From Amphibalanus amphitrite (taxonomy: Eukaryota > Arthropoda > Thecostraca > Balanomorpha > Balanidae), in NCBI RefSeq assembly GCF_019059575.1, contig NW_024881709.1, positions 310,001 to 374,000 on the forward strand: 64,000 nucleotides of DNA, in the 5' to 3' direction. A program made the position numbers and the translations under genes. The notes beneath the pieces are model-generated. The model ran no database searches, was not told the DNA's origin, and saw nothing but the letters and a program-made list of their open reading frames with translations. Positions within the stretch are counted from its first letter, which is position 1. Each line of letters opens with the position of its first letter. This document shows, one piece after another, positions 1-64,000 of this stretch.

Positions 1-126
1 TCCGTCACCCTGTCACCTGTTCCTACAGTCTCAGGTGTGAACGTGACTGATGCCTCTCCCCGGCCCTACGCCACGACCTCTCCCGTCCCCTCCCCTCCAT
101 AGCAGCCCACACGATCTCCTACTCAC

Positions 127-329
127 AGGTCGGATAGAAGCTCTGCGCCCGTTTGAGTAGGTCGCTCCGGTCGTGGTAGCGCCGACTCTGCATGCTGCTG
201 ACCAGCCGCGCCAGCTTACGCCGCTCGTCGCTGGAGAGTCGCGGCGCTTGCGGTCGGCACGGCATATCCAGAGATATTAAAATGTGGTTTAGTATCTCCT
301 TGAGCATTCTTTGCTCCTCCGCCTGCCGC
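127..329 (-). CDS. Internal coding exon of an unrecognised gene
   Basis: I do not recognise the protein. The minus strand shows a clean internal exon. An acceptor (pyrimidine-rich tract ending CCCTCCCAG) lies just above 329, then 67 complete codons run open to a consensus donor GTGAGT (121-126). One leftover base at each end gives phase 1 in and phase 1 out. The peptide is charged and looks helical: it starts RQAEEQRMLKEIL, has a middle part SSDERRKLARLVSSMQSRRY, and ends LLKRAQSFYPT, with one cysteine (MPCRPQ). Without splicing, the frame would stop at the TAG created inside the donor, which is a typical splice-site signature. No neighbouring exon of this gene was found inside the window; the next one downstream should lie left of base 1. 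The splice signals and helical content support it, but no family does. Confidence 0.5.
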
Positions 330-380
330 CTGGGAGGGCAGATATTTGGTCAGTGTGGTCGTCACTCATCGGTTATAAAT

Positions 381-406
381 CATAAATTGGTTCTTGCCAA
401 TTTATG
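381..406. repeat. Perfect short hairpin
   Basis: Ten bases CATAAATTGG are followed, after a 6-base loop, by their exact complement CCAATTTATG. It sits between the unknown exon and a TA-flanked element. No function is assigned. Confidence 0.6.
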
Positions 407-448
407 GCATAATAGTTATAACGAACATCATGTTATCGTTCTAGACGA

Positions 449-1261
449 TAGGGGAGAGAGGTCATATTGCGCCATGTTCTTAAATGCGCCACACCTTCCT
501 CCTGTCCAAAATTCGATTCGAATGAATGCTCGAATGTGTGCATTTACTTCACCACCAATAACTCGCTCTTATTCCGGTCCACGGGGGCAGGTGAGGTGTC
601 TCAGCTTTCTCGCAGACCATTTTTTGTGATTTCCTCTATTTTCTTACGCGAAACAGTCTATTTCGACCTTTGCTAGTGTCATGGTTTATCTTAGAGATAG
701 TGATTCAACTAATAATCATTGTTAATTGCTCGTTTAATGGTAGTTTTGAAAGTTTATCACCACCGTGGCTTCGCTGTCCTCGCCATATTTGAAGCTCGTG
801 AAAAATGTGTTCCATTCGTAATTGCGTCCACCCTATTTGCGCCCTATTCTTCAACCCAGAGAAACAGCATCTGGTGGTTGGGACACATTTCATTGAACAC
901 TTTGATTATTAGAGCGCTCACCTTACCATTACCTTAGCCTTCACATCATAAATGGTTAATGGGCTGACACGTTCAAATAGGCTTCTTATTTAGGTGGCAA
1001 ACCGTTGTTTTTAATAGGGCGCTTTTACATGAGAGGTATGGGCGCTTTTTGATGGGGTAGTCCGTAAATGCGCCCTTTGCAGGTGTGTCGGAAAACTTTT
1101 CCCTTGTTAATTTTTATGGGTGTGATACAAATTAGGAGTTGTAATTTGATGCCAAAATAACTGAGGTACAATTTGAGATATCATCAAGCATGACAGCTGG
1201 TCAACTTTAGCCGCAATAGGCCGATATCCTTAAGGTGGCGCAATATGACCTCTCTCCCCTA
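449..1261. mobile_element. TA-flanked MITE with 24-bp inverted ends and iterated TGCGCC motif
   Basis: The sequence 451-474 (starting GGGGAGAGAGGTCATATTGC) is the reverse complement of 1236-1259, and each end is flanked by TA (449-450 and 1260-1261). TA duplication with such ends fits a non-autonomous Tc1/mariner-like element of about 809 bp. There is no transposase. The hexamer TGCGCC or its complement GGCGCA (or the shorter GGCGC) recurs near 468, 484, 836, 1018, 1041, 1066 and 1237, inside both ends and in the interior, so it may be an iterated protein-binding site. The element abuts a truncated AGGTCA-rich element on its right. The family name is inferred only from TA duplication and size. 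Confidence 0.8.
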
Positions 1262-1990
1262 CGCGCCGGCCGAGGGGAAGGAGGGGGGGAGGGGGGATGG
1301 TACGATCCCCTTCGCCGTATCGCCCCTGATGGAGCTAAAGCGTCGCGGAAAATACGAGCATGTGCGCCGTTATGAGACGTAGCAAATGGTATCCGATTTT
1401 AAGGTTTCAGGTCAACCGGTGACCTTTAAGCTCAGGTCAGGTGACCCAACACACGGGTTCAGTTTTTCATAAATAATTTCGCAAAAAACGGTCGTAGAGC
1501 TGCTATTTTGGCATCATCGTGTTCGCCTCACTCAACGCACCGAACGGTATACTTTTTCTTCGGTTGAGGCCAACCTGAGATGTTGAACTCAGGTCAAGGT
1601 CAGGTCAGCGCCCCCAGGTCACGAAGCTGGTCAAAGAAGGTCATGTCGCATAGCATTCGATTTTGCAGGTCTTCCTGAGTCCATTGGTGGCTTTGCCGAC
1701 TCGGTAGCTTAATTTGGTCGAGAGATCTTGACGACAAGCTCTTATGCCCAAGTGACGTCATAAATGACGTCACGCAAGGTCAACAATGCACAAATGAAGC
1801 ATCGGACCTTGTCACGCAAGGTCAACAATGCACAAATGAAGCATCGGACCTTGCAAGGAGTGCAAGAAATCACGATTTCGCGTGCTTGAGATATAGTTTG
1901 AGATCGTTCCCGATGCTAAACTAGCAGTTTTCATTTTTCCCCATTAATTTTAATGATGAGGTCACGTGAACGACCTGACCCCATGTGACC
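1262..1990 (-). mobile_element. Truncated AGGTCA-rich hairpin-type element (copy A)
   Basis: This stretch is the reverse complement of much of the element at 22130-23829 and of 27100-27895. Matching blocks include CGCCCCTGATGGAGCT (around 1322), the AGGTCAAGGTCAGGTCAG block (around 1595) and the paired TGACGTCA palindromes near 1752-1772. It lacks the TTAA terminus. A 42-bp tandem duplication (1769-1852) is private to this copy. It is important as an empty-site control: it lacks the 135-bp insertion seen at 23492-23626 in copy B. There is no coding capacity. Confidence 0.8.
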
Positions 1991-2465
1991 TGAGAATGCA
2001 GGATGAGCTTTCTAAACCAGCAGAGCAGTTGAAAGAGGACAAAGAACCGTATGCTTAGCCTTTTCATAGGAAAATGATTGTCTTGATTCTACGTAGCACA
2101 ATTTATCGCAAGATTGTCAACCGATATTAGCAAGGCCGCGGTCGCACACTCTCGTTCCTATAACTCGTGCACGGAGATCTATTGGATGTGCGATGCGTTC
2201 TCGCAGTCAGGAAGGGAAGGATAATCTGAAGCGGCTCATATTTCTCGCCGCATCCCGAGAAGGACCGCCCACTCACCCACAAATTCCCGTCTCAGTTCCG
2301 CGGAGACCGGCGAGTACACAGTTCGGACAACTGCTGTGTATTCGCTGTAAATACAGCAAATTATCGCTCACTGTGGTATCTACTGGGGCGTCGGTGGAGC
2401 GGCAGACCCGACCGCAGCGGTGCGGCGTGCCGCCCATCTGTCGGCTGACGGGGGACGGATGAGCG
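1991..2465. other. No gene recognised
   Basis: Unique-looking sequence between the truncated element and a minisatellite. Short open frames exist, but none has splice sites, codon bias or a family resemblance that I can support. Confidence 0.4.
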
Positions 2466-2602
2466 CGCCGCCACGCTCGCTGACGAGTGGTGACGCCTCC
2501 AGCCGCCGCCACGCTCGGTGACGGGTGGTGACGCCTCCAGCCGCCGCCACGCTCGGTGACGAGTGGTGACGCCTCCAGCCGCCGCCACGCTCGGTGACGG
2601 AT
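2466..2602. repeat. 38-bp minisatellite, about 3.6 copies
   Basis: The core ACGCTCG recurs at 2473, 2511, 2549 and 2587, an exact 38-bp spacing, inside units of the form GCCGCCACGCTCGGTGACG. The repeat is GC-rich and creates overlapping open frames on the minus strand (2273-2778) that are not genes. Confidence 0.95.
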
Positions 2603-3261
2603 GGCGTCTGCGGCGCGGCGCGGCCCCTCCCGGCTGTGTGTACTATAAACTGTCTGACACTGAGCGGCTTCCCAGAAGGGGCCGCGGGGATCCTCGAACG
2701 GACCGGCCCCGTGGGGTGTCGGCTGCACGGGCGTTCAGCACGCCCTGAAAATGATGCCCTTCTGGTAACCACCTCCAAACACCATATATTCAGATGCTTT
2801 ATTATATAATGCTATAACGACTTACGAACGGTGAAAACTGAAAAGGGTGCCTGGCCTTTTGTATAAAACCACTCGGGTAATTTGCCTCGACTTTATTTAC
2901 ATAACGCATTTTATCAGGAAGACTGAGCGCTGATCAGTTTGAACGAGCACATTTTAGCATTCAGTAGGTATTTATTGTTCATAAAATGACTTATAAACGC
3001 TCATATTATGAAAAAGTAAGATATATGCGACATGCGCATTACCAACGGACAGACAGTCGATATTTACGGTCAATGGTCAATAAGAGAAAATCCGTTTGTT
3101 ATGTGCAATTGATTGCATAATGCATATGCATTATATATTAGGTATATTATTGTTTTTAAGTAGGTCATTCATTGCTACAAATATCGTCACATAAAAAATA
3201 CAAATATTACAGATTATAAGAGAGTATTTGTGCTTATGGCGGATCCCTTTAAAACCGTGTC
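2603..3261. other. AT-rich stretch without recognised features
   Basis: A GC-rich edge turns sharply AT-rich after 2760. I see no exon, RNA gene or inverted terminal repeat that I can defend. Confidence 0.4.
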
Positions 3262-5205
3262 CTTTTTCATAAAGATTCTACAATCCGATTGTAGTTTGTA
3301 CATTTGTAGTTTTCAAAGTACAATTTAACAAACTACTACTTTTCATAAAGCCTGGACATGCGGCGTCAATAGAATTGTACTTTTGATCCGGGAGCGTAGT
3401 TTTGCGGGGCTTCGTCTCCATGGCAACGGAGTAAACAAAAACTTCTGCAACAGTTTTCGATGTTGTGTTGCAAATTGCGTATGGTGTGCTGACAGTTTTT
3501 TGCAATTTTTAAAAGAAATAATTATTGATAAATAACTTGAATTGCTTTTAGGGATCAGCTATCGCTTTGCACATGCATAGCTAGAACTTTTATGCTGAAA
3601 GTGTTAACATTTTCAACATTGCAATCATTTCAAGATGTGCTTGTTTCGAGATTTGGTATCTGGGTAAGTCCAACAAGTCATTAGTTTCTTGAAAGACTGC
3701 TTCATGAATTGTTCAGACAATAATGCAAAAATGGCTGAAAAAGTATTAGGTTAAGCCTATCCGAGTTATAGAGTGGTTATTATGGATATTGTTGACCGTC
3801 ATATTACCTAGCGACGAGTTATGTGACCTCAAATTGCTTTGAGCCTTGAATATTTGATAAGTAATGCAGCCTTGTGAAGCAAGAAGCAACAAGAAAGCCA
3901 GCGAATCAAATGCCAAAATCAAAATGCAAGAGCATTGTGACGAAGCGAGAAGCAAATAGATGGAGGCTGGAGCCACCCAGGAGACGGGATGAAAACTGAT
4001 AAAAATACAAGCTTTCCTACTGCGTGGAAGGAAATGGGCTACATCTTGAAGGGAAGGTGCATGGTCATTCCATCAGTGTTGGTTGAAGAAACTGAGCCGG
4101 AAACAAATAGGACATGAGCGTAGGCTGCTCTTTTTTCCCAGAGAACTTTATCCGCAAAAAACTGCAATGTTAATGTAAGATTATGAGCTACGTTTAAAAA
4201 TAAATGTTACATGAGTCGATCGATGGTGGTATAGTACCTAGGCATAATGTTTTCAGATATTGATATCAATAATAGCTAGGCATATATTTATCCTTCACTT
4301 TTAGATATTATTCGTGAACTTATTATGACTAACTACTGATAAAAGGTTCGTATGAATAAGGAAAATAAATTGTTGATAAAATGCCCTCTTTTTGTCGAAT
4401 TATAAACAATGAATAGGCACGAACGATGCTACGAATTTCAGCGCTTTAGTTCCTTCCGTTCAAAAACGCCATTGGCGTGGGTCAGCCGGATCGAGGGGGG
4501 GTCGGGTCGAGCCGTTCAATGCCGGCATTTTTTTTGGAAATGCGGCTCACATGAAGTTATATATAAACAGGAAAATGATGAAAATAACCAGTTAAGTGCC
4601 TTTTGGGCGAAAAACGAGCGAGCGAGCGAGCGAGCGAGCGAGCGAGTGAGCCCTGCATGTGCACTGTACAGGGCGCCAGGGTAGCTCCAACTGGCAACAA
4701 AAAAGACCGAAGGCCAATCGGTCCAGCAGTTGCTGAGATATTAGCCCGTCAAAAGTGTTACTGTTTGGGCCGGACCGGGCGGCTCAATACTGAGGTTTTT
4801 TTCGTTATATTGAAAAGACCTCGCTTCGCTCGCTGCGCTCTCTCGCTCAGTAATAATACATATCGTGTATCTGAGCATTGGTTATTATTGAATTAAAATA
4901 TTAGCAACGTTAAGCTGATTCCTATGCTTCATCTCCGAAATTCTACACACGGTTAGGGCGTTGTAGATTTCGATTGTATTTTCCGTCAAGGAAATCCCAA
5001 AATCAGAGGAACCGTTCTTTTTATGAAACAGATTGCTAGTTTTTTGGCTGATAATTGCCGAATGTGAGTTGTAGGTTTGTGGAATTGTAGTTTGTACTTT
5101 CGGATTGTACTTTTTCCTTTATGAAACAGATTTGTACAATCGAAAGTACAAACCTACAAACTACAACTACAATTCTACAATTCCAGGCTTTATGAAAAAG
5201 CCTGC
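3262..5205. mobile_element. Possible element bounded by related palindromic clusters
   Basis: Near the left end, CTTTTCATAAAGCCTGGA (3339-3356) matches in inverted orientation TCCAGGCTTTATGAAAAAG (5182-5200), and both ends are packed with TTGTAC and TTTGTAC words. The right cluster holds a strong internal palindrome (5088-5110 against 5133-5152, arms built around TTTGTACTTTCGG and its complement). This suggests a foldback or MITE-like unit, but the exact ends and the target duplication were not found. A (CGAG)n microsatellite lies at 4615-4646. Confidence 0.35.
4615..4646. repeat. (CGAG)n microsatellite
   Basis: About eight CGAG units in a row, the last slightly diverged (CGAGTGAG). Confidence 0.97.
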
Positions 5206-5714
5206 TATTGGACGGTCCTGAAAGGTCCTGAAAGTTTAAACAAAATCGTATCATATAATTTTGTACAATGAGCGAATGAAAATGTCTATGCAAAAACGTC
5301 CATTGACTTTACATGGGGAGCGAAAAAAGTTCAACTTCAAAGTCGTGCAACTCAAGTTATTGAGTTCTGACGGGTACACCGCGCACACGGGCGTGCACCT
5401 GAACGTGTGGGCCACGAGACGGTGGGAACCAAACCACCCCTTCTACGGCTATTTTTTCCGCCATTCGCGATCGCGCAAAAAGTGTCTCAAAGCCCCATTG
5501 AATTACTATGGGAAAAATGGAATTGCACGTGCCACGCGCAAAAGATTTCTGAGCGAGTAGCGACCGATGCCATCAGGTAGATCACCTCCGGAAGCCCATA
5601 CTCTGAAATTTTTGCGAAGATTGAACGACGCGTTTAGGCCCCAATCAAGTTGCCCCAATTCGCTGCCAGACTTGCAAAACATAGCCTGCTATTTTTCGCT
5701 CCCCATGCCACTAT
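5206..5714. other. Flank of the satellite, no gene
   Basis: The 99-residue open frame at 5261-5560 has no recognisable domain. The sequence style (words such as CCATTGACTTTACATGGGG) resembles the AGGTCA-rich dispersed elements elsewhere in the window, so this is probably transposon-derived. Confidence 0.35.
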
Positions 5715-8700
5715 TGGACGAGGTTTTGGCTAAAATCGGTGCTCGTCGCTGGAAAAGTCGCTGGTGAAGTGGCATTTTTAAAGTTCCCCGTCCTTTGACC
5801 TTGAGTTTGACCTTGAAGTTTGACTTTGATGAAAATGGTTTTTGATGTGCGGCTAGAACTTTGCACGCGCTACATTTTGGTGCCAAAATTTTGAAAATCG
5901 GACAATATTTAGTGGCACTTTTTCAGTTCCCCGTCCTTTGACCTTGAATTTGACCTTGAAGTTTGACCTTGATGAAAATGGTTTTCGATGTGCGGCTAGA
6001 ACTTTGCACGCGCTACATTTTGGTGCCAAAATTTTGAAAATCGGACAATATTTAGTGGCACTTTTTCAGTTCCCCGTCCTTTGACCTTGAATTTGACCTT
6101 GAAGTTTGACCTTGATGAAAATGGTTTTCGATGTGCGGCTACAACTTTGCACGCGCTACATTTTGGTGCCAAAATTTTGAAAATCGGACAATATTTAGTG
6201 GCACCTTTTCAGTTCCCCGTCCTTTGACCTTGAATTTGACCTTGAAGTTTGACCTTGATGAAAATGGTTTTCGATGTGCGGCTACAACTTTGCACGCGCT
6301 ACATTTTGGTGCCAAAATTTTGAAAATCGGACAACATTAAGTGGCACTTTTTCAGTTCCCCGTCCTTTGACCTTGAATTTGACCTTGAAGTTTGACCTTG
6401 ATGAATATGGTTTTCGATGTGCGGCTAGAACTTTGCACGCGCTACATTTTGGTGCCAAAATTTTGAAAATCGGACAATATTTAGTGGCACTTTTTCAGTA
6501 CCCCGTCCTTTGACCTTGAATTTGACCTTGAAGTTTGACCTTGATGAAAATGGTTTTCGATGTGCGGCTAGAACTTTGCACGCGCTACATTTTGGTGCCA
6601 AAATTGTGAAAATCGGACAATATTTAGTGGCACTTTTTCAGTTCCCCGTCCTTTGACCTTGAATTTGACCTTGAAGTTTGACCTTGATGAAAATGGTTTT
6701 CGATGTGCGGCTAGAACTTTGCACGCGCTACATTTTGGTGCCAAAATTTTGAAAATCAGACAATATTTAGTGGCACTTTTTCAGTTCCCCGTCTTTTGAC
6801 CTTGAATTTCACCTTGAAGTTTGACCTTGATGAAAATGGTTTTCGATGTGCGGCTAGAACTTTGCACGCGCTATATTTTGGTGCCAAAATTTTGAAAATC
6901 GGACAATATTTAGTGGCACTTTTTCGGTTCCCCGTCCTTTGACCTTGAATTTGACCTTGAAGGTCAAGGTTCAGGGGTGAATAGGTTCGATTTTCGTGAT
7001 CCTCATGGTCCAATTGACCTTGGACGCGGTTTTGGCTAAAATCGGTGCTCGTCGCTGGAAAAGTCGCTGGTGACGTAGCATTTTTAAAGTTTCCCGTCCT
7101 TTGACCTTGAATTTGACCTTGAAGTTTGACCTTGATGAAAATGGTTTTCGATGTGCGGCTAGAACTTTGCACGCGCTACATTTTGGTGCCAAAATTTTGA
7201 AAATCGGACAATATTTAGTGGCACTTTTTCAGTTCCCCGTCCTTTGACCTTGAATTTCACCTTGAAGTTTGACCTTGATGAAAATGGTTTTCGATGTGCG
7301 GCTAGAACTTTGCACGCGCTATATTTTGGTGCCAAAATTTTGAAAATCGGACAATATTTAGTGGCACTTTTTCGGTTCCCCGTCCTTTGACCTTGAATTT
7401 GACCTTGAAGGTCAAGGTTCAGGGGTGAATAGGTTCGATTTTCGTGATCCTCATGGTCCAATTGACCTTGGACGAGGTTTTGGCTAAAATCGGTGCTCGT
7501 CGCTGGAAAAGTCGCTGGTGACGTAGCATTTTTAAAGTTTCCCGTCCTTTGACCTTGAATTTGACCTTGAAATTTGACCTTGATGAAAATGGTTTTCGAT
7601 GTGCGGCTAGAACTTTGCACGCGCTACATTTTGGTGCCAAAATTTTGAAAATCGGACAATATTTAGTGGCACTTTTTCAGTTCCCCGTCCTTTGACCTTG
7701 AATTTCACCTTGAAGTTTGACCTTCATGAAAATGGTTTTCGATGTGCGGCTAGAACTTTGCACGCGCTATATTTTGGTGCCAAAATTTTGAAAATCGGAC
7801 AATATTTAGTGGCACTTTTTCGGTTCCCCGTCCTTTGACCTTGAATTTGACCTTGAAGGTCAAGGTTCAGGGGTGAATAGGTTCGATTTTCGTGATCCTC
7901 ATGGTCCAATTGACCTTGGACGAGGTTTTGGCTAAAATCGGTGCTCGTCGCTGGAAAAGTCGCTGGTGACGTAGCATTTTTAAAGTTTCCCGTCCTTTGA
8001 CCTTGAATTTGACCTTGAAGTTTGACCTTGATGAAAATGGTTTTCGATGTGCGGCTAGAACTTTGCACGCCCTACATTTTGGTGCCAAAATTTTGAAAAT
8101 CGGACAATATTTAGTGGCACTTTTTCAGTTCCCCGTCCTTTGACCTTGAATTTGACCTTGAAGTTTGACCTTGATGAAAATGGTTTTCGATGTGCGGCTA
8201 CAACTTTGCACGCGCTACATTTTGGTGCCAAAATTTTGAAAATCGGACAATATTTAGTGGCACTTTTTCAGTTCCCCGTCCTTTGACCTTGAATTTGATC
8301 TTGAAGTTTGACCTTGATGAAAATGGTTTTCGATATGCGGCTACAACTTTGCACGCGCTACATTTTGGTGCCAAAATTTTGAAAATCGGACAATATTTAG
8401 TGGCACCTTTTCAGTTCCCCGTCCTTTGACCTTGAATTTGAACTTGAAGTTTGACCTTGATGAAAATGGTTTTCGATGTGCGGCTACAACTTTGCACGCG
8501 CTACATTTTGGTGCCAAAATTTTGAAAATCGGACAATATTTAGTGGCACTTTTTCAGTTCCCCGTCCTTTGACCTTGAATTTGACCTTGAAGTTTGACCT
8601 TGATGAAAATGGTTTTCGATGTGCGGCTAGAACTTTGCACGCGCTACATTTTGGTGCCAAAATTTTGAAAATCGGACAATATTTAGTGGCACTTTTTCAG

Positions 8701-10130
8701 TTCCCCGTCCTTTGACCTTGAATTTGACCTTGAAGTTTGACCTTGATGAAAATGGTTTTCGATGTGCGGCTAGAACTTTGCACGCGCTACATTTTGGTGC
8801 AAAAATTTTGAAAATCGGACAATATTTAGTGGCACTTTTTCAGTTCTCCGTCCTTTGACCTTGAATTTGACCTTGAAGTTTGACCTTGATGAAAATGGTT
8901 TTCGATGTGCGGCTACAACTTTGCACGCGCTACATTTTGGTGCCAAAATTTTGAAAATCGGACAATATTTAGTGGCACTTTTTCAGTTCCCCGTCCTTTG
9001 ACCTTGAATTTGACCTTGAAGTTTGACCTTGATGAAAATGGTTTTCGATGTGCGGCTACAACTTTGCACGCGCTACATTTTGGTGCCAAAATTTTGAAAA
9101 TCGGACAATATTTAGTGGCACTTTTTCAGTTCCCCGTCCTTTGACCTTGAATTTGACCTTGAAGTTTGACCTTGATGAAAATGGTTTTCGATGTGCGGCT
9201 AGAACTTTGCACGCGCTACATTTTGGTGCCAAAATTTTGAAAATCGGACAATATTTAGTGGCACTTTTTCAGTTCCCCGTCCTTTGACCTTGAATTTGAC
9301 CTTGAAGTTTGACCTTGATGAAAATGGTTTTCGATGTGCGGCTAGAACTTTGCACGCGCTACATTTTGGTGCCAAAATTTTGAAAATCGGACAATATTTA
9401 GTGGCACTTTTTCAGTTCCCCGTCCATTGACCTTGAATTTGACCTTGAAGTTTGACCTTGATGAAAATGGTTTTCGATGTGCGGCTACAACTTTGCACGC
9501 GCTACATTTTGGTGCCAAAATTTTGAAAATCGGACAATATTTAGTGGCACTTTTTCAGTTCCCCGTCCTTTGACCTTGAATTTGACCTTGAAGTTTGACC
9601 TTGATGAAAATGGTTTTCGATATGCGGCTACAACTTTGCACGCGCTACATTTTGGTGCCAAAATTTTGAAAATCGGACAATATTTAGTGGCACTTTTTCA
9701 GTTCCCCGTCCTTTGACCTTGAATTTGACCTTGAAGTTTGACCTTGATGAAAATGGTTTTCGATGTGCGGCTACAACTTTGCACGCGCTACATTTTGGTG
9801 CCAAAATTTTGAAAATCGGACAATATTTAGTGGCACTTTTTCAGTTCCCCGTCCTTTGACCTTGAATTTGACCTTGAAGTTTGACCTTGATGAAAATGGT
9901 TTTCGATGTGCGGCTAGAACTTTGCACGCGCTACATTTTGGTGCCAAAATTTTGAAAATCGGACAATATTTAGTGGCACTTTTTCAGTTCCCCGTCCTTT
10001 GACCTTGAATTTGACCTTGAAGGTCAAGGTTTAGGGGTGAATGGGTTCGATTTTCGTGATCCTCATGGTCCAATTGACCTTGGACGAGGTTTTGGCTAAA
10101 ATCGGTGCTCGTCGCTGGAAAAGTCGCTGG
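5715..10130. repeat. 143-bp satellite array, about 26 monomers, with nuclear-receptor-like sites
   Basis: A tandem array with a 143-bp period: the word GGTTTTCGATGTGCGG recurs near 5835, 5977, 6120 and so on to 9897. I count 26 monomers. Each carries three closely spaced copies of TGACCTTGA (12 and 13 bp apart), the reverse complement of TCAAGGTCA, which is the published extended half-site of FTZ-F1/SF-1 and ERR orphan receptors. Divergence between monomers is very low, so the array is recent or homogenised. Both borders carry the same unrelated spacer end (GGACGAGGTTTTGGCTAAAA at 5716 and near 10083), so the array is framed by the unit that also interrupts it internally. Because 143 is not a multiple of three, the 79-residue frames running through it are not coding. 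Confidence 0.97.
6953..8005. repeat. 448-bp higher-order repeat block inside the satellite
   Basis: A spacer of about 162 bp (with AGGGGTGAATAGGTTCGA) recurs at about 6961, 7409 and 7857, exactly 448 bp apart, each separated by two 143-bp monomers (2 x 143 + 162). A fourth copy of the spacer closes the array at about 10021. Each spacer begins with TGACCTTGAAGGTCA, a perfect 15-bp palindrome made by two half-sites facing outward with a 3-base gap. The second monomer of each unit has a private TTTCACCTTGAA variant, showing that the three-part unit amplified as a whole. Confidence 0.93.
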
Positions 10131-10425
10131 CGACGTCGCCAACTTCACGGACATGGAAACGCTGGCGCCTCAGGCACTGCCAGCTCGCGCCGCTACGATA
10201 TTAGCACTCAGTAGACACTTTATTTACTTCGATCTTATTATGATGGCTGACATACAATTTTATTATTTTTTCTCAATATTTTGAAGAAAAAATATATAAT
10301 TAGATATTGTGCAGTGAGCGCTGGGTGTACTGACCTTGTGTCGGGCTTTGATTTTTTTTTTTAACCATTGTCGCGTCTTCTCTAGCTTGACTTATGCATA
10401 ATGAAATTAATAATGATCAATAACC
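10131..10425. other. Short AT-rich gap
   Basis: Nothing recognisable between the satellite and the hAT-type element. Confidence 0.5.
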
Positions 10426-11301
10426 GTTACAACCAGGGATGCGGAGCCGTGGAAATTTCAGACGGCTCCGGCTCCGGCTCCGGCTCCTGAGAAAAAAATC
10501 GGCTCCGGCTCCGGCTCCGGCTCCGGGTGAAATGTTATGGCGGCTCCGGCTCCGGCTCCGGCTCCGAGTAAAATGGTCCGGCTCCGGCGGCTCCGGCTCC
10601 GGCTCCGGCGGCTCCGGCTCCGACTCAGTACATCCCCTACGCAATCAATTAAATACGGGTGGAAGAAAAATTGGATTGGTTATACGCGTTACTCTTTGCC
10701 ATGACCGGCTCACCGCGTCCCCGCGCAAACGCACCTCGGAGAGAACTGGCAGAACAAAGGGCTAGGAAGCGATGGCATTGGAAACGCAGTCGCCGCGAAT
10801 CGGAGTTCAGTGAACCATCGTAAGCTGACACCCGTCTCGGCTGCATTGGGGGGTGAGGGGTGGGGGGTGTGTGGGATGAGACGGTGCTGGGAGTCGCAGT
10901 CCACTGCACTGGTTTGAAAACAATGGCCGTCACCTGATGACTGGTCCTCATGTTCTGGGGATGCAGTAGACGTGGGGGGGGGGAGAGCAAACAGGAAGTT
11001 GTTTGCGTACTGTGGGATACTGGGGATATTCGGATTTTTTCATTCACTTGATGGCCCATGACGTAAGTACCATATGTTTTGCCTTGTACTGTCAAACCGA
11101 ACTAGGTCAATTATTTTTTTTCCTCTTCAAAAAATAAAAAGGAGCCGGAGTCTCCCCTTTTTTGGCGGCTCCGGCTCCGGCTCCGGCTCCGGGCTATATT
11201 GTTTCACGGCTCCGGCTCCGGCTCCGGCTCCGGGCAAAATATGCCGGCTCCGGCGGCTCCGGCTCCGACTCCGGCTCCGGCTCCGCATCCCTGGTTACAA
11301 C
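10426..11301. mobile_element. hAT-type non-autonomous element with (GGCTCC)n arms
   Basis: The element runs 10434-11293 (860 bp) and is flanked by a perfect 8-bp target duplication GTTACAAC (10426-10433 and 11294-11301). Its ends are CAGGGATGCGGAGCC and the exact complement, the CAG-type start and 8-bp duplication typical of hAT transposons. Just inside both ends are long runs of the hexamer GGCTCC in the same top-strand orientation, interrupted by short linkers. There is no transposase. The Gly-Ser repeat frames (for example 10439-10765) come from the hexamer and are not genes. Confidence 0.95.
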
Positions 11302-11622
11302 TTACAACGTCATGCATTCGTTTTAAGCTGTAGGCATGTAATTTCAAGCTGAAGCTTGTAGATGGGATGGGTAGGTATGCCAAGTGGTCACCATTACCTT
11401 TGCACAGTATTCAGCTCAGTAGCTTGCTTTCACCTTATCGAGCCATGTTGACTGTTGAGTATCCATGACAGGTTGGGTGATGATGTAGATAATGAACCAA
11501 TTATTGCGCATGCATTCACAAATATTCAAAAAGGCACACATGTGTGTCTTTTTTAATTATGAATGCATTTGTAATAATTGTTTTTTTATTATATACCTAA
11601 CGCATTATCAAGCAATCCTTTC
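11302..11622. other. AT-rich gap, no feature recognised
   Basis: Contains only short A/T runs and an ACACATGTGTGT word. Confidence 0.5.
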
Positions 11623-12250
11623 CTACTATGGAGGTCAAACCCCTTGAGACCCCACTTTTTTGCGATAATTTTTAAATGCGTCAACTTTCGTTGACAATAT
11701 TCTGGCAATGTGTGTTTCAGAACCTGCCGAAACTTTTATTATCAAGGTATTTTGACGCCAAACGATTATGAAAGGTACTTCTCATTTACTCGTAATGTTA
11801 AATTTCACGGAACGAATCTGCTGTTTGGGTAGAGGCTACGCGCTCATGGGGCGGAGCCACGTAATGACGTCAGCGCTAAGCTCCGCCCTACCCCTCCGGC
11901 GCTCCTTGCCCGGCGACCGGTCACTCGCGTCTCTCGCTCCATTCAGGCTTGATGGTGAACGGTAGCTGGTAGCGGTAGCGGGCGCTGGTAGATGACATTA
12001 AGAGCAGATGGCGCTGGTGGCGGGGCTCGAGTGTGGCCGAGCGCAAGCCTCTGCCCGGGCCTGAATTGACCTTAGCATTACGAGTGAATGAGAAGTACCG
12101 TTCATAATCGTTTGGCGTCAAAATACCTAAGTAATAAAAGTTTCGCCAGGTTCTGAAACATACATTGCCAGAATATTGTCAACGAGAGTTGACTCATTTA
12201 AAAATTATCGCAAAAAAGTGGGGTCTCAAGGGGTTTGACGTCCATAGTAG
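11623..12250. mobile_element. Foldback-like element with ~180-bp inverted repeats
   Basis: The sequence 11623-11801 (starting CTACTATGG) is repeated in inverted orientation at 12071-12250 with a few mismatches, giving an element of about 628 bp with very long arms. The 270-bp centre is GC-rich and itself has a short complementary pair, GGGCGGAGC and GCTCCGCCC, around 11850-11885. No clear target duplication is visible, so the superfamily is undetermined. Confidence 0.85.
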
Positions 12251-12665
12251 TTGAAAGCAACTCTTACGCCTACAATGATGCCAGAGGTCTGACTCCGTTC
12301 ATGTACGTACAGTCGTGCGTTGACCTGACCCCATATATGTAGCATCTCCGGGCCGCTAGCGAAGGTCGTGACACCTCGGTTCGTAACAACCAACAACCCT
12401 CCCTCCCTGTCCTCCCCTGCCCCACGTCCGCCTCCCGGCGCCATCGCTCTGCTGAACTCGGCACCCGCCTCCTCGATATTTGCTGACGTCAACACGCCTT
12501 CTAAGGTCACGACCTGACCTCAGCAGACGCGGCGTCAATTCAGCCGCAGGGAGCTATAGCTGGTGTCGCGTGCTATCTCCCGTTTATCGACGGTAGATGC
12601 GATCTCCTGGGTTTGAATGACGCACACGAGGCTAACTTATACTACCATATCGATATTTTTTTATA
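12251..12665. other. No gene recognised
   Basis: Three overlapping minus-strand frames (12226-12538) share the same DNA and none shows family features; they are treated as chance. Confidence 0.4.
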
Positions 12666-12736
12666 AGTGTCCTCAGAGCCTATTTTAAGGGAATTTGACT
12701 GGGGGGGCAACCTGGAAAATTGTCTTTAATAATCCA

Positions 12737-13310
12737 TTAACCCTCGCCCGTATTGGTGTTTCCAGTAGCGAGCGTATAGGGGGGGGGGGGGTCCGTTGGA
12801 CCCTCCCCCTTGCCGTTTCGCCCCTGTTCGAGCTAGAGCTTCGCGGAAAAACGACCGTGTTGCCCGTGATAAAAGGAAGCCGATTATACCCAATTTTAAG
12901 GTCCTAGGTCATCGGTTGACCTTCCAGGTCAGGTCATTGACCCAAAAGTCGGGAAAATCGGGACCTGTTAGAGCGTCATAAAGAGTGGCTGCTATGGTTT
13001 TTCGGGGTGCTGATCACGAATATCATGTTAGTTATGATCATAGATGATGTCTTCATGCATTTAGGCTAGGTCAGGTCAGGTCAGGCCAACCAGTAAGGGT
13101 TTTGCCGGGTATTCGTAGTAGGTGGCAACCGCCTCTGACAGCTTCGTAACATGCTACGAAGGCACCAAAACTACTTCGTAAATGGTCAAATGGTTGCTTA
13201 ATTCGAATTCAGCTCCAAAAACTAGCCTAGAAAGTAGAAACATATAAAACTCGAAAATGTGAACCGAGGTCATCAAAGGTAAATGATCTGACCTGACCTT
13301 CCGGTAATCT
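12737..13310 (+). mobile_element. TTAACC hairpin element, right end missing (copy D)
   Basis: Starts with TTAA then CCCTCGCCCG (12741 onward), followed by a poly-G hairpin GGGGGGTCC-GTT-GGACCC (12781-12805) and the family block GCTAGAGCTTCGCGGAAAA. The interior has an AGGTCAGGTCAGGTCAGG block near 13070. No matching right terminus is found before the minisatellite, so this copy is truncated. It is nested in the hAT-type unit. Confidence 0.8.
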
Positions 13311-13444
13311 TGACACCCACCCTAATGCATGGGAGCTACATCATATCCCATGTTTGAACGTTTGAAACCACGAAAAGACTGCAAACGCGCGGCTAATGCG
13401 AGGCGACATACGCCGAATCGCGACCTCGGCCAAACATGGTGCCA

Positions 13445-14000
13445 TGGTGCTAGGCCGCCGGTGCATCTGAAAGAACTGTGGTGCCCCTGACAAGCCTGGA
13501 GTTCCAACGACAGGCCCGTGGTGCCCCTGACAGGCCCATTATGCCTTTGCGAGGCCGGTGGTGTCCACGTGAGGCCGGTGGTGCCCCTGGGCCCTGACAG
13601 GACTGTGGTGCTCCTGACAAGCCTGGAGTGTCCCCGACAGGCACGTGGTGCCACTAACAGGCCCAAGGTGTCCCAGTCCCTGCGAGGCCGGTGGTGTCCC
13701 TGCCAGGCATGTGGTGTCCATACTAGGCCTCTGGTGCCCCTGACAGGTCCGTGGCGCCCTTGCTAGGCCTATGGTGCCTCTGGCAGGCCTATGGTGCCCC
13801 TGGCGGGCCTGTGGTGGTACCCCTGACAGGCCCAAGGTGGTGCCCCTGCGAGGCCGGTGGGGCCCCTGGCAGGTCTGTGGTGCCCCTGGCAGATCTATGG
13901 TGCTCTTGCTAGGTTGATGGTGCTCCCAACAGGCCTGTGGTGCCCCTGACAGGCCGGTGGTGCCCCTGGCAGGCCTGTGGTGTCCCCGGGCCCCAAGAGG
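13445..14000. repeat. GC-rich minisatellite, ~24-bp units
   Basis: About twenty degenerate copies of units such as AGGCCTGTGGTGCCCCTGAC. Both strands stay open over long stretches because of the repeat, so the frames at 13518-13766 and 13539-14012 are not genes. Confidence 0.95.
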
Positions 14001-14240
14001 GTGGGGGGTCATGACCCATATGACCCACCCTTAGATACACCACTGGTCATTACTTACAGACTGACTCATTTGACATCCATTGCAAAACAAGTCACAGTAG
14101 TTACGTAGTATGTTTGTCACCCTGTTCCTTTATGCCCATTTTTATAGTGGGCAAATCTCGACGACTAGGGGGGCAATTCTGTTGAGTGCGGGGGCATTTG
14201 CCCCCCCAGTTAACATGTTAAAATAGGCCCTGAGTGTCCT

Positions 14241-14689
14241 GTCAACACCGCTCTGTTTTTTCATCACGTGGTCTGTTACTTACCACGAACTATGTATTTT
14301 TTCACACTACATGTCAATTTTGATAGCAAACAACCGTCTCTTGTTGTCAACCGTGAAGGAATCCATGATAACCCAATCCATCGTTTTTGCGACTGACTAT
14401 TTCCATTCGGATTAAAATACAAATATTTACGATATCCTCTGACGTCAAATGTTTGATGACGTCAAGTAGCTTTCGGGAGTGGCAGTTTTCGCTCTAGATT
14501 ACCATAATCAGTTTAGAAACAATAGGCGAAAATGTATGGACGTTTTCCATATGAGCCAAGACGAGAGGAGTGAGAGCTCAGTTTTAGGCTCTAAAGGCAG
14601 ATATACTGTACTGCATAATACACAAGGGCATGGAAGCGCAGTGCCCAGTGTCACTTAAAAGCACTTCCCTTGCATTTGGCACAGTCTGC
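14241..14689. other. No gene recognised
   Basis: Mixed sequence with a TGACGTCA-like pair near 14440-14463; no exon or repeat that I can support. Confidence 0.4.
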
Positions 14690-15550
14690 CTGCAATGGAA
14701 AACTTGAAGCTCTGCGGTACAGCCAACATACACAAGCGAGGAAGCTCAGCGGTACAGTCTACCTACACAGACGTGGAAGTTCAGCCGTACATACAGTCTA
14801 ACTACCAACACAGGCGCGGAAGCTCAGCGGTACAGTCTACCTACACAGGCGTGGAAGCTCAGCGGTACAGTCTACCTACACAGGCGTGGAAGCTCGGCGG
14901 CACAGTCTACCTACACAGGCAAGGAAGCTCAGCGGTGCAGTCTACCTACACAGACGTGGAAGCTCGGCGGCACAGTCTACCTACACAGGCGAGGAACTAG
15001 GAAGCTCAGCGGTGCAGTTTAAAGGGACCCTCCCACCTTCAAAAAAGTTAATGAATTGGCATGAAAGTGATGTCGCTCGGTTCAGAAAGAGCAAAAACGA
15101 ATATCTACCAAATTTCATCGAAAAATATTCACCGGTTTTCAAGATATTAGACTTTTACTTTTGTTTACTTTTTGGGATATCCGCTGTTCCTAGCGACTTT
15201 ATTTGAAAGTGCGGCATTTGTTGCGCGCAAAGCAGCATATACCACCACGTGCTGCCAAGCGTTTTAGTAAAAGATTTAAAAGTCGTTAGATCTCCGCTGA
15301 CGTCACAAATTCTAAGGGGGCATACCAATGCATTAGCCCCTTAGAATCCGAAAACTGCAAGTTTGAAATTCCATATCTCCGAATTAAAGCATTTTTCGAT
15401 GTTGTGAATGCCCAAACCGGTATTTTCAGGCCATGGCCACCAATTTGGCTATCTCAACTCAAAACTAATGTTAAGGTGGGAGGGTCCCTTTAACAACACA
15501 GGCGAGGAAGCTCGACGGCAAAGCCTGACAACAGTAGAAGATCAGCGGCA
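14690..15550. repeat. 35-bp minisatellite, split by a TTAA element
   Basis: TCTACCTACACAG recurs at 14836, 14871, 14906, 14941 and 14976, an exact 35-bp period, with more diverged copies from 14690. The array resumes right after the inserted element at 15494 with ACACAGGCGAGGAAGCTC, proving that the insertion split it. Because 35 is not a multiple of three, the frames across it are chance. Confidence 0.95.
15019..15493. mobile_element. TTAAAGG-type MITE inserted in the minisatellite
   Basis: The ends TTAAAGGGACCCTCCCACCT and its complement are both bounded by TTAA (15019-15022 and 15490-15493); total length is 475 bp. TTAA duplication with a TTAAAGGRR start matches the rule described for T2-type MITEs, linked to Kolobok-like transposases. 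There is no coding capacity. The insertion interrupts the 35-bp array, so it is younger than that array. Confidence 0.93.
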
Positions 15551-15828
15551 TAGATCAAAATGCATATAAGAGAAACATAAAGTAAATTTTTAGCAGGAAA
15601 GGATGAAGCGCAAAAGGAGGATGTCCACCGCCCACGGCGGTACGTTTCCGCTGCTTCCAGCCGGTCAAGCGATGATACAATCACAGCTTTCCAATATCAT
15701 TATAAATCTGTACACATAAGTCTAACATCTTTGGTGTGATTTTTGGAGTGCTCCAAGCTTGGGGCGGATGCGATAACGCTCTTTCTTATCCCGGAGCAAA
15801 GAGTGAGGTGATCGTTTCAAAACAACCA
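15551..15828. other. Short gap before the tRNA
   Basis: No feature besides the Pol III terminator of the tRNA at its right edge. Confidence 0.5.
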
Positions 15829-15912
15829 TGTCAGAAGTGGGATTCGAACCCACGCCCGGAGAACCGGACTGCGACCTGAACGCAGCGCCTTGGACCGCTC
15901 GGCCATCCTGAC
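15829..15912 (-). tRNA. tRNA-Leu (anticodon CAG)
   Basis: Reads leucine at CUG codons. On the minus strand the 84-base sequence starts GTCAGGATGGCCGAGCGG (acceptor strand plus box A) and ends with box B GGTTCGAATCC and TTCTGACA. The acceptor stem GTCAGGA pairs with TTCTGAC (one G-T pair), leaving discriminator A. The anticodon CAG is in the loop TTCAGGT closed by TGCG/CGCA (complement of 15876-15878). A long variable arm, as required for a class II leucine tRNA, is present. There is no intron. A TTTT Pol III terminator follows 6 bases downstream (15819-15822). All features look functional. Confidence 0.98.
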
Positions 15913-18373
15913 GATGGGTGGCGAAATGGGGGGGGGGTGTGTGTGAAATTTTTGCTGGCATATTTATACATTGTGATCTGGAATTATGATTCACCGACAC
16001 TACATAAGATCCATCTTCAGTGTTTTCTCAGGAGGTCCACTCAGATCTGACGAGATCAGAAGACCGAGCGGACATTTCACGACCCAATGAGATACAATAA
16101 GATAGCATATTCATGTATCTTCAGGGAAAGACTTACCTTCACTTCAGCAGAGAGACTTACCTACCTTTTTGATTTTCTAATAATTATATTTGTTTGTTTG
16201 TTTTGTTGGGTTAGGCCATTTCGGTCCAATTAGACCATTTCAGAGCCGGGAGGATGATAGGAATTAGGGGGAGACATTGGTCTGGGCAGGCACCCTAGTG
16301 AGTCACCAGGGCTGAGCCCATCCCGAAGGACAGGCCGACCAGCCCCAAGGTACTCAATGCACCCGGCTACGGGGTGGCTCCCTCGGGAGCAGCGGTGCCG
16401 CTCCAAGGGAGCAGCCCGCATGAGATAAAGTTGCCTGTCCAGCCCGGAGGGAGGTTGCGGCGTGGAGGAGAAGGATTTCCGTATCCTGAGGATAGAAGCA
16501 TGGAACGGTGTAATAATTATATCGGCCCCAAAGAAAGGTATTGAATTGATTCCTAGTTCATATTTTCAGTAACATGTAAGCATCTCAGCGAAGGCACTAT
16601 CAAACTCAATATGGCCACATTTGGCCTCCACCACCGCTTAGTGCTTCGAAACCTCTCTCTGCGGAGAGGCACGAGCGCCGCACGTGTCGCTGGTCGAGAT
16701 TCGACTATGCCGTCTCCAGGGCCAGCTAATGACACCGTAATTTTGTCGTGAAGTCCACTCGGAGAACGGATGAAGGATGTGACACTGAGATCCAACAGTG
16801 AGATACGTGCAGCTGCACATGTTTAGATTAAATACGAAATCGTCACGTGTCCAGATGAGCAAGCTTATGGGGATCGTATTTATCGCTTTTTCTTTTATTA
16901 ACGTGCTGAATCGTCAGACGTCAGTCACCGCCGTTGGGCATAAGCGTACCTTCATAGGCGTATGCGCAATACAAAAAGGTAAACAAATAAAATAAAACAA
17001 AATGAGCCCGATAGGTATAGTCCATATGAATTTATTTGTAAAGCACTCCTAGATCATAATGTATATGGAAAACATGTTACGAAATGTTACTGCTCAGTTT
17101 TCACGAAAAATTTAAGATCAAGGATAAGGAATATAGCAAGGATAAAAATAGTACCCACAAGGGCAGAATATGTACTGGAATATGTAGTAGGTACTTATAT
17201 AAATCAAGTCACGATAACAGTAACTTAAACATTTCCTATTCTGAAACCTAATACAAGATCAGCATGTTATATCAAGGTCGTCAGAATCTGTGAAAACTAA
17301 ATTTATAAATGTATCAACTGTATGACCTAACTATCCTCAGCGAGCAGCATCATTCGATCTGAGGCTCATATCCGAGGACTTATAACGCGTCTTGACTCTT
17401 GATGCTCAATGTTTGGTGCGAGTTATGTGTCACATGACATTGCGATGACCTCAGAGCGTGCTGCACGTGCTAGGCGATCTGTCTGACACCTGACACCGGT
17501 CTGACACCGGTCTGACACGGACCGAGCGGAGGAGACCCGGTGGTAAGATGGTCGTGTTCAACGCTGAGTGCTCTTTTTAACGCAAATAAAGATCAGTAGC
17601 TCCACGGAATATCCAGTCCAGTAGGTAATTCTGTTGAATATTCATATGCTTAAGTTTGAAGGCTAATAAAATACGTAAAACGCATGATTACACAACTTCA
17701 ACTTCAATAACTAAGCACAAACTCACCATTTCACTTTTGTTACCTAAGTCTGCCTTCCATTATATGAAGATGACTATGCAGTTTCGGGATTCAGTGTTTT
17801 CAACCGACCTTGAATCCGGAGCTGGGGGCAATGACTTGGGTTAGCGGCGGTCAGCGGTGACCTGGGCTCTGACTCAGACACGTCAACAGTCTGTATAGGC
17901 GGGCGTTGCGTCATGTGTCTGAACGAGCAGCCACAGTTCCACGAAATTAGTCTGTAAGCCTCGTCAGAACAGTAAACTCAGTAAACACCTAAAAGGATCA
18001 TGGGCTCAGTTGACTAAAAATAATTTTGAAACGTTATATCTACGTCACATTAATATTGGTTTAAATAGCAACGATGTTTTTTATCTATCAATGAATAACA
18101 ATTAGCCCTAATGCATAACTAGTTGTAGTCGGGTTTGTGGTCGACGAACAATGCAATGAACAAATTCCGTTTGTATCGCGTATTCACTCATTATGTTATT
18201 TGTTGCAAATGCCGATAACTTTGCCTTTTCTTTTAATCATTGGTAGAAAGAAGTGTTGCTAAAAATGTTATAGCTTGTGCGATGAGACGGAAGGCGCGCA
18301 CTACATATAAGGTTTGAGTTTTCTCAATTCCTTTACATATGTATATCGAAGCACGATACGGTACCGCAACATT
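15913..18373. other. No gene recognised over 2.4 kb
   Basis: Mostly AT-rich, with a GC-richer patch at 16220-16480 that may be an old repeat. Two short repeats of CTGACACCGGT occur around 17485-17515. I saw no exon with convincing splice sites. A further exon of the minus-strand peptide gene could be hidden here. Confidence 0.4.
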
Positions 18374-19695
18374 CTACCCCCTCCCCCCATAGTGCATGTT
18401 GCACAATTTCCATGGTTCATCGCAAACCACCAATAAGTTTGTTTCCATATCCGTAAGTTTTTGGATAAAAGAATTCCAAATAATCATTTTTTTCCACATG
18501 AGGGCGACAACAGTGAACAGCACCTTGCCGGCGGATTGCCGTCGTGCCCTGTATGGACTCTGGCTAAATTCCGGGGTGTCTAGTTCGCGATCGAAGAGTC
18601 GTCGCCCGTCGAGTGACACCGCTCTGCATCAGCCAGCCGACGCGAAGGGGGAGTGGTGGTAAGCAAAAACAGCCAGAGAACCACCCTCTCTGGTGTGTGA
18701 CGTGGTCCGACCGGGATGCTGCGTCAGACTGTCTGGCGGCTACCAACATCAGCTGACGCCGCTGCTGACTGGCAGCTCTGGAGCTCCCAGTCGGGAGACA
18801 CGGGAGCGCACGGGAGCACCGGCTGATGTCCGCGCGGGTCATACTGAGTGACCCGTCCAACACCGAACCGGCACGCGCGGGCGCAGTGGCTCTGTGAGAC
18901 GGAGACACAGGCGGCTCGCGGTCGGTCGGTTCAGAGCACCCAATTAGCGCCAAAGTCAGGGTGGTCATACCATTGACTAACGAGATATACCAAACATGGC
19001 GCAATCATGTGCATTGCTGGCGATATTAGACGAAATATTTAGACTAATTAACTGGGAGACGTGAGCCAACATCGTTGGGATTCGCCGTTTTATAAGGCTA
19101 ATTGCCGGAACACTAGTACCGCTATCTGATTAGTGATCTAATGCATGCCGATATACGATGTTTGTCAAACATGTCCGCTTGTTTATGAAACACGTATCAT
19201 ATGTACCAAGCCGTTCCAGACATTTAACGAACATCAAAGAAGTCAGTTCATGAATCATCAGAAGCAACTTGGAGTGGATCAATAAACAAGCTCGAAAAGT
19301 ATTGAACGAAAATGCCATTTTAAAAATTGAAGATTCAAGTGAATTTCAATAAGACAAATGAAGTGTATAAAACTTCCTTTTAAATTTAGCTTGCTCTTTC
19401 ACACGCCAATTTGCAGCATGGTCTTAAGCGTCCTTCTCTACCGACTCTTCGCTCGAACATCGTTTTTCCTTGCACCTAAGCCTTCATGCACCATTCATCA
19501 CAGATTGCTCGGCCATTTTCCCGCCACCTACCTTTGTGAGAGTCTGCCCATGTTTCCAGTGGGCGGTTCTGTGGCCAACGGTATCGACTCGACCGCCCCA
19601 ATATAATCGGGCGGCACGAAAAAGGATGCCTGGGGCCGGCCGGCCACGCACAGAAGGCCGGCTAGGATCAGCGCGGTCGGCACGGGCAGCTTCAT
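18374..19695 (-). CDS. Candidate secreted peptide precursor, two exons
   Basis: Exon 1 (19532-19695) starts at an ATG and encodes a textbook signal peptide, MKLPVPTALILAGLLCVAG, followed by RPQASFFVPPDYIGAVESI and more, and ends in AG before a GTAGGT donor (phase 2). Exon 2 starts at 18623 after the acceptor CTGATGCAG; its first base completes an Arg codon and the frame continues AVSLDGRRLFDRELDTPEF to a basic stretch RARRQSAGK. It then either splices at AAG/GTGCTG (18524) or reads on to a TAG at 18374-18376. The matching phases, signal peptide and dibasic sites (GRR, RARR) suggest a secreted precursor cut by proprotein convertases. I do not recognise the family. The tail after 18524 looks less coding-like and may be intron. 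No TATA box was seen upstream. Confidence 0.5.
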
Positions 19696-19729
19696 AACTC
19701 TGACAGTGGCTCTCACTGCTGTCCGTGTC

Positions 19730-19795
19730 CACCATGCACCGTCCACTGTCCACCGTCCACTGTCCACTGTCTGTCCACAGTCCACAGCGGCCGTC
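19730..19795. repeat. GTCCACTGTCCAC-type short tandem repeat
   Basis: Degenerate 7-10 bp units (CCGTCCACTGT) lying just upstream of the candidate peptide gene's start codon, probably in its 5' leader or promoter. Confidence 0.85.
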
Positions 19796-19829
19796 TGACG
19801 TCCACGGCAGCGACAGTCCACAGCTCGCA

Positions 19830-22129
19830 CCCTCCCGTAGCTCTGCCGACCGCTGACTGCCCGAATGTCGAGCAGGCGGCGGGGTGTGCCGGGAGGGGCG
19901 GGCCGGGGCGGGGCGGGGTCATCCCTCGGCCGTTACCCCCAGCCTCACACACTCAGGGCAGGGGAGGGGGGGGGGGTAGCGTAGCTGTCTAGACGAGGGT
20001 GTCAAGATGCACAGCAATATTGATAGACTGATAGCTTCTTTCATTTTCATAAGCGAAAATATTGCACTGAGCCAAGTCTTGTAATCGTCACGGTGAACAA
20101 TCCTTGTATACCTATAGCAAATGTCATTGCAGGTAAACCATGTGATAAGGGTTAAAAATGAAAGGTTATAATTCAATGTAAACTACAAAAGGAAATATAG
20201 GTATTAAATTAGGTAATCGTTAAAGATACGTGCTCGGTCATTGTTTGGAACAAAACACAAGCACACGCTTGAAATGTGCACGCTAAGTCAGATCGTCCAC
20301 TTGACCATATAGTAAAGCTCAAATCTAGAGAAGGGCAGGCGGTAAAGGGGCAAGTTTTTTTTTTACAAACAGCACACACACATAATCTTCACAAAAATGT
20401 ATAAACAGGAAACACCCTCTCTATCATAGGTCCTTGGACAACGTAGCAACATGCGGTAAAAGCTAAAAAGTCGTTGATATAAGAAAGTATGAAAATATAT
20501 CTCATTTTTCGGGCAGGTAAAATAGTGTCGGTTCATCGTAGCTCATTGAGCTTCTAAGGTTTAACGTCCATATCCGGCAGTTGTAACAGTTCATCTCATA
20601 ACTCGTGAACAATTAAAACAAAAAGCTAGACTGAAGTATCCGATATGCTTAGGTAAGCTCTTTTGAACCTCCCTCACTCGCCTGCCTTTCAATTGACCTC
20701 GGTCAACGGTTAAGGGTCTGGGTACCTATGGCGTTCAGGGGTCAAACCCATCAAATACATTTTTGTAAAGCAAGAAATATCTACTGGACATTGGGATAAA
20801 TTGCGTTAAACACATCGATTAAATAGTTATTATGCTTCTCTTATCCCGACGCGTTGAATGCTTCATAACTGAATCATCAGGTTCAAGCTGGAATCTGATT
20901 TTTGACCCCATGGCTAAAGGTTATAATCACTCTATATACCCTGATAATCACGCCAGATAACGTCATACAGCCAGCCACATAGGCATCAGTCGATTCGTAG
21001 CGATCAGCCAGACGAACGAAGACACCTATTGAATAGCTAGGTAGCTGTTTCTCTCAAATGCCCGGTATTCATTCTTTTAAATATTGCGTCATCATGCATC
21101 AAAGCAGCATTACCTATCATCCGATTAGCAAGTTGCTTACGTCAGCATCTCGATATTTTTCTGTCTGTAGGTATCGGAGTTCTGCTCAAATTCCCAATTT
21201 AATATATTTAGTTATAACTTTTTAGGGAATTGATATAAAAACAGTGAATGGTTTCCCGATTTGGACGTGTGACGTCAGCTTGAGGACAGGGATGGTCTGT
21301 CCTCGTTTGTCAAAAGGCGTACGTCATACGTGCCTTTAGGCTTATAGGACGTTGGGTAGCGACAGAGCCATAATCACTGTCAAGTGTCAGATGTTACCAT
21401 CAGATGTTACTGTCAGATGTTACCATCACATATAACTCCGTTTTCAGACTGAACGGTCGGCGCACTTCCGAGTCTCCATGCTGTCCCAGATTCATACTTG
21501 TCCCACGTCACAAACTGGGGTCTACAGCGGGTTCTGTGAAGCATGTGAGCGTCACTTTCAGAGAAGCGACGCTCTCACACTCAGTCTTTAGATTCAGCCC
21601 GGCAACGATGCGTTACCCGTCTTTCTGCTCCTGTCGGGGTGCTGCTCTTCGCCGTCCGTGCTCCCGGAATATTATCGTGTCACTGTCAAGTGTCAGGGGC
21701 AACATCGTGGCATTGCCAATGTCAAGTACCTGAAGTACCCATCAGGGGCACCAATGCGACTAATAGCGATGGCTCCCGTCAATGCCACGGCCCGTGATAT
21801 TCCGTGTTTGTCCGCGGCATTCCCGTCTTTCTCAAGTGCGTCCGTGTATTCACTCTTACATCACGACTCACGGAGACCGGGAGGGGGTGTCTACCGGACA
21901 CTTGCGGGTTTCCCACACGGCCGCCCCCACACGCTGTAAGCGCTGAGTGTTAGCGCTCGGTTCACAAGGTCTCCAAAGCAGCCATGGGACGTGCTCAGAA
22001 TAGCCTGCAATCCAGTAGAAAGTAATTTGTGTACTTTGATTGCGGCTGCAGACAAGGAGAATGAATCGCTGATAACGGTAGTTCAGGTTTACCGGCAATG
22101 TCGTCCCAGCTCGGGAGATTGTGGGGTGG
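19830..22129. other. No gene recognised over 2.3 kb
   Basis: Contains a GC-box-like run GGGCCGGGGCGGGGCGGGG (about 19899-19917) that could serve the minus-strand peptide gene, and two small repeats of GTCAGATGTTACCATC near 21385-21430. I found no supportable exons. Confidence 0.4.
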
Positions 22130-22415
22130 AAAAAAATGAATCGTTATAAAGTTTTATAGTGCAATATGAGGCGATAGAGCTGAAATTTGGCATACCCGAC
22201 CTCTGATTCAAGTCGGATCTTATGACACCAACCACATTTTCAGATCAGTTCATGACATGTCACTGACCTATGACGTCATAAATAAACTTCTGCACGGTCC
22301 TCAGATGTCACCACTTCGCAACGCCCTAGGCCAGAGGAACTTTTACAGGGAGATGAAACTTACAGGAAGTAGTATCCTCCAGAGGTCTCACAACTTGTAT
22401 ATCTCGGATTTTTCC

Positions 22416-22972
22416 TTAAAGGAAATAGTTCACTTTCACGAAATTATTTTTTTTTGCAACGGATTTATGATTTTTTATGTTCAAAATAATCAGCAAAGAA
22501 AATAAAACCTTTTTATAACAAAATATTATTTTCTATATTTTGATATAGGAAGAACTTTTCAGTTTCTGTAAGGCACACGCGATCCAGTATGAAAAGAGCA
22601 TGGGTCCCGAAAATTCTTCAGAAACAGAGAAATTATCGCAGCCACCGGCATTTGGGCGATCTGCTCGATCTGATAATGTTCCCCTGAATGTCCTAATTGA
22701 TCAGTACGAGAATTTCTCTAGAGTTCTCGTAGATAATTTCTCTAGTTTCTGAAGAATTTTCGGGACCCATGCTCTTTTCATACTGGATGGAAATATATGC
22801 AAGGCACACATCCTCAACGCAAGACACCTTTTTCGGGACGAGAAATAGAATATCTTTGCCTAGGGTGATCGTTGGGCTGTAAAAGCTCCTGATTTATGCT
22901 CGTCTCAGCCCAAGCTACGGAACTGCTATTCCAGTTCAAAACCCATGTTAAAAAGTGAACTATTTCCTTTAA
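22416..22972. mobile_element. TTAAAGG-type MITE nested in copy B
   Basis: The ends TTAAAGGAAATAGTTCACTT and complement lie with TTAA at 22416-22419 and 22969-22972; length 557 bp. The sister copy at 27371-27390 reads TTTCCCTAAATGTCACAT straight across the site, giving an independent empty site. Type assignment (T2/Kolobok-like) rests on TTAAAGGRR termini. Confidence 0.93.
22582..22788. repeat. Long near-perfect hairpin (arms ~57 bp)
   Basis: Arms 22582-22637 and 22732-22788 are complementary apart from one single-base indel; each begins or ends with ATCCAGTATGAAAAGAGCAT or its complement. The loop is about 94 bp. It lies inside the 557-bp MITE and could fold into a hairpin RNA if transcribed. 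It may be a further nested foldback unit. Confidence 0.95.
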
Positions 22973-23486
22973 GGTCACATGAGGTCAGCTCGGTCACATG
23001 ACCTCACCATTAAAAGTCAATGGAGAAAAAATTGCTATTTTGGCGCCAGGAACGATCTCAAGTCAACCCATCTCAAGCACACGGAATCGTGATTTGTTGC
23101 AATCCTTGCAAGGTCCGATGCTTCACTTTCGCATTGTTGAGCTTGTGTGACGTCGTTTATGACGTCACTAGGGTCATAAGCTTTTCGTCAATAACTCCCG
23201 ATCAAATTGAGCTAGCGAGTCAGGAAAACCACCAATTGACTCAGGAAGACTTGCCGAATCGAATGATATGCGATATGACCTCCTTCGACCAACTTCGTGA
23301 CCTGGGGGCTCTGACCTGACCTTGACCCGAGGTCAACTCCTCAGGTTGATCTCACCCGAAGAAAAGGTATACCATTCGACGCGCCTGAGTGAGACGAACA
23401 CGATGATGTCAGAATGGCGGCGCTGCGACCGTTTTTTTTTTTTGCAAAATTATTCATCCAAAACTGAACCCGTGCCTTGGGTCACT

Positions 23487-23631
23487 TGACCAAAGGCCAG
23501 TTTTACCCAAGATTACTGCACGATGCGTAAGCGGATAGGGCTTTACCGTTTACGCTCCGTACATGAGGCGGTCTTTAGGCAAAAAATCCGGCAGGCGGCT
23601 ATTTTTCTGTTGGTAAAACTGGCCTCTGACC
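23487..23631. mobile_element. 135-bp MITE with 14-bp inverted ends and TGACC duplication
   Basis: AGGCCAGTTTTACC (from 23494) and its exact complement GGTAAAACTGGCCT (to 23625) bound a unit of about 135 bp. TGACC is present on both sides (23487-23491 and 23627-23631), but only once in the homologous uninterrupted copy near 1436, on the opposite strand. So the insertion and a 5-bp duplication can be read directly. Superfamily unknown. Confidence 0.85.
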
Positions 23632-23829
23632 TTAGAGGTTACCGGTTGACCTGAGACCTTAAAACTGGGTGCCAGTCGCTGTGTCTAGTAACGGCGCAAA
23701 CGTTCGTTGTTTCCGCGACGCTATAGCTCCATCAGGGGCGAAATGGCGAGGGGGGGTTCGCACGGTCGCACCAACCCCCTCGGCCGGCGCATATGTATGT
23801 ACAAAAGCAATAGGTCCAGCGAGGGTTAA

Positions 23830-24409
23830 AGTTTAAAGCCCTGGGATAATACCTAATTCAGGTAGCGCGGGGCGTGGTCCAGCCGATGACTGCAGGTGCA
23901 CATTTTTTTTCTGTTCGCTGTCAATGGCGTACCATAAGTGAGAAACGGGGTCCATTAGAGGGACCATCACGTATTGCCCCTTCCCGCCGCTAAGGGTGCT
24001 AGCTCTTCCTGCTCAGCACTATCAGAGACACATCCCCACAATATCGAACTTCGAAAATAATAATAATCGGCATAAGCCGCGCTCTGTCACTGTTTATAGT
24101 AAGCACTCTACGACCACTATTCGGCAGCGATGGCCTGTTGAGACACCAGTGAAGCGCGTCCTCCACGGCTGATTGGTAAAAGTGTCCGGCATTACCTCAC
24201 ATCAGCCGGCGCGGCGGCCTATTAGCATGCGGGAGAAGCGACTCCGTTTGCCCGAGTGACGTCGGCGCCGACCGCGGCAGCGGGCCTGTGTTTGAACAGG
24301 CGATCCGCCGTGACCCAGGGGGACCGAGCGGGGGGGGGGGGGGGGGCTGACTCGAGTCCACCGTTCGCGAGAGTCAACACTATTGGCATCGAGTGCGGGG
24401 GATGAGTTG
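23830..24409. other. Upstream region of the cuticle gene
   Basis: No exon seen. A run of 17 G (24330-24346) lies 64 bp upstream of the TATA box and could form a quadruplex or simply be slippage-prone. Confidence 0.5.
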
Positions 24410-24447
24410 TATAAAAGACGCGGCGATGTGCCGGGGTGCATCAGTTC
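24410..24447 (+). promoter_or_regulatory. TATA plus TCAGT core promoter of the cuticle gene
   Basis: TATAAAA begins at 24410 and an arthropod initiator TCAGT at 24441; its A (24443) is the likely start site, 33 bases below the TATA T. This leaves a leader of 51 bases before the ATG at 24494. Confidence 0.85.
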
Positions 24448-24493
24448 TGTGAGGTATTTCCATTGGAACACCAGAGGTCCATCCTCGAGAGTC

Positions 24494-25413
24494 ATGAAGC
24501 TGGTAAGTAGCTGGTAAAGGAGCATTCTAGGCAAATGCAGGGCTCGTTGCCATAGCTGTTAAGGTGTTGACATATTTGTTGAGCCGATTTAGGGGATCAG
24601 CTTGGAGTTCTTCTCATTCTGGAAGCCTAACCATAAGTTTTTTTTTTTTACTAATAAAAACCACTTGCCTTCAGAAGGCTTCATAAGGAGTACCTTTTCA
24701 TGCTTAAAAGTAAGTACCTTTTATTAATAAATCGGGTTCAAACCTATGATACGCCATTCCCCAAATTCCGATCATTCCGCTGAACCCGCCCTTCCGTGCC
24801 GCTGACCTAGTCCCTCCGTGCCGCTGACCTTGTCCCTCCGTGCGCTGGCCCTCCGTCCCTCTGACCCCGCCCCTCCGTGCCGTTTCAGCTGGTCCTGGCG
24901 TGTCTGGTGGCGGCGGCGGCGGCCCGTCCGCAGGGAGACGGCCTCCAGTCCTCCCAGACCGCCGCCACGCTGGCCGACGCCGGTATTCTCCGCATGGAGT
25001 CCTCTCAGGCGGAGGACGGCTCGTTCCAGTACGCCTTCGAGACGGCCGACCAGATCAAACAGGAGGTCTCCGGTCAGCTGAAGCAGATCGGCGAGGAGTT
25101 TGGCATCATCATGCAGGGCAGCTACTCGTTCGTGGCCAAGGACGAGAACGGAAACGATGTGCCCGTCGAGGTGCGCTGGGTGGCTGACGAGAACGGCTAT
25201 CGCGCTGAGGGAGACTCGATCCCGCAGCTCGGGGAGAACGGAGCGGGACAGCGGCTGCCGCAGCTGGGAGAAAACGGAGCCGGCCAGCGGCTGCCGCAGC
25301 TGGGGGAGAACGGAGCCGGCCAGCGGCTGCCGCAGCTCGGGGAGAACGGAGCCGGCCAGCGCGACCCGAATCTGATCGCCGCCTCCGATGATAACATCGT
25401 CATCCTCCAGTAG
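24494..25413 (+). CDS. Cuticle protein with R&R chitin-binding domain and four 12-residue repeats
   Basis: A secreted structural protein of the exoskeleton. Coding exons are 24494-24502 (just M-K-L, donor GTAAGT) and 24889-25413 (acceptor CGTTTCAG), 177 residues in all. Splitting the signal peptide after a few codons is the classic layout of arthropod cuticle genes. The signal peptide is residues 1-15 (MKLLVLACLVAAAAA). The extended R&R (chitin_bind_4) domain covers about residues 46-115: DGSFQYAFETAD, then GSYSFVAKDENG, then VRWVADENGYRAEGD. The R&R type binds chitin through a beta-sheet with aromatic residues. Residues 114-161 are four near-identical copies of LPQLGENGAGQR (first copy starting Ile), then a tail ending DDNIVILQ. 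RR-1-like by its sequence, so perhaps soft cuticle. A 262-residue antisense frame is a shadow. Confidence 0.96.
25219..25362 (+). repeat. Four 36-bp coding repeats in the cuticle gene
   Basis: In-frame tandem duplication of LPQLGENGAGQR. The copies differ at a few, mainly third-position bases (for example CTCGGGGAG against CTGGGAGAA), so the expansion is recent and copy number may vary between individuals. Confidence 0.97.
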
Positions 25414-27099
25414 GAGACGCTGCTGCTCCACCGACCGACCAAAGTGATACCGCTCTGCCGTCATCAACCCGAGCAAATATTCGCCAACTGATGTCACCGT
25501 CGAACAAACTGACGCTTTCTGACTGGAAAACGACATCACTACTTGTTTGTCCAATGTCATTGCTCACTGAAAAATGTACATACAAATATACAACAGTTCA
25601 CCGCAAAGGTCTTTCAAAGTGCGCCATAGTAGGGCAAGTTTATCGACATAGCTGTCATAACTCAAATTGCCAAGACTACAAAACGTAATGCAGAAAATAG
25701 CATTAGAAAACAATGCACAGGAAAAAACACCCCGAGGGAAATCTGCATAAAAATGAAATATGAATAAGCTCGTCATAAAAGTGCGCGCGGAATTCATCGT
25801 TGCCTCAGCTCACTGTGACCATTGCTGAAAACAAATTTGCTGAGCTTGCGAGCCATAGCAATGAAATAATTTCCAGCTTGACACAGCGTTTTTCACGCCT
25901 GATCACATCAAATCCCTTGTCAGTTCGACCCATCAAACATGTCAGTGCAGCACACGTTTATTCGCCATCCACTGCAGCTGATATACAAAAATACGGCGAC
26001 CGCCGACGACAGGGCCGCGACGGCTGAGAGACGTGTGCCGACACCGCCGACCCTAGCCGGGCGGCGCGAGGATGTACCGGGACCGACAGACTGACACCGA
26101 TTTAACTGCAAGACACCGCGGCGGTCGAGCTGGGATAGCCGTGACAGAGAGCTGAGAGGTGGGAGAGAGGGGTGAAGCCCGGACAGACGACCTTCCGGGC
26201 GATAAGATGTACCTTTCGCGCGCGCACAACAAACTCGCACGTGCCAGCACCGCTCTCCTGCATACAAAAATAACGAAAGACGCACGACTTTCCGTCGTGT
26301 CCTCGCCTTTCGTGCATCGCGAACGAAGCGTGAACGAACCGGTCCTGCGAGCCGATGTCGAGGGCACACGAGGACAGCGGCGTCCGCCCGGGTCACATGA
26401 CCGTACCGTAGACACCACTGCTCCGCCGGCGTGTCAGTGCCCGGAGCCAGCTCACAGACCCAGCCACAGTCGCAGCGCAAAGACGCTGGGCTCCGACCAG
26501 CGCACGGTAGGCGATCGGGCCGGTCTAGCCTCGCGAAACCTCAAAGACACTTTTTTCCGAAAATTGGAAAACAACGCATACTAGTCGACAGAAAATTCAT
26601 CAAAGATTACGATTAGTGCATTTGCATGGCTCAGGAGACATTTATTCGTAGACAAAAGTATCGTTAAAGACAGCGTTCCGTAACACTTCATAAGGGGGAT
26701 AATCACAGCCGATTTTTACGCTCTTTGAATATTTTGCGGAACGATGAAATTGCTAGGTGTTGAGTATCCATTTTGCATGGAAAGTGAAATTTAGATGTTT
26801 AGACGATTCCGCCATAGAAAGCAAGTAGACAAAATCAGTTCAAAATGTCTTATAATTAGGTTAACTTTTTATATTTTTTTCTACCACTAAACATTACGTC
26901 CACTGAATGAACCAAGCCCAGCAAAAAAAGTTTTACGAGGATGAACTGAAATTAATGCTGTATCGCATGCACTAAGACACTATCTATTAGGGGAGCCAGT
27001 GAAAATTTGCAGCCACTTGCAGCCCTGGCATCCAGACACTTTTTCTTCTAAGGGTTGGCCGTGGCTTGGTGCACTTGAGCACAAGTGGTAAATGCCCCA
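25414..27099. other. 3' flank and intergenic DNA, no gene recognised
   Basis: Starts with the 3' untranslated region of the cuticle gene. I could not identify a canonical AATAAA close by. The overlapping frames at 25920-26584 cover a GC-rich patch on both strands without family features. Confidence 0.4.
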
Positions 27100-27895
27100 A
27101 AGCGAGTTTTCGCGATAGCTCAAAACACCCAGGCAATAGAGAGCTGCAACCTGGCATACCTGACCTTTGATGCACGCTGGGTCTTGTGACACCAACCGCA
27201 CTTTCAAGTCAGGTCAGGTCACTGATCTATGACGTCATACATGAACCTCTGCACGATCCTCAGATATCGCAACCTTGCAACGCTCTCAGTGCCAGAGTAA
27301 CTTTCACAGGAAGGTGAGACTTGCAGGACTTATTGTCCTTTAGAGGTCTTACAACTTTTATATCTCAGACTTTCCCTAAATGTCACATAAAGTCAGGTTG
27401 GTCACGTGACCTCACCTATAATTCAATGGGGAAATATGAAAACTGTTATTTTGGCGCCAGGAATGATATTCAATTGTCTCAAGTACACGGAATCGTTACT
27501 CCATGCACTCCTTGCAAGATCTGATGCTGCATTTTTGCATTGTTGACCTTGCATGACGTCATTTATGACGTCATTAGGGTCATACGAGTTTTTCGTCAAT
27601 AACTCCCGATTAAGTTGAGCTAGAGAGTCGAAAAGGTCACCAATGGACTCCGGAAGACCTGCCGAATCGAATGATATGCGATATGACCTCCTTCGACCAA
27701 CTTCGTGATTTGAAGACCTCTGACCTTACCTTGACTCGAGGTCAAGGTCAGGTTGACCTTACGGTGGCCTCACCTGAACAAAAGTATACCATTCGACGCG
27801 CCTGAGCAAGGCGAACACGACGATGTCAAAATCGTGGTTCTGCGGCCATTTTTGCGAAGTTATTTACCAAAAACCAAAGCCGCTGCTTGGGTCAC
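27100..27895 (+). mobile_element. AGGTCA-rich hairpin-type element, ends missing (copy C)
   Basis: Co-linear with copy B (22130-23829): shared CTATGACGTCATA, the TATTTTGGCGCCAGGAA block, paired palindromes TGACGTCATTTATGACGTCA (27554-27573) and GACGCGCCTGAG. It breaks off at GGGTCAC (about 27895), very near where copy B carries its 135-bp insertion. It lacks both nested elements of copy B, so it provides the empty site for the 557-bp MITE. Confidence 0.85.
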
Positions 27896-28816
27896 GTTAT
27901 GAAATGGGGCCTTGCCGGGCGAGATTTACGCTGTTTCATGATATGTATAAATTGGTAGAGCATAATCGTTTGAATAAAAAAATGGTTTGGAAGCAATTTT
28001 CTACGGAGGTACACACCATTTCAATGTCCTACCCAGCTCATACCGTCATAAATTTCGACCTACTCTCAAAAGTATTCATGCGTTATTCGAGCAGCAATTA
28101 GGCAAATTGCAAGCTCGCCACAGAGCACAAATCCTATACGAGATAGTCCTTATTTAAAATATATGCTCATTGGATATTCAAGAAGGTTGCTCCTAAATAT
28201 TGTGGTTCTAGCTTCAAAAACATGGATGTTATGAATGCCGATAGGTTTCGCGAGGCTACACCGGCCGGATCGCCCACTGTGCAGCGCAGTGCACCGAGCC
28301 GCCGGCCGTCCATGCTCAACGCGACAGCCTCCGCCATATACAGCACGGCAGAGATACCATCCTACCGTGACGAAAGATCGCAACAGCCAGCCACATAGTA
28401 TTCGCACACTTAAATAAATAGTACCCTAACCTTGGTAACCCATCACACAGGCTAGGAAATATACCTAATATATTTCTGCGAGAACCTAGGTTTATGTACA
28501 ATTACAGCTCTTAGTGTATTTATAAACCTGTGCCCGACTTACACCGAAGATCTTGTTGACCACAGACTGAAACACGATTTAATCAGTTTAAACGCGAATG
28601 ATAAACGTGTCTCCTTGACCATGTTCCCAAATCCTTCAAAATTCACCTGGCGGCCAAAGTGAAGGAGTGGTGACACACTCGACGCCACGTTAATCACATC
28701 ATTTTTTTTTGTGACCCCTCGATCGACAGAAAGACCAATTTGATTCAAGCGCCTTTCCAAAAAATAGCTTCAACAAAAAAGATATCGGACAATTTCGTGA
28801 AATAATTTTCCTCAAT

Positions 28817-28822
28817 TTTATT
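28817..28822 (-). terminator. Sec62: Possible Sec62 poly(A) signal
   Basis: AATAAA on the minus strand, the first such hexamer I noticed downstream of the stop codon. Cleavage site not determined. Confidence 0.4.
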
Positions 28823-29040
28823 AAAATAAACTTTAAAAATTTATAACAACACCAATGCCCGTGACACCAAACAACAAATAAAACTAGCCGATCCAAACTA
28901 AAACGTACGCATTAATTACCTAACGCCTAGCCATCAAACCTATAACTTGTGCACTCGTCTTTCGATCAAATCATAACAGAGCCGCCGTCGCCGACTGCCC
29001 GCCGCCCGCGCGACTGACCGGTCACGAGGACAGCCACCAC

Positions 29041-29064
29041 CGACGGACGGACGGACGGACGGAC
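29041..29064. repeat. (GGAC)n microsatellite in the Sec62 3' UTR
   Basis: Five to six perfect GGAC units directly after the Sec62 stop codon. Confidence 0.95.
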
Positions 29065-29078
29065 GCGCGGACCGGACC

Positions 29079-32000
29079 CTACGTCTCAGTGTCGGGCTCA
29101 TCGGACTTTTCCAGGATCTCGAACGAACCGGTCGACTGCTGGCTGCCCTCCGAGCCGCCCTCAGACTCCCGATGCTCGTCACCGTCCCTGAGGAATAGAG
29201 AGGAAGGTCAGTGGGTGTCCCAGGAAGCAGTTGGAATGGGACGAAACGGTTAGCCAAGTAGATGACTCGGGAAAGGTGTCGCACATCGATGCATCATCAA
29301 AAACAAAACGACGCCGATACTACCGAGTCCGTCCGTGCGAACCACATTGGGCTTCACCGAGCTGAAAAATGACATGAATTTTGACTGCTGGACCAGGACC
29401 ATCAGTCCTGCCCTGTCTGGCCTCCGTGTTACAACACTTTGGAAATTTGTCTCACCCGTCTCACGCCACAGTTTCGTTCTGATACTGCAGTCACCGCCAT
29501 CTACCGGCCATTTCAACCCTTCGAGGACACTGTTCTCTGTGGTCGCCGTCCATCTGTCCCATGACCCCATATTACCCAAGTCGCCTCTGGACACTCACTG
29601 TTCTTTAGTTCCGTCCTCGGCCTGCCCTCCTTCCGCCTCGCCCGGGTCGGCCTTTGGCGCCGACTCAGCCGGTTTGTCCTCAGATTTGGTCGCCGAAACA
29701 TCGCCGCTCTCTCCTTCCGCAGCAGCGTCCTTCTTCTTCTTGCGCTTCTCCTTCTTCTTATCCTCTTTAGGACCCCGGTATTCGTACTGAGGGAGCAAAT
29801 GTCGGGAAGCGTCAAATGCAGATCACTAAAATAATAAAAATACGCAACTTAAGTAATGCCATTTCGTGAAAGCACTAAAGTCGATTTTTAATCTAACGCA
29901 ACCAGCAGTGCAGTCCGATAGCTCATCATTGATACTTCTAGCGTCAGTCTACTTGCACTTTTAAACGCCGACTCCTGAATGGTGAATGACAAGTCACAAC
30001 ACCGTTTAATTGGAGTCCAAGACAGAATAGCTTCTGCCCTGCAAACAAGGAGAGATGGCCTTCCCCACTCGACTGACCCGAAAGGGTAACACCACGTCCC
30101 ACTCAACTGACTTGTGATCGTGTACCTCCCTCCAGCCCATCTCACCTGATACAAGGGCCAGAACGAAGCGAAGAATCCAACATCCTCGGTGAGATTCGGC
30201 AGGATCCAGAGGTGGTGTCTGCCCATGGTGACCAGCCAGACGAGGGCGAACACCACCACGCGGATCACAGAGAGAGCCAGGATGAACACGAGGAAACCGG
30301 CGGCCGCCAGCGACAGGTAGTACACGTACTCTCTGGGGACGCAGCGGACGGGGAGAGCGCTAGAGTGGCACGCAGATTCCAGCACAGCTGTGGGGAGCAG
30401 TGTGAACATGGGGAGGCCAGGTACAGCCTGACATGTTGTCATCGAAACACGGTACTTTAACAGACAAACCATCGGTACAACCGAAGAGAGCGACGTTTGA
30501 AGTTCGTCTACCTTCGACGAGCTACGAAACGCGTAACAATAAGTATTAAGTACACATCAAAGTAAACGCACATTTTATGAAACTTGACCCCTCGCAAACA
30601 ATTGAAATTGAAGCATAATAAAGTTCTGGCAGCCCAATGAGCATAACCGTTGAGCAAACACGCATTGCTATCAAAACTTTATCCCACGACGGCAATAACA
30701 GCTGCGTATTTGCCGCCAGCCAGTGCAGAGATATAAATCCGGTGGTCTCTGGGGCGTGGGCCGCCCCAGCCTACACCGACAGCAAATCGATACCGGGGTG
30801 GGTGTGCACCGGGACCTTCTAGGGTCGGTAGTCGGTACACCGCCCCGCTTCCCGCCACCCGACTGACCTGACTTTGGCCGGCCACAGCGGGAACAGACAC
30901 ACAGCCACGATAGCCAGCACCAGCAGAATGCCCAGCAGCCAGTAGTGCGTCGGGATCGGGTCGTAGATCCACACGTAGGCGTCGTTACCGTCGACAAACA
31001 CCTGCTCCAGGTGCATGTCCAGCTTGACGCGGCGCTTCGGCTTGCCCTCCTCGGACTCCTGCGAGGTCATCGAATGTGATGAATGTGCAGACAAAAGCGA
31101 GACTCATCGTCATCTTCACACTCACATATCGCATGATCTAAACTGATGCAAAGATCTACACATACACACACTTGCCATAGCAGGGAGGGCTGCATTACAA
31201 AGCACACTTCTCCAAGTTCACGCTCACTCATCGTCATCTTCACACTAACATATCGCATGATCTACACATAAACACACTTGCCACAGCAGGGAGGGCTGCT
31301 GCTTACAAAGCACACTTCTCCAAGTTCACGCTCACCTTCTTCTTTTTGGCCCTTGGTGACGAGGTGTCTCCCTCGGCGGCGCTGGGCTCGCCGGCCGGCT
31401 CGTCGGCAGCACTGCGCTCCGCCGCCTCCTTGGTCTCCTCATCTTCTCCCGAGTCGCTCTCGCTCTCCTCCCGAGTGGTGCCCTTCTTCTTCCGCTCCTC
31501 ATCCTCCTTCTTCTTGAGCTTCTTCAGCTCCTTGCGCCGCAGGTCGCGGTCTGTGATGGCGATCTTCTTCGCACGGTGGAAGAACTTGTGCCGCAACATT
31601 CTGGCAAATAAGAACAATGGACGAGAATAAAATCAGATGGTGGCCAATAATTTAACGAACTACATGTGTCTTTAGTGGCGCCAGACAAACGTAACAGACA
31701 TAACGACCTGAAGAGCTTAAGAAATAATACGATTGAAGTTACCGACAAACTTAATGACACATTTATTAGGCATTATGATAGCGGGCTTGGACTCTTTAAA
31801 GAAAATCGATATCAATAGACAAAGTAAGAATCGACTCAGCTAAATTTTAAACTTTCTTTCGGAGAGTGAGGGATGGGGGCAATGCGCATTTGATGTTTTA
31901 GCTATCGTTAGCATTCGACAATAGAATAAATTACTGCCGTTTTCCTCCCATCTGAGTAATAATTTGGTGATCATGATCACAGTCATTTCACCGTAAGTTC

Positions 32001-33004
32001 CGAGATAAAGCCATGCCTCCGACCGATCCCAGCCGGGACGCGAGACGTCTCGGAAACCATGCCGGACGGAGGGGGCGGAAGGTCGAACGAGGATCGATTG
32101 TCCATCTTTCCGGTCGGCCGTTATTGACGTGGCAGAAGGCCCGACCGCCCGGCTATTGTTTCTCCCCGGGAGCAACAGACCGGTTTTCGTCCGTCCGACA
32201 AACGACGTACGGTACTCGGTGAATCACACCACGCAACCGAAGAAATATTATGCCAAATATAAAACCAAAAGCCCTAGACTACTCCATATCAGTAATACAG
32301 TAGTCTAGGCAAAAGCAAATATTCACTGAACATTTCGTTAAGTTTCGACACCCCGCCTGAAGTCTCAGCTGCGCTTTAATCTCAAATCATTATCCCTCAG
32401 CCAGCAGTGGAACGATATGATTTACCGCCTTAGCAGCACACATTAGGAGCCCGAAAAAAGTGTCTCACATGTCCAGGAAGTCGACGACCGACTGTCGGTC
32501 TGTGAATAGGATCGGGTGCTTCTTCTCTCCGGAGGCCCAGGGTGAGTCGAGCAGCGCGTCCACCGCGCGACCGGCCGTGAAATACTGCACCGGGTGGTGC
32601 ATAAACTTGGTCTTCTTGTTTGGTATATTGTCACGGATGTACTTGGCGACGGCATACTCCTCCTTGGTAGGTTTCTCCTCAAGCGGTGTCTCCTGAGAGT
32701 GACACAAAACAGATCATTGGAACAGCAATTTTTGGTAGAAATGCGAAAACAAATAAATCAAATTAGCCAGTATGATGAATGATGGGTCAAAGTGAATTTC
32801 AAAAGATGTGGTGAAACACTGGCCCCTTCAGTTGCGACCAGCAATGCTAAATAACATATACCTTTCACAGCCATTGATACAAATGACAAATCCCTCCATG
32901 ATCCCTAATTCAGATTTGACACATTGAAAAATGATTCAACGTTGCATCCAACGTAGGTAATAATAACTCACCGGTGCCTTTCTTTTCACCCTTTTTCCAG
33001 ACAT
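29079..33004 (-). CDS. Sec62: Sec62, ER translocon component (complete, seven coding exons)
   Basis: Membrane protein that joins Sec61 and Sec63 to import small secretory proteins after translation; in mammals also an ER-phagy receptor. Coding exons (minus): 33004-32972, 32692-32469, 31600-31336, 31058-30868, 30332-30146, 29786-29599, 29187-29079. All have GT-AG junctions and matching phases, and they sum to 1197 bases, 398 residues (human protein 399). The N-terminus starts MSGKRVKRKAPE. The cytosolic domain includes EYAVAKYIRDN and VQYFTAGRAVDALLDS. A charged Lys/Glu linker follows, then transmembrane segments at about 213-233 (HYWLLGILLVLAIVAVCLF) and 243-272, with the conserved GRHHLWILPNLTEDVGF loop between TM2 and the tail. 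The acidic C-terminus holds FEIL (385-388), placed like the human LC3-binding FEMI. The ATG exon is preceded by an acceptor (TTTTCCAG at 33015), so a 5' untranslated exon lies upstream, unlocated. Confidence 0.97.
31102..31335. repeat. Tandem duplication at a Sec62 splice donor
   Basis: About 108-124 bp of intron sequence is duplicated (ACTCATCGTCATCTTCACAC at 31102 and 31226; CTCCAAGTTCACGCTCAC at 31210 and 31318). The duplicated part contains the donor-side sequence of the 31336-31600 exon, so a second GTGAGC-like decoy site lies about 108 bases inside the intron. Confidence 0.9.
32273..32309. repeat. Perfect 11-bp hairpin in a Sec62 intron
   Basis: CCTAGACTACT (32273-32283) and AGTAGTCTAGG (32299-32309), loop 15 bases. 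No role assigned. Confidence 0.7.
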
Positions 33005-33014
33005 GATTCACAAC

Positions 33015-33334
33015 CTGGAAAAGATCAGTAAAGTCACCCACATGGAACCTGACCATGATATAGGAACTAGGGAATCTGTATTTTGCTTTGAAATTTTGAA
33101 TGAAGAGATGATAAGAAGGATGAAGGTGAAAGGTCAGCAAAGAACACCGATACATGACAACAAATTTGTGCTTATAATATAATTTCATGGTTCAGGTAGA
33201 AAGTGCTGCGAGATAACCAACTTGCCTGATATATAGGGTCTACAAATTCAGGACATTCTAATGAAATGGCCTGCTTGTGCCCAATCTGCATTAATTGAAC
33301 AGCTACTGCCATTATTTGTATTGCTAATTAGCCT
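33015..33334. other. Sec62 upstream region
   Basis: Should contain the 5' untranslated exon and promoter of Sec62 or the intron before it; I could not identify a start site or TATA box. Confidence 0.35.
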
Positions 33335-33792
33335 TTAACCTTCCCGGGGGTGGGGGGCATTTTTTGCCTCCCCCCTTAGTTTTTTCGATATATCTCCAGA
33401 ACCGCTGCGCCGATCGTCACCAAACGTTCAGTACCCTCCCGTGAATAGCTTTTGCACATTATGACCAACACATTTTCCAAAGACTATGATAGGTTGGCCG
33501 CTAATGACGTCGGAGTGACGTCATTTCTGCCATTTTCGACAAAAAAAAAGATTTCGCGGAAAGAGCTGTCAGGCCTACAGCTTTAGAGATACAGAAAAAT
33601 ATTTCAGACATAAAAGGTGTCGAATTAACAGGGCTACAAAACTGCTATCTCGGATCCTTAAAACTTTAAGATTTTGACCCCCCAAAAAATAGATACCAAT
33701 TACCAGGCCCATCGGGAGAAATGGGCCTAGTATCAGGCCCATTTCCAGGGCCTGATATGGAAATGGCGGCTGGCTCAAGGATGAGCAGTTAA
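33335..33792. mobile_element. TTAACC hairpin-type element, right terminus unclear
   Basis: TTAA (33335-33338) is followed by CCTTCCCGGGGG and a hairpin GGGGGGCA-TTTT-TGCCTCCCCC, then a TGACGTCATT word (near 33516-33525), the same recipe as the other TTAACC elements. A TTAA lies at 33789-33792, but the sequence before it does not mirror the left end, so the right boundary is tentative. Confidence 0.55.
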
Positions 33793-34243
33793 AGCCGATT
33801 ATACGATTTAATGCATACTAATGTTTCACATGCATAGGCAGAAGGATGTGGGCACGCGTTTCATTATCAAAGAATATGCATACTACCAGGTAACTTCTTC
33901 GTTTTTTCCCAACTAAATATTAAGTATTCTCCCTCGTTTTTAAAGTACGGTGGCCGAAATCAAACGAGGAACGCAGATTTGGGGGTAGCCGGTAGGTGGG
34001 TATTGGCGACCAGACTCAAGCAAAGGTTTGTGGCGTGGAAAAGTGTCCCTTGAAGTTCTGAAACCATGGTGACGCCGCTGAAATGGCCTCAGGCGCCGTT
34101 CTCACCGTTCACCACTGAAACTCACAAAGACACATTCATTTCAATTTCCAACAACTGAGTAAAGAACCTATTGATATGATAGGCAGGAAGATAGGTAGGC
34201 AACTACATTCCAATAACCAATTTAATGACAAAAACTAAAATAT
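33793..34243. other. No gene recognised
   Basis: Mixed sequence between two mobile elements, without supportable features. Confidence 0.4.
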
Positions 34244-34245
34244 CT

Positions 34246-36658
34246 TAATTCAGTAGGCGGAACTATGGTCAAGCGTACCCATTTTCTGGAACGCATTTTC
34301 GTTCCCATGTTTGGGAACGATAAACCCAAATATGGGAACGCCATGAAGGCATTATTTAAAACAAGAAAAAGAACCGTTAAATGACGTCCAAAAAATATAA
34401 AACGATCGTGAACCGCCTGATATTTGTCTCAATATTGTTGGGAAAGAGTTTGATATTGTAAGGCCCATCGTGTTTCAAATCGTTCCCCTATTTCTAAAGC
34501 AGTCCATCATCCGGGCCGCGAGCTCAAATTTGGGAACGCTCTCGTACACTGGCGCTGCAAGCGTTCCTTATTATGGGAACGGTGTACCCAAAATTTGGAA
34601 CGATTTCACCGACGCCTTTCAGGGGCTCTTTTCATTAACAAGCATCACGTCCAACGCCGCAAATTATTGTTAACGCAACAATCATCAGATGGCCTTTCCA
34701 GCAAGACCGTCGCATGTTTCGCCCGGTCTTCTGCGCTTTTATTCCCGTCGATCTCGCAGCGGGCACCTCTGCAGGATTACGTAATTCACAACGCTCAGCA
34801 ATGTTCAACAAGGTCTCCCAGTCCCATGCCTATATCCACCGTCCGCGCCGAGGGTGGAGACATGTCAAGCACCTGTCTGTTTATCACCGATAGTTGACGA
34901 GCACAAGGAAGTATCCAAAAATGGGAACGCTGAATATGTTACACCCTCAAAACACAAAGTCCCAATGAAAATCTAGTTTTTTCCTTTCTTAATGAGTGTA
35001 AGTGGCAAAAGGCCTGGTATGATGGGCACAAGGAATGATCGAAATCAGCATAAAAATTATAAATAAGCCACACAGAGCGACCTATATAAGAGAAATTCCC
35101 CCAAAACGATCATGCTTAGAAACACGGAAGACAAAAACCACGCTCATGACGCTCCTTATAAAACAACGCTAAACAGCTAGCATCCAAATAAAATATGTCT
35201 TTCCGGGCTGATAAAACACAGCTGAATAATTTTAAACCACTGAAACTGAGTTTACAACAGTAGTTCTATAAAATCACTGACGTTATACGCGGTCATGCGC
35301 CCCGACACCAAAAGTCAACAATATTACCTCGGGACTGACGCGTGTTCGCTTGCATATGTCAGCATCTGGTGTCGCTAGTATGAAACTTCATAACCAGGCA
35401 AAAATTATTCTACTTGACCTCAAAATATAAAAAACGCTTCATTTTCCTTAAAGGTAGTGTGCCAGCTTTCTTGGACCGTATGGAGTTAATGGCCCAGATA
35501 AGGAGAACCGGATTTTTAGAACTTATCCATACCTTCAAAACTCATGGAAACGTCTTAAATTCTTCAAATTTTGAGTACCCCAGTGCGAAATTCGCCCCGA
35601 CGGGTTGTCGGTCGTACCCCAACCACATTTCACACCACTATGAACAATAAATGCACACACTGAAATCGCTATTACCGATATGCTCATCCAATCAAGTTTC
35701 GATAAACCCGTTCATCATCATCTCCTGCGGTTTCGAACACGCCTGTTAGGTGGCTTCTGATGCTTGTCGAGGTCGGAATTTCCAAATACGCGTGGTGCGT
35801 CGGGCCGCGCGCTCTGACTTCGGCCAAGAAAAATGCGTCAGCTGATCATTGTCATTTCTGCCACTTGCGTGTGGTGAAATGGGGTCATAACTTATAAGAC
35901 GGCTTTTTCATATCAATTATTTTACATAAAATCATATTTCAAACCATAAATAATGTTCGACAGCCAAATAAAAGAAACAATACCAATACGGGCTTACAGT
36001 TTAAGGCTCGACATTGTCTATATTTATATACACTGTGGACATTGTGTTGTCTACGATTAGACAGCTGATAACTCATTCCCGTATGTCGTATGGTCGTAAC
36101 ACTATAATGACCTTTGCTTATTGTCACAAGTGCGCCGCATTCGCGATTGTTGCCCGACGCCTGTTTGCAGGTGAGCCCACTACAGTTGTTATACATATCT
36201 AAAAACCGAAAAACTTTTAGGCGAAAAAGGCACTATTCCAGGCCCATTTTTGATTTTTTTGCGATATTAGGTAAAAACAGAAGCTTCTTATCCTAGGAAA
36301 AATAAAATGGGAAATCTTTCAAAGGTGGCACACTACCTTTAAAATTGCATGTTAAAAGTAGTATAACCCATGTTTTCACCATTCCGTCATTTCAAAAAAT
36401 CATTCAAAATATCATTCGACGGTCAATTTCCTTGTTCAACGGTCAGATTAAAGATAATTTTATAGAGACTTAGTTGATAGGTACCTACTTAAATTAGCGT
36501 GCACTTTTTTGAGACGTGATGCACTAGGTAATGAGTTTTAGTGGGCGAACGGCCCAAAAATTACCTTCCGTTCTCATAAATGAGAACGCCCATGTTCCCA
36601 AAAATGGGAACATTCCTATATTTGGGTACTCATGACCATAGTTCCACCTACTGAATTA
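34246..36658. mobile_element. 2.4-kb TA-flanked element with iterated TGGGAACG motif, hosting a younger MITE
   Basis: The ends ATTCAGTAGGCGGAACTATG (from 34248) and the inverted CATAGTTCCACCTACTGAAT (to 36656) are bounded by TA; the similarity extends inward to a shared GTACCCA block (about 40 bp). The octamer TGGGAACG or its complement recurs many times near both ends (about 34287-34340, 34530-34605, 34922, 36566-36615), as in elements with repeated transposase sites. No transposase frame is found. The 895-bp TTAA element at 35448-36342 is inserted within it. Tc1/mariner affinity is inferred from the TA flanks only. Confidence 0.85.
35448..36342. mobile_element. TTAAAGG-type MITE, 895 bp, nested
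   Basis: The ends TTAAAGGTAGTGTGCCAGCT and an inverted copy (ending at 36342, one mismatch) have TTAA at 35448-35451 and 36339-36342. It has the same general plan as the 475-bp and 557-bp elements (TTAAAGG... CACYTT), but a third distinct family by sequence. There is no coding capacity. Confidence 0.92.
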
Positions 36659-39133
36659 TCATGGCATACAGTTAAATAATTTAAATTGTATTCAAACAGA
36701 TGTGCTGGATCAAGGCTATAAAAACCTGGTGATGAATTATGGAAAATTATAAAATACTTACAATTAAAATATATAACCAAAAATCGAATAAATTACTTTG
36801 TTTCCCGCCAGCTCCGTATCCACGCCGTACAGCGATAGCGCTAGGTCACGAAACTTTCGTGTTTTGTGTTTTGAGCGAGGTGTTTGAGGCCGTGAGTCGT
36901 GAGGTGACGTTGTCGACGCAGACGTCACATTTACAACTGCTTTTTAAACCACTGCTAAGAATGAGATAAGAGCTATACAGTTTTTTTTCAACGTTTCCTA
37001 TATACATCCTGGCCTTCTCGTCGACTTTCGATTAAGAATCTTGTTGTGAATAATAAAAAATCATCATTTATTTCAGTTATGTTAACTTTTCACAAAGAGC
37101 CTTGCTAAATCCACAGTGTATATAAGCTAAATCTTTGCTAGCCTTCATTGATCTTATTCATATTATTTAGCCATACTGCCATGGACTATAGCTGACTACA
37201 ATGAAGTTTTTACGCACGAAAAATATGGTTTTCTGATAAAACAAACACATCACGCAAATTACTGCCGTGCATTTCTTTTTTATATAAAGCCACATTTATC
37301 ATTGGCATCAAATTAGTCGTGACTGTTATCTATAACTTAACCACCAAACCATAAGTTTGTTATTCAGTCGCTAGATAGCGCTAGCAGCTCTTTCTCACTC
37401 GACCTTTTTCTACTAGCTTGATTTCTAGTATATATAATTCAGCCCAGTTTTAATAATTTTATTTTCTGTTTCACATTTAAAGGACATTTACGACGTTTAA
37501 GATATTGCTTTTTTGTCCGTTCCTTTAAACAAAAAGGGTATTCTAAGGTAAATATCTCTATTCTTTCCTACTAAACGGCACTTCGTACTCAAAGCAGTGC
37601 AGTAAACTGTGAGCACTGTGAGAACCAGAGTGAGAACATCTCATGGGGTGTGAGAATGATTCATTTCTATTTTACTTCAGGCTGAGTGAATTTTCGAGTT
37701 TCGAGTGTTTTGCGCTGGTAAATAGAAGACATTGTAGGCTAGCAAAATGCTTCTTAGATAGGTATAGCCCATTTTATATTTGCTTGAAGAAATTCAACAT
37801 AAGTGTCAGGTGAGAGCCTCAATTTTATTGATAATGATAAATTTATCAGCTTTCAACCATGTCCACCCCATAAGCTACTGACCTGATAATGCTGATGTTT
37901 GTGTGAGACTGCATCAGTGATTCCAGGATGAATATTTGTGTTTGTGTGGCACTGGTGGGCCCAGTCCGCCCAGAAAAGCAGTTGGGTGCTGCGGAGAGAA
38001 CATCCATGAAAATGTGGCATCGGTAAAGCCTGTATCACTGTTGATGTATCTAGCCTAACTTTCACCTACAGTCATACAACCTACCAATTGCAATGTTAAA
38101 CTACAATCGACAATCTACAATCTACCTTGCGGTTTCTCATCTACTGGCTACTATGTATAAATTATACGCCAAAACAAAAAGTGACACAGCTTTACAGATG
38201 CCAAACAGTTTCTCTGTATCTTTAAAACTGAAACTCCTCAGATTTTACTCTCCTGTTCAGATTAAAAGAAGCCCTTTGTAATGAATATTGTTGAGCTGTT
38301 TACATTTTGGACTGAAGGAGGGGCCATGTAATTTGTGTCTTTTTGGGGTATTGCTAACTACAGGAGGCACTTGCCCAAACACCCCTCTCTGGGTTTGTAA
38401 GTGTTGTCAGTATATTTTTGCTGCTGTTTTAAATCAGAATAAAAACAACTTAGCTTAACCTAGCCTAGCCCAACATGACAGATCATAGCCTTAGTTTGTT
38501 CCTATTCAGAAGTGTGAGAATGGAGAAAGTTTTGTCAAGGGCTGAGGCACCCATTTGAATATCGTTAAAATGGGAAGCAGGTGACAAATAATAACAGGGC
38601 TATCAGAAAGGGCTGAAGAAACATTGAGAATGCTGTTAGTAGTTATAAGTCAAATGTTGCCTAGCCAGCATTTAACTTAAAGACCTTGATACCATTCTTG
38701 ATCAATACCTATAAACAACTAATTTATTTCATTTTACAAATTAAATTTAGTCCTATTTTTCATGTGAGTTCTTTCCATAGCTTTTCTTAGCTCTTTCATA
38801 TGACCAATCAGGGTCAGTGCTAGTTTATTAGGCATTAGGCTATTGCTGCTTGAATATTTGTATTTTACTGCTATTGATTTATTAGATTCTTAGTGTAAAT
38901 GCTATGCCTCATGTACTACTGGAATGACAATGATTCATTCTTTGCCAACATATTTGCTCTCACTCTCTGTTCTCACAGTTTGTTCCACCTGATTGATGCC
39001 ACCAGAATTGTTCTCACAGTTGTGTTCATCTTCAATTGTATGCTGTAAATTGTGCCCCGCTTTTCCCAGTACCTGCTGCTTCCCTATGGCCTATATGGGC
39101 TGTCATCTAACCAGCCATTGCTTCCATCTGCAG
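36659..39133. other. Upstream or 5' intron of verprolin, no exon recognised
   Basis: AT-rich, with no convincing exon. A good acceptor (CCATCTGCAG, ending 39133) marks the start of the first verprolin coding exon, so an untranslated exon should lie further left. A 53-bp pair TTTAAAGGAC and GTTCCTTTAAA (37475-37528) resembles a TTAAAGG end pair, but is too short to call. Confidence 0.4.
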
Positions 39134-39155
39134 GTAGTGACTGGCAGGTGCCGTG

Positions 39156-42100
39156 ATGCCGCCTCCACCGCCGCCGCCGCCCCCTCCCGGAGCGCCGCCG
39201 CCGCCGGCTGCCGGTCCCCCTCGGAAACCGGCCGCCAAGGGGCCCGACCGGGCGGCACTGCTCAGTGACATCCACAAGGGAGCCAGGCTGAAGAAGGTGG
39301 TGACCAATGATCGGAGTGCGCCGGCTGTAGGTAGGTGTCTGACGGGAGGACGGTGGGACGTGGGGAGGGAGAGCTGTGGGCGGTGAGAGGATGGAAGAGT
39401 GTGTTGTGTGAAAGATTTGTGTTGGGTGTGACTGATGCAGATATTATTTGATAAAGACAACTCGGTGCTATAACAGCGGTAGATGGGTGGTTCGACGGTG
39501 ATTGCTACGGTATTGGTTTTGACGTGGCTAGCGAGCCGTGCGTTTTATCCACGGCCTCGGATTCGACAGACCAGGTACACCAGTAGGCTTCCAGTAGCAG
39601 AGCTATGTTTCACAGCTGGTCGAGGTGTTCGATTGTGCATGCCTTCAGGCGTGTGGTCTCTCCAATAGCTGGCCCGACGATATCGGAATGGGGGCGTGGT
39701 GTTATGATCACTTTCCATATGCGCCGCTGCTGTGTTACGGGTCCGTCCATCCCCGCGGTCTTGGACATAATCAGCTGCCCTTGTCTCTGTACGATACCGC
39801 TGCATCCCGGCACTCAATGCCCAGCATCCAGGCCCCTTTGTCCCGTCCCCGGCGTGCCGCGTGTGTGTGTATCACCGTTTTGTAAACCCACTTGTCGGCT
39901 CGCTTGTTTTTGGCGACGCTCGGCCACCGCCGCTTGTGAGTCGTCGCGACGAATGCGCCCACTGTAAACACAATGGAGCGGCCACAGCCGGCTGCGTCCG
40001 CTATCAAGGCCGTAAACGGCAGATAGGGCCGCTCACGGACATGGGATACCAGCGGGACACGGCACGGCGGTGGTAGGCTGCAGGAGTGGAGATATTATCG
40101 CTTGTTTTCCTGTCGTTGCTTGTGCGTTAGTCAATTTCCGCAATGGAGCAAGTCAGCGGACACGCTTCCGCTGTTTGTAATGTGCATGACATCAGAGCAT
40201 TCGTTCATTGTTTTCTATATTGGTGTACATTTCCGCACTCCTGGTGCTCTGTTGGTAACGCAATAATTCCTAGGCCGTTTCGTACTGTCATTTTCCCTTA
40301 TTTTGGTTTTCTCCAGGTGGTAGATGTGATGACTGTATCCTAAATCACGCTTTGGGACAGACAAGTGGCATTCGAGACCACTTGCCAGCGACTGAGCTCT
40401 ATCGGTGTCATTCGGCCGTGACCTTGTGTAAGTCGCCCAGGACGGGTTACAAACCGAGCTGGTGACACCACCCCTGTCCCCCATCCTCCTCCAACAAGGA
40501 ACCCTGTCGACCAGGGCAGTGACGTCACCCTTTAATCCGTCTGCCTCCGACTCGGGAGTGTAGACCGGGCTATTTGTTTACACAGCCATTTACGCCGCCC
40601 ATCGGCCGTCCCGGAGCCTGCGGCAACTGCTGCTGCCGGTACCGGCTCTTTAGATGGGCACATCCCGGGAGATGCAGGCAGGCTCGCAGTCCAGACCCAG
40701 CTGATGAGCGTAAACACCGTCCCGGACGCCGTACACGCGCCGCTTTGAGTCACTCTCCGAAAGCCGTATTTAGCGCTGTGGCGTATCGTTGCTGCAGGGT
40801 TACTGTCGGTGCGCTTCTAAGGCGTCTTCTTAAAATTGTAGGTGCGCTAAATCCGTAGAACTCGGTCATTAACCCCTCTCATGCAGTAGGTACTGTGCTG
40901 GACTGAGCTATGACGTGATATGTTGGTTGCATCTCCCATTGTCGGAGCTCTTTCTTTCCCCCACCGTCTCACCGTCGCTGACCATTAGGTAGGTACGAGT
41001 TTCACTACGGAGTGGATCATTCGTGCCGTGCTTCCTGTGTGCTGTCTCAGAGGCGGCGTTTCCCAGTCTACCTTCATGCTGCTGGGACGGAGGCGGCGGC
41101 CGCGGCTGGGTGTGGCCTGTTCCAGGTTTCTCTGTTTCCTGTGGCCGCCTCACCCGCCGGCCGGGGGCGCGGCTTATGGGGAACACGAGAGACGCGCGTG
41201 ATAGGCCGCACAGTCGGTCTCTGGAGTTCCGTGATCCAATTGAAACGCACAGTTGAGCTATACGTAACCCCCCTAGGCCGAGATTGTGACCCAGCTCTAG
41301 CCCAGTCTGCGAACACTACGAGAAGAAAGGCACTTCCTAACGGCCCGCGAATATTCAGCAAGTTCTTGCAAACCCCGTAACGCCATTAACAGACCTAAAT
41401 TTGAGACACTTTGGGTCTGTAGGTTTGCAACTTGCATCGCTCGCTCTCATATCCAATTTAACCCTGCTCTGCGTCCCCCTCCCCCGGCAGCGGTCATTGC
41501 TGCTGCTGCAGGGGGGGAGGGGAGGGGGGGGGGGGCTGTGCGTCGCAGAGAGCAATCAGCTGTCGCTCACTGACAGTTGGAGCCTTTCACAGCGCGCTGG
41601 ACTCCGGCCCACCCCACTGCATTGTGTCTATGTGTGGACAGCTGCCGCTCTTAGTCGCTATGTTGGGGGTCGGCTCGGGTAGCGGGCGGGAGTCCGGTGG
41701 CCGGTCGATTTGGGAGGTCATCCACCCGTGAGCTGAGCCTGACACTCATGAGCTGACCGGTCGAAGAGCTATCGAGCATGAGCTGAGCGGTCTACCCCTC
41801 TGGCTGATCAATGTTCTCTTATGTTGGGCTGCGCCTGCTGCGCTACTGGTAGAGTGGGGCTAGAGACGGACGCTTGCTCTCTGAGAACACCCGTGTCGGT
41901 GCATAAAAAACTATTATTTTTCCAGACACGATTGTTTTATCACGTCAGGTTTGTTTGCATTCGATTGTTTTCAGACAAGACTGATTGATAGTGATTGCTT
42001 CGATATGCAATTCACGACGATAAGTCATATTTCTCTACTGCCACAAATATTTCAGTTTGGTGAGGATTATCAAATGACAGATATGACATTCTAACACCCA

Positions 42101-45100
42101 TGACTAAGCAATAAATGTGAAACGTTGGGTAATTTCTTGCGTTTTTATCCCTTTTAAAATGAATTCAAAAGTTTAGGCCATACATGCACTTATATGTCAC
42201 ATGTCAGTTTGGCCTAACGTATGGCTACCGGACGTGCATTTGTGTGTGATTAATTCCTGGCTGTCAGTACTGACAGTTGGTATTGGTCTGGTTCATATCT
42301 GGGCCGTTATTTGGGCTGGACCGACCCGTCCTGAGCTGAGTGCAGTCCTCGGACGACGCAGGGGGTGGGCATCGTTCGGAGTTTCGGCGCTAATTAGGCA
42401 GACCCGCCCGCCGGGGGCATCGTTTAGCCGCCCGTCTATCAAGCGGACGGTATGGTTGGCGACGTAGCCTGCTGTTGTGCTACAGATATTGTCCAGTACA
42501 GAGACCCGCCTTTCCACACTGAAAGTAGCTGTGCGTTGTCGACCCTGTCTGACTGCCTGCTTGGCGCTTAGCCCTTGCGGCCAAGACAGGTCCGTCACGA
42601 GTTGACATTTAGTCAAACGGTCGGCGCCGTCCTCGGCTGTGAGACAGTTGTCAGGTGTCCAGAGTTCTGTTTCGTCAAAGCTTGGCCGATATCAGAGCTA
42701 ATGGCCCGCAAGTAAATAGCTCGCCGTGCATCCCTGCCCAGATATGGGAGTAGACGGGGGTTCACAGGGGATAGATACTGGGTTTTAGCGTATGCTGCGT
42801 AGTGCTGATAAGAGCTCTCCGTCTGTGGATCAGGTAAACGATGTTTGTGTACAACTATCCGTTACCCGGAAATAATTAGATTAAACAGTGATGCATGCCT
42901 ACCTACGTCATGTAACATCACTATTGATTTGCTGAACCACTTTGAGACCCACCCGGCATGTCCAGTCCAAATCACGATTGATTTGCTGAACCACTTAAAC
43001 CCTCGCCCGCACATGGGGGGGGGGGGGGGTGGTTGCCACCCCCCCCCCAGGCAGTCTTTCTGCTCTGCACTCAACATTTTTAGAGCTAGGAGGCTGATTT
43101 TTCGTATAGCTGCTCGTCTATCCTTTCTTGATGTCCACTGAAAATTTCAAGTTTCTGTGATTTTTGGTTTCGGAGATATGACCTTGTTTTTCAGGTCATG
43201 TCATGACCCAAATGGCCAATTCTCAACATCTTGCGTTTGCCATGGGCCTTGTGAGCTTTTGACACCCTGATTTCGGCCTTTTTTGCCAGTCTTACCTCCC
43301 ACCTATCATGGAACATGTTGTTCGACGATGTACAGGGGTCAAGGTCAGGGTCAAGGTCAACCTAGGTCATCTAAGATAATTGCGTGTTAGGCAAGCTGAA
43401 TTTACTTTTTGTGAAGTTTTTTTGACTGCATTTTTGGAAAAAGCTTCTCAGATCATGATTTCATGTGATATGGACCCAAAAACAATCGGTGCACACATCA
43501 GTATACACACAGACACACACAGACATACAAACACATATAATTGACCTTGACCTAACTTGACCTGAAATGACCTCAGCAGCAAAATTCTGGTCGGATAGTG
43601 TGACAAAGAGGTTCTAGCTGGCTTGGCACCAGAAAACAGCATCGTCATCGGTATTTGATAAGCAGCGCACTTGATATCCAACGGTGACCCAAAACAGCAA
43701 CATTTTTTAGTTTGACCTGACCTGGAAGGTCAATGACTGACCTGAGAAGGTAAAACTGGGTATCATTGGATTCGTCTCTTCCCAAAGAATCTTTTTGGTC
43801 TTTACTGCTAAGCTCTATCTCCAACAGGAACGAAATGGCGCGGGGGGGGGGTGGCAACCACCCCCCCCATGTGCGTTCTAGGATGGGAAAATGGCATGTG
43901 CGGGCGAGGGTTAAGACCCACCGCCCCGCCATTCAGCGGGCATGTCCAGTCCAAACAACCCATTGCCAGCTCGACAATCACGGCCTCAGTGTCGGCCGGC
44001 CTTCCCGGTACCAGTTCTGGGACCCCTGCCTGTGCACCGCCGGTGCTCCGTGCAGTGGCGATCAGTGAGTCATGGCTCTCCCAGCTGGAGGGCGTCGCCT
44101 GCATGGTGACCGGATCACGGCGCGGCCTTCTATGGACGCCCGGGTCGAGAGTGGGGACCCGCCCCCGGTTCTGCCCGCAGCCCCGCCCATGGCGTTCGTA
44201 GCTATGTCTTAGGTTCGATTGAACCTTTGGTGGCTGGGGTGATATCACGGTTACCCTGCCTTTGGCTGATAAGTTGTCGTATGACGTCATGAATCATGAG
44301 ATGTGTGAATATGAGAGCTCCCGTGGTGCAAGGATGTCGTCCAGTGTCCCAAAATTGAGTTTTGTCATGGGTGTCAGAGGGGAAAAATACCCACCAAAAT
44401 GGGGGGGAGGTAGAAAACTGCTGATTCGATGAGATCTAAAAGGAGTGAGAAACAACAAAAACATGTATTTTATTCTAGGGTGTAGAATGTTTGATGCTAA
44501 ACCTGGCATCCACACAACTGCTCCTGGTAAATAATCCTAAGTTTTCTTGGTTGGGAGTGGACAATTATTCTTAAATATTGGTGGTAAGAGTGAAAAATGA
44601 ATTTAATTTGGATGTCGTTTCCCAACCAAATCGACAAATTTTGGGACATTGATGTCGTCCTTTGCTATCTGACTTTTTATTCTGTCTTGTCGAGCCGAAT
44701 GCAGTTGAGTTTCATGGGAGCCAATTTTATCAGCGCGTAGTCAGTGCTGAAGGCGATAGGTGGTGCAACTGCAGATGAACCTACAGACAGGGTCCGATTA
44801 TCGCACAGTATCGCGCTATTGTCTCACGGCACTGGTCTCTGGCGAACCTGCCACCGCTGCCAGTCAGATCACTGATCACTGATAGTGGTCAGCGATCGAT
44901 CAGAAAGGCTGCAGCGGTGGTTGCTGAGTCGGAGCGACGCCGCTTTTCACAATCGCTCTTCCGTGGGAAACACACAGGGGCCTCCCGTTGGCATCTCTAG
45001 CTAACTCCGCGTCATCGGAATGACTCCCGGCGGCACCTGCCACGTGCTGACGTGTCCACCTGACAGCTCAGTTCCGGCCAGCGCACCTTGTGATGACGTC

Positions 45101-48100
45101 ATTTACCGTGTCACGGACGTCCTCTGTGTCACGTGATGGAACGGTATGAGGTACCCACACGGCAGCTGGGCCGCGCCGGCAGCGCTGGCGGCCTGTAGGC
45201 GCTCCGTTAGTCGGGTCGGTCGGTCGGGAAACTCCCGGTCGACCGAACCGTTTTCCGGCTTCCTCGTCCGCCCTGCCTGTGTGCTTATCATTGGGTCACT
45301 GTCTGTCTGCCGGTCGCATGGCGGGTAGGATAGGTAGTTGGTCTGTGGGTCAGTGGGTATATGTTTGTTGGGTTGTTGACCCGTGACCGCTCTCTGGCTG
45401 TTGTCATTGCACACCTGCGTGCTATTCGGTTGGCCAGTCTGCCGTCGTCCCGTCCTTTTGGACAGCGGTCTGCCGACAGACTAGTTTGAATGGAAGGTCC
45501 TTCCTAGTTACCATTGCACAAACCAGCTGTGCCAGCCGGCTCCTGTTTCATCATGGATTGGATACCTCCCCCCGCTGCTGTGTGCGCATCAGACTGGTTC
45601 CTGACCCGCGATGTCTCTCGAGTCTGACCGGTCCTCGTTCCTCACCGACCGGTCTGTATCGTACACTCCCCAGTGAAAGTGGCCCGTGCCGCCGGTGGAG
45701 TCATCACTCGTCATCCGCTCCGACTCGGTGAAGTATCAGAGGGCGGAGTCGGCACAGTCGGAGCGGCGCTCGCTGATATAATGATGCGGACTGTGTGTGT
45801 ACAAACGGCCGTATCACTCGGCAGGGCGCGGCGTGTCGCGATAGCGCACTAGCGCAGCTCTCCGGACCCACATGGTTCCGATCAGGCTTCCCACCCCTCA
45901 TCCATTGATCGGGCTCCTTGCATTAGTGATGCGCTGGTCAGAGATTTGTCTGCTGTATCGCGGTGCCGCCTGGCTAGGTGTTATGCCTGGCACTGCGGGA
46001 TGGTCTGACCAGACACCGCCCGCCCGCAGGGATCTCCAGCGCGGTGATGGAGCACTGTTGTGCTCTCATTCCTCGGCTGTCACTTCCCTCGTATCATAAT
46101 CGCATCACACCGCTGGTTGACAGGCAATGTGAATCATGGCGAGCAAGGGGCTGTTTAAATACCTGGTTCAACTGAGTACCTTCCTACTCGAGTTGAGTGT
46201 ATCAACTAACAGATTCGCCTTGTGGCGTATCGAACGACCATTACACCATGATGCAGCTAAATCTGATTCTCGTAACGCTAGCGATATGATAGGTTTGATT
46301 CATAACTGTTCGAAATCACCGTGAGGAAACAGCCCAACTGTTAGCTAACGTGCCCGGCATTCTTGTCTCCCAGCTGACCGGCTGGCCGATTTGTGGCGTC
46401 CATTTTTAGCGGTCGGATAGTCGCCGTTTCCCCGTTCAGTATCGGTCGGTGGCCTCTGATCGGCGCTGTCGGCGCTGCAGCCAACTGGAGACCGGCCCAG
46501 CGGCCGCCAGCTGTGTGGGTTGGTGTCGAAACTCACCCACTGGTGGGATGTGGGCCGGACCGCGCTTACGAGCTCATCGCTCACAGCTTACAGATCATGG
46601 TGCTTACCGCTCACAGTTCACAGCTCACGGAGATGATGGGTTTCACTGGTTTCAGCCGAGGATAGTTTCTGGTTAGCTCCCCCCCCCCCCCGTCTAGCTC
46701 TGGTAGAGCCGCAGTTTCAGATCCACGCCCGCGTACGGAGGGGCGCTGTGTGTGACGAGGCCCTGCGCTCCTAAAGGGCTAGAGTCAAAAGCGCTGGTAT
46801 CCTTTGAGTAACGAGGACAGTGCTGTAGCTCCACCTTGTCCCACCTGGCGGACAGACGGTGGGTGCGGATGAATGGCCGATGTGTTGACCAAGAAGTACT
46901 GGTGGGTAATTTTGAGGCCGACGGTGATCCATGGCGTGTGCTGCGGCGCGGCGGTGAGTCGGCGGTTCCAGTCTGGTGCCTTGATACCGGTCTGTTTGCG
47001 GTGTGCCGCCAGCTCTTTCCCCACGTTCACTCTATGAAGTGGCGGTCGGCAGACTCCGCTGAGCCCTTCCTGCGGTCGTCCTGGCACAGAGTCGGCCTCT
47101 GCGGTCACCCCACGCGCTGCGTTAGTGCCTATCCTCAGACGGGCCGCTCCCCCGGTCGGGGTGGGGGCGCGGCCTCGGCGCCGGTACGCCCCACCCAGAG
47201 AGAGCAGCCGGCTCCCACACACACGGCAGCGGATCCCTCAGACGCCGCCGCCGCCGCCGCCCGGCAGCAGGTCTGTTGATGCCGCCCGCCGCACGTCATA
47301 TGCTAATGCCAAGGTCTCGCCTCGGTCCAGCCGCATCCGGCGAATAGACGGCCGGATAATATGTCTTGGAGAGTTAGCGGAGTGTGATCGCCCGGCACGT
47401 AAATTGTGGTCTGCGCTGCCTATCAAGTACCTCATTAGAAATTAGTGGCAAACAAACATCCTGCTTGGATGATACCGACTTGAACTGGTGCTGATTAGGT
47501 TCGCAGATCGCACGTGATGATTCTTCACGTCAGATACGGAACGCGTCTTTGGCACAAAACGCACAAGAAAACTCGTCTTTGTTGATGTAGCGGCGCTGAC
47601 TTGACCTTCAGGATGGCGGTGAGGACGCCGGTGGCTTTGCTCTGCTCGCCCCGTGTGTCAGTTGTTACAGACAGCCCGCTATCGGTAGCTTCAAGACAGC
47701 CGTCAGCGACTCCAGACAGCTAGCTCTCTGTCAGTAGCTTCAGACAGACAGCCGTCATCAGCCTGCTCGGCCCGCCGTCATCGGCCCTCTCAATCTGCCG
47801 TCAGCCGCCGTTGGATCGGAGGTGTCAATTGCTGTATCACGCGCCGACCGCCGCCGTTTGAAGGTCGGCGCATCTCTGGCACTGGCTCGTCGACTCCCAG
47901 GGGGCGGCAGGTCCGGCCTGGTGACGCCGGTGATGCTCATTGCTCAGGCGATAGTGATCTGATGTCCGGGATTGATTCCTTACCAAACTATAGACGGCAG
48001 CCGCTCACAGGTCAATGAAGGACGGCCGCCGCCCCGCGATCATCGCGCCCGCCATCATATTGGTGTCGAAAGCCATGCGCGGATCGGCGGCGCGACCGTT

Positions 48101-51100
48101 GACTGCGGCCGGTGCGGCGGCGCGGCGGCGCGGCGGCGGCCTGGAACCGTAACGTCAGGCGCGTGCCAGGTCGGCATCGGCGCGGCGCGACGGCCTCATA
48201 GACGGAGCGTCATACCAGAGCGGTGTGTCGTCAGTGGAGGGGAACTGATACCGCCGGCGCTGACAGAGCAGGCCAAACAGGGCGGCGCGATAACGGAACA
48301 TTGATTTAAATGTGCTGTCGAAGGCCGTTCAATCATCGTTTTGATGATTTTTTGCTGCATTTTTGTGAATGGCTTGGGCTATAGTTATGAATTTCCATGG
48401 ATGATGCATCAAATGCCGTTTGGAGTTGTGTGGGAGCTCACGGAGCGTGTCGTGTGCAGGGCGGCATTCTGAGAGCGGCTCGAATAGCGGCTTATCGGGG
48501 CGTCTCGGTCAGCCCGGCTGCGATCCACTGACCTTCCTTCGCCCACCATCTGCCGCAACGCCCGCGGACTTTGCGCACCGGCCTCAGCGCCATGGTCTAT
48601 CGGCGCTGGGTCGCGGCACGATACGGCTGCTCCGGGCCGCCCAGTGACTGCGCAGGCCGCGGCCGGGCCGGAAATATCGCCGCAGCGCGCCGCTGCCACC
48701 ACGCCGTGATAAGGCGCCAGTTCCAGTTCCGCCGGCCGCAGCGCGGCGCCGGGCGTTCCGCGCTGACCGAGCGCCGCAGGCCTGACCTCAGACCTCAGCG
48801 CGAGCGGCAGGAGCGGCTGAGGGGCGGCGCCCTATGCGCTGCACGCTGGAACCCGAATTACAGACCTCATGCTGCCGCGGTGCGCCGTTTTAGACGGTCA
48901 GAAGGCACAAAGTGGGCGCTGTGCGGTGGCGGACGCATTTCGCCGACGCACGACCGGGCCAGAAACGTGCCGGTCGTGTGGGAACGGGGCGGAGCGGAGG
49001 GTGGGATGGGGGGGGGGGCTGCCACGTGCCGCGCGGGTGTGCGTGATCACGGCAGTCGCTCGACTGCCGGTGGAGCCGCTATAAACAGACGACGTCAGAG
49101 GTCAGACGCCATTGTAATCAGAAGGCGCCCGGCTAAGTACGCCGTGCATCGATTTCGTGATAGCTCACTCAAACAGCGCAGCACGAATGCATTGTCCGCA
49201 GGTGCGGGGGACTGCGGGGGCAGGCTCAGTGTATATTGGGTCGGGTTCGAACAAGACTGCCATTGATTTCTCCTGGTCCTGGCACCATCTGATCGAAGCG
49301 GACGCCGTTTCGCGACTGCATATGTGACGACGAGCTGCGCTGGATTCTGGGCCGTGCGATGTTGAAGCTCCTGTTCCCCCGCTACCGCCGCCGCTGTGCG
49401 GGCATTGCGACATTGACCACAAAAGGCTGCGGCGGGTCGAGTGAGGACGGGACGGGAGGAGTTGGGAGGTCCTGCAGGATGAGGGAACTCGTTTGGTCCT
49501 TATTCAATCCTGTTTTTATATGATCGATTTACCTTTGGATTGTTGTTGCGTCTCTTCTTTCACAGTGTAACTGCTGAGTATGACACTGATGGCTCCAGTA
49601 TAACAATACCTTTTCTGCTAAATTTATCATCTATTTCGGTGGGATTATTTCAAACCTGCTCATACAAATGCATCGATACATTACGCCCTTCAGTTGACCG
49701 ATCGGGCCGTATGATGAACTGTGTCAAAAGTTGCGACCCCTCTCCAACCAGGACCAGCAGCACTGCAGTGTTTCCGGTCCTATGACCGTATCACCGCCTG
49801 TCGGGATACACCGGATGTATCTGCTATAGAAACCATGGGCGAGAGGCGGAGTCCGCCGCCGTACAGTCTGCAACGCAAATAATCCCGGCTGTTTGTGCCG
49901 GCACTGGTCCCGGCTGGACTCCGCCTGGACTGGTTGAGGTGGGTGGGGGCTCAGATTTGGTGTCTGTTTGCCTAAGACGAGGTAATAGAGAATTATGTTC
50001 GGCCCTGTCGTATGCTGCTCTATGCTATGTCCCATCATTCACGTCTGTTCTGTCTTGCCTCCTGTCATGTCTCATAACTACCTTGGTCTCCTGCCTTGCC
50101 CTGCCTAACCTAATTTGCCTGCTACGCCTATCTTGCCCCGCCCCGCCCCACCATGCCCTTCGCTGACCTTTCGGCCCCACCCACCCGGTGTGTCTGCCGC
50201 CGTCTCTGCGCTGATGGATGTCAGCCGTCGCCGCTGTCACCTCCGCCTGTGTACCGAAGGGCGCCGCCGTGCCGGTGGTCCCAATCACTGACGGAAGCAG
50301 GCAGGGCGCCCCGACACCCATGTCAATCGGCGCCTGTTAGGGCCTATCGACCGGCCGGCGGGTGGGCTGACCTGGCGGGCTGGGGGTCAAACACTGAGAG
50401 GGAGTCAAGGTAGAGACGTACTGTCATAACACAACCTGACGATTGGTGATGATTTTGATAGTTTGATACGGTGACCTCCAGTTTTTATGTGATGTTTTGA
50501 CCCCACTATCGTGTTTTGTCCCCTTTTCCGGTGGTGAAGCTGTCTCGGGTGCGTGACCCGGTCTATTGGGGCTAACCGTGCCTAGACGCGTTAGGCGTTT
50601 TTATCTTGTTGGGGAGAGACAGACGTCATCACTCATCATTAGCGCACGACGTCACCTACTGTCACTTTTGGTGACGCAGCGTCACTTAGCGTCAACTGGC
50701 ATCAGCTCGTCATTTGACGTCATCTCACAGTATCCAGCATCGCTTAGCGACAGCACTCCGCACGGTCCTCATTTCACCCTCCGTCACTCAATGTCGCCCA
50801 TCGTTACCTCCCGTTTCATTTGTCTAATCTCATCACTGCAAATATGCGAACTATCCTCGGTGGGGCTGGTCGCTGGTGGTGTCGCTATGGTCACCTTACC
50901 TGCTACTTCTGTGTTGACCGCGACACAGTTCTATCCCACGGCGATTACCTGGTCACCGAACGGCAACGGTGGCTCCTTCTGTCTTCTCGTGGAGTTTTCA
51001 AGGTACTGTCTCCAATCGGACATCGGTAGCTCCCTACGTTCGAAAGGAAGCGATCTCGACCCGTGCGATTCTGTCGCGCACCTGTTGCCACGTGAGGTTA

Positions 51101-54100
51101 GTGAAACGGATACGATTAGCAAGTATGATAGAGGGGCTGGGGTCGGAATTTTCATAGCCACGGCGTTATTCATATCTGCATAAAATCTGCCTGAGGTGCA
51201 TGACTCCTCCCTGCGATTTCGGCACTGAGTTGAATACAAATAGTAAATGTTGCGCTATCCCGCCTTTCAGAACTGTGCTGAAATACGCACCGTCATGCAG
51301 TATTGCCCGACTGGTGCCAGCCATACTGGCTTTATTTGTACGTTGTAAACTTGCAGAGTTTTCCTGCTGCTCTTCATCCAGTCTGTCTGTTGTGGCTGGG
51401 TCCCGTCCTCAGGGCCCAGGGGGGGGGGGGGGGGGGCGGTACGAGTGTTGAAACATCGCGCCTGTCTCGTTGGCTGCACTGCAAAATGCCAAACATCTGT
51501 AGTTTTGCAGTGGCGCGCTCACCACTTCTGTTTGCAGCTGGGCGATTTCACAATGAAAAAATCACCGAACAAAGGCGACGGTAGAAGACGTAACGAGTGA
51601 TTGCATTTACCCGAGCTTCCTGTTGCCCCCGGTCGCCTCTCCGGACTTCCCGTTTGTGTGTCGGCGGGGTGCGGACGGCAGCGTGTTTCTCTCGCGCGCG
51701 CCGCCGCTGGAGATGGCCTGTCGTGACGTAACCAGCACCGGCGATGGTATCGGTCCGCGGCGGCGAGCGCGGCGGTTACTGCCCTGTCGGACGGGCGCCG
51801 CCCCGCGAGCTGAGCCAGGCGCCGCCCTGCGAGCCTGAGAGCTGGGCTGTCGCTGGAGTGAGTCGGCCGAGAGAGAGGGAGAGACTATTTGACTGACCGA
51901 GAGAGACATGACCGAATTGTTGGACCGTCTGGGAGAGGAGAGGGACGGGTACTGCCCGTTGGAGCCTCTGAGAGGGACTGGTACTGTCCCTTGTTCTCAG
52001 TCATCGACCGGCCTCTCAATCATCATACCACTGCTCACCTCCGGTCTCCTTATCGACCACCGGGTCCTGGGACGTGGTGCTGGACGAGCCACGGTAGCTG
52101 CTCTCAGATCTGGATATAAGCATAACAGGGGCGGGTCACGGACGGGCTCACTCATGTACGACATGCCGTGGACGCCACGCCCACAACTGGTTATATCACC
52201 CCGCCAAGTGGCACACAGCCGGCTGGTGGGCTGAACTCAGATTTCTGTTTCTGAAGAGGATGAGACAGGGATATGCATTGGCACTCTACTCAACGCCTCG
52301 CGCAGCTCCGGTCGTACTGTGTGTCGCCGCCGCCCTGGCAGTCAGTCACGTGGTCAGAGCGCAGCACGGCGGCGTGCCCCAGCCGCACTGCGCTGCGGGT
52401 TATGCAAAGCTACGGACCGCTTTTGGCCCGGCTGTTTGGACCAAGGCCGCGCTGTGCAAATGACATTGCAAGGCCCATCTTGTTGCTGGTGAGTCAGACC
52501 ACGGGTATGCTGGGTACTGGAGAGTGAGTGTGGTGGTCAGCGCGGTTTTAGATATTTACGGGAAAAGCGTTCAGGTTAAGCCATGGATTGCCAATCCCTT
52601 AACCCTCGCCCGTAAACGGCGATCTGCCACCTTCGCCCATGCAGGGGGGGGGGGGGGGGTTGGTGCGACCCCCCCCCCCTTGGCGTTTGAAAACGGAGCG
52701 TCGTAGAGCTTAGCGGAAAAGACCAACGGATTGCTCTCGCCGAGATCTCGCGATTGGTGGTATATTTTTTGGTCCTAGGTCAACATTTGACCTACTTTTG
52801 ACCGGTCAAAGGTCAAATTTTCGGAAAAATAGACTTGTTTCAACTTTCGGCGGCGATTGCAGCAAAACGGTGGGAGATATCGACTTGAAACCTTCACTAT
52901 CGTGTTTCTTGATCAATTCTCTATCGTTTGGTATGTATTTCGTTTCCCTAGCTCTAAAAATGGCGCGTTGGGAGCGCCGGAAGTCGGCAAGGTCACAGTC
53001 GGCGGCAGAAATTCGAAAAATCAAAATTTAAATTTTTGAAATCTGATTGTATTTTTGGATTTGGGAGGTCCATTTGCTCCCTATAGAAGCTAATATTGCT
53101 GCATATTCCCATTGAGGTGACAAGAATTAGCAAAATAGTGGTTCGGGCGCTTTTCAAAAATAGTACCGGACGCTGTTCCTCTTGTGACGTCATAGCTCCG
53201 TGACCTGACCTGACCCGGTCAAGTTTCTTATACCATATGATAGCCAATACTTGCCCCAACATGCATGGGAAGTTTCATCACGATCCATCAACCGATGTCC
53301 GTACCACCGGCAGGAAACCTCGGGCGTTGGCACTCAGTTTGTGAAAATCCGGCCGGAGGCTGTTCCCTTTGTGACGTCATAACTCCGTGACCTGACATGA
53401 CCCGGTCAATTTTTTTTTATCAAAAGATGCGCAAGGTTTGCCCCATAAGGTACCCAAAATTTGGCGGCGCTGCGCGCCGCCGTTTTTGCACTATTTCCGA
53501 AAAGCCTCAGGGGGGGGGGGTTGCACCAACCCCCCCCCCCTACATGGGCGAGGGTTAATGCCACGGACTGAGACATACAATGTGCATCCTTTGCATGTGC
53601 CAAATCACTTTTGTGCTAATCACGCTGCTATATTACGGGACAAGATACTTGTATCCCCGTGGACATTCCATCTCATGCCATCTACCTCATCACTGGCACC
53701 ACTCTCCGTCCTGTTAGAGGCTCCACCCATTATGGTCCCACTGAACCCGTGCTCAGCTCGCCTGCACAGTTCAGCCCGGCTGCCCACCGTAGCGCCGTGC
53801 TCAGTTCGCTATGCTCTGGCGGTGACGCGGCCTTGACTGGCAGCTCGGACGAGTCGGTTTGGTGAGCAGGGGTGAGCGTAGGTGAGCTGGGGTGAGCCAG
53901 GGTGAGCTGGGGTGGGGTGGTGTGAGCTGGGGCGAGCGTGACGCCTGGTTTGCTGCTACTGCTAGTTACGGCGGGGGCGACTGCGCGTATCCCCACCCCG
54001 ATGTGAATCTGCGGTGGCGGGTCACCACTCCCCAGACCAGTGTCCCAAAATTATATTTTGGCTTGGGTGTCAGAGGGGAATATTCGTCACTATAAAGAGG

Positions 54101-57100
54101 GATGAGAGTGGAAAATTGCCAGATAGGAGTACAAAAAAGAGCAGAAAACAGATATCAACAATTACCTAATTTGTGAGTGTTGGAGGATGTGGGAGCTGCC
54201 TTACAAGATCATTGAATCGAATATGGAGAGAGGTACAAAGTGCACGCAGATGCTCTTAATTGGTAAACTAGGGAGTGAAAAATCGCTCTGGAAAATTGGA
54301 GGTGAGAGTGGAAAATTATTTTGATTTGGATGTTACTTGATACTTCCCACCCAAACTGGCAAATTTTGGGACACTGCCCCAGACCGGCTCCATGCGGGCC
54401 GCCACGCTGAGTCTCTCTGAGCAGAGCAAAGGGCAGGGGGCACTCGGCCGTACCGGTGATTCCATCCGCCGGCCACCGGCCCGACCTTGGCACCCCACAA
54501 TCAAGGCTACCGGGCGCTACCGAGCCGCGCACCTAACGTGGTGGTATGGCGCGTCTGCCGCTGCGTACCGGACACCAGTCGGACGGGAGGGGTGTTGGGA
54601 GAGGACGGAAAGGGATACCGGTTGAGTGAGGGCACTGTCGGAAGATAAGTGTCTTCTGCCGCCGTTCTCACCCATCATATTTCAAGCCTCTATCCCAGCA
54701 GACCCGTGTGTTACCCGTGTGTCCTCCCGGTGAATTCGGCGGCTCTAACGGCTGGTTGGCGGTAGAAGCGGCGCTGGAGATGCCAGGTGGCAGACTGGTG
54801 GGTCTGGGCTGTTGAGCTACGCACTGGGCACGGGACATGGTCCAGTGAACTGTCCAGTGATTCGACCGCCCGTCCCCCTCTGTTATCCACGTGGTCTGCT
54901 CCAACCAACCTGTCGATTCAGTGGACTGAAAGGAAGCCGTTCAGATGGTCTGGAGGTCCTACCGGCTGGAGAGGAACCCCCCTCCCCCTTCAGTGCAGCC
55001 GCCAGGGGAAGGAGGGAGCTCCCTCCCCTTGTCTGTCGACAGGAGTGTTGAGCACGCCCGTCACTGTCGGCGGCTTCAGTTGTTAGTGCGGCGCTACTGC
55101 GGTAATGCAGTCTGCGGGCGGCGTTTACTCGGCTAATGAGTCGGTTTCTCTGTGTTTGTGGCCCGCGGCGTGCACCGGGCTGGGTTGCCCCGCCGCCGTT
55201 ACCCCGCCGGCGCCGTGCAGTGGAGCTGTGCCATGTTTGTGTTCCCCGGGCTGGCGGCCAGCCCTGGTGACGTCATATGCCGACGGCGCCGGAGGCTGTT
55301 GTTAGGGGGGAACGGGGTCATTTCATGACACTGCAATGAGAACGGCGGGGAGCGGATGATGATCGGTGCAGGTATCTACTGATGGTAATCGTCAAGTCTC
55401 CGCCGGTGAAGTCGTCTTGGTATATCGTCACTGTTGCCTTTTCTCTCACTGCAACTGTTAAAGCTTCCACCGCCGTTGGAGCCCTTGCACAGAGCACAGC
55501 CCCACTGTCTGGCAGGGCCGAATATGGCCTCCGGTGACGGGCCGGGCCGGGGATGACGCCCACGGCTTATGTCAGTCACCGCTCCTCCCTTCCTCCTCCC
55601 TTCCTCCTCCCTGTCCGCGTCCGATACGGTAGTGAAGGCGAAGGGTGGGTAGGGGCAGCTACGTCATCAGTTATATGATTCTGGTCACGGAGGTGACGAT
55701 GGGCAAATCCAATCGGCCAGCTGTTCGATGCGATAAGCAGTCAATCGATCAGACTAGCCGATCGGCTGTCCAGTGTCCAGTCCAGTCAATCAGTGGGTCA
55801 GTACGACTGTTCAGCAGTTCAGTCAACCAACTAGAAAAGTCAGTGCCATGCACTCTAGCAATTTAACACGCGCACTGCAGCGGGTCTGAGCCGAACACGA
55901 ACTGCAGGGGGGGGGGGGGGGGTTGAAAACAACCCCCCCTGATATCTCAAAAACGGCGCAACGTAGCGACAAGCGGTAAACGGCGTTGGATAGGTTGAGA
56001 TGAGATCTACAAGAAATACAAAGATCATTTTTGAGTCAGGTCAAAAACGAGGTCACCAGAGGTCACCGAAGACAAAATGTTACGATTTTCACAACAGGAA
56101 TTTCGCGGTAGTTTTTCTTGAATAACTTGTCTTGCACACAAGACAGAGGATCGATTCGAACGCCATCGTTCTTAGCTCGTCAAGGCGCATCGAATGATAT
56201 ATAATATGACCTCGAAAGGTCAAGTTGAAAATTTGACCTCAGGTCAAGGTCATGACCTGACCGAAATAGGTCATGTTGCATAACATTCGATCTGCATTGA
56301 CGAGAAAAACACGATAAACGTCGAACGGAGTCTCTATCTCTATTCAATCTCAAGTTATTGAAGAAAAACCGCTGGTGACCTCAGGTGACCTAAGATGACC
56401 TGGAGATCACCTTCCAAAGGTCATAAGTGATATGTTTCGGTGAAATCACCAACAGGGACCTGTAATACTATGATCCTGAGCGTATTGAAGTCATAGGATG
56501 TCATTCAGAGTAAGTTGAAATTTCTCCCATTGACTTATAATGGGCCGGTCGCAAAAATGACCTGACCTTAGGTCATCGATATAAAAATTCCGAGATATAC
56601 AAGTTGTAGCTCGTGATGACTTTACCATTTCCTGTGGGTTTCAAGATCATATCTCAACAACTGTGGGCTTGGTGGGATTGCAAACTTCGAAATTTACGTT
56701 TCGAGGTAGGGTCACTTGACCTGACCTGGTGACCTGACCATAAGTCACCTGGGGTCAAAATTTTTACTCAAGGTGTGCAAAAGTTGGGAGAACAGGTATG
56801 CAAAATTTGGCGGCGCTACGCGCCGCCGTTTTCTCGCGATTTGCGAAAAACCACAGGGGGGGTTGAAAACAACCCCCCCCCCTGCAGTGCGCGTGTTAAC
56901 AGTGCGTATCATATCAGCCAGTCAGGATGATGTACGCCGATGACGTTCAGTTTTTACATCTAGCATCACCGAAGCGAATTTTAGAGCTGAAGACAGATAC
57001 CGAATGTACTTTAGACATTGCGAGTCATTGGTTTGTTCAAAACTGCCTAAAAATCAACCCCAAAAAGACAGAACTGTTAGTTGTAAAATCACGTAGGAGG

Positions 57101-59236
57101 CAGCTTGACTTTGATTTTAATGTACAGTTTGGAGATGATGTTATTCAAACTTCCGCTAGCATTAAGGTATTGGGTGTAATTGTCGACTCTGGCTTGACCT
57201 TTGAGCCACATGTGACGGAGGTGATTCGCCGATGCTACGCCACATTAGGAGGACTGTGTAAATCTTCGCGATGCTTACCGAAAGAAGTGAAGAAACTGAT
57301 CGTTGAGATGCTGATCTTCCCCCACATCCGCTACTGTCTGTCGGTCTGGTCGGGCTGTGGCGTTGTTCAGCGTCGCCGCGTGCAGCGAGTTATTAATCAC
57401 TGCGCACAGGTGGTTATGGGAGCTCGCCGCTCAGCACACGTGACTCCGCTGTTGGAGGAGCTCGGGTGGCCCCAGATAGACGAGCTTGTGGCGGAGAGTG
57501 ACTGCGGTGTTGTTCACTACTTGGTTAACAATACCAGTGCGCCGAGGTGTCTCTCGGAGCGGCTCGAGCGCCGCAGTGACGTCTCTAGTAGGGAGACTCG
57601 TGCCACTGAGAGCGACCTGCTCCAGCTGCCGAAACCCCGCACCGAGCAGGCGCGGCGGTTCTTCCGGTACCGCGCCGTTGCACGCTGGAACTCACTGGCC
57701 CTGGATGTGCGTGACAGTAAAACGTCTGCTGGGTGTCGCAGGCGCTTTAGGAGGGCGCTTTAGGCTCTTATAATGTGTGATACCACGTCATACGTGCTGT
57801 ACTTTTTTTCCTTTAACATCTTTACCATTCAGCGTATATGTATTTATGTATTGACACTTGGACAGAATAGCCGTGAATACGGAGTTCCAAACGAAATAAA
57901 TGATGATGATGATGATGATGTTGGCCTGCTGTCCCGGTCGGCGCTTTGGATGGCCTATCGCGTTCTGTGGCTGATAGTCCCGGAGACCGCGCGGCGCACA
58001 GTACCTGGCTGTCGCAGGAGTACCACACTAATCTCGGAGTACCTTCCCACACAAGGCGACCTAGACAAACACCGGGACGGTATCGGCGGCGATCCGGCTA
58101 TCTGTTGGTGCTCTGATTGGAATCGGCTTTACGCTGCTTTCGTGACCCGTGTAGGTCCTTAGTAGATGGTAGTTTGACGTTGATTTTGAGAGAACTTAAA
58201 CATACACCTTAGCGTGCCTGGCAAGACTAGGCTGTATATCCCTGATTTTGAGGCTGCTTTGAGTGCTTATGTCACCCAACTGCCCCGCGCCGCTCGCAGA
58301 CTGCCACGTCTGACCTTTCAGTCCCAAATATTAGCTCTCACTATCTGCGCTGCATGTCATCGGCCATCCTCGGATCGGCTCTGGATCAGTGATCCTTCCG
58401 CCATCAACTGTCGACATCCAGTCGTCCATCCGTCGAACGAGAAGGCCCTGACAGCATTGGCCGGCCCCGGGGAGGGAGGGGTATCATCCAGCAGCGGCTG
58501 GGTCGGCGGTCGCGCTCTGAGGTCGCTTAGTAACTGGCACATCGGAACAGCAGTCACGGCTTGACACCGCTGACAGCTGATTGTTACACAGAGGGATGGA
58601 GGGTAGTGTGGAGTGGATGGGTGTAAGTGATGGACGGGAACGCGCGACGGTTGAACGATTGTGAGTCAGCGCTGATCAGTGGTCGGGGATGTGGTTTATG
58701 CGATCTGAATGTATCAGATGTAGTGGTATTTGAATTTCTGTGTAGTTTACTACACATTTCACTAGTGTGTTAGACGATGTTATACGACTTGCTGCTGGTT
58801 TCTGCATGTTTGAAGCTGAAGTTGGTCAACCAGTGGAATGAAATATTTCTTGTATACGTCTGTGAAATGTGTTACCATTTGGGGTTTCGTGAGACGTTTC
58901 CCTGTTTCTGCACCTATGATCTTCCAGTTTTGGGATGTTTGTATGTAACCAGCTGTCTAACCATCTACGACAATCCGCTGCCCTATTCACCTGCCACTAC
59001 CCTTCCCTCAAACAGTAACCATTCACTGACGCCCTCTCTCTGTTCCACAGGAAATGTCAAGCCGTCGGGTCCGGCTGGCGGCGGCAGTAATGGCGTGGGC
59101 CGGCCCGGCGCGGGCGGGGGCGGCGGCGGAGCCGCCCCGGTCGCCAACGGCGGCCCGCCCGGCTTGGGCGGCCTGTTCGCCGGTGGGATGCCCAAGCTGC
59201 GGCCGACCGGTCAGGGCCGGGGTCGGACAGAGATCG
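39156..59236 (+). CDS. Vrp1: Verprolin / WASP-interacting protein (WIPF), two N-terminal coding exons
   Basis: Actin regulator that binds actin through a WH2 motif and stabilises WASP. Coding exon 1 is 39156-39330 (exon begins 39134 after an acceptor; 22 bases of leader) and coding exon 2 is 59051-59236 (acceptor TGTTCCACAG, donor GTGAGT). Both junctions are phase 1 and join in frame. Exon 1: poly-proline profilin-type run (2-17), PRKPAAKGPDR, WH2 helix ALLSDIHKGARLKKV (34-48) and TNDRSAP, the signature of this family. Exon 2: NVKPSGPAGGGSNG, a glycine-rich stretch, then PPGLGGLFAGGMPKLRPTG, matching the conserved GLGGLF..GMPKLR block of WIP proteins. The gene continues to the right of the window; the C-terminal WASP-binding part is not present. 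The 19.7-kb intron is full of mobile elements. The start GTG at 39153 is not used; ATG at 39156 is. Confidence 0.92.
39331..42922. other. Verprolin intron, first part
   Basis: Mixed to GC-rich intron without recognised exons. A purine run GGGGGGGAGGGGAGGGGGG lies at about 41511-41532 and may form a quadruplex. TTAACCCC (40871) and TTAACCCTG (41457) words occur but lack partner ends. Confidence 0.45.
42923..42996. repeat. 54-bp tandem duplication giving an empty insertion site
   Basis: ATTGATTTGCTGAACCACTT occurs at 42923 and 42977. The first copy continues into TGAGACCCACCCGGCATGTC; the second is interrupted by the element at 42995-43914 and resumes after it with GACCCACC... GGCATGTCCAGTCC. 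The first copy is therefore a natural unoccupied version of the target. Confidence 0.9.
42995..43914. mobile_element. TTAACC hairpin element, full length (copy G)
   Basis: TTAA (42995-42998) plus A, then CCCTCGCCCGCACATG; the right end is CATGTGCGGGCGAGGG then TTAA (43911-43914). Inside each end is a G/C hairpin: G-run, TGGTTGCCA core, C-run (43015-43049 and 43842-43868). The interior has AGGTCAGGGTCAAGGTCAAC and TGACCTTGACC blocks. Length about 920 bp; no coding. TTAA target and CCC start fit piggyBac-type non-autonomous elements. Confidence 0.93.
43915..44333. other. Intron, no feature recognised
   Basis: GC-rich; the minus frame (43808-44290) overlaps the mobile element and is rejected. 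Confidence 0.4.
44334..44659. mobile_element. Small hAT-type MITE, copy 1
   Basis: The ends CAGTGTCCCAAAATT and inverted AATTTTGGGACATTG (44342-44651) are flanked by a perfect 8-bp duplication ATGTCGTC (44334-44341 and 44652-44659). Length 310 bp. Related along its length to the copy at 54038-54376. Confidence 0.96.
44660..52598. other. Verprolin intron, CpG-rich middle part
   Basis: No exons recognised. About 46400-49400 is strikingly GC- and CpG-rich, particularly 47100-49100, unlike the flanks, and could be a CpG-island-like regulatory region or internal promoter. A TATAAA at 49080 with TCAGAC at 49102 is weak core-promoter evidence. G-runs occur at 51420-51436 and a C-run at 46679-46691. 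The long frames here (for example 48571-49266) follow from the base composition. Confidence 0.45.
49080..49107 (+). promoter_or_regulatory. Possible internal core promoter in the verprolin intron
   Basis: TATAAA (49080-49085) followed by an initiator-like TCAGAC (49102-49107) at the edge of the CpG-rich block. The spacing (24 bases) is shorter than usual, so this is only a suggestion. Confidence 0.2.
52599..53558. mobile_element. TTAACC hairpin element, full length (copy E)
   Basis: TTAA (52599-52602), CCCTCGCCCG; right end CATGGGCGAGGG then TTAA (53555-53558). G/C hairpins at both ends: G16-TTGGTGCGA-C11 (52644-52679) and G11-TTGCACCAA-C12 (53510-53541). The interior has two GTGACGTCATA palindromes, each followed by ACTCCGTGACCTGAC or close variants (53187 and 53371), a direct internal repeat of about 180 bp spacing. 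Length 960 bp, no coding. Confidence 0.94.
53862..53942. repeat. GGGTGAGCT-type minisatellite
   Basis: About eight degenerate units of GGTGAGCTGG (roughly 10 bp). Not coding. Confidence 0.9.
54030..54384. mobile_element. Small hAT-type MITE, copy 2
   Basis: The ends CAGTGTCCCAAAATT and AATTTTGGGACACTG (54038-54376) are flanked by a perfect 8-bp duplication CCCCAGAC (54030-54037 and 54377-54384). Length 339 bp. Together with copy 1 this defines a family with GAGAGTGGAAAATT repeats inside. Confidence 0.97.
54385..55862. other. Intron, no gene recognised
   Basis: GC-rich; contains degenerate CAGTC/CAGTCA-type short repeats at 55735-55830. No supportable exon. Confidence 0.4.
55863..56899. mobile_element. 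TTAACA hairpin element, full length (copy F)
   Basis: TTAA (55863-55866) then CACGCGCACTGCAG; the right end is the exact complement followed by TTAA (56896-56899). G-run, TTG-AAAA-CAA, C-run hairpins sit inside both ends (about 55907-55938 and 56855-56882). The interior is full of AGGTCA and TGACCT words, for instance near 56225-56270 and 56370-56405. It shares TTTGGCGGCGCTACGCGCC with copy E near the right end, so it is the same superfamily with a different terminus. Length 1037 bp, no coding. Confidence 0.94.
56925..57920 (+). mobile_element. 5'-truncated non-LTR retrotransposon (reverse transcriptase C-terminal part)
   Basis: An open frame at 56927-57763 begins exactly at the reverse transcriptase catalytic block MYADDVQF and continues through the thumb: CLKINPKKTELLVV, KVLGVIVDSGLTF, FPHIRYCLSVWSGC, then RYRAVARWNSLALDVRDS near the stop. 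This order is typical of the Jockey/CR1 group. The upstream fingers/palm and the endonuclease are absent, as expected from truncated reverse transcription. The 3' end is AATAAA followed by a (TGA)n run (57896-57920), which serves as the tail. The coding part has no stop, so the insertion is fairly young. It starts only 25 bases after the TTAA element at 55863-56899. Confidence 0.92.
57921..59050. other. Verprolin intron, last part
   Basis: No further feature; ends in the acceptor TGTTCCACAG at 59050. Confidence 0.5.
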
Positions 59237-59637
59237 GTGAGTTATCAGACGGTGGCGCTGCTCGGTCTCTGCGTAACACAGTGGTAGTCTGTCTCATAGC
59301 TCATACTCCATTAGTGCCGACTGGCGGGGTGATTGATTTGCGAGACGCCCGCCGCGCTAGACAAGGTGGGATGGGAAAACGGTCAGCTTCTGCGGTATCT
59401 ACATTACCTGGGCGGGTATGGCATCTTTAAGGTCCTGAGATACGAGGGGTCTGTACGGAGTGGTGAAAGAATCGCTCTCAGTACAATGGATGGAAGCCCG
59501 TAGGCTGGCGCGACGGTGGGCGGGGGGCGTCACTGCCAGCTCGGCCCATACGCGGCGCCGCTCCCATCACGTGACATACGAGTAGACTCGATTCCTGGCT
59601 AGGTAGAATGATGCAGCAGGTGCCTGGCGCCGCTATC
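59237..59637. other. Start of the next verprolin intron
   Basis: No feature recognised before the gypsy LTR. Confidence 0.5.
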
Positions 59638-59862
59638 TGTTTAGATCTTGATGGTCGGGAACACAGAGATTTGCTCAGAATCGCGCTATATTTGACGGAG
59701 CTTCAGGCGATACCGACACGCACACGATAACAACTGAACGGAACGGTCTCACAGTCAGCTGACTAAACATTCATCTGACAAAGCCGGGATCGTGGCTACT
59801 AAATAATAAAGGGCACTTCTGCGCATGAAATTATATACGATATAGCAGTGCTGCACCATACA
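59638..59862 (-). repeat. Probable 3' LTR of the gypsy element
   Basis: Directly after a purine tract (GGGGGGAGG, itself present twice: about 59864-59871 and 59894-59901) the sequence starts TGTATGGTGCAGC and includes a TATATAA box. It ends ...CTAAACA at 59638, giving TG...CA ends and 225 bp. The outer boundary is inferred because the 5' LTR is not available for comparison. Confidence 0.4.
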
Positions 59863-59906
59863 CCTCCCCCCGAGTCGATATCACCGGTACACCTCCCCCC
59901 AGTCGA

Positions 59907-62900
59907 TCACACATACTGGTAGGAGCGCCGAGTGGGGTCGACGACTAGCTTCTTCGGAGGCCGTGTCTGACGGGTGCTGCGGCGGGGGACATCAGGCGGG
60001 GTGTCTGCGAAGCGGACTTGCTTCTTCGGTGGAGCTGCTACTGCTGAGGACGCTGCTCTCGTAGTAGTGGCGGCGGGTAGCGTTGCAGGTCGAGCGTCGT
60101 TGCGCTCGTTTGTAGGGACGAGCGGGTGGCATGGGCGCAGGAAGCGCCTGTTGCGCCACAGCGTGCGCCCGCTGGGCAGTTTGATGAGGTAGGCCCTGTG
60201 AGTGCCGATGGCGACGACTACTCCCGAGTGATCCCAGAGTCCGGTCTGGCGACTCTGAACAGATACATGAGAGCCGATCTTCAGCGGAGCGAGAGGGCGG
60301 GATGCTACATCGTAGCGCTCCCTGGCGGCTTCTCGCTGATCATGAGCTCGCGTGTCGCAGTCGTCTGCGGCCGCACGCCAGCGACCGGCGAAGGCGGTGT
60401 GGTGCATCGGCACCGTGCTGCGGATGGGATGTCCGTATAGGATCTCTGCAGGCGAGCGGCCGTCTGTCCTTGGGGTGTTTCTCAGCTCCAGTAGCGCCAT
60501 GGTGAACTGCTCCATATCCAGGCGACCGGATGTGCTGCACTTCTGTACGAGCCTCTTGACACTCTTCACAGCCGCTTCGGCGTGCCCATTGGATTGTGGG
60601 TAGTGTGGTGATGAGACTATGTGGGTGACGCCCCACCTCTTCAGGAAGTCTCGTGTGAAGCGAGCGGTGAATTGGGGTCCGCCGTCCGTCTTCAGGCAGT
60701 TTGGTGCGCCCGTGGCGGCGAACACTTGTCGGAGATGATGCACCAGGATCTTGGCTGTTGGCTCGCCCTCGCCGTCGATGTAGATGGCGATAGGCCACCC
60801 TGAGAGTCGATCGGCCACGACCAGCCAGGATTTGCCCGCGTGTGAGAAGAAGTCCGCGGACATCGTCTCGAAGACGCGGGACGGTTCTGGGTCACTCAGC
60901 ATCGGCTCCTTCTGCTGTGATGGCAGATAGGTCCGGCAGGCTGAGCAGGTGGTGACGGTCTCGTGAACTTGTTGGTTCAGGCCGGGCCAGTAGACGGACT
61001 GTCGGGCCCGTCGTTTTGTCCGTTCTATGCCCTGATGACTCGCATGAAGTCGTTGGAGGATGTCGCGTCTGAGGCTGCGTGGGATGAGGAGACGTGTTCC
61101 ACAGATGATGACGTTATCATCCAGGGTGAGGCTGTCCTTCACGTGCCAGTACTGACGCAGACTGGACGGTAGATCTGCTTTCTGGTCGGGGAAGCCTTGC
61201 AGAATGACGTTCGTCAGCGCCTGGTATTCATCGTCGTGCCGTGCAGCTGCACGGATCTCGTCGATGAGCAGGTCAGGTGCGGGGTGACTCTCGTCATCGG
61301 ACATCTCCGGTATGTTGGCCAGGGCGATGCTGCGGAGATGAGGATGAGCATCCTCTTCAGCTTCCAGGTCTTCCTCTGTTGGGTCGTCGATAGGCGCTCT
61401 GGAGAGGGCGTCCGCGATGCAGTGTGTCTTGCCGGACTTCCACACTGCTGTGAAGTGGTATGGCACCAACTTCTCGCGAAGGCGGAGAAGACGAGGGTTC
61501 TCCACTTGTGCCAGAGATTTCTGGTTGAGCAGTGGGATGAGGGGACGGTGATCGCTGACTATGTCGAACTCCTTCAGGCCGGCCAGGTAGAGGTGGTTCT
61601 TCTTGACAGCCCAGCAGATGGCGGTCATCTCCAGCTCGATAACGGCGTATCGGGACTCGGTGTCAGAGACAAACCGAGATCCACACTGGATGAGACGCCA
61701 GTGTTCGTCTTGAAGCTGGAGAAGCGCGTATGACAGGCCATGCAGACGCGTGGCGTCGGTGTGGAGAGCTGTTGGCAGACCGGTCTGGAAGAATGCCAGC
61801 ACGGGTGCAGACAGCAGAGCTGCCTTGACTGCCTCGAACGCTTCCTGGTGGACGCTGGTCCAGCACCAGTGGTTCTTGGGCTGAAGTAGAGCACGCAGCG
61901 GACCGGCGGCATGCGCTGTCTCAGTTGAGAATGAGGCCAGCTGGTTGACCAGCCCCATGAAGCTGCGGAGGTCTGTCAGGTTCTGTGGCGTTGGGAAGTT
62001 GGAGATGGCGCGAAGCTTGCGCTGATCCACGGTGTATCCGTCCTTGCTGATGTTGAACCCGCAGTACTCGACCTCTGGCTGGGCGAACTGGAGTTTCGCT
62101 GGGTTGAGTGTGATGTTGTGCTTCGCACATCGCTCCAGGACGTCGATGACGTGCTTGAGGTGGGACGAGTAGGTGCTGTCGTGACACAAGATGTCGTCGA
62201 TGACCTTGCAGGTTTTGGGGATGCCGGCCAGTGCGACATCACCTCGGCGGTTGAACTCATCTCCGGATGAGCTGAGGCCTTGGACGCATCTCTCGAAGCG
62301 ATATCTGCCCCATGGGGTAATGAAGCAGGTGAGATCTTTCGCTTCTTCAGCGAGTGGCACTTGAAAGTAGCCATTCTTCGCATCGAGCTTGGTGAAGAAC
62401 TTGCTGTCCTTGTTGATGTTCGTGATGACGTCTTGGCATGATGGTGCAGGGTGGGCGCCGCGACGTACGTGCTTGTTCAGCATCGTCAGGTCGACGCAGA
62501 TCCTGACATCGATGGTGTTGTTGTCTTCTGATGGCTTCTTCGGCACGACGACCAGTGGATGACACCACTCTGTTGGATGGGTGACTTCCGAGATGATGCC
62601 ATCCCGCTGTAGCTTGTCCAGCTGCTCCTTGGCTTTGTCCCTCCAGGCGAATGGGATGGAGCGGGGCGCGGTGACGGCGTATGGCTGAGCGTCTTCATTG
62701 AGCACGATCTTCATGGGTCCGCCGATCATCTCTCGAAGTGGACGATTGACGTCGAATACCTCGGAAAAGGCGGTCTTCAACATGTTCAGGTGCTGGTTCT
62801 TCACCTCCTCCGATGGTTCTCCTTGCTCCTGGTGCCAGACTGGATACGTCGGTGGCGCCAGAGTAGGAGAGGCGGTTGCTGGTTGTTGGACCTGGTGCCG

Positions 62901-63275
62901 TGTGGACGGACTGGCATCTTGACGCGAGGACGCCAGCTTGTTGATGAGGTTGCCGGTTGACTTGCTGGCCGACTTGCTGGTCGAGCTGATGTTGCTGTTG
63001 TCCTTCAGATGAGGCAGCGCACCATCGCAGCTGATCTGCTTCGGGAAGTCGGTCGGCAGGATACCGAGCTCGATACATCGATCCCATGACAGCAGAGCGC
63101 CAGTGATGGTCGGGATGATGCAGACGGTGACGGACGATGCTGTTGCTTTACCCAGTTTGAGTGTGCACAGGAACGTGCCTTTGCAGTCGAGTTCTTCTCC
63201 AGCTGCTCCGAACAGGCGATCTGGTGGCGGTGACAGGCGTGTCATGTCGACGCCAATCTGCCGGGCCTGCTGGGT
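59907..63275 (-). CDS. Gypsy pol: reverse transcriptase, RNase H, integrase
   Basis: Open without interruption from the end of the protease to the stop (TGA at 59907-59909). Counting residues from an upstream in-frame ATG at 63662: the reverse transcriptase has LDAKNGYFQVPL and the catalytic box V-I-D-D (about 487-490; the usual first residue is Tyr or Phe). RNase H has LHTDATRLHG and DALSRAP. The integrase has the HHCC zinc finger (HASHQG ... CSAC) and D937, D993, E1029, an exact DD35E spacing. A GPY/F-like module (VVVAIGTHRAYLIKLPSGRT) follows. The layout PR-RT-RH-IN is Ty3/gypsy, and the closest style is the K02A2.6-like group of invertebrates. The start used in the intact element would be upstream, in gag-pol. 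Confidence 0.95.
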   Translation of the reverse strand, partial: TQQARQIGVDMTRLSPPPDRLFGAAGEELDCKGTFLCTLKLGKATASSVTVCIIPTITGALLSWDRCIELGILPTDFPKQISCDGALPHLKDNSNISSTSKSASKSTGNLINKLASSRQDASPSTRHQVQQPATASPTLAPPTYPVWHQEQGEPSEEVKNQHLNMLKTAFSEVFDVNRPLREMIGGPMKIVLNEDAQPYAVTAPRSIPFAWRDKAKEQLDKLQRDGIISEVTHPTEWCHPLVVVPKKPSEDNNTIDVRICVDLTMLNKHVRRGAHPAPSCQDVITNINKDSKFFTKLDAKNGYFQVPLAEEAKDLTCFITPWGRYRFERCVQGLSSSGDEFNRRGDVALAGIPKTCKVIDDILCHDSTYSSHLKHVIDVLERCAKHNITLNPAKLQFAQPEVEYCGFNISKDGYTVDQRKLRAISNFPTPQNLTDLRSFMGLVNQLASFSTETAHAAGPLRALLQPKNHWCWTSVHQEAFEAVKAALLSAPVLAFFQTGLPTALHTDATRLHGLSYALLQLQDEHWRLIQCGSRFVSDTESRYAVIELEMTAICWAVKKNHLYLAGLKEFDIVSDHRPLIPLLNQKSLAQVENPRLLRLREKLVPYHFTAVWKSGKTHCIADALSRAPIDDPTEEDLEAEEDAHPHLRSIALANIPEMSDDESHPAPDLLIDEIRAAARHDDEYQALTNVILQGFPDQKADLPSSLRQYWHVKDSLTLDDNVIICGTRLLIPRSLRRDILQRLHASHQGIERTKRRARQSVYWPGLNQQVHETVTTCSACRTYLPSQQKEPMLSDPEPSRVFETMSADFFSHAGKSWLVVADRLSGWPIAIYIDGEGEPTAKILVHHLRQVFAATGAPNCLKTDGGPQFTARFTRDFLKRWGVTHIVSSPHYPQSNGHAEAAVKSVKRLVQKCSTSGRLDMEQFTMALLELRNTPRTDGRSPAEILYGHPIRSTVPMHHTAFAGRWRAAADDCDTRAHDQREAARERYDVASRPLAPLKIGSHVSVQSRQTGLWDHSGVVVAIGTHRAYLIKLPSGRTLWRNRRFLRPCHPLVPTNERNDARPATLPAATTTRAASSAVAAPPKKQVRFADTPPDVPRRSTRQTRPPKKLVVDPTRRSYQYV

Positions 63276-64000
63276 ACCATGGCACAGACCTCTGCGCCGC
63301 TGTCGGGGATCCAGGAGATGACTGCTCGTCCATGGTTGTGCTGCACCTCTATGTCGACTTTCGGCGTCCGTCTTGCCGACAGACCCCGAACTCGGATGCC
63401 GAAAAGGCGTTGAGATCCCCGTAGTGGTGGTGGTGGGGATGCACTCCGTCGTCTGTTGCGGGTGTTCTGCGGTGGTGGTGGGGATGCATCCCGTCGTCTG
63501 TTGCGGGTGTTCTGCGGCGGCGTGTTCTGCGGTGGCTGTTGACGGTCTTGTTGCTGAGACCCGTCTCCGTGCTGTCCAGAGCGAGTCGTCTGGTTCTGGC
63601 CACTCCTGCACACCGATGAGAAGTGGTGGAGCCTGTTGCATGCTGAGCATCGATGGTTTCATCCAGGTCGGAAGTATCCGTGACGTCGCTGAGGCCGAAC
63701 TTGATGATTCGGTACCATTCGTCGTCGACGATGGTGTACAGAGACGCGCGCTGTTCCTTTTGTGACAGCTTGTCTACTCCGGTCAGCATGTTGTAGCCGT
63801 TGAGTCGTTCCTTCCAGGTCGAAAACTCCCTGAGGCTGGCGCCGCCAGATAGACGCGGCGCTGGCGTAGCTGAGGCCGGAAGTTTCGGGCGATTTGCTGA
63901 GGTTTCATCACGGCGATTGTTCGTAGAAACTGCAGTAGAGGTAGCTGCAGCCTGTGTTTCAACGATTGCCGCTAGACGTTCTTCTCGCTGGTTAGCAGTC
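63242..64000 (-). pseudogene. Gypsy gag and protease region, frame-broken
   Basis: Three frames are used in turn. From the right edge to about 63650 one frame encodes the middle of gag (LREFSTWKERLNGYNMLTGV, then LYTIVDDEWYRIIKFGL). A second frame then encodes a CCHC zinc knuckle, CSACNRLHHFSSVC (63608-63649; spacing CX2CX4HX4C), and the protease catalytic motif IPDSGAEV (DSG at about 63295-63303), but runs into a stop at 63242. The pol frame is the third, with the change near 63275. Between the gag part and the knuckle much of the usual gag C-terminal half is missing. A 51-bp tandem repeat (about 63427-63525) adds Pro/His-rich filler. The copy is therefore inactive by itself. Confidence 0.8.

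Follow-up and report, generated by a model that had tools for sequence, protein, structure and literature searches.

TTAA-flanked elements with G-run/C-run palindromes in Amphibalanus amphitrite: probable non-autonomous transposons of piggyBac type

Several TTAA-flanked sequences on a contig of Amphibalanus amphitrite carry near their termini a G-run, a short core and a C-run, an arrangement that can be drawn as a hairpin. The question is whether these hairpins belong to a new kind of mobile element or to the ends of a known one. An earlier note had listed six such places and proposed that the hairpin, or a G-quadruplex, functions in transposition. They were reanalyzed here in a window of 64,000 nucleotides (contig NW_024881709.1, positions 310,001 to 374,000, assembly GCF_019059575.1), to which all coordinates refer. 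The hairpins are best read as piggyBac-type ends and not as a new kind of element.

Hairpin-bearing elements and their TTAA edges

All six places had been described as having the hairpin at both ends. Three of them (E43, E52, and E55) are indeed complete, whereas 12737 and 33335 show one recognizable end each and the end at 23829 is degenerate. E52 was recovered at its exact coordinates, 52599 to 53558, with TTAA on either edge. The elements, their parts and two relatives are as follows.

E52, 52599..53558, plus strand: complete, TTAA at each edge, long end left, short end right
E52 long-end tip, 52603..52643, plus strand: 41 bp, the final 14 bp matching the short tip at 12/14
E52 long-end palindrome, 52644..52679, plus strand: G16-TTGGTGCGA-C11
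E52 short-end palindrome, 53510..53540, minus strand: G11-TTGGTGCAA-C11, read from the tip inward
E52 short-end tip, 53541..53554, minus strand: 14 bp, CCCTCGCCCATGTA
E43, 42995..43914, minus strand: complete, short end left, long end right
E43 palindromes, 43015-43048 and 43842-43868: core TGGTTGCCA
E55, 55863..56899, plus strand: complete, long end left, short end right
E55 palindromes, 55907-55939 and 56856-56882
E12, 12737..13420, plus strand: long end only, inner limit approximate
E12 long end: 38-bp tip, palindrome at 12779-12809, core TCCGTTGGA
E33, 33335..33375, plus strand: short end only, 13-bp tip, palindrome at 33352-33375
E23, 23750..23829, minus strand: long-type end, degenerate palindrome, tip TTAACCCTCGC
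E1, 1262..1998, plus strand: truncated relative comprising the inner part of a long end and the interior, homologous to E23 and E27
E27, 27120..27910, plus strand: interior relative of E23, no recognizable ends

Strict palindromes, defined as at least five G, 3 to 14 nt and at least five C, numbered nine in the window and zero to two in each of 20 first-order Markov sequences. With runs of 6 or 7, seven and six palindromes remained in the window and none in the Markov sequences. The window has 28 runs of at least 7 G or C, and half of them lay within these palindromes. For eight of the nine strict palindromes a TTAA was found 12 to 17 or 37 to 43 bp outside, a figure that is descriptive because both distance windows were picked after inspection of the data. 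Random placement of TTAA gave at most four of nine in 2,000 trials (mean, 0.67), and 11 other 4-mers were found in the same distance windows for zero to three of the nine palindromes. The offsets fell into two well-separated classes, of 13, 13, 14, and 16 bp versus 38, 40, 41, and 42 bp, and all three complete elements had TTAA on both edges. The ninth strict palindrome (14190), with a TTAA at 2 bp, is part of a hAT-like element. Thus, the hairpins are real, exceed chance and are tied to TTAA.

E12 is nested inside this hAT-like element, and no right end was found for it. The hAT-like element itself (12674-14232) has an apparent 8-bp duplication, AGTGTCCT, identified by eye, and also contains a minisatellite (∼13430-13990). 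For E33, no partner end was found within ∼6 kb at up to four mismatches per 10; its inner sequence resembles the short ends of E52 and E55. The inner sequence of E23 resembles the long ends of E12, E43, and E52. Its degenerate palindrome lies 46 bp from the tip and has a core too long for the strict pattern, so it is not among the nine. E1 lacks its tip, which was apparently removed by a TA-targeted element (by eye), an 813-bp stretch at 449-1261 bounded by 26-bp inverted repeats (TAGGGGAGAGAGGTCATATTGCGCCA).

A terminus such as CCCTCGCCCG had been given for these elements; it was present at 12737, at both ends of E43 and at one end of E52, but at none of the other ends. The other E52 end has the tip CCCTCGCCCA, and the tips of E55, E33, and E23 are CACGCGCACTGCA, CCTTCCCGGG, and CCCTCGCTGG, respectively. 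The bases that follow TTAA are CCCT in E43, E52, E12, and E23, CCTT in E33 and CACG in E55, so that CC or CA follows TTAA at all six places, save for one extra A between TTAA and CCCT at the short end of E43. Compared with each other, the two ends of an element matched without interruption over 16 bp in E43 (the extra A ignored), 9 bp in E52, and 14 bp in E55.

Immediately left of E43 lies what appears to be a copy of its target.

Related uninserted site, 42917..42953, plus strand: adjoins E43 on the left and is similar to the joined flanks across the insertion point

It differs from the joined flanks of E43 by one gap and two mismatches and has TTTGA in place of TTAA. The left flank alone accounted for 47 of the score of 57, and one of 2,000 random right flanks scored as high. 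By eye, more letters of the right flank (GGCATGTCCAGTCCAAA) can be followed in the left copy after a gap. We take this site to be a diverged paralogue of the target, not an allele. A search with joined flanks identified no empty sites for E52 or E55 in the window.

End asymmetry, G-run/C-run palindromes, and the piggyBac plan

The TTAA and the hairpin of the design described earlier are both present, but an asymmetry between short and long ends had been overlooked. In each complete element the palindrome begins 13 to 16 bp from TTAA at one end and 40 to 42 bp from it at the other, and at 12737 the distance is 38 bp, so it does not generally lie "immediately inside" the tip as had been claimed. 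The long end exceeds the short end by 26 bp in E43 (27 bp without the stray A) and by 27 bp in both E52 and E55. Moreover, the last 13 to 16 bp ahead of the long-end palindrome are a repeat of the short tip, identical at 12/16 positions in E43, 12/14 in E52, and 10/13 in E55 (shuffle P = 0.0003, 0.0001, and 0.0004, respectively).

The two end classes were also compared through the 100 bp just inside the palindrome of nine ends (four short and five long). Among short ends, the flanks of E52, E55, and E33 were mutually similar (three of six pairs; z = 27, 11, and 8; 0/200 shuffles), and that of E43 was similar to no other end. Among long ends, 7 of 10 pairs were similar, with z from 4.6 to 27; the long flank of E55 resembled that of E52 (z = 7) but not those of E43, E12, or E23. 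Across classes, z was ∼4 in 2 of 20 pairs (the short ends of E52 and of E55, each against the long end of E55) and ∼3 in two more (E55 short against E52 long and E33 against E55 long). For eight of the nine ends, the closest match was an end of the same class. Inner homology and the length of the spacer, which are independent measures, therefore mostly agree on the identity of an end across elements with differing cores.

The cores that accompany this geometry vary. Besides those listed above for E43, E52, and E12, the core is CATTTTTTG in E33 and TTGAAAACAA in E55. In the tip-to-interior direction, one end of E55 reads TTGAAAACAA and the other TTGTTTTCAA. The center is flipped between them, with its AAAA in direct and not inverted orientation; a flipped center of this kind is tolerated by a symmetric protein dimer. 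G-run and C-run are separated by 9 in six palindromes, which come from four elements (in E33 the count runs to the first C), and by 10 in the two palindromes of E55. Bases adjacent to the runs covary (TGG/CCA, TTG/CAA, and TCC/GGA), and the long-end core of E52 has one mismatch; the palindromes of E33 and E23 are imperfect. A conserved design with changing cores, as put forward in the earlier note, is therefore supported: the architecture is kept across cores and dyad symmetry is mostly retained.

One explanation of the runs is that they grew neutrally by slippage at an ordinary short palindrome and have no function. Run lengths do differ within E52 (16/11 versus 11/11), and at 33335 and 23829 the runs are short or broken. 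However, every end of the three complete elements, six in all, carries runs on both arms, invariably with G outside and C inside, and we regard functionless slippage as unlikely. This explanation also grades into the reading preferred here and requires binding of the inner core alone.

A second explanation is that an extruded hairpin or cruciform is recognized by its shape, by a transposase or a host factor. Each of the nine ends tested can be folded into a hairpin as single-stranded DNA, altered cores mostly preserve pairing, and a preprint names the inner inverted repeats of piggyBac-like elements as potential hairpins or cruciforms (PMC12324416). The predicted energies were −7.1 to −18.5 kcal/mol, with z from −1.0 to −2.6; hairpins are possible yet unexceptional for such a composition. 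In piggyBac, the cysteine-rich domain recognizes the palindrome in duplex form, as a dimer (PMC7351741; PMC1783651), which weakens the proposal of a folded working form, and we consider shape recognition improbable.

In our reading, the elements are likely non-autonomous transposons of piggyBac type, with the G/C palindrome as a putative transposase-binding site. The tip of the Trichoplusia ni piggyBac is CCCT, and its palindrome differs in sequence and is not known to be built of G/C runs. In that element (IFP2), each 13-bp repeat is followed, after a spacer of 3 or 31 bp, by a 19-bp subterminal repeat, which places the latter 16 or 44 bp from TTAA (PMC1783651). Its ends have been delimited as LE35 and RE63, the right end having a 17-bp insertion and a sequence duplication, such that positions 34 to 63 of the right end are nearly identical to positions 7 to 35 of the left (PMC7351741). 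This 19-bp repeat forms a palindrome, and the cysteine-rich domain occupies it as a dimer at bp 17 to 33 of one left end; the solvers of this structure called the asymmetry of the ends enigmatic (PMC7351741). The present elements share with IFP2 the TTAA, a palindrome near one tip and ∼28 bp deeper at the other, and a long end with an inner repeat of the tip region. They differ in their offsets (13 to 16 and 38 to 42 bp against 16 and 44 bp), and IFP2 encodes its own transposase. Each piggyBac layout feature cited here has a counterpart in the window, where the G/C palindrome most likely takes the position of the palindrome that binds the transposase. The earlier view of TTAA-targeted transposons linked to piggyBac gains support from the TTAA edges, the asymmetry, the tip repeat, and the position of the palindrome.

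As for tips, terminal repeats of the piggyBac superfamily are given as 12 to 19 bp long and starting with CC[C/T]T (PMC2872659). The first bases of E55, CACGC, are unlike this motif; a list of four piggyBac tip motifs includes CCCTC and, as an alternative, CACTA (PMC10813416). The 13-letter piggyBac tip string is also present in PMC3765144. The subterminal-palindrome plan is not universal in the superfamily, because the right end of piggyBat is described without such a palindrome (PMC11707139).

Other non-autonomous relatives offer partial parallels. MER85 elements, associated with human PGBD3, are likewise non-autonomous and TTAA flanked, and a 16-bp imperfect palindrome near their 5′ end is the main PGBD3 transposase-binding site (PMC3459987). 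They differ in length (∼140 bp, with 13-bp repeats), and G/C runs go unmentioned in the passages that describe them (PMC3459987). The crustacean piggyBac family Pokey/mPok of Daphnia has non-autonomous copies of ∼750 bp and inner repeats but is set apart by imperfect repeats of 12 or 16 bp and insertion into rDNA, the relevant passages making no mention of G/C palindromes (PMC3849761). CMITE elements of Acropora corals are piggyBac-type TTAA MITEs that combine changing tips with a conserved inner part; they are ∼100 bp long, and neither a G/C palindrome nor AGGTCA clusters are mentioned in their description as excerpted (PMC2872659). The earlier note knew of no described family with this design. 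No family with G/C-run palindromes was found among the open-access papers searched, but the architecture itself is known from piggyBac. Most likely, the elements are new as piggyBac-type non-autonomous transposons with a G/C palindrome, with an end plan that was already known.

By analogy with these systems, each end would be recognized in two parts by a transposase of piggyBac type whose gene would lie elsewhere in the genome. The core domains of this transposase would read the 13- to 16-bp tip beside TTAA, and its C-terminal cysteine-rich domain would bind the G-run/C-run palindrome as a dimer. A short end would then consist of tip plus palindrome, and a long end would add ∼27 bp whose inner part repeats the tip. 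This extra ∼27 bp could let a second transposase dimer dock, and left and right could thereby be distinguished. Excision and reinsertion at TTAA would follow the piggyBac route. Slippage probably makes the runs of G and C vary in length, with dyad symmetry and a core spacing of 9 to 10 bp mostly preserved. The transposase, the binding of the palindrome by its cysteine-rich domain and the higher-order assembly are parts of this model that we infer. Pfam identified no transposase of any type among 107 of the 129 reading frames of at least 97 amino acids in the window, and because none was found, membership in piggyBac is likewise something we infer.

The exact pattern of tip plus G-run and the inner short-end motif common to E52 and E55 were each absent from viral contigs. 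Tip plus palindrome matched genome contigs 78 times, and these matches are attributed to chance because all were from bacteria or archaea and none (0/78) had TTAA before the tip. The piggyBac tip was found at four loci in viral contigs, which are taken as chance since the 19-bp repeat was absent from all of them, and it was not found in plasmids.

Sola3 also uses TTAA as its target, and it is defined by the Sola transposase. Kolobok elements are likewise TTAA targeted (PMC6004289), and the hairpin elements might in principle belong to either superfamily. Kolobok ends start with RR, and those of T2-MITEs with AGGRR (PMC6004289), as opposed to CC or CA in the hairpin elements; the T2-MITE/Kolobok group thus shares the TTAA target and differs in its AG or AGGRR tips. 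The asymmetric subterminal palindromes moreover follow the T. ni piggyBac plan, and an origin in Kolobok or Sola3 seems very improbable. The window does contain three TTAA elements without a G/C palindrome (15019-15493, 22416-22972, and 35448-36342), which start with AGGGA, AGGAA, and AGGTA, respectively. The first two agree with the AGGRR of T2-MITE tips, and all three agree with the RR of the Kolobok superfamily (PMC6004289). TTAA copies lacking a hairpin had been named as evidence that would speak against the design, but these three, with their AGG tips, stand nearer to Kolobok and do not have that force. The Kolobok-like element at 22416-22972 has the tip AGGAAATAGTTCAC, a perfect 14-bp match, and sits within E23; E27 is without this insertion and has TAAA where E23 has TTAA. 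A fourth inverted repeat (11672-12201) starts with ATG. The surrounding stretch (11623-12250) is a 179-bp inverted repeat, 94% complementary, with a 270-bp spacer, TTAA flanks and ATG tips.

That the G-run forms a G-quadruplex needed for transposition is extremely unlikely, because the outer G-runs, although 13 to 16 long in four of nine ends, are no longer than 11 in the other five (11, 10, 8, 6, and 5), where 11 allows a two-tier quadruplex at best; the facing C-run would compete through pairing, and the dyad symmetry that survives the flipped center of E55 would be superfluous for a strand-specific fold.

With the elements read as piggyBac-type, the asymmetry of piggyBac ends appears to be kept in elements with largely dissimilar tip sequences and palindromes. 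If so, geometry, more than sequence, would be the ancestral feature, and the elements would provide natural sets of matched ends for study. The puzzle of the hairpins also gains a mechanism that is directly testable.

AGGTCA clusters in the element interiors

AGGTCA, the core half-site of many nuclear receptors, was the most enriched hexamer (among those with at least 15 sites) in seven related elements. The 83 sites correspond to a 17.5-fold excess over the rest of the window (37 sites in 49.8 kb), from which the satellite and the other TTAA elements had been excluded. There were 0, 0, 0, 1, and 1 sites in E33, E150, E224, E354, and E116, respectively, the hairpin element E33 thus having none in 966 bp. 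In the complete elements the sites are grouped as follows.

E43 ladder, 43179..43743: four clusters, at 43179-43193, 43342-43364, 43542-43568, and 43713-43738
E52 ladder, 52777..53393: four positions, two of them single motifs, at 52777-52810, 52990, 53201-53206, and 53388
E55 ladder, 56038..56735: five AGGTCA/TGACCT clusters, from first to last motif start at 56038-56060, 56207-56268, 56376-56418, 56558-56570, and 56717-56730

The 15 spacings between clusters in E12, E1, E43, E52, and E55 were 154 to 214 bp (mean, 181 bp; standard deviation, 18 bp), and none of 5,000 random placements matched their evenness. E23 and E27, two of the seven elements, were left out of this pooled test as truncated or interrupted relatives of E1 that are less regular, with spacings of 218, 137, and 150 bp and of 170, 312, and 334 bp, respectively. 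Fourier power peaked at 180 bp, a peak reached by 0/2,000 random cluster placements. Taken together, clusters and TTAA edges divide the three complete elements into 16 segments of 160 to 214 bp (coefficient of variation, 0.086), and 0/4,000 broken-stick draws were as even. This evenness was the same at grouping distances of 40 to 100 bp, and the 5-mer GGTCA gave a coefficient of 0.105. The edges fit the ladder only roughly, because the best periods of single elements spread from 167 to 202 and the ratio of element length to its own best period is 5.05 for E43, 4.75 for E52, and 6.21 for E55. Among 15 frequent hexamers, normalized power was 0.63 for AGGTCA (62 sites) and equal or higher for several that overlap it; it reached 0.77 for CCCCCC at 290 bp, stemming from the end palindromes, and 0.67 for AAAATT (14 sites) at 202 bp. 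The ladder was spotted post hoc in one window, in elements that partly share ancestry.

Recent tandem duplication was considered as a source of the ladder. With the motif masked, similarity was seen in 7 of 51 pairs of modules within elements, and three of the seven pairs consist of both ends of a single element, so recent duplication explains only part of the ladder, namely, one interval in E52 (187 bp). An ancient tandem origin, with the motif alone kept, is possible. Of 82 sites, 7 have the form TCAAGGTCA and 23 occur within GGTCAGGTCA, so that no single type of nuclear receptor is indicated. We offer it as a tentative and rather doubtful suggestion that the elements are built on a chromatin ladder, with AGGTCA clusters every ∼180 bp, near the nucleosome repeat, and TTAA ends roughly on the same grid. 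If this were true, nucleosomes might be fixed so that the transposase-binding ends stay in linker DNA, or an AGGTCA-binding protein might be recruited to every linker. A genome-wide ladder would make this an unusual transposon, its interior organized at nucleosome scale, and would surprise specialists. Among the open-access papers searched, none combined AGGTCA, transposable element, nuclear receptor, and MITE.

Other features of the window

The satellite at 5768-10129 is a 143-bp tandem repeat with some 162-bp steps and about three TGACCTTGA-type sites per unit. TGACCT occurs there in clusters (30 clusters, with 79 TCAAGGTCA sites).

Pfam searches of the 107 frames (E values up to 0.01) identified Chitin_bind_4 (1.4e−14; an insect-type cuticle protein) and Sec62 (4.7e−27), with weak matches to INTS5_C (0.0018) and a reverse transcriptase (0.0039). 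The window is eukaryotic, and these matches indicate an arthropod. The cuticle protein frame (Chitin_bind_4) lies at 24865-25413 and has a four-copy QLGENGAGQR repeat. By eye, a reverse-transcriptase-like frame (56900-57763) starts directly past the right TTAA of E55, and a long open gypsy-like polyprotein frame occupies 59907-63773 on the minus strand.
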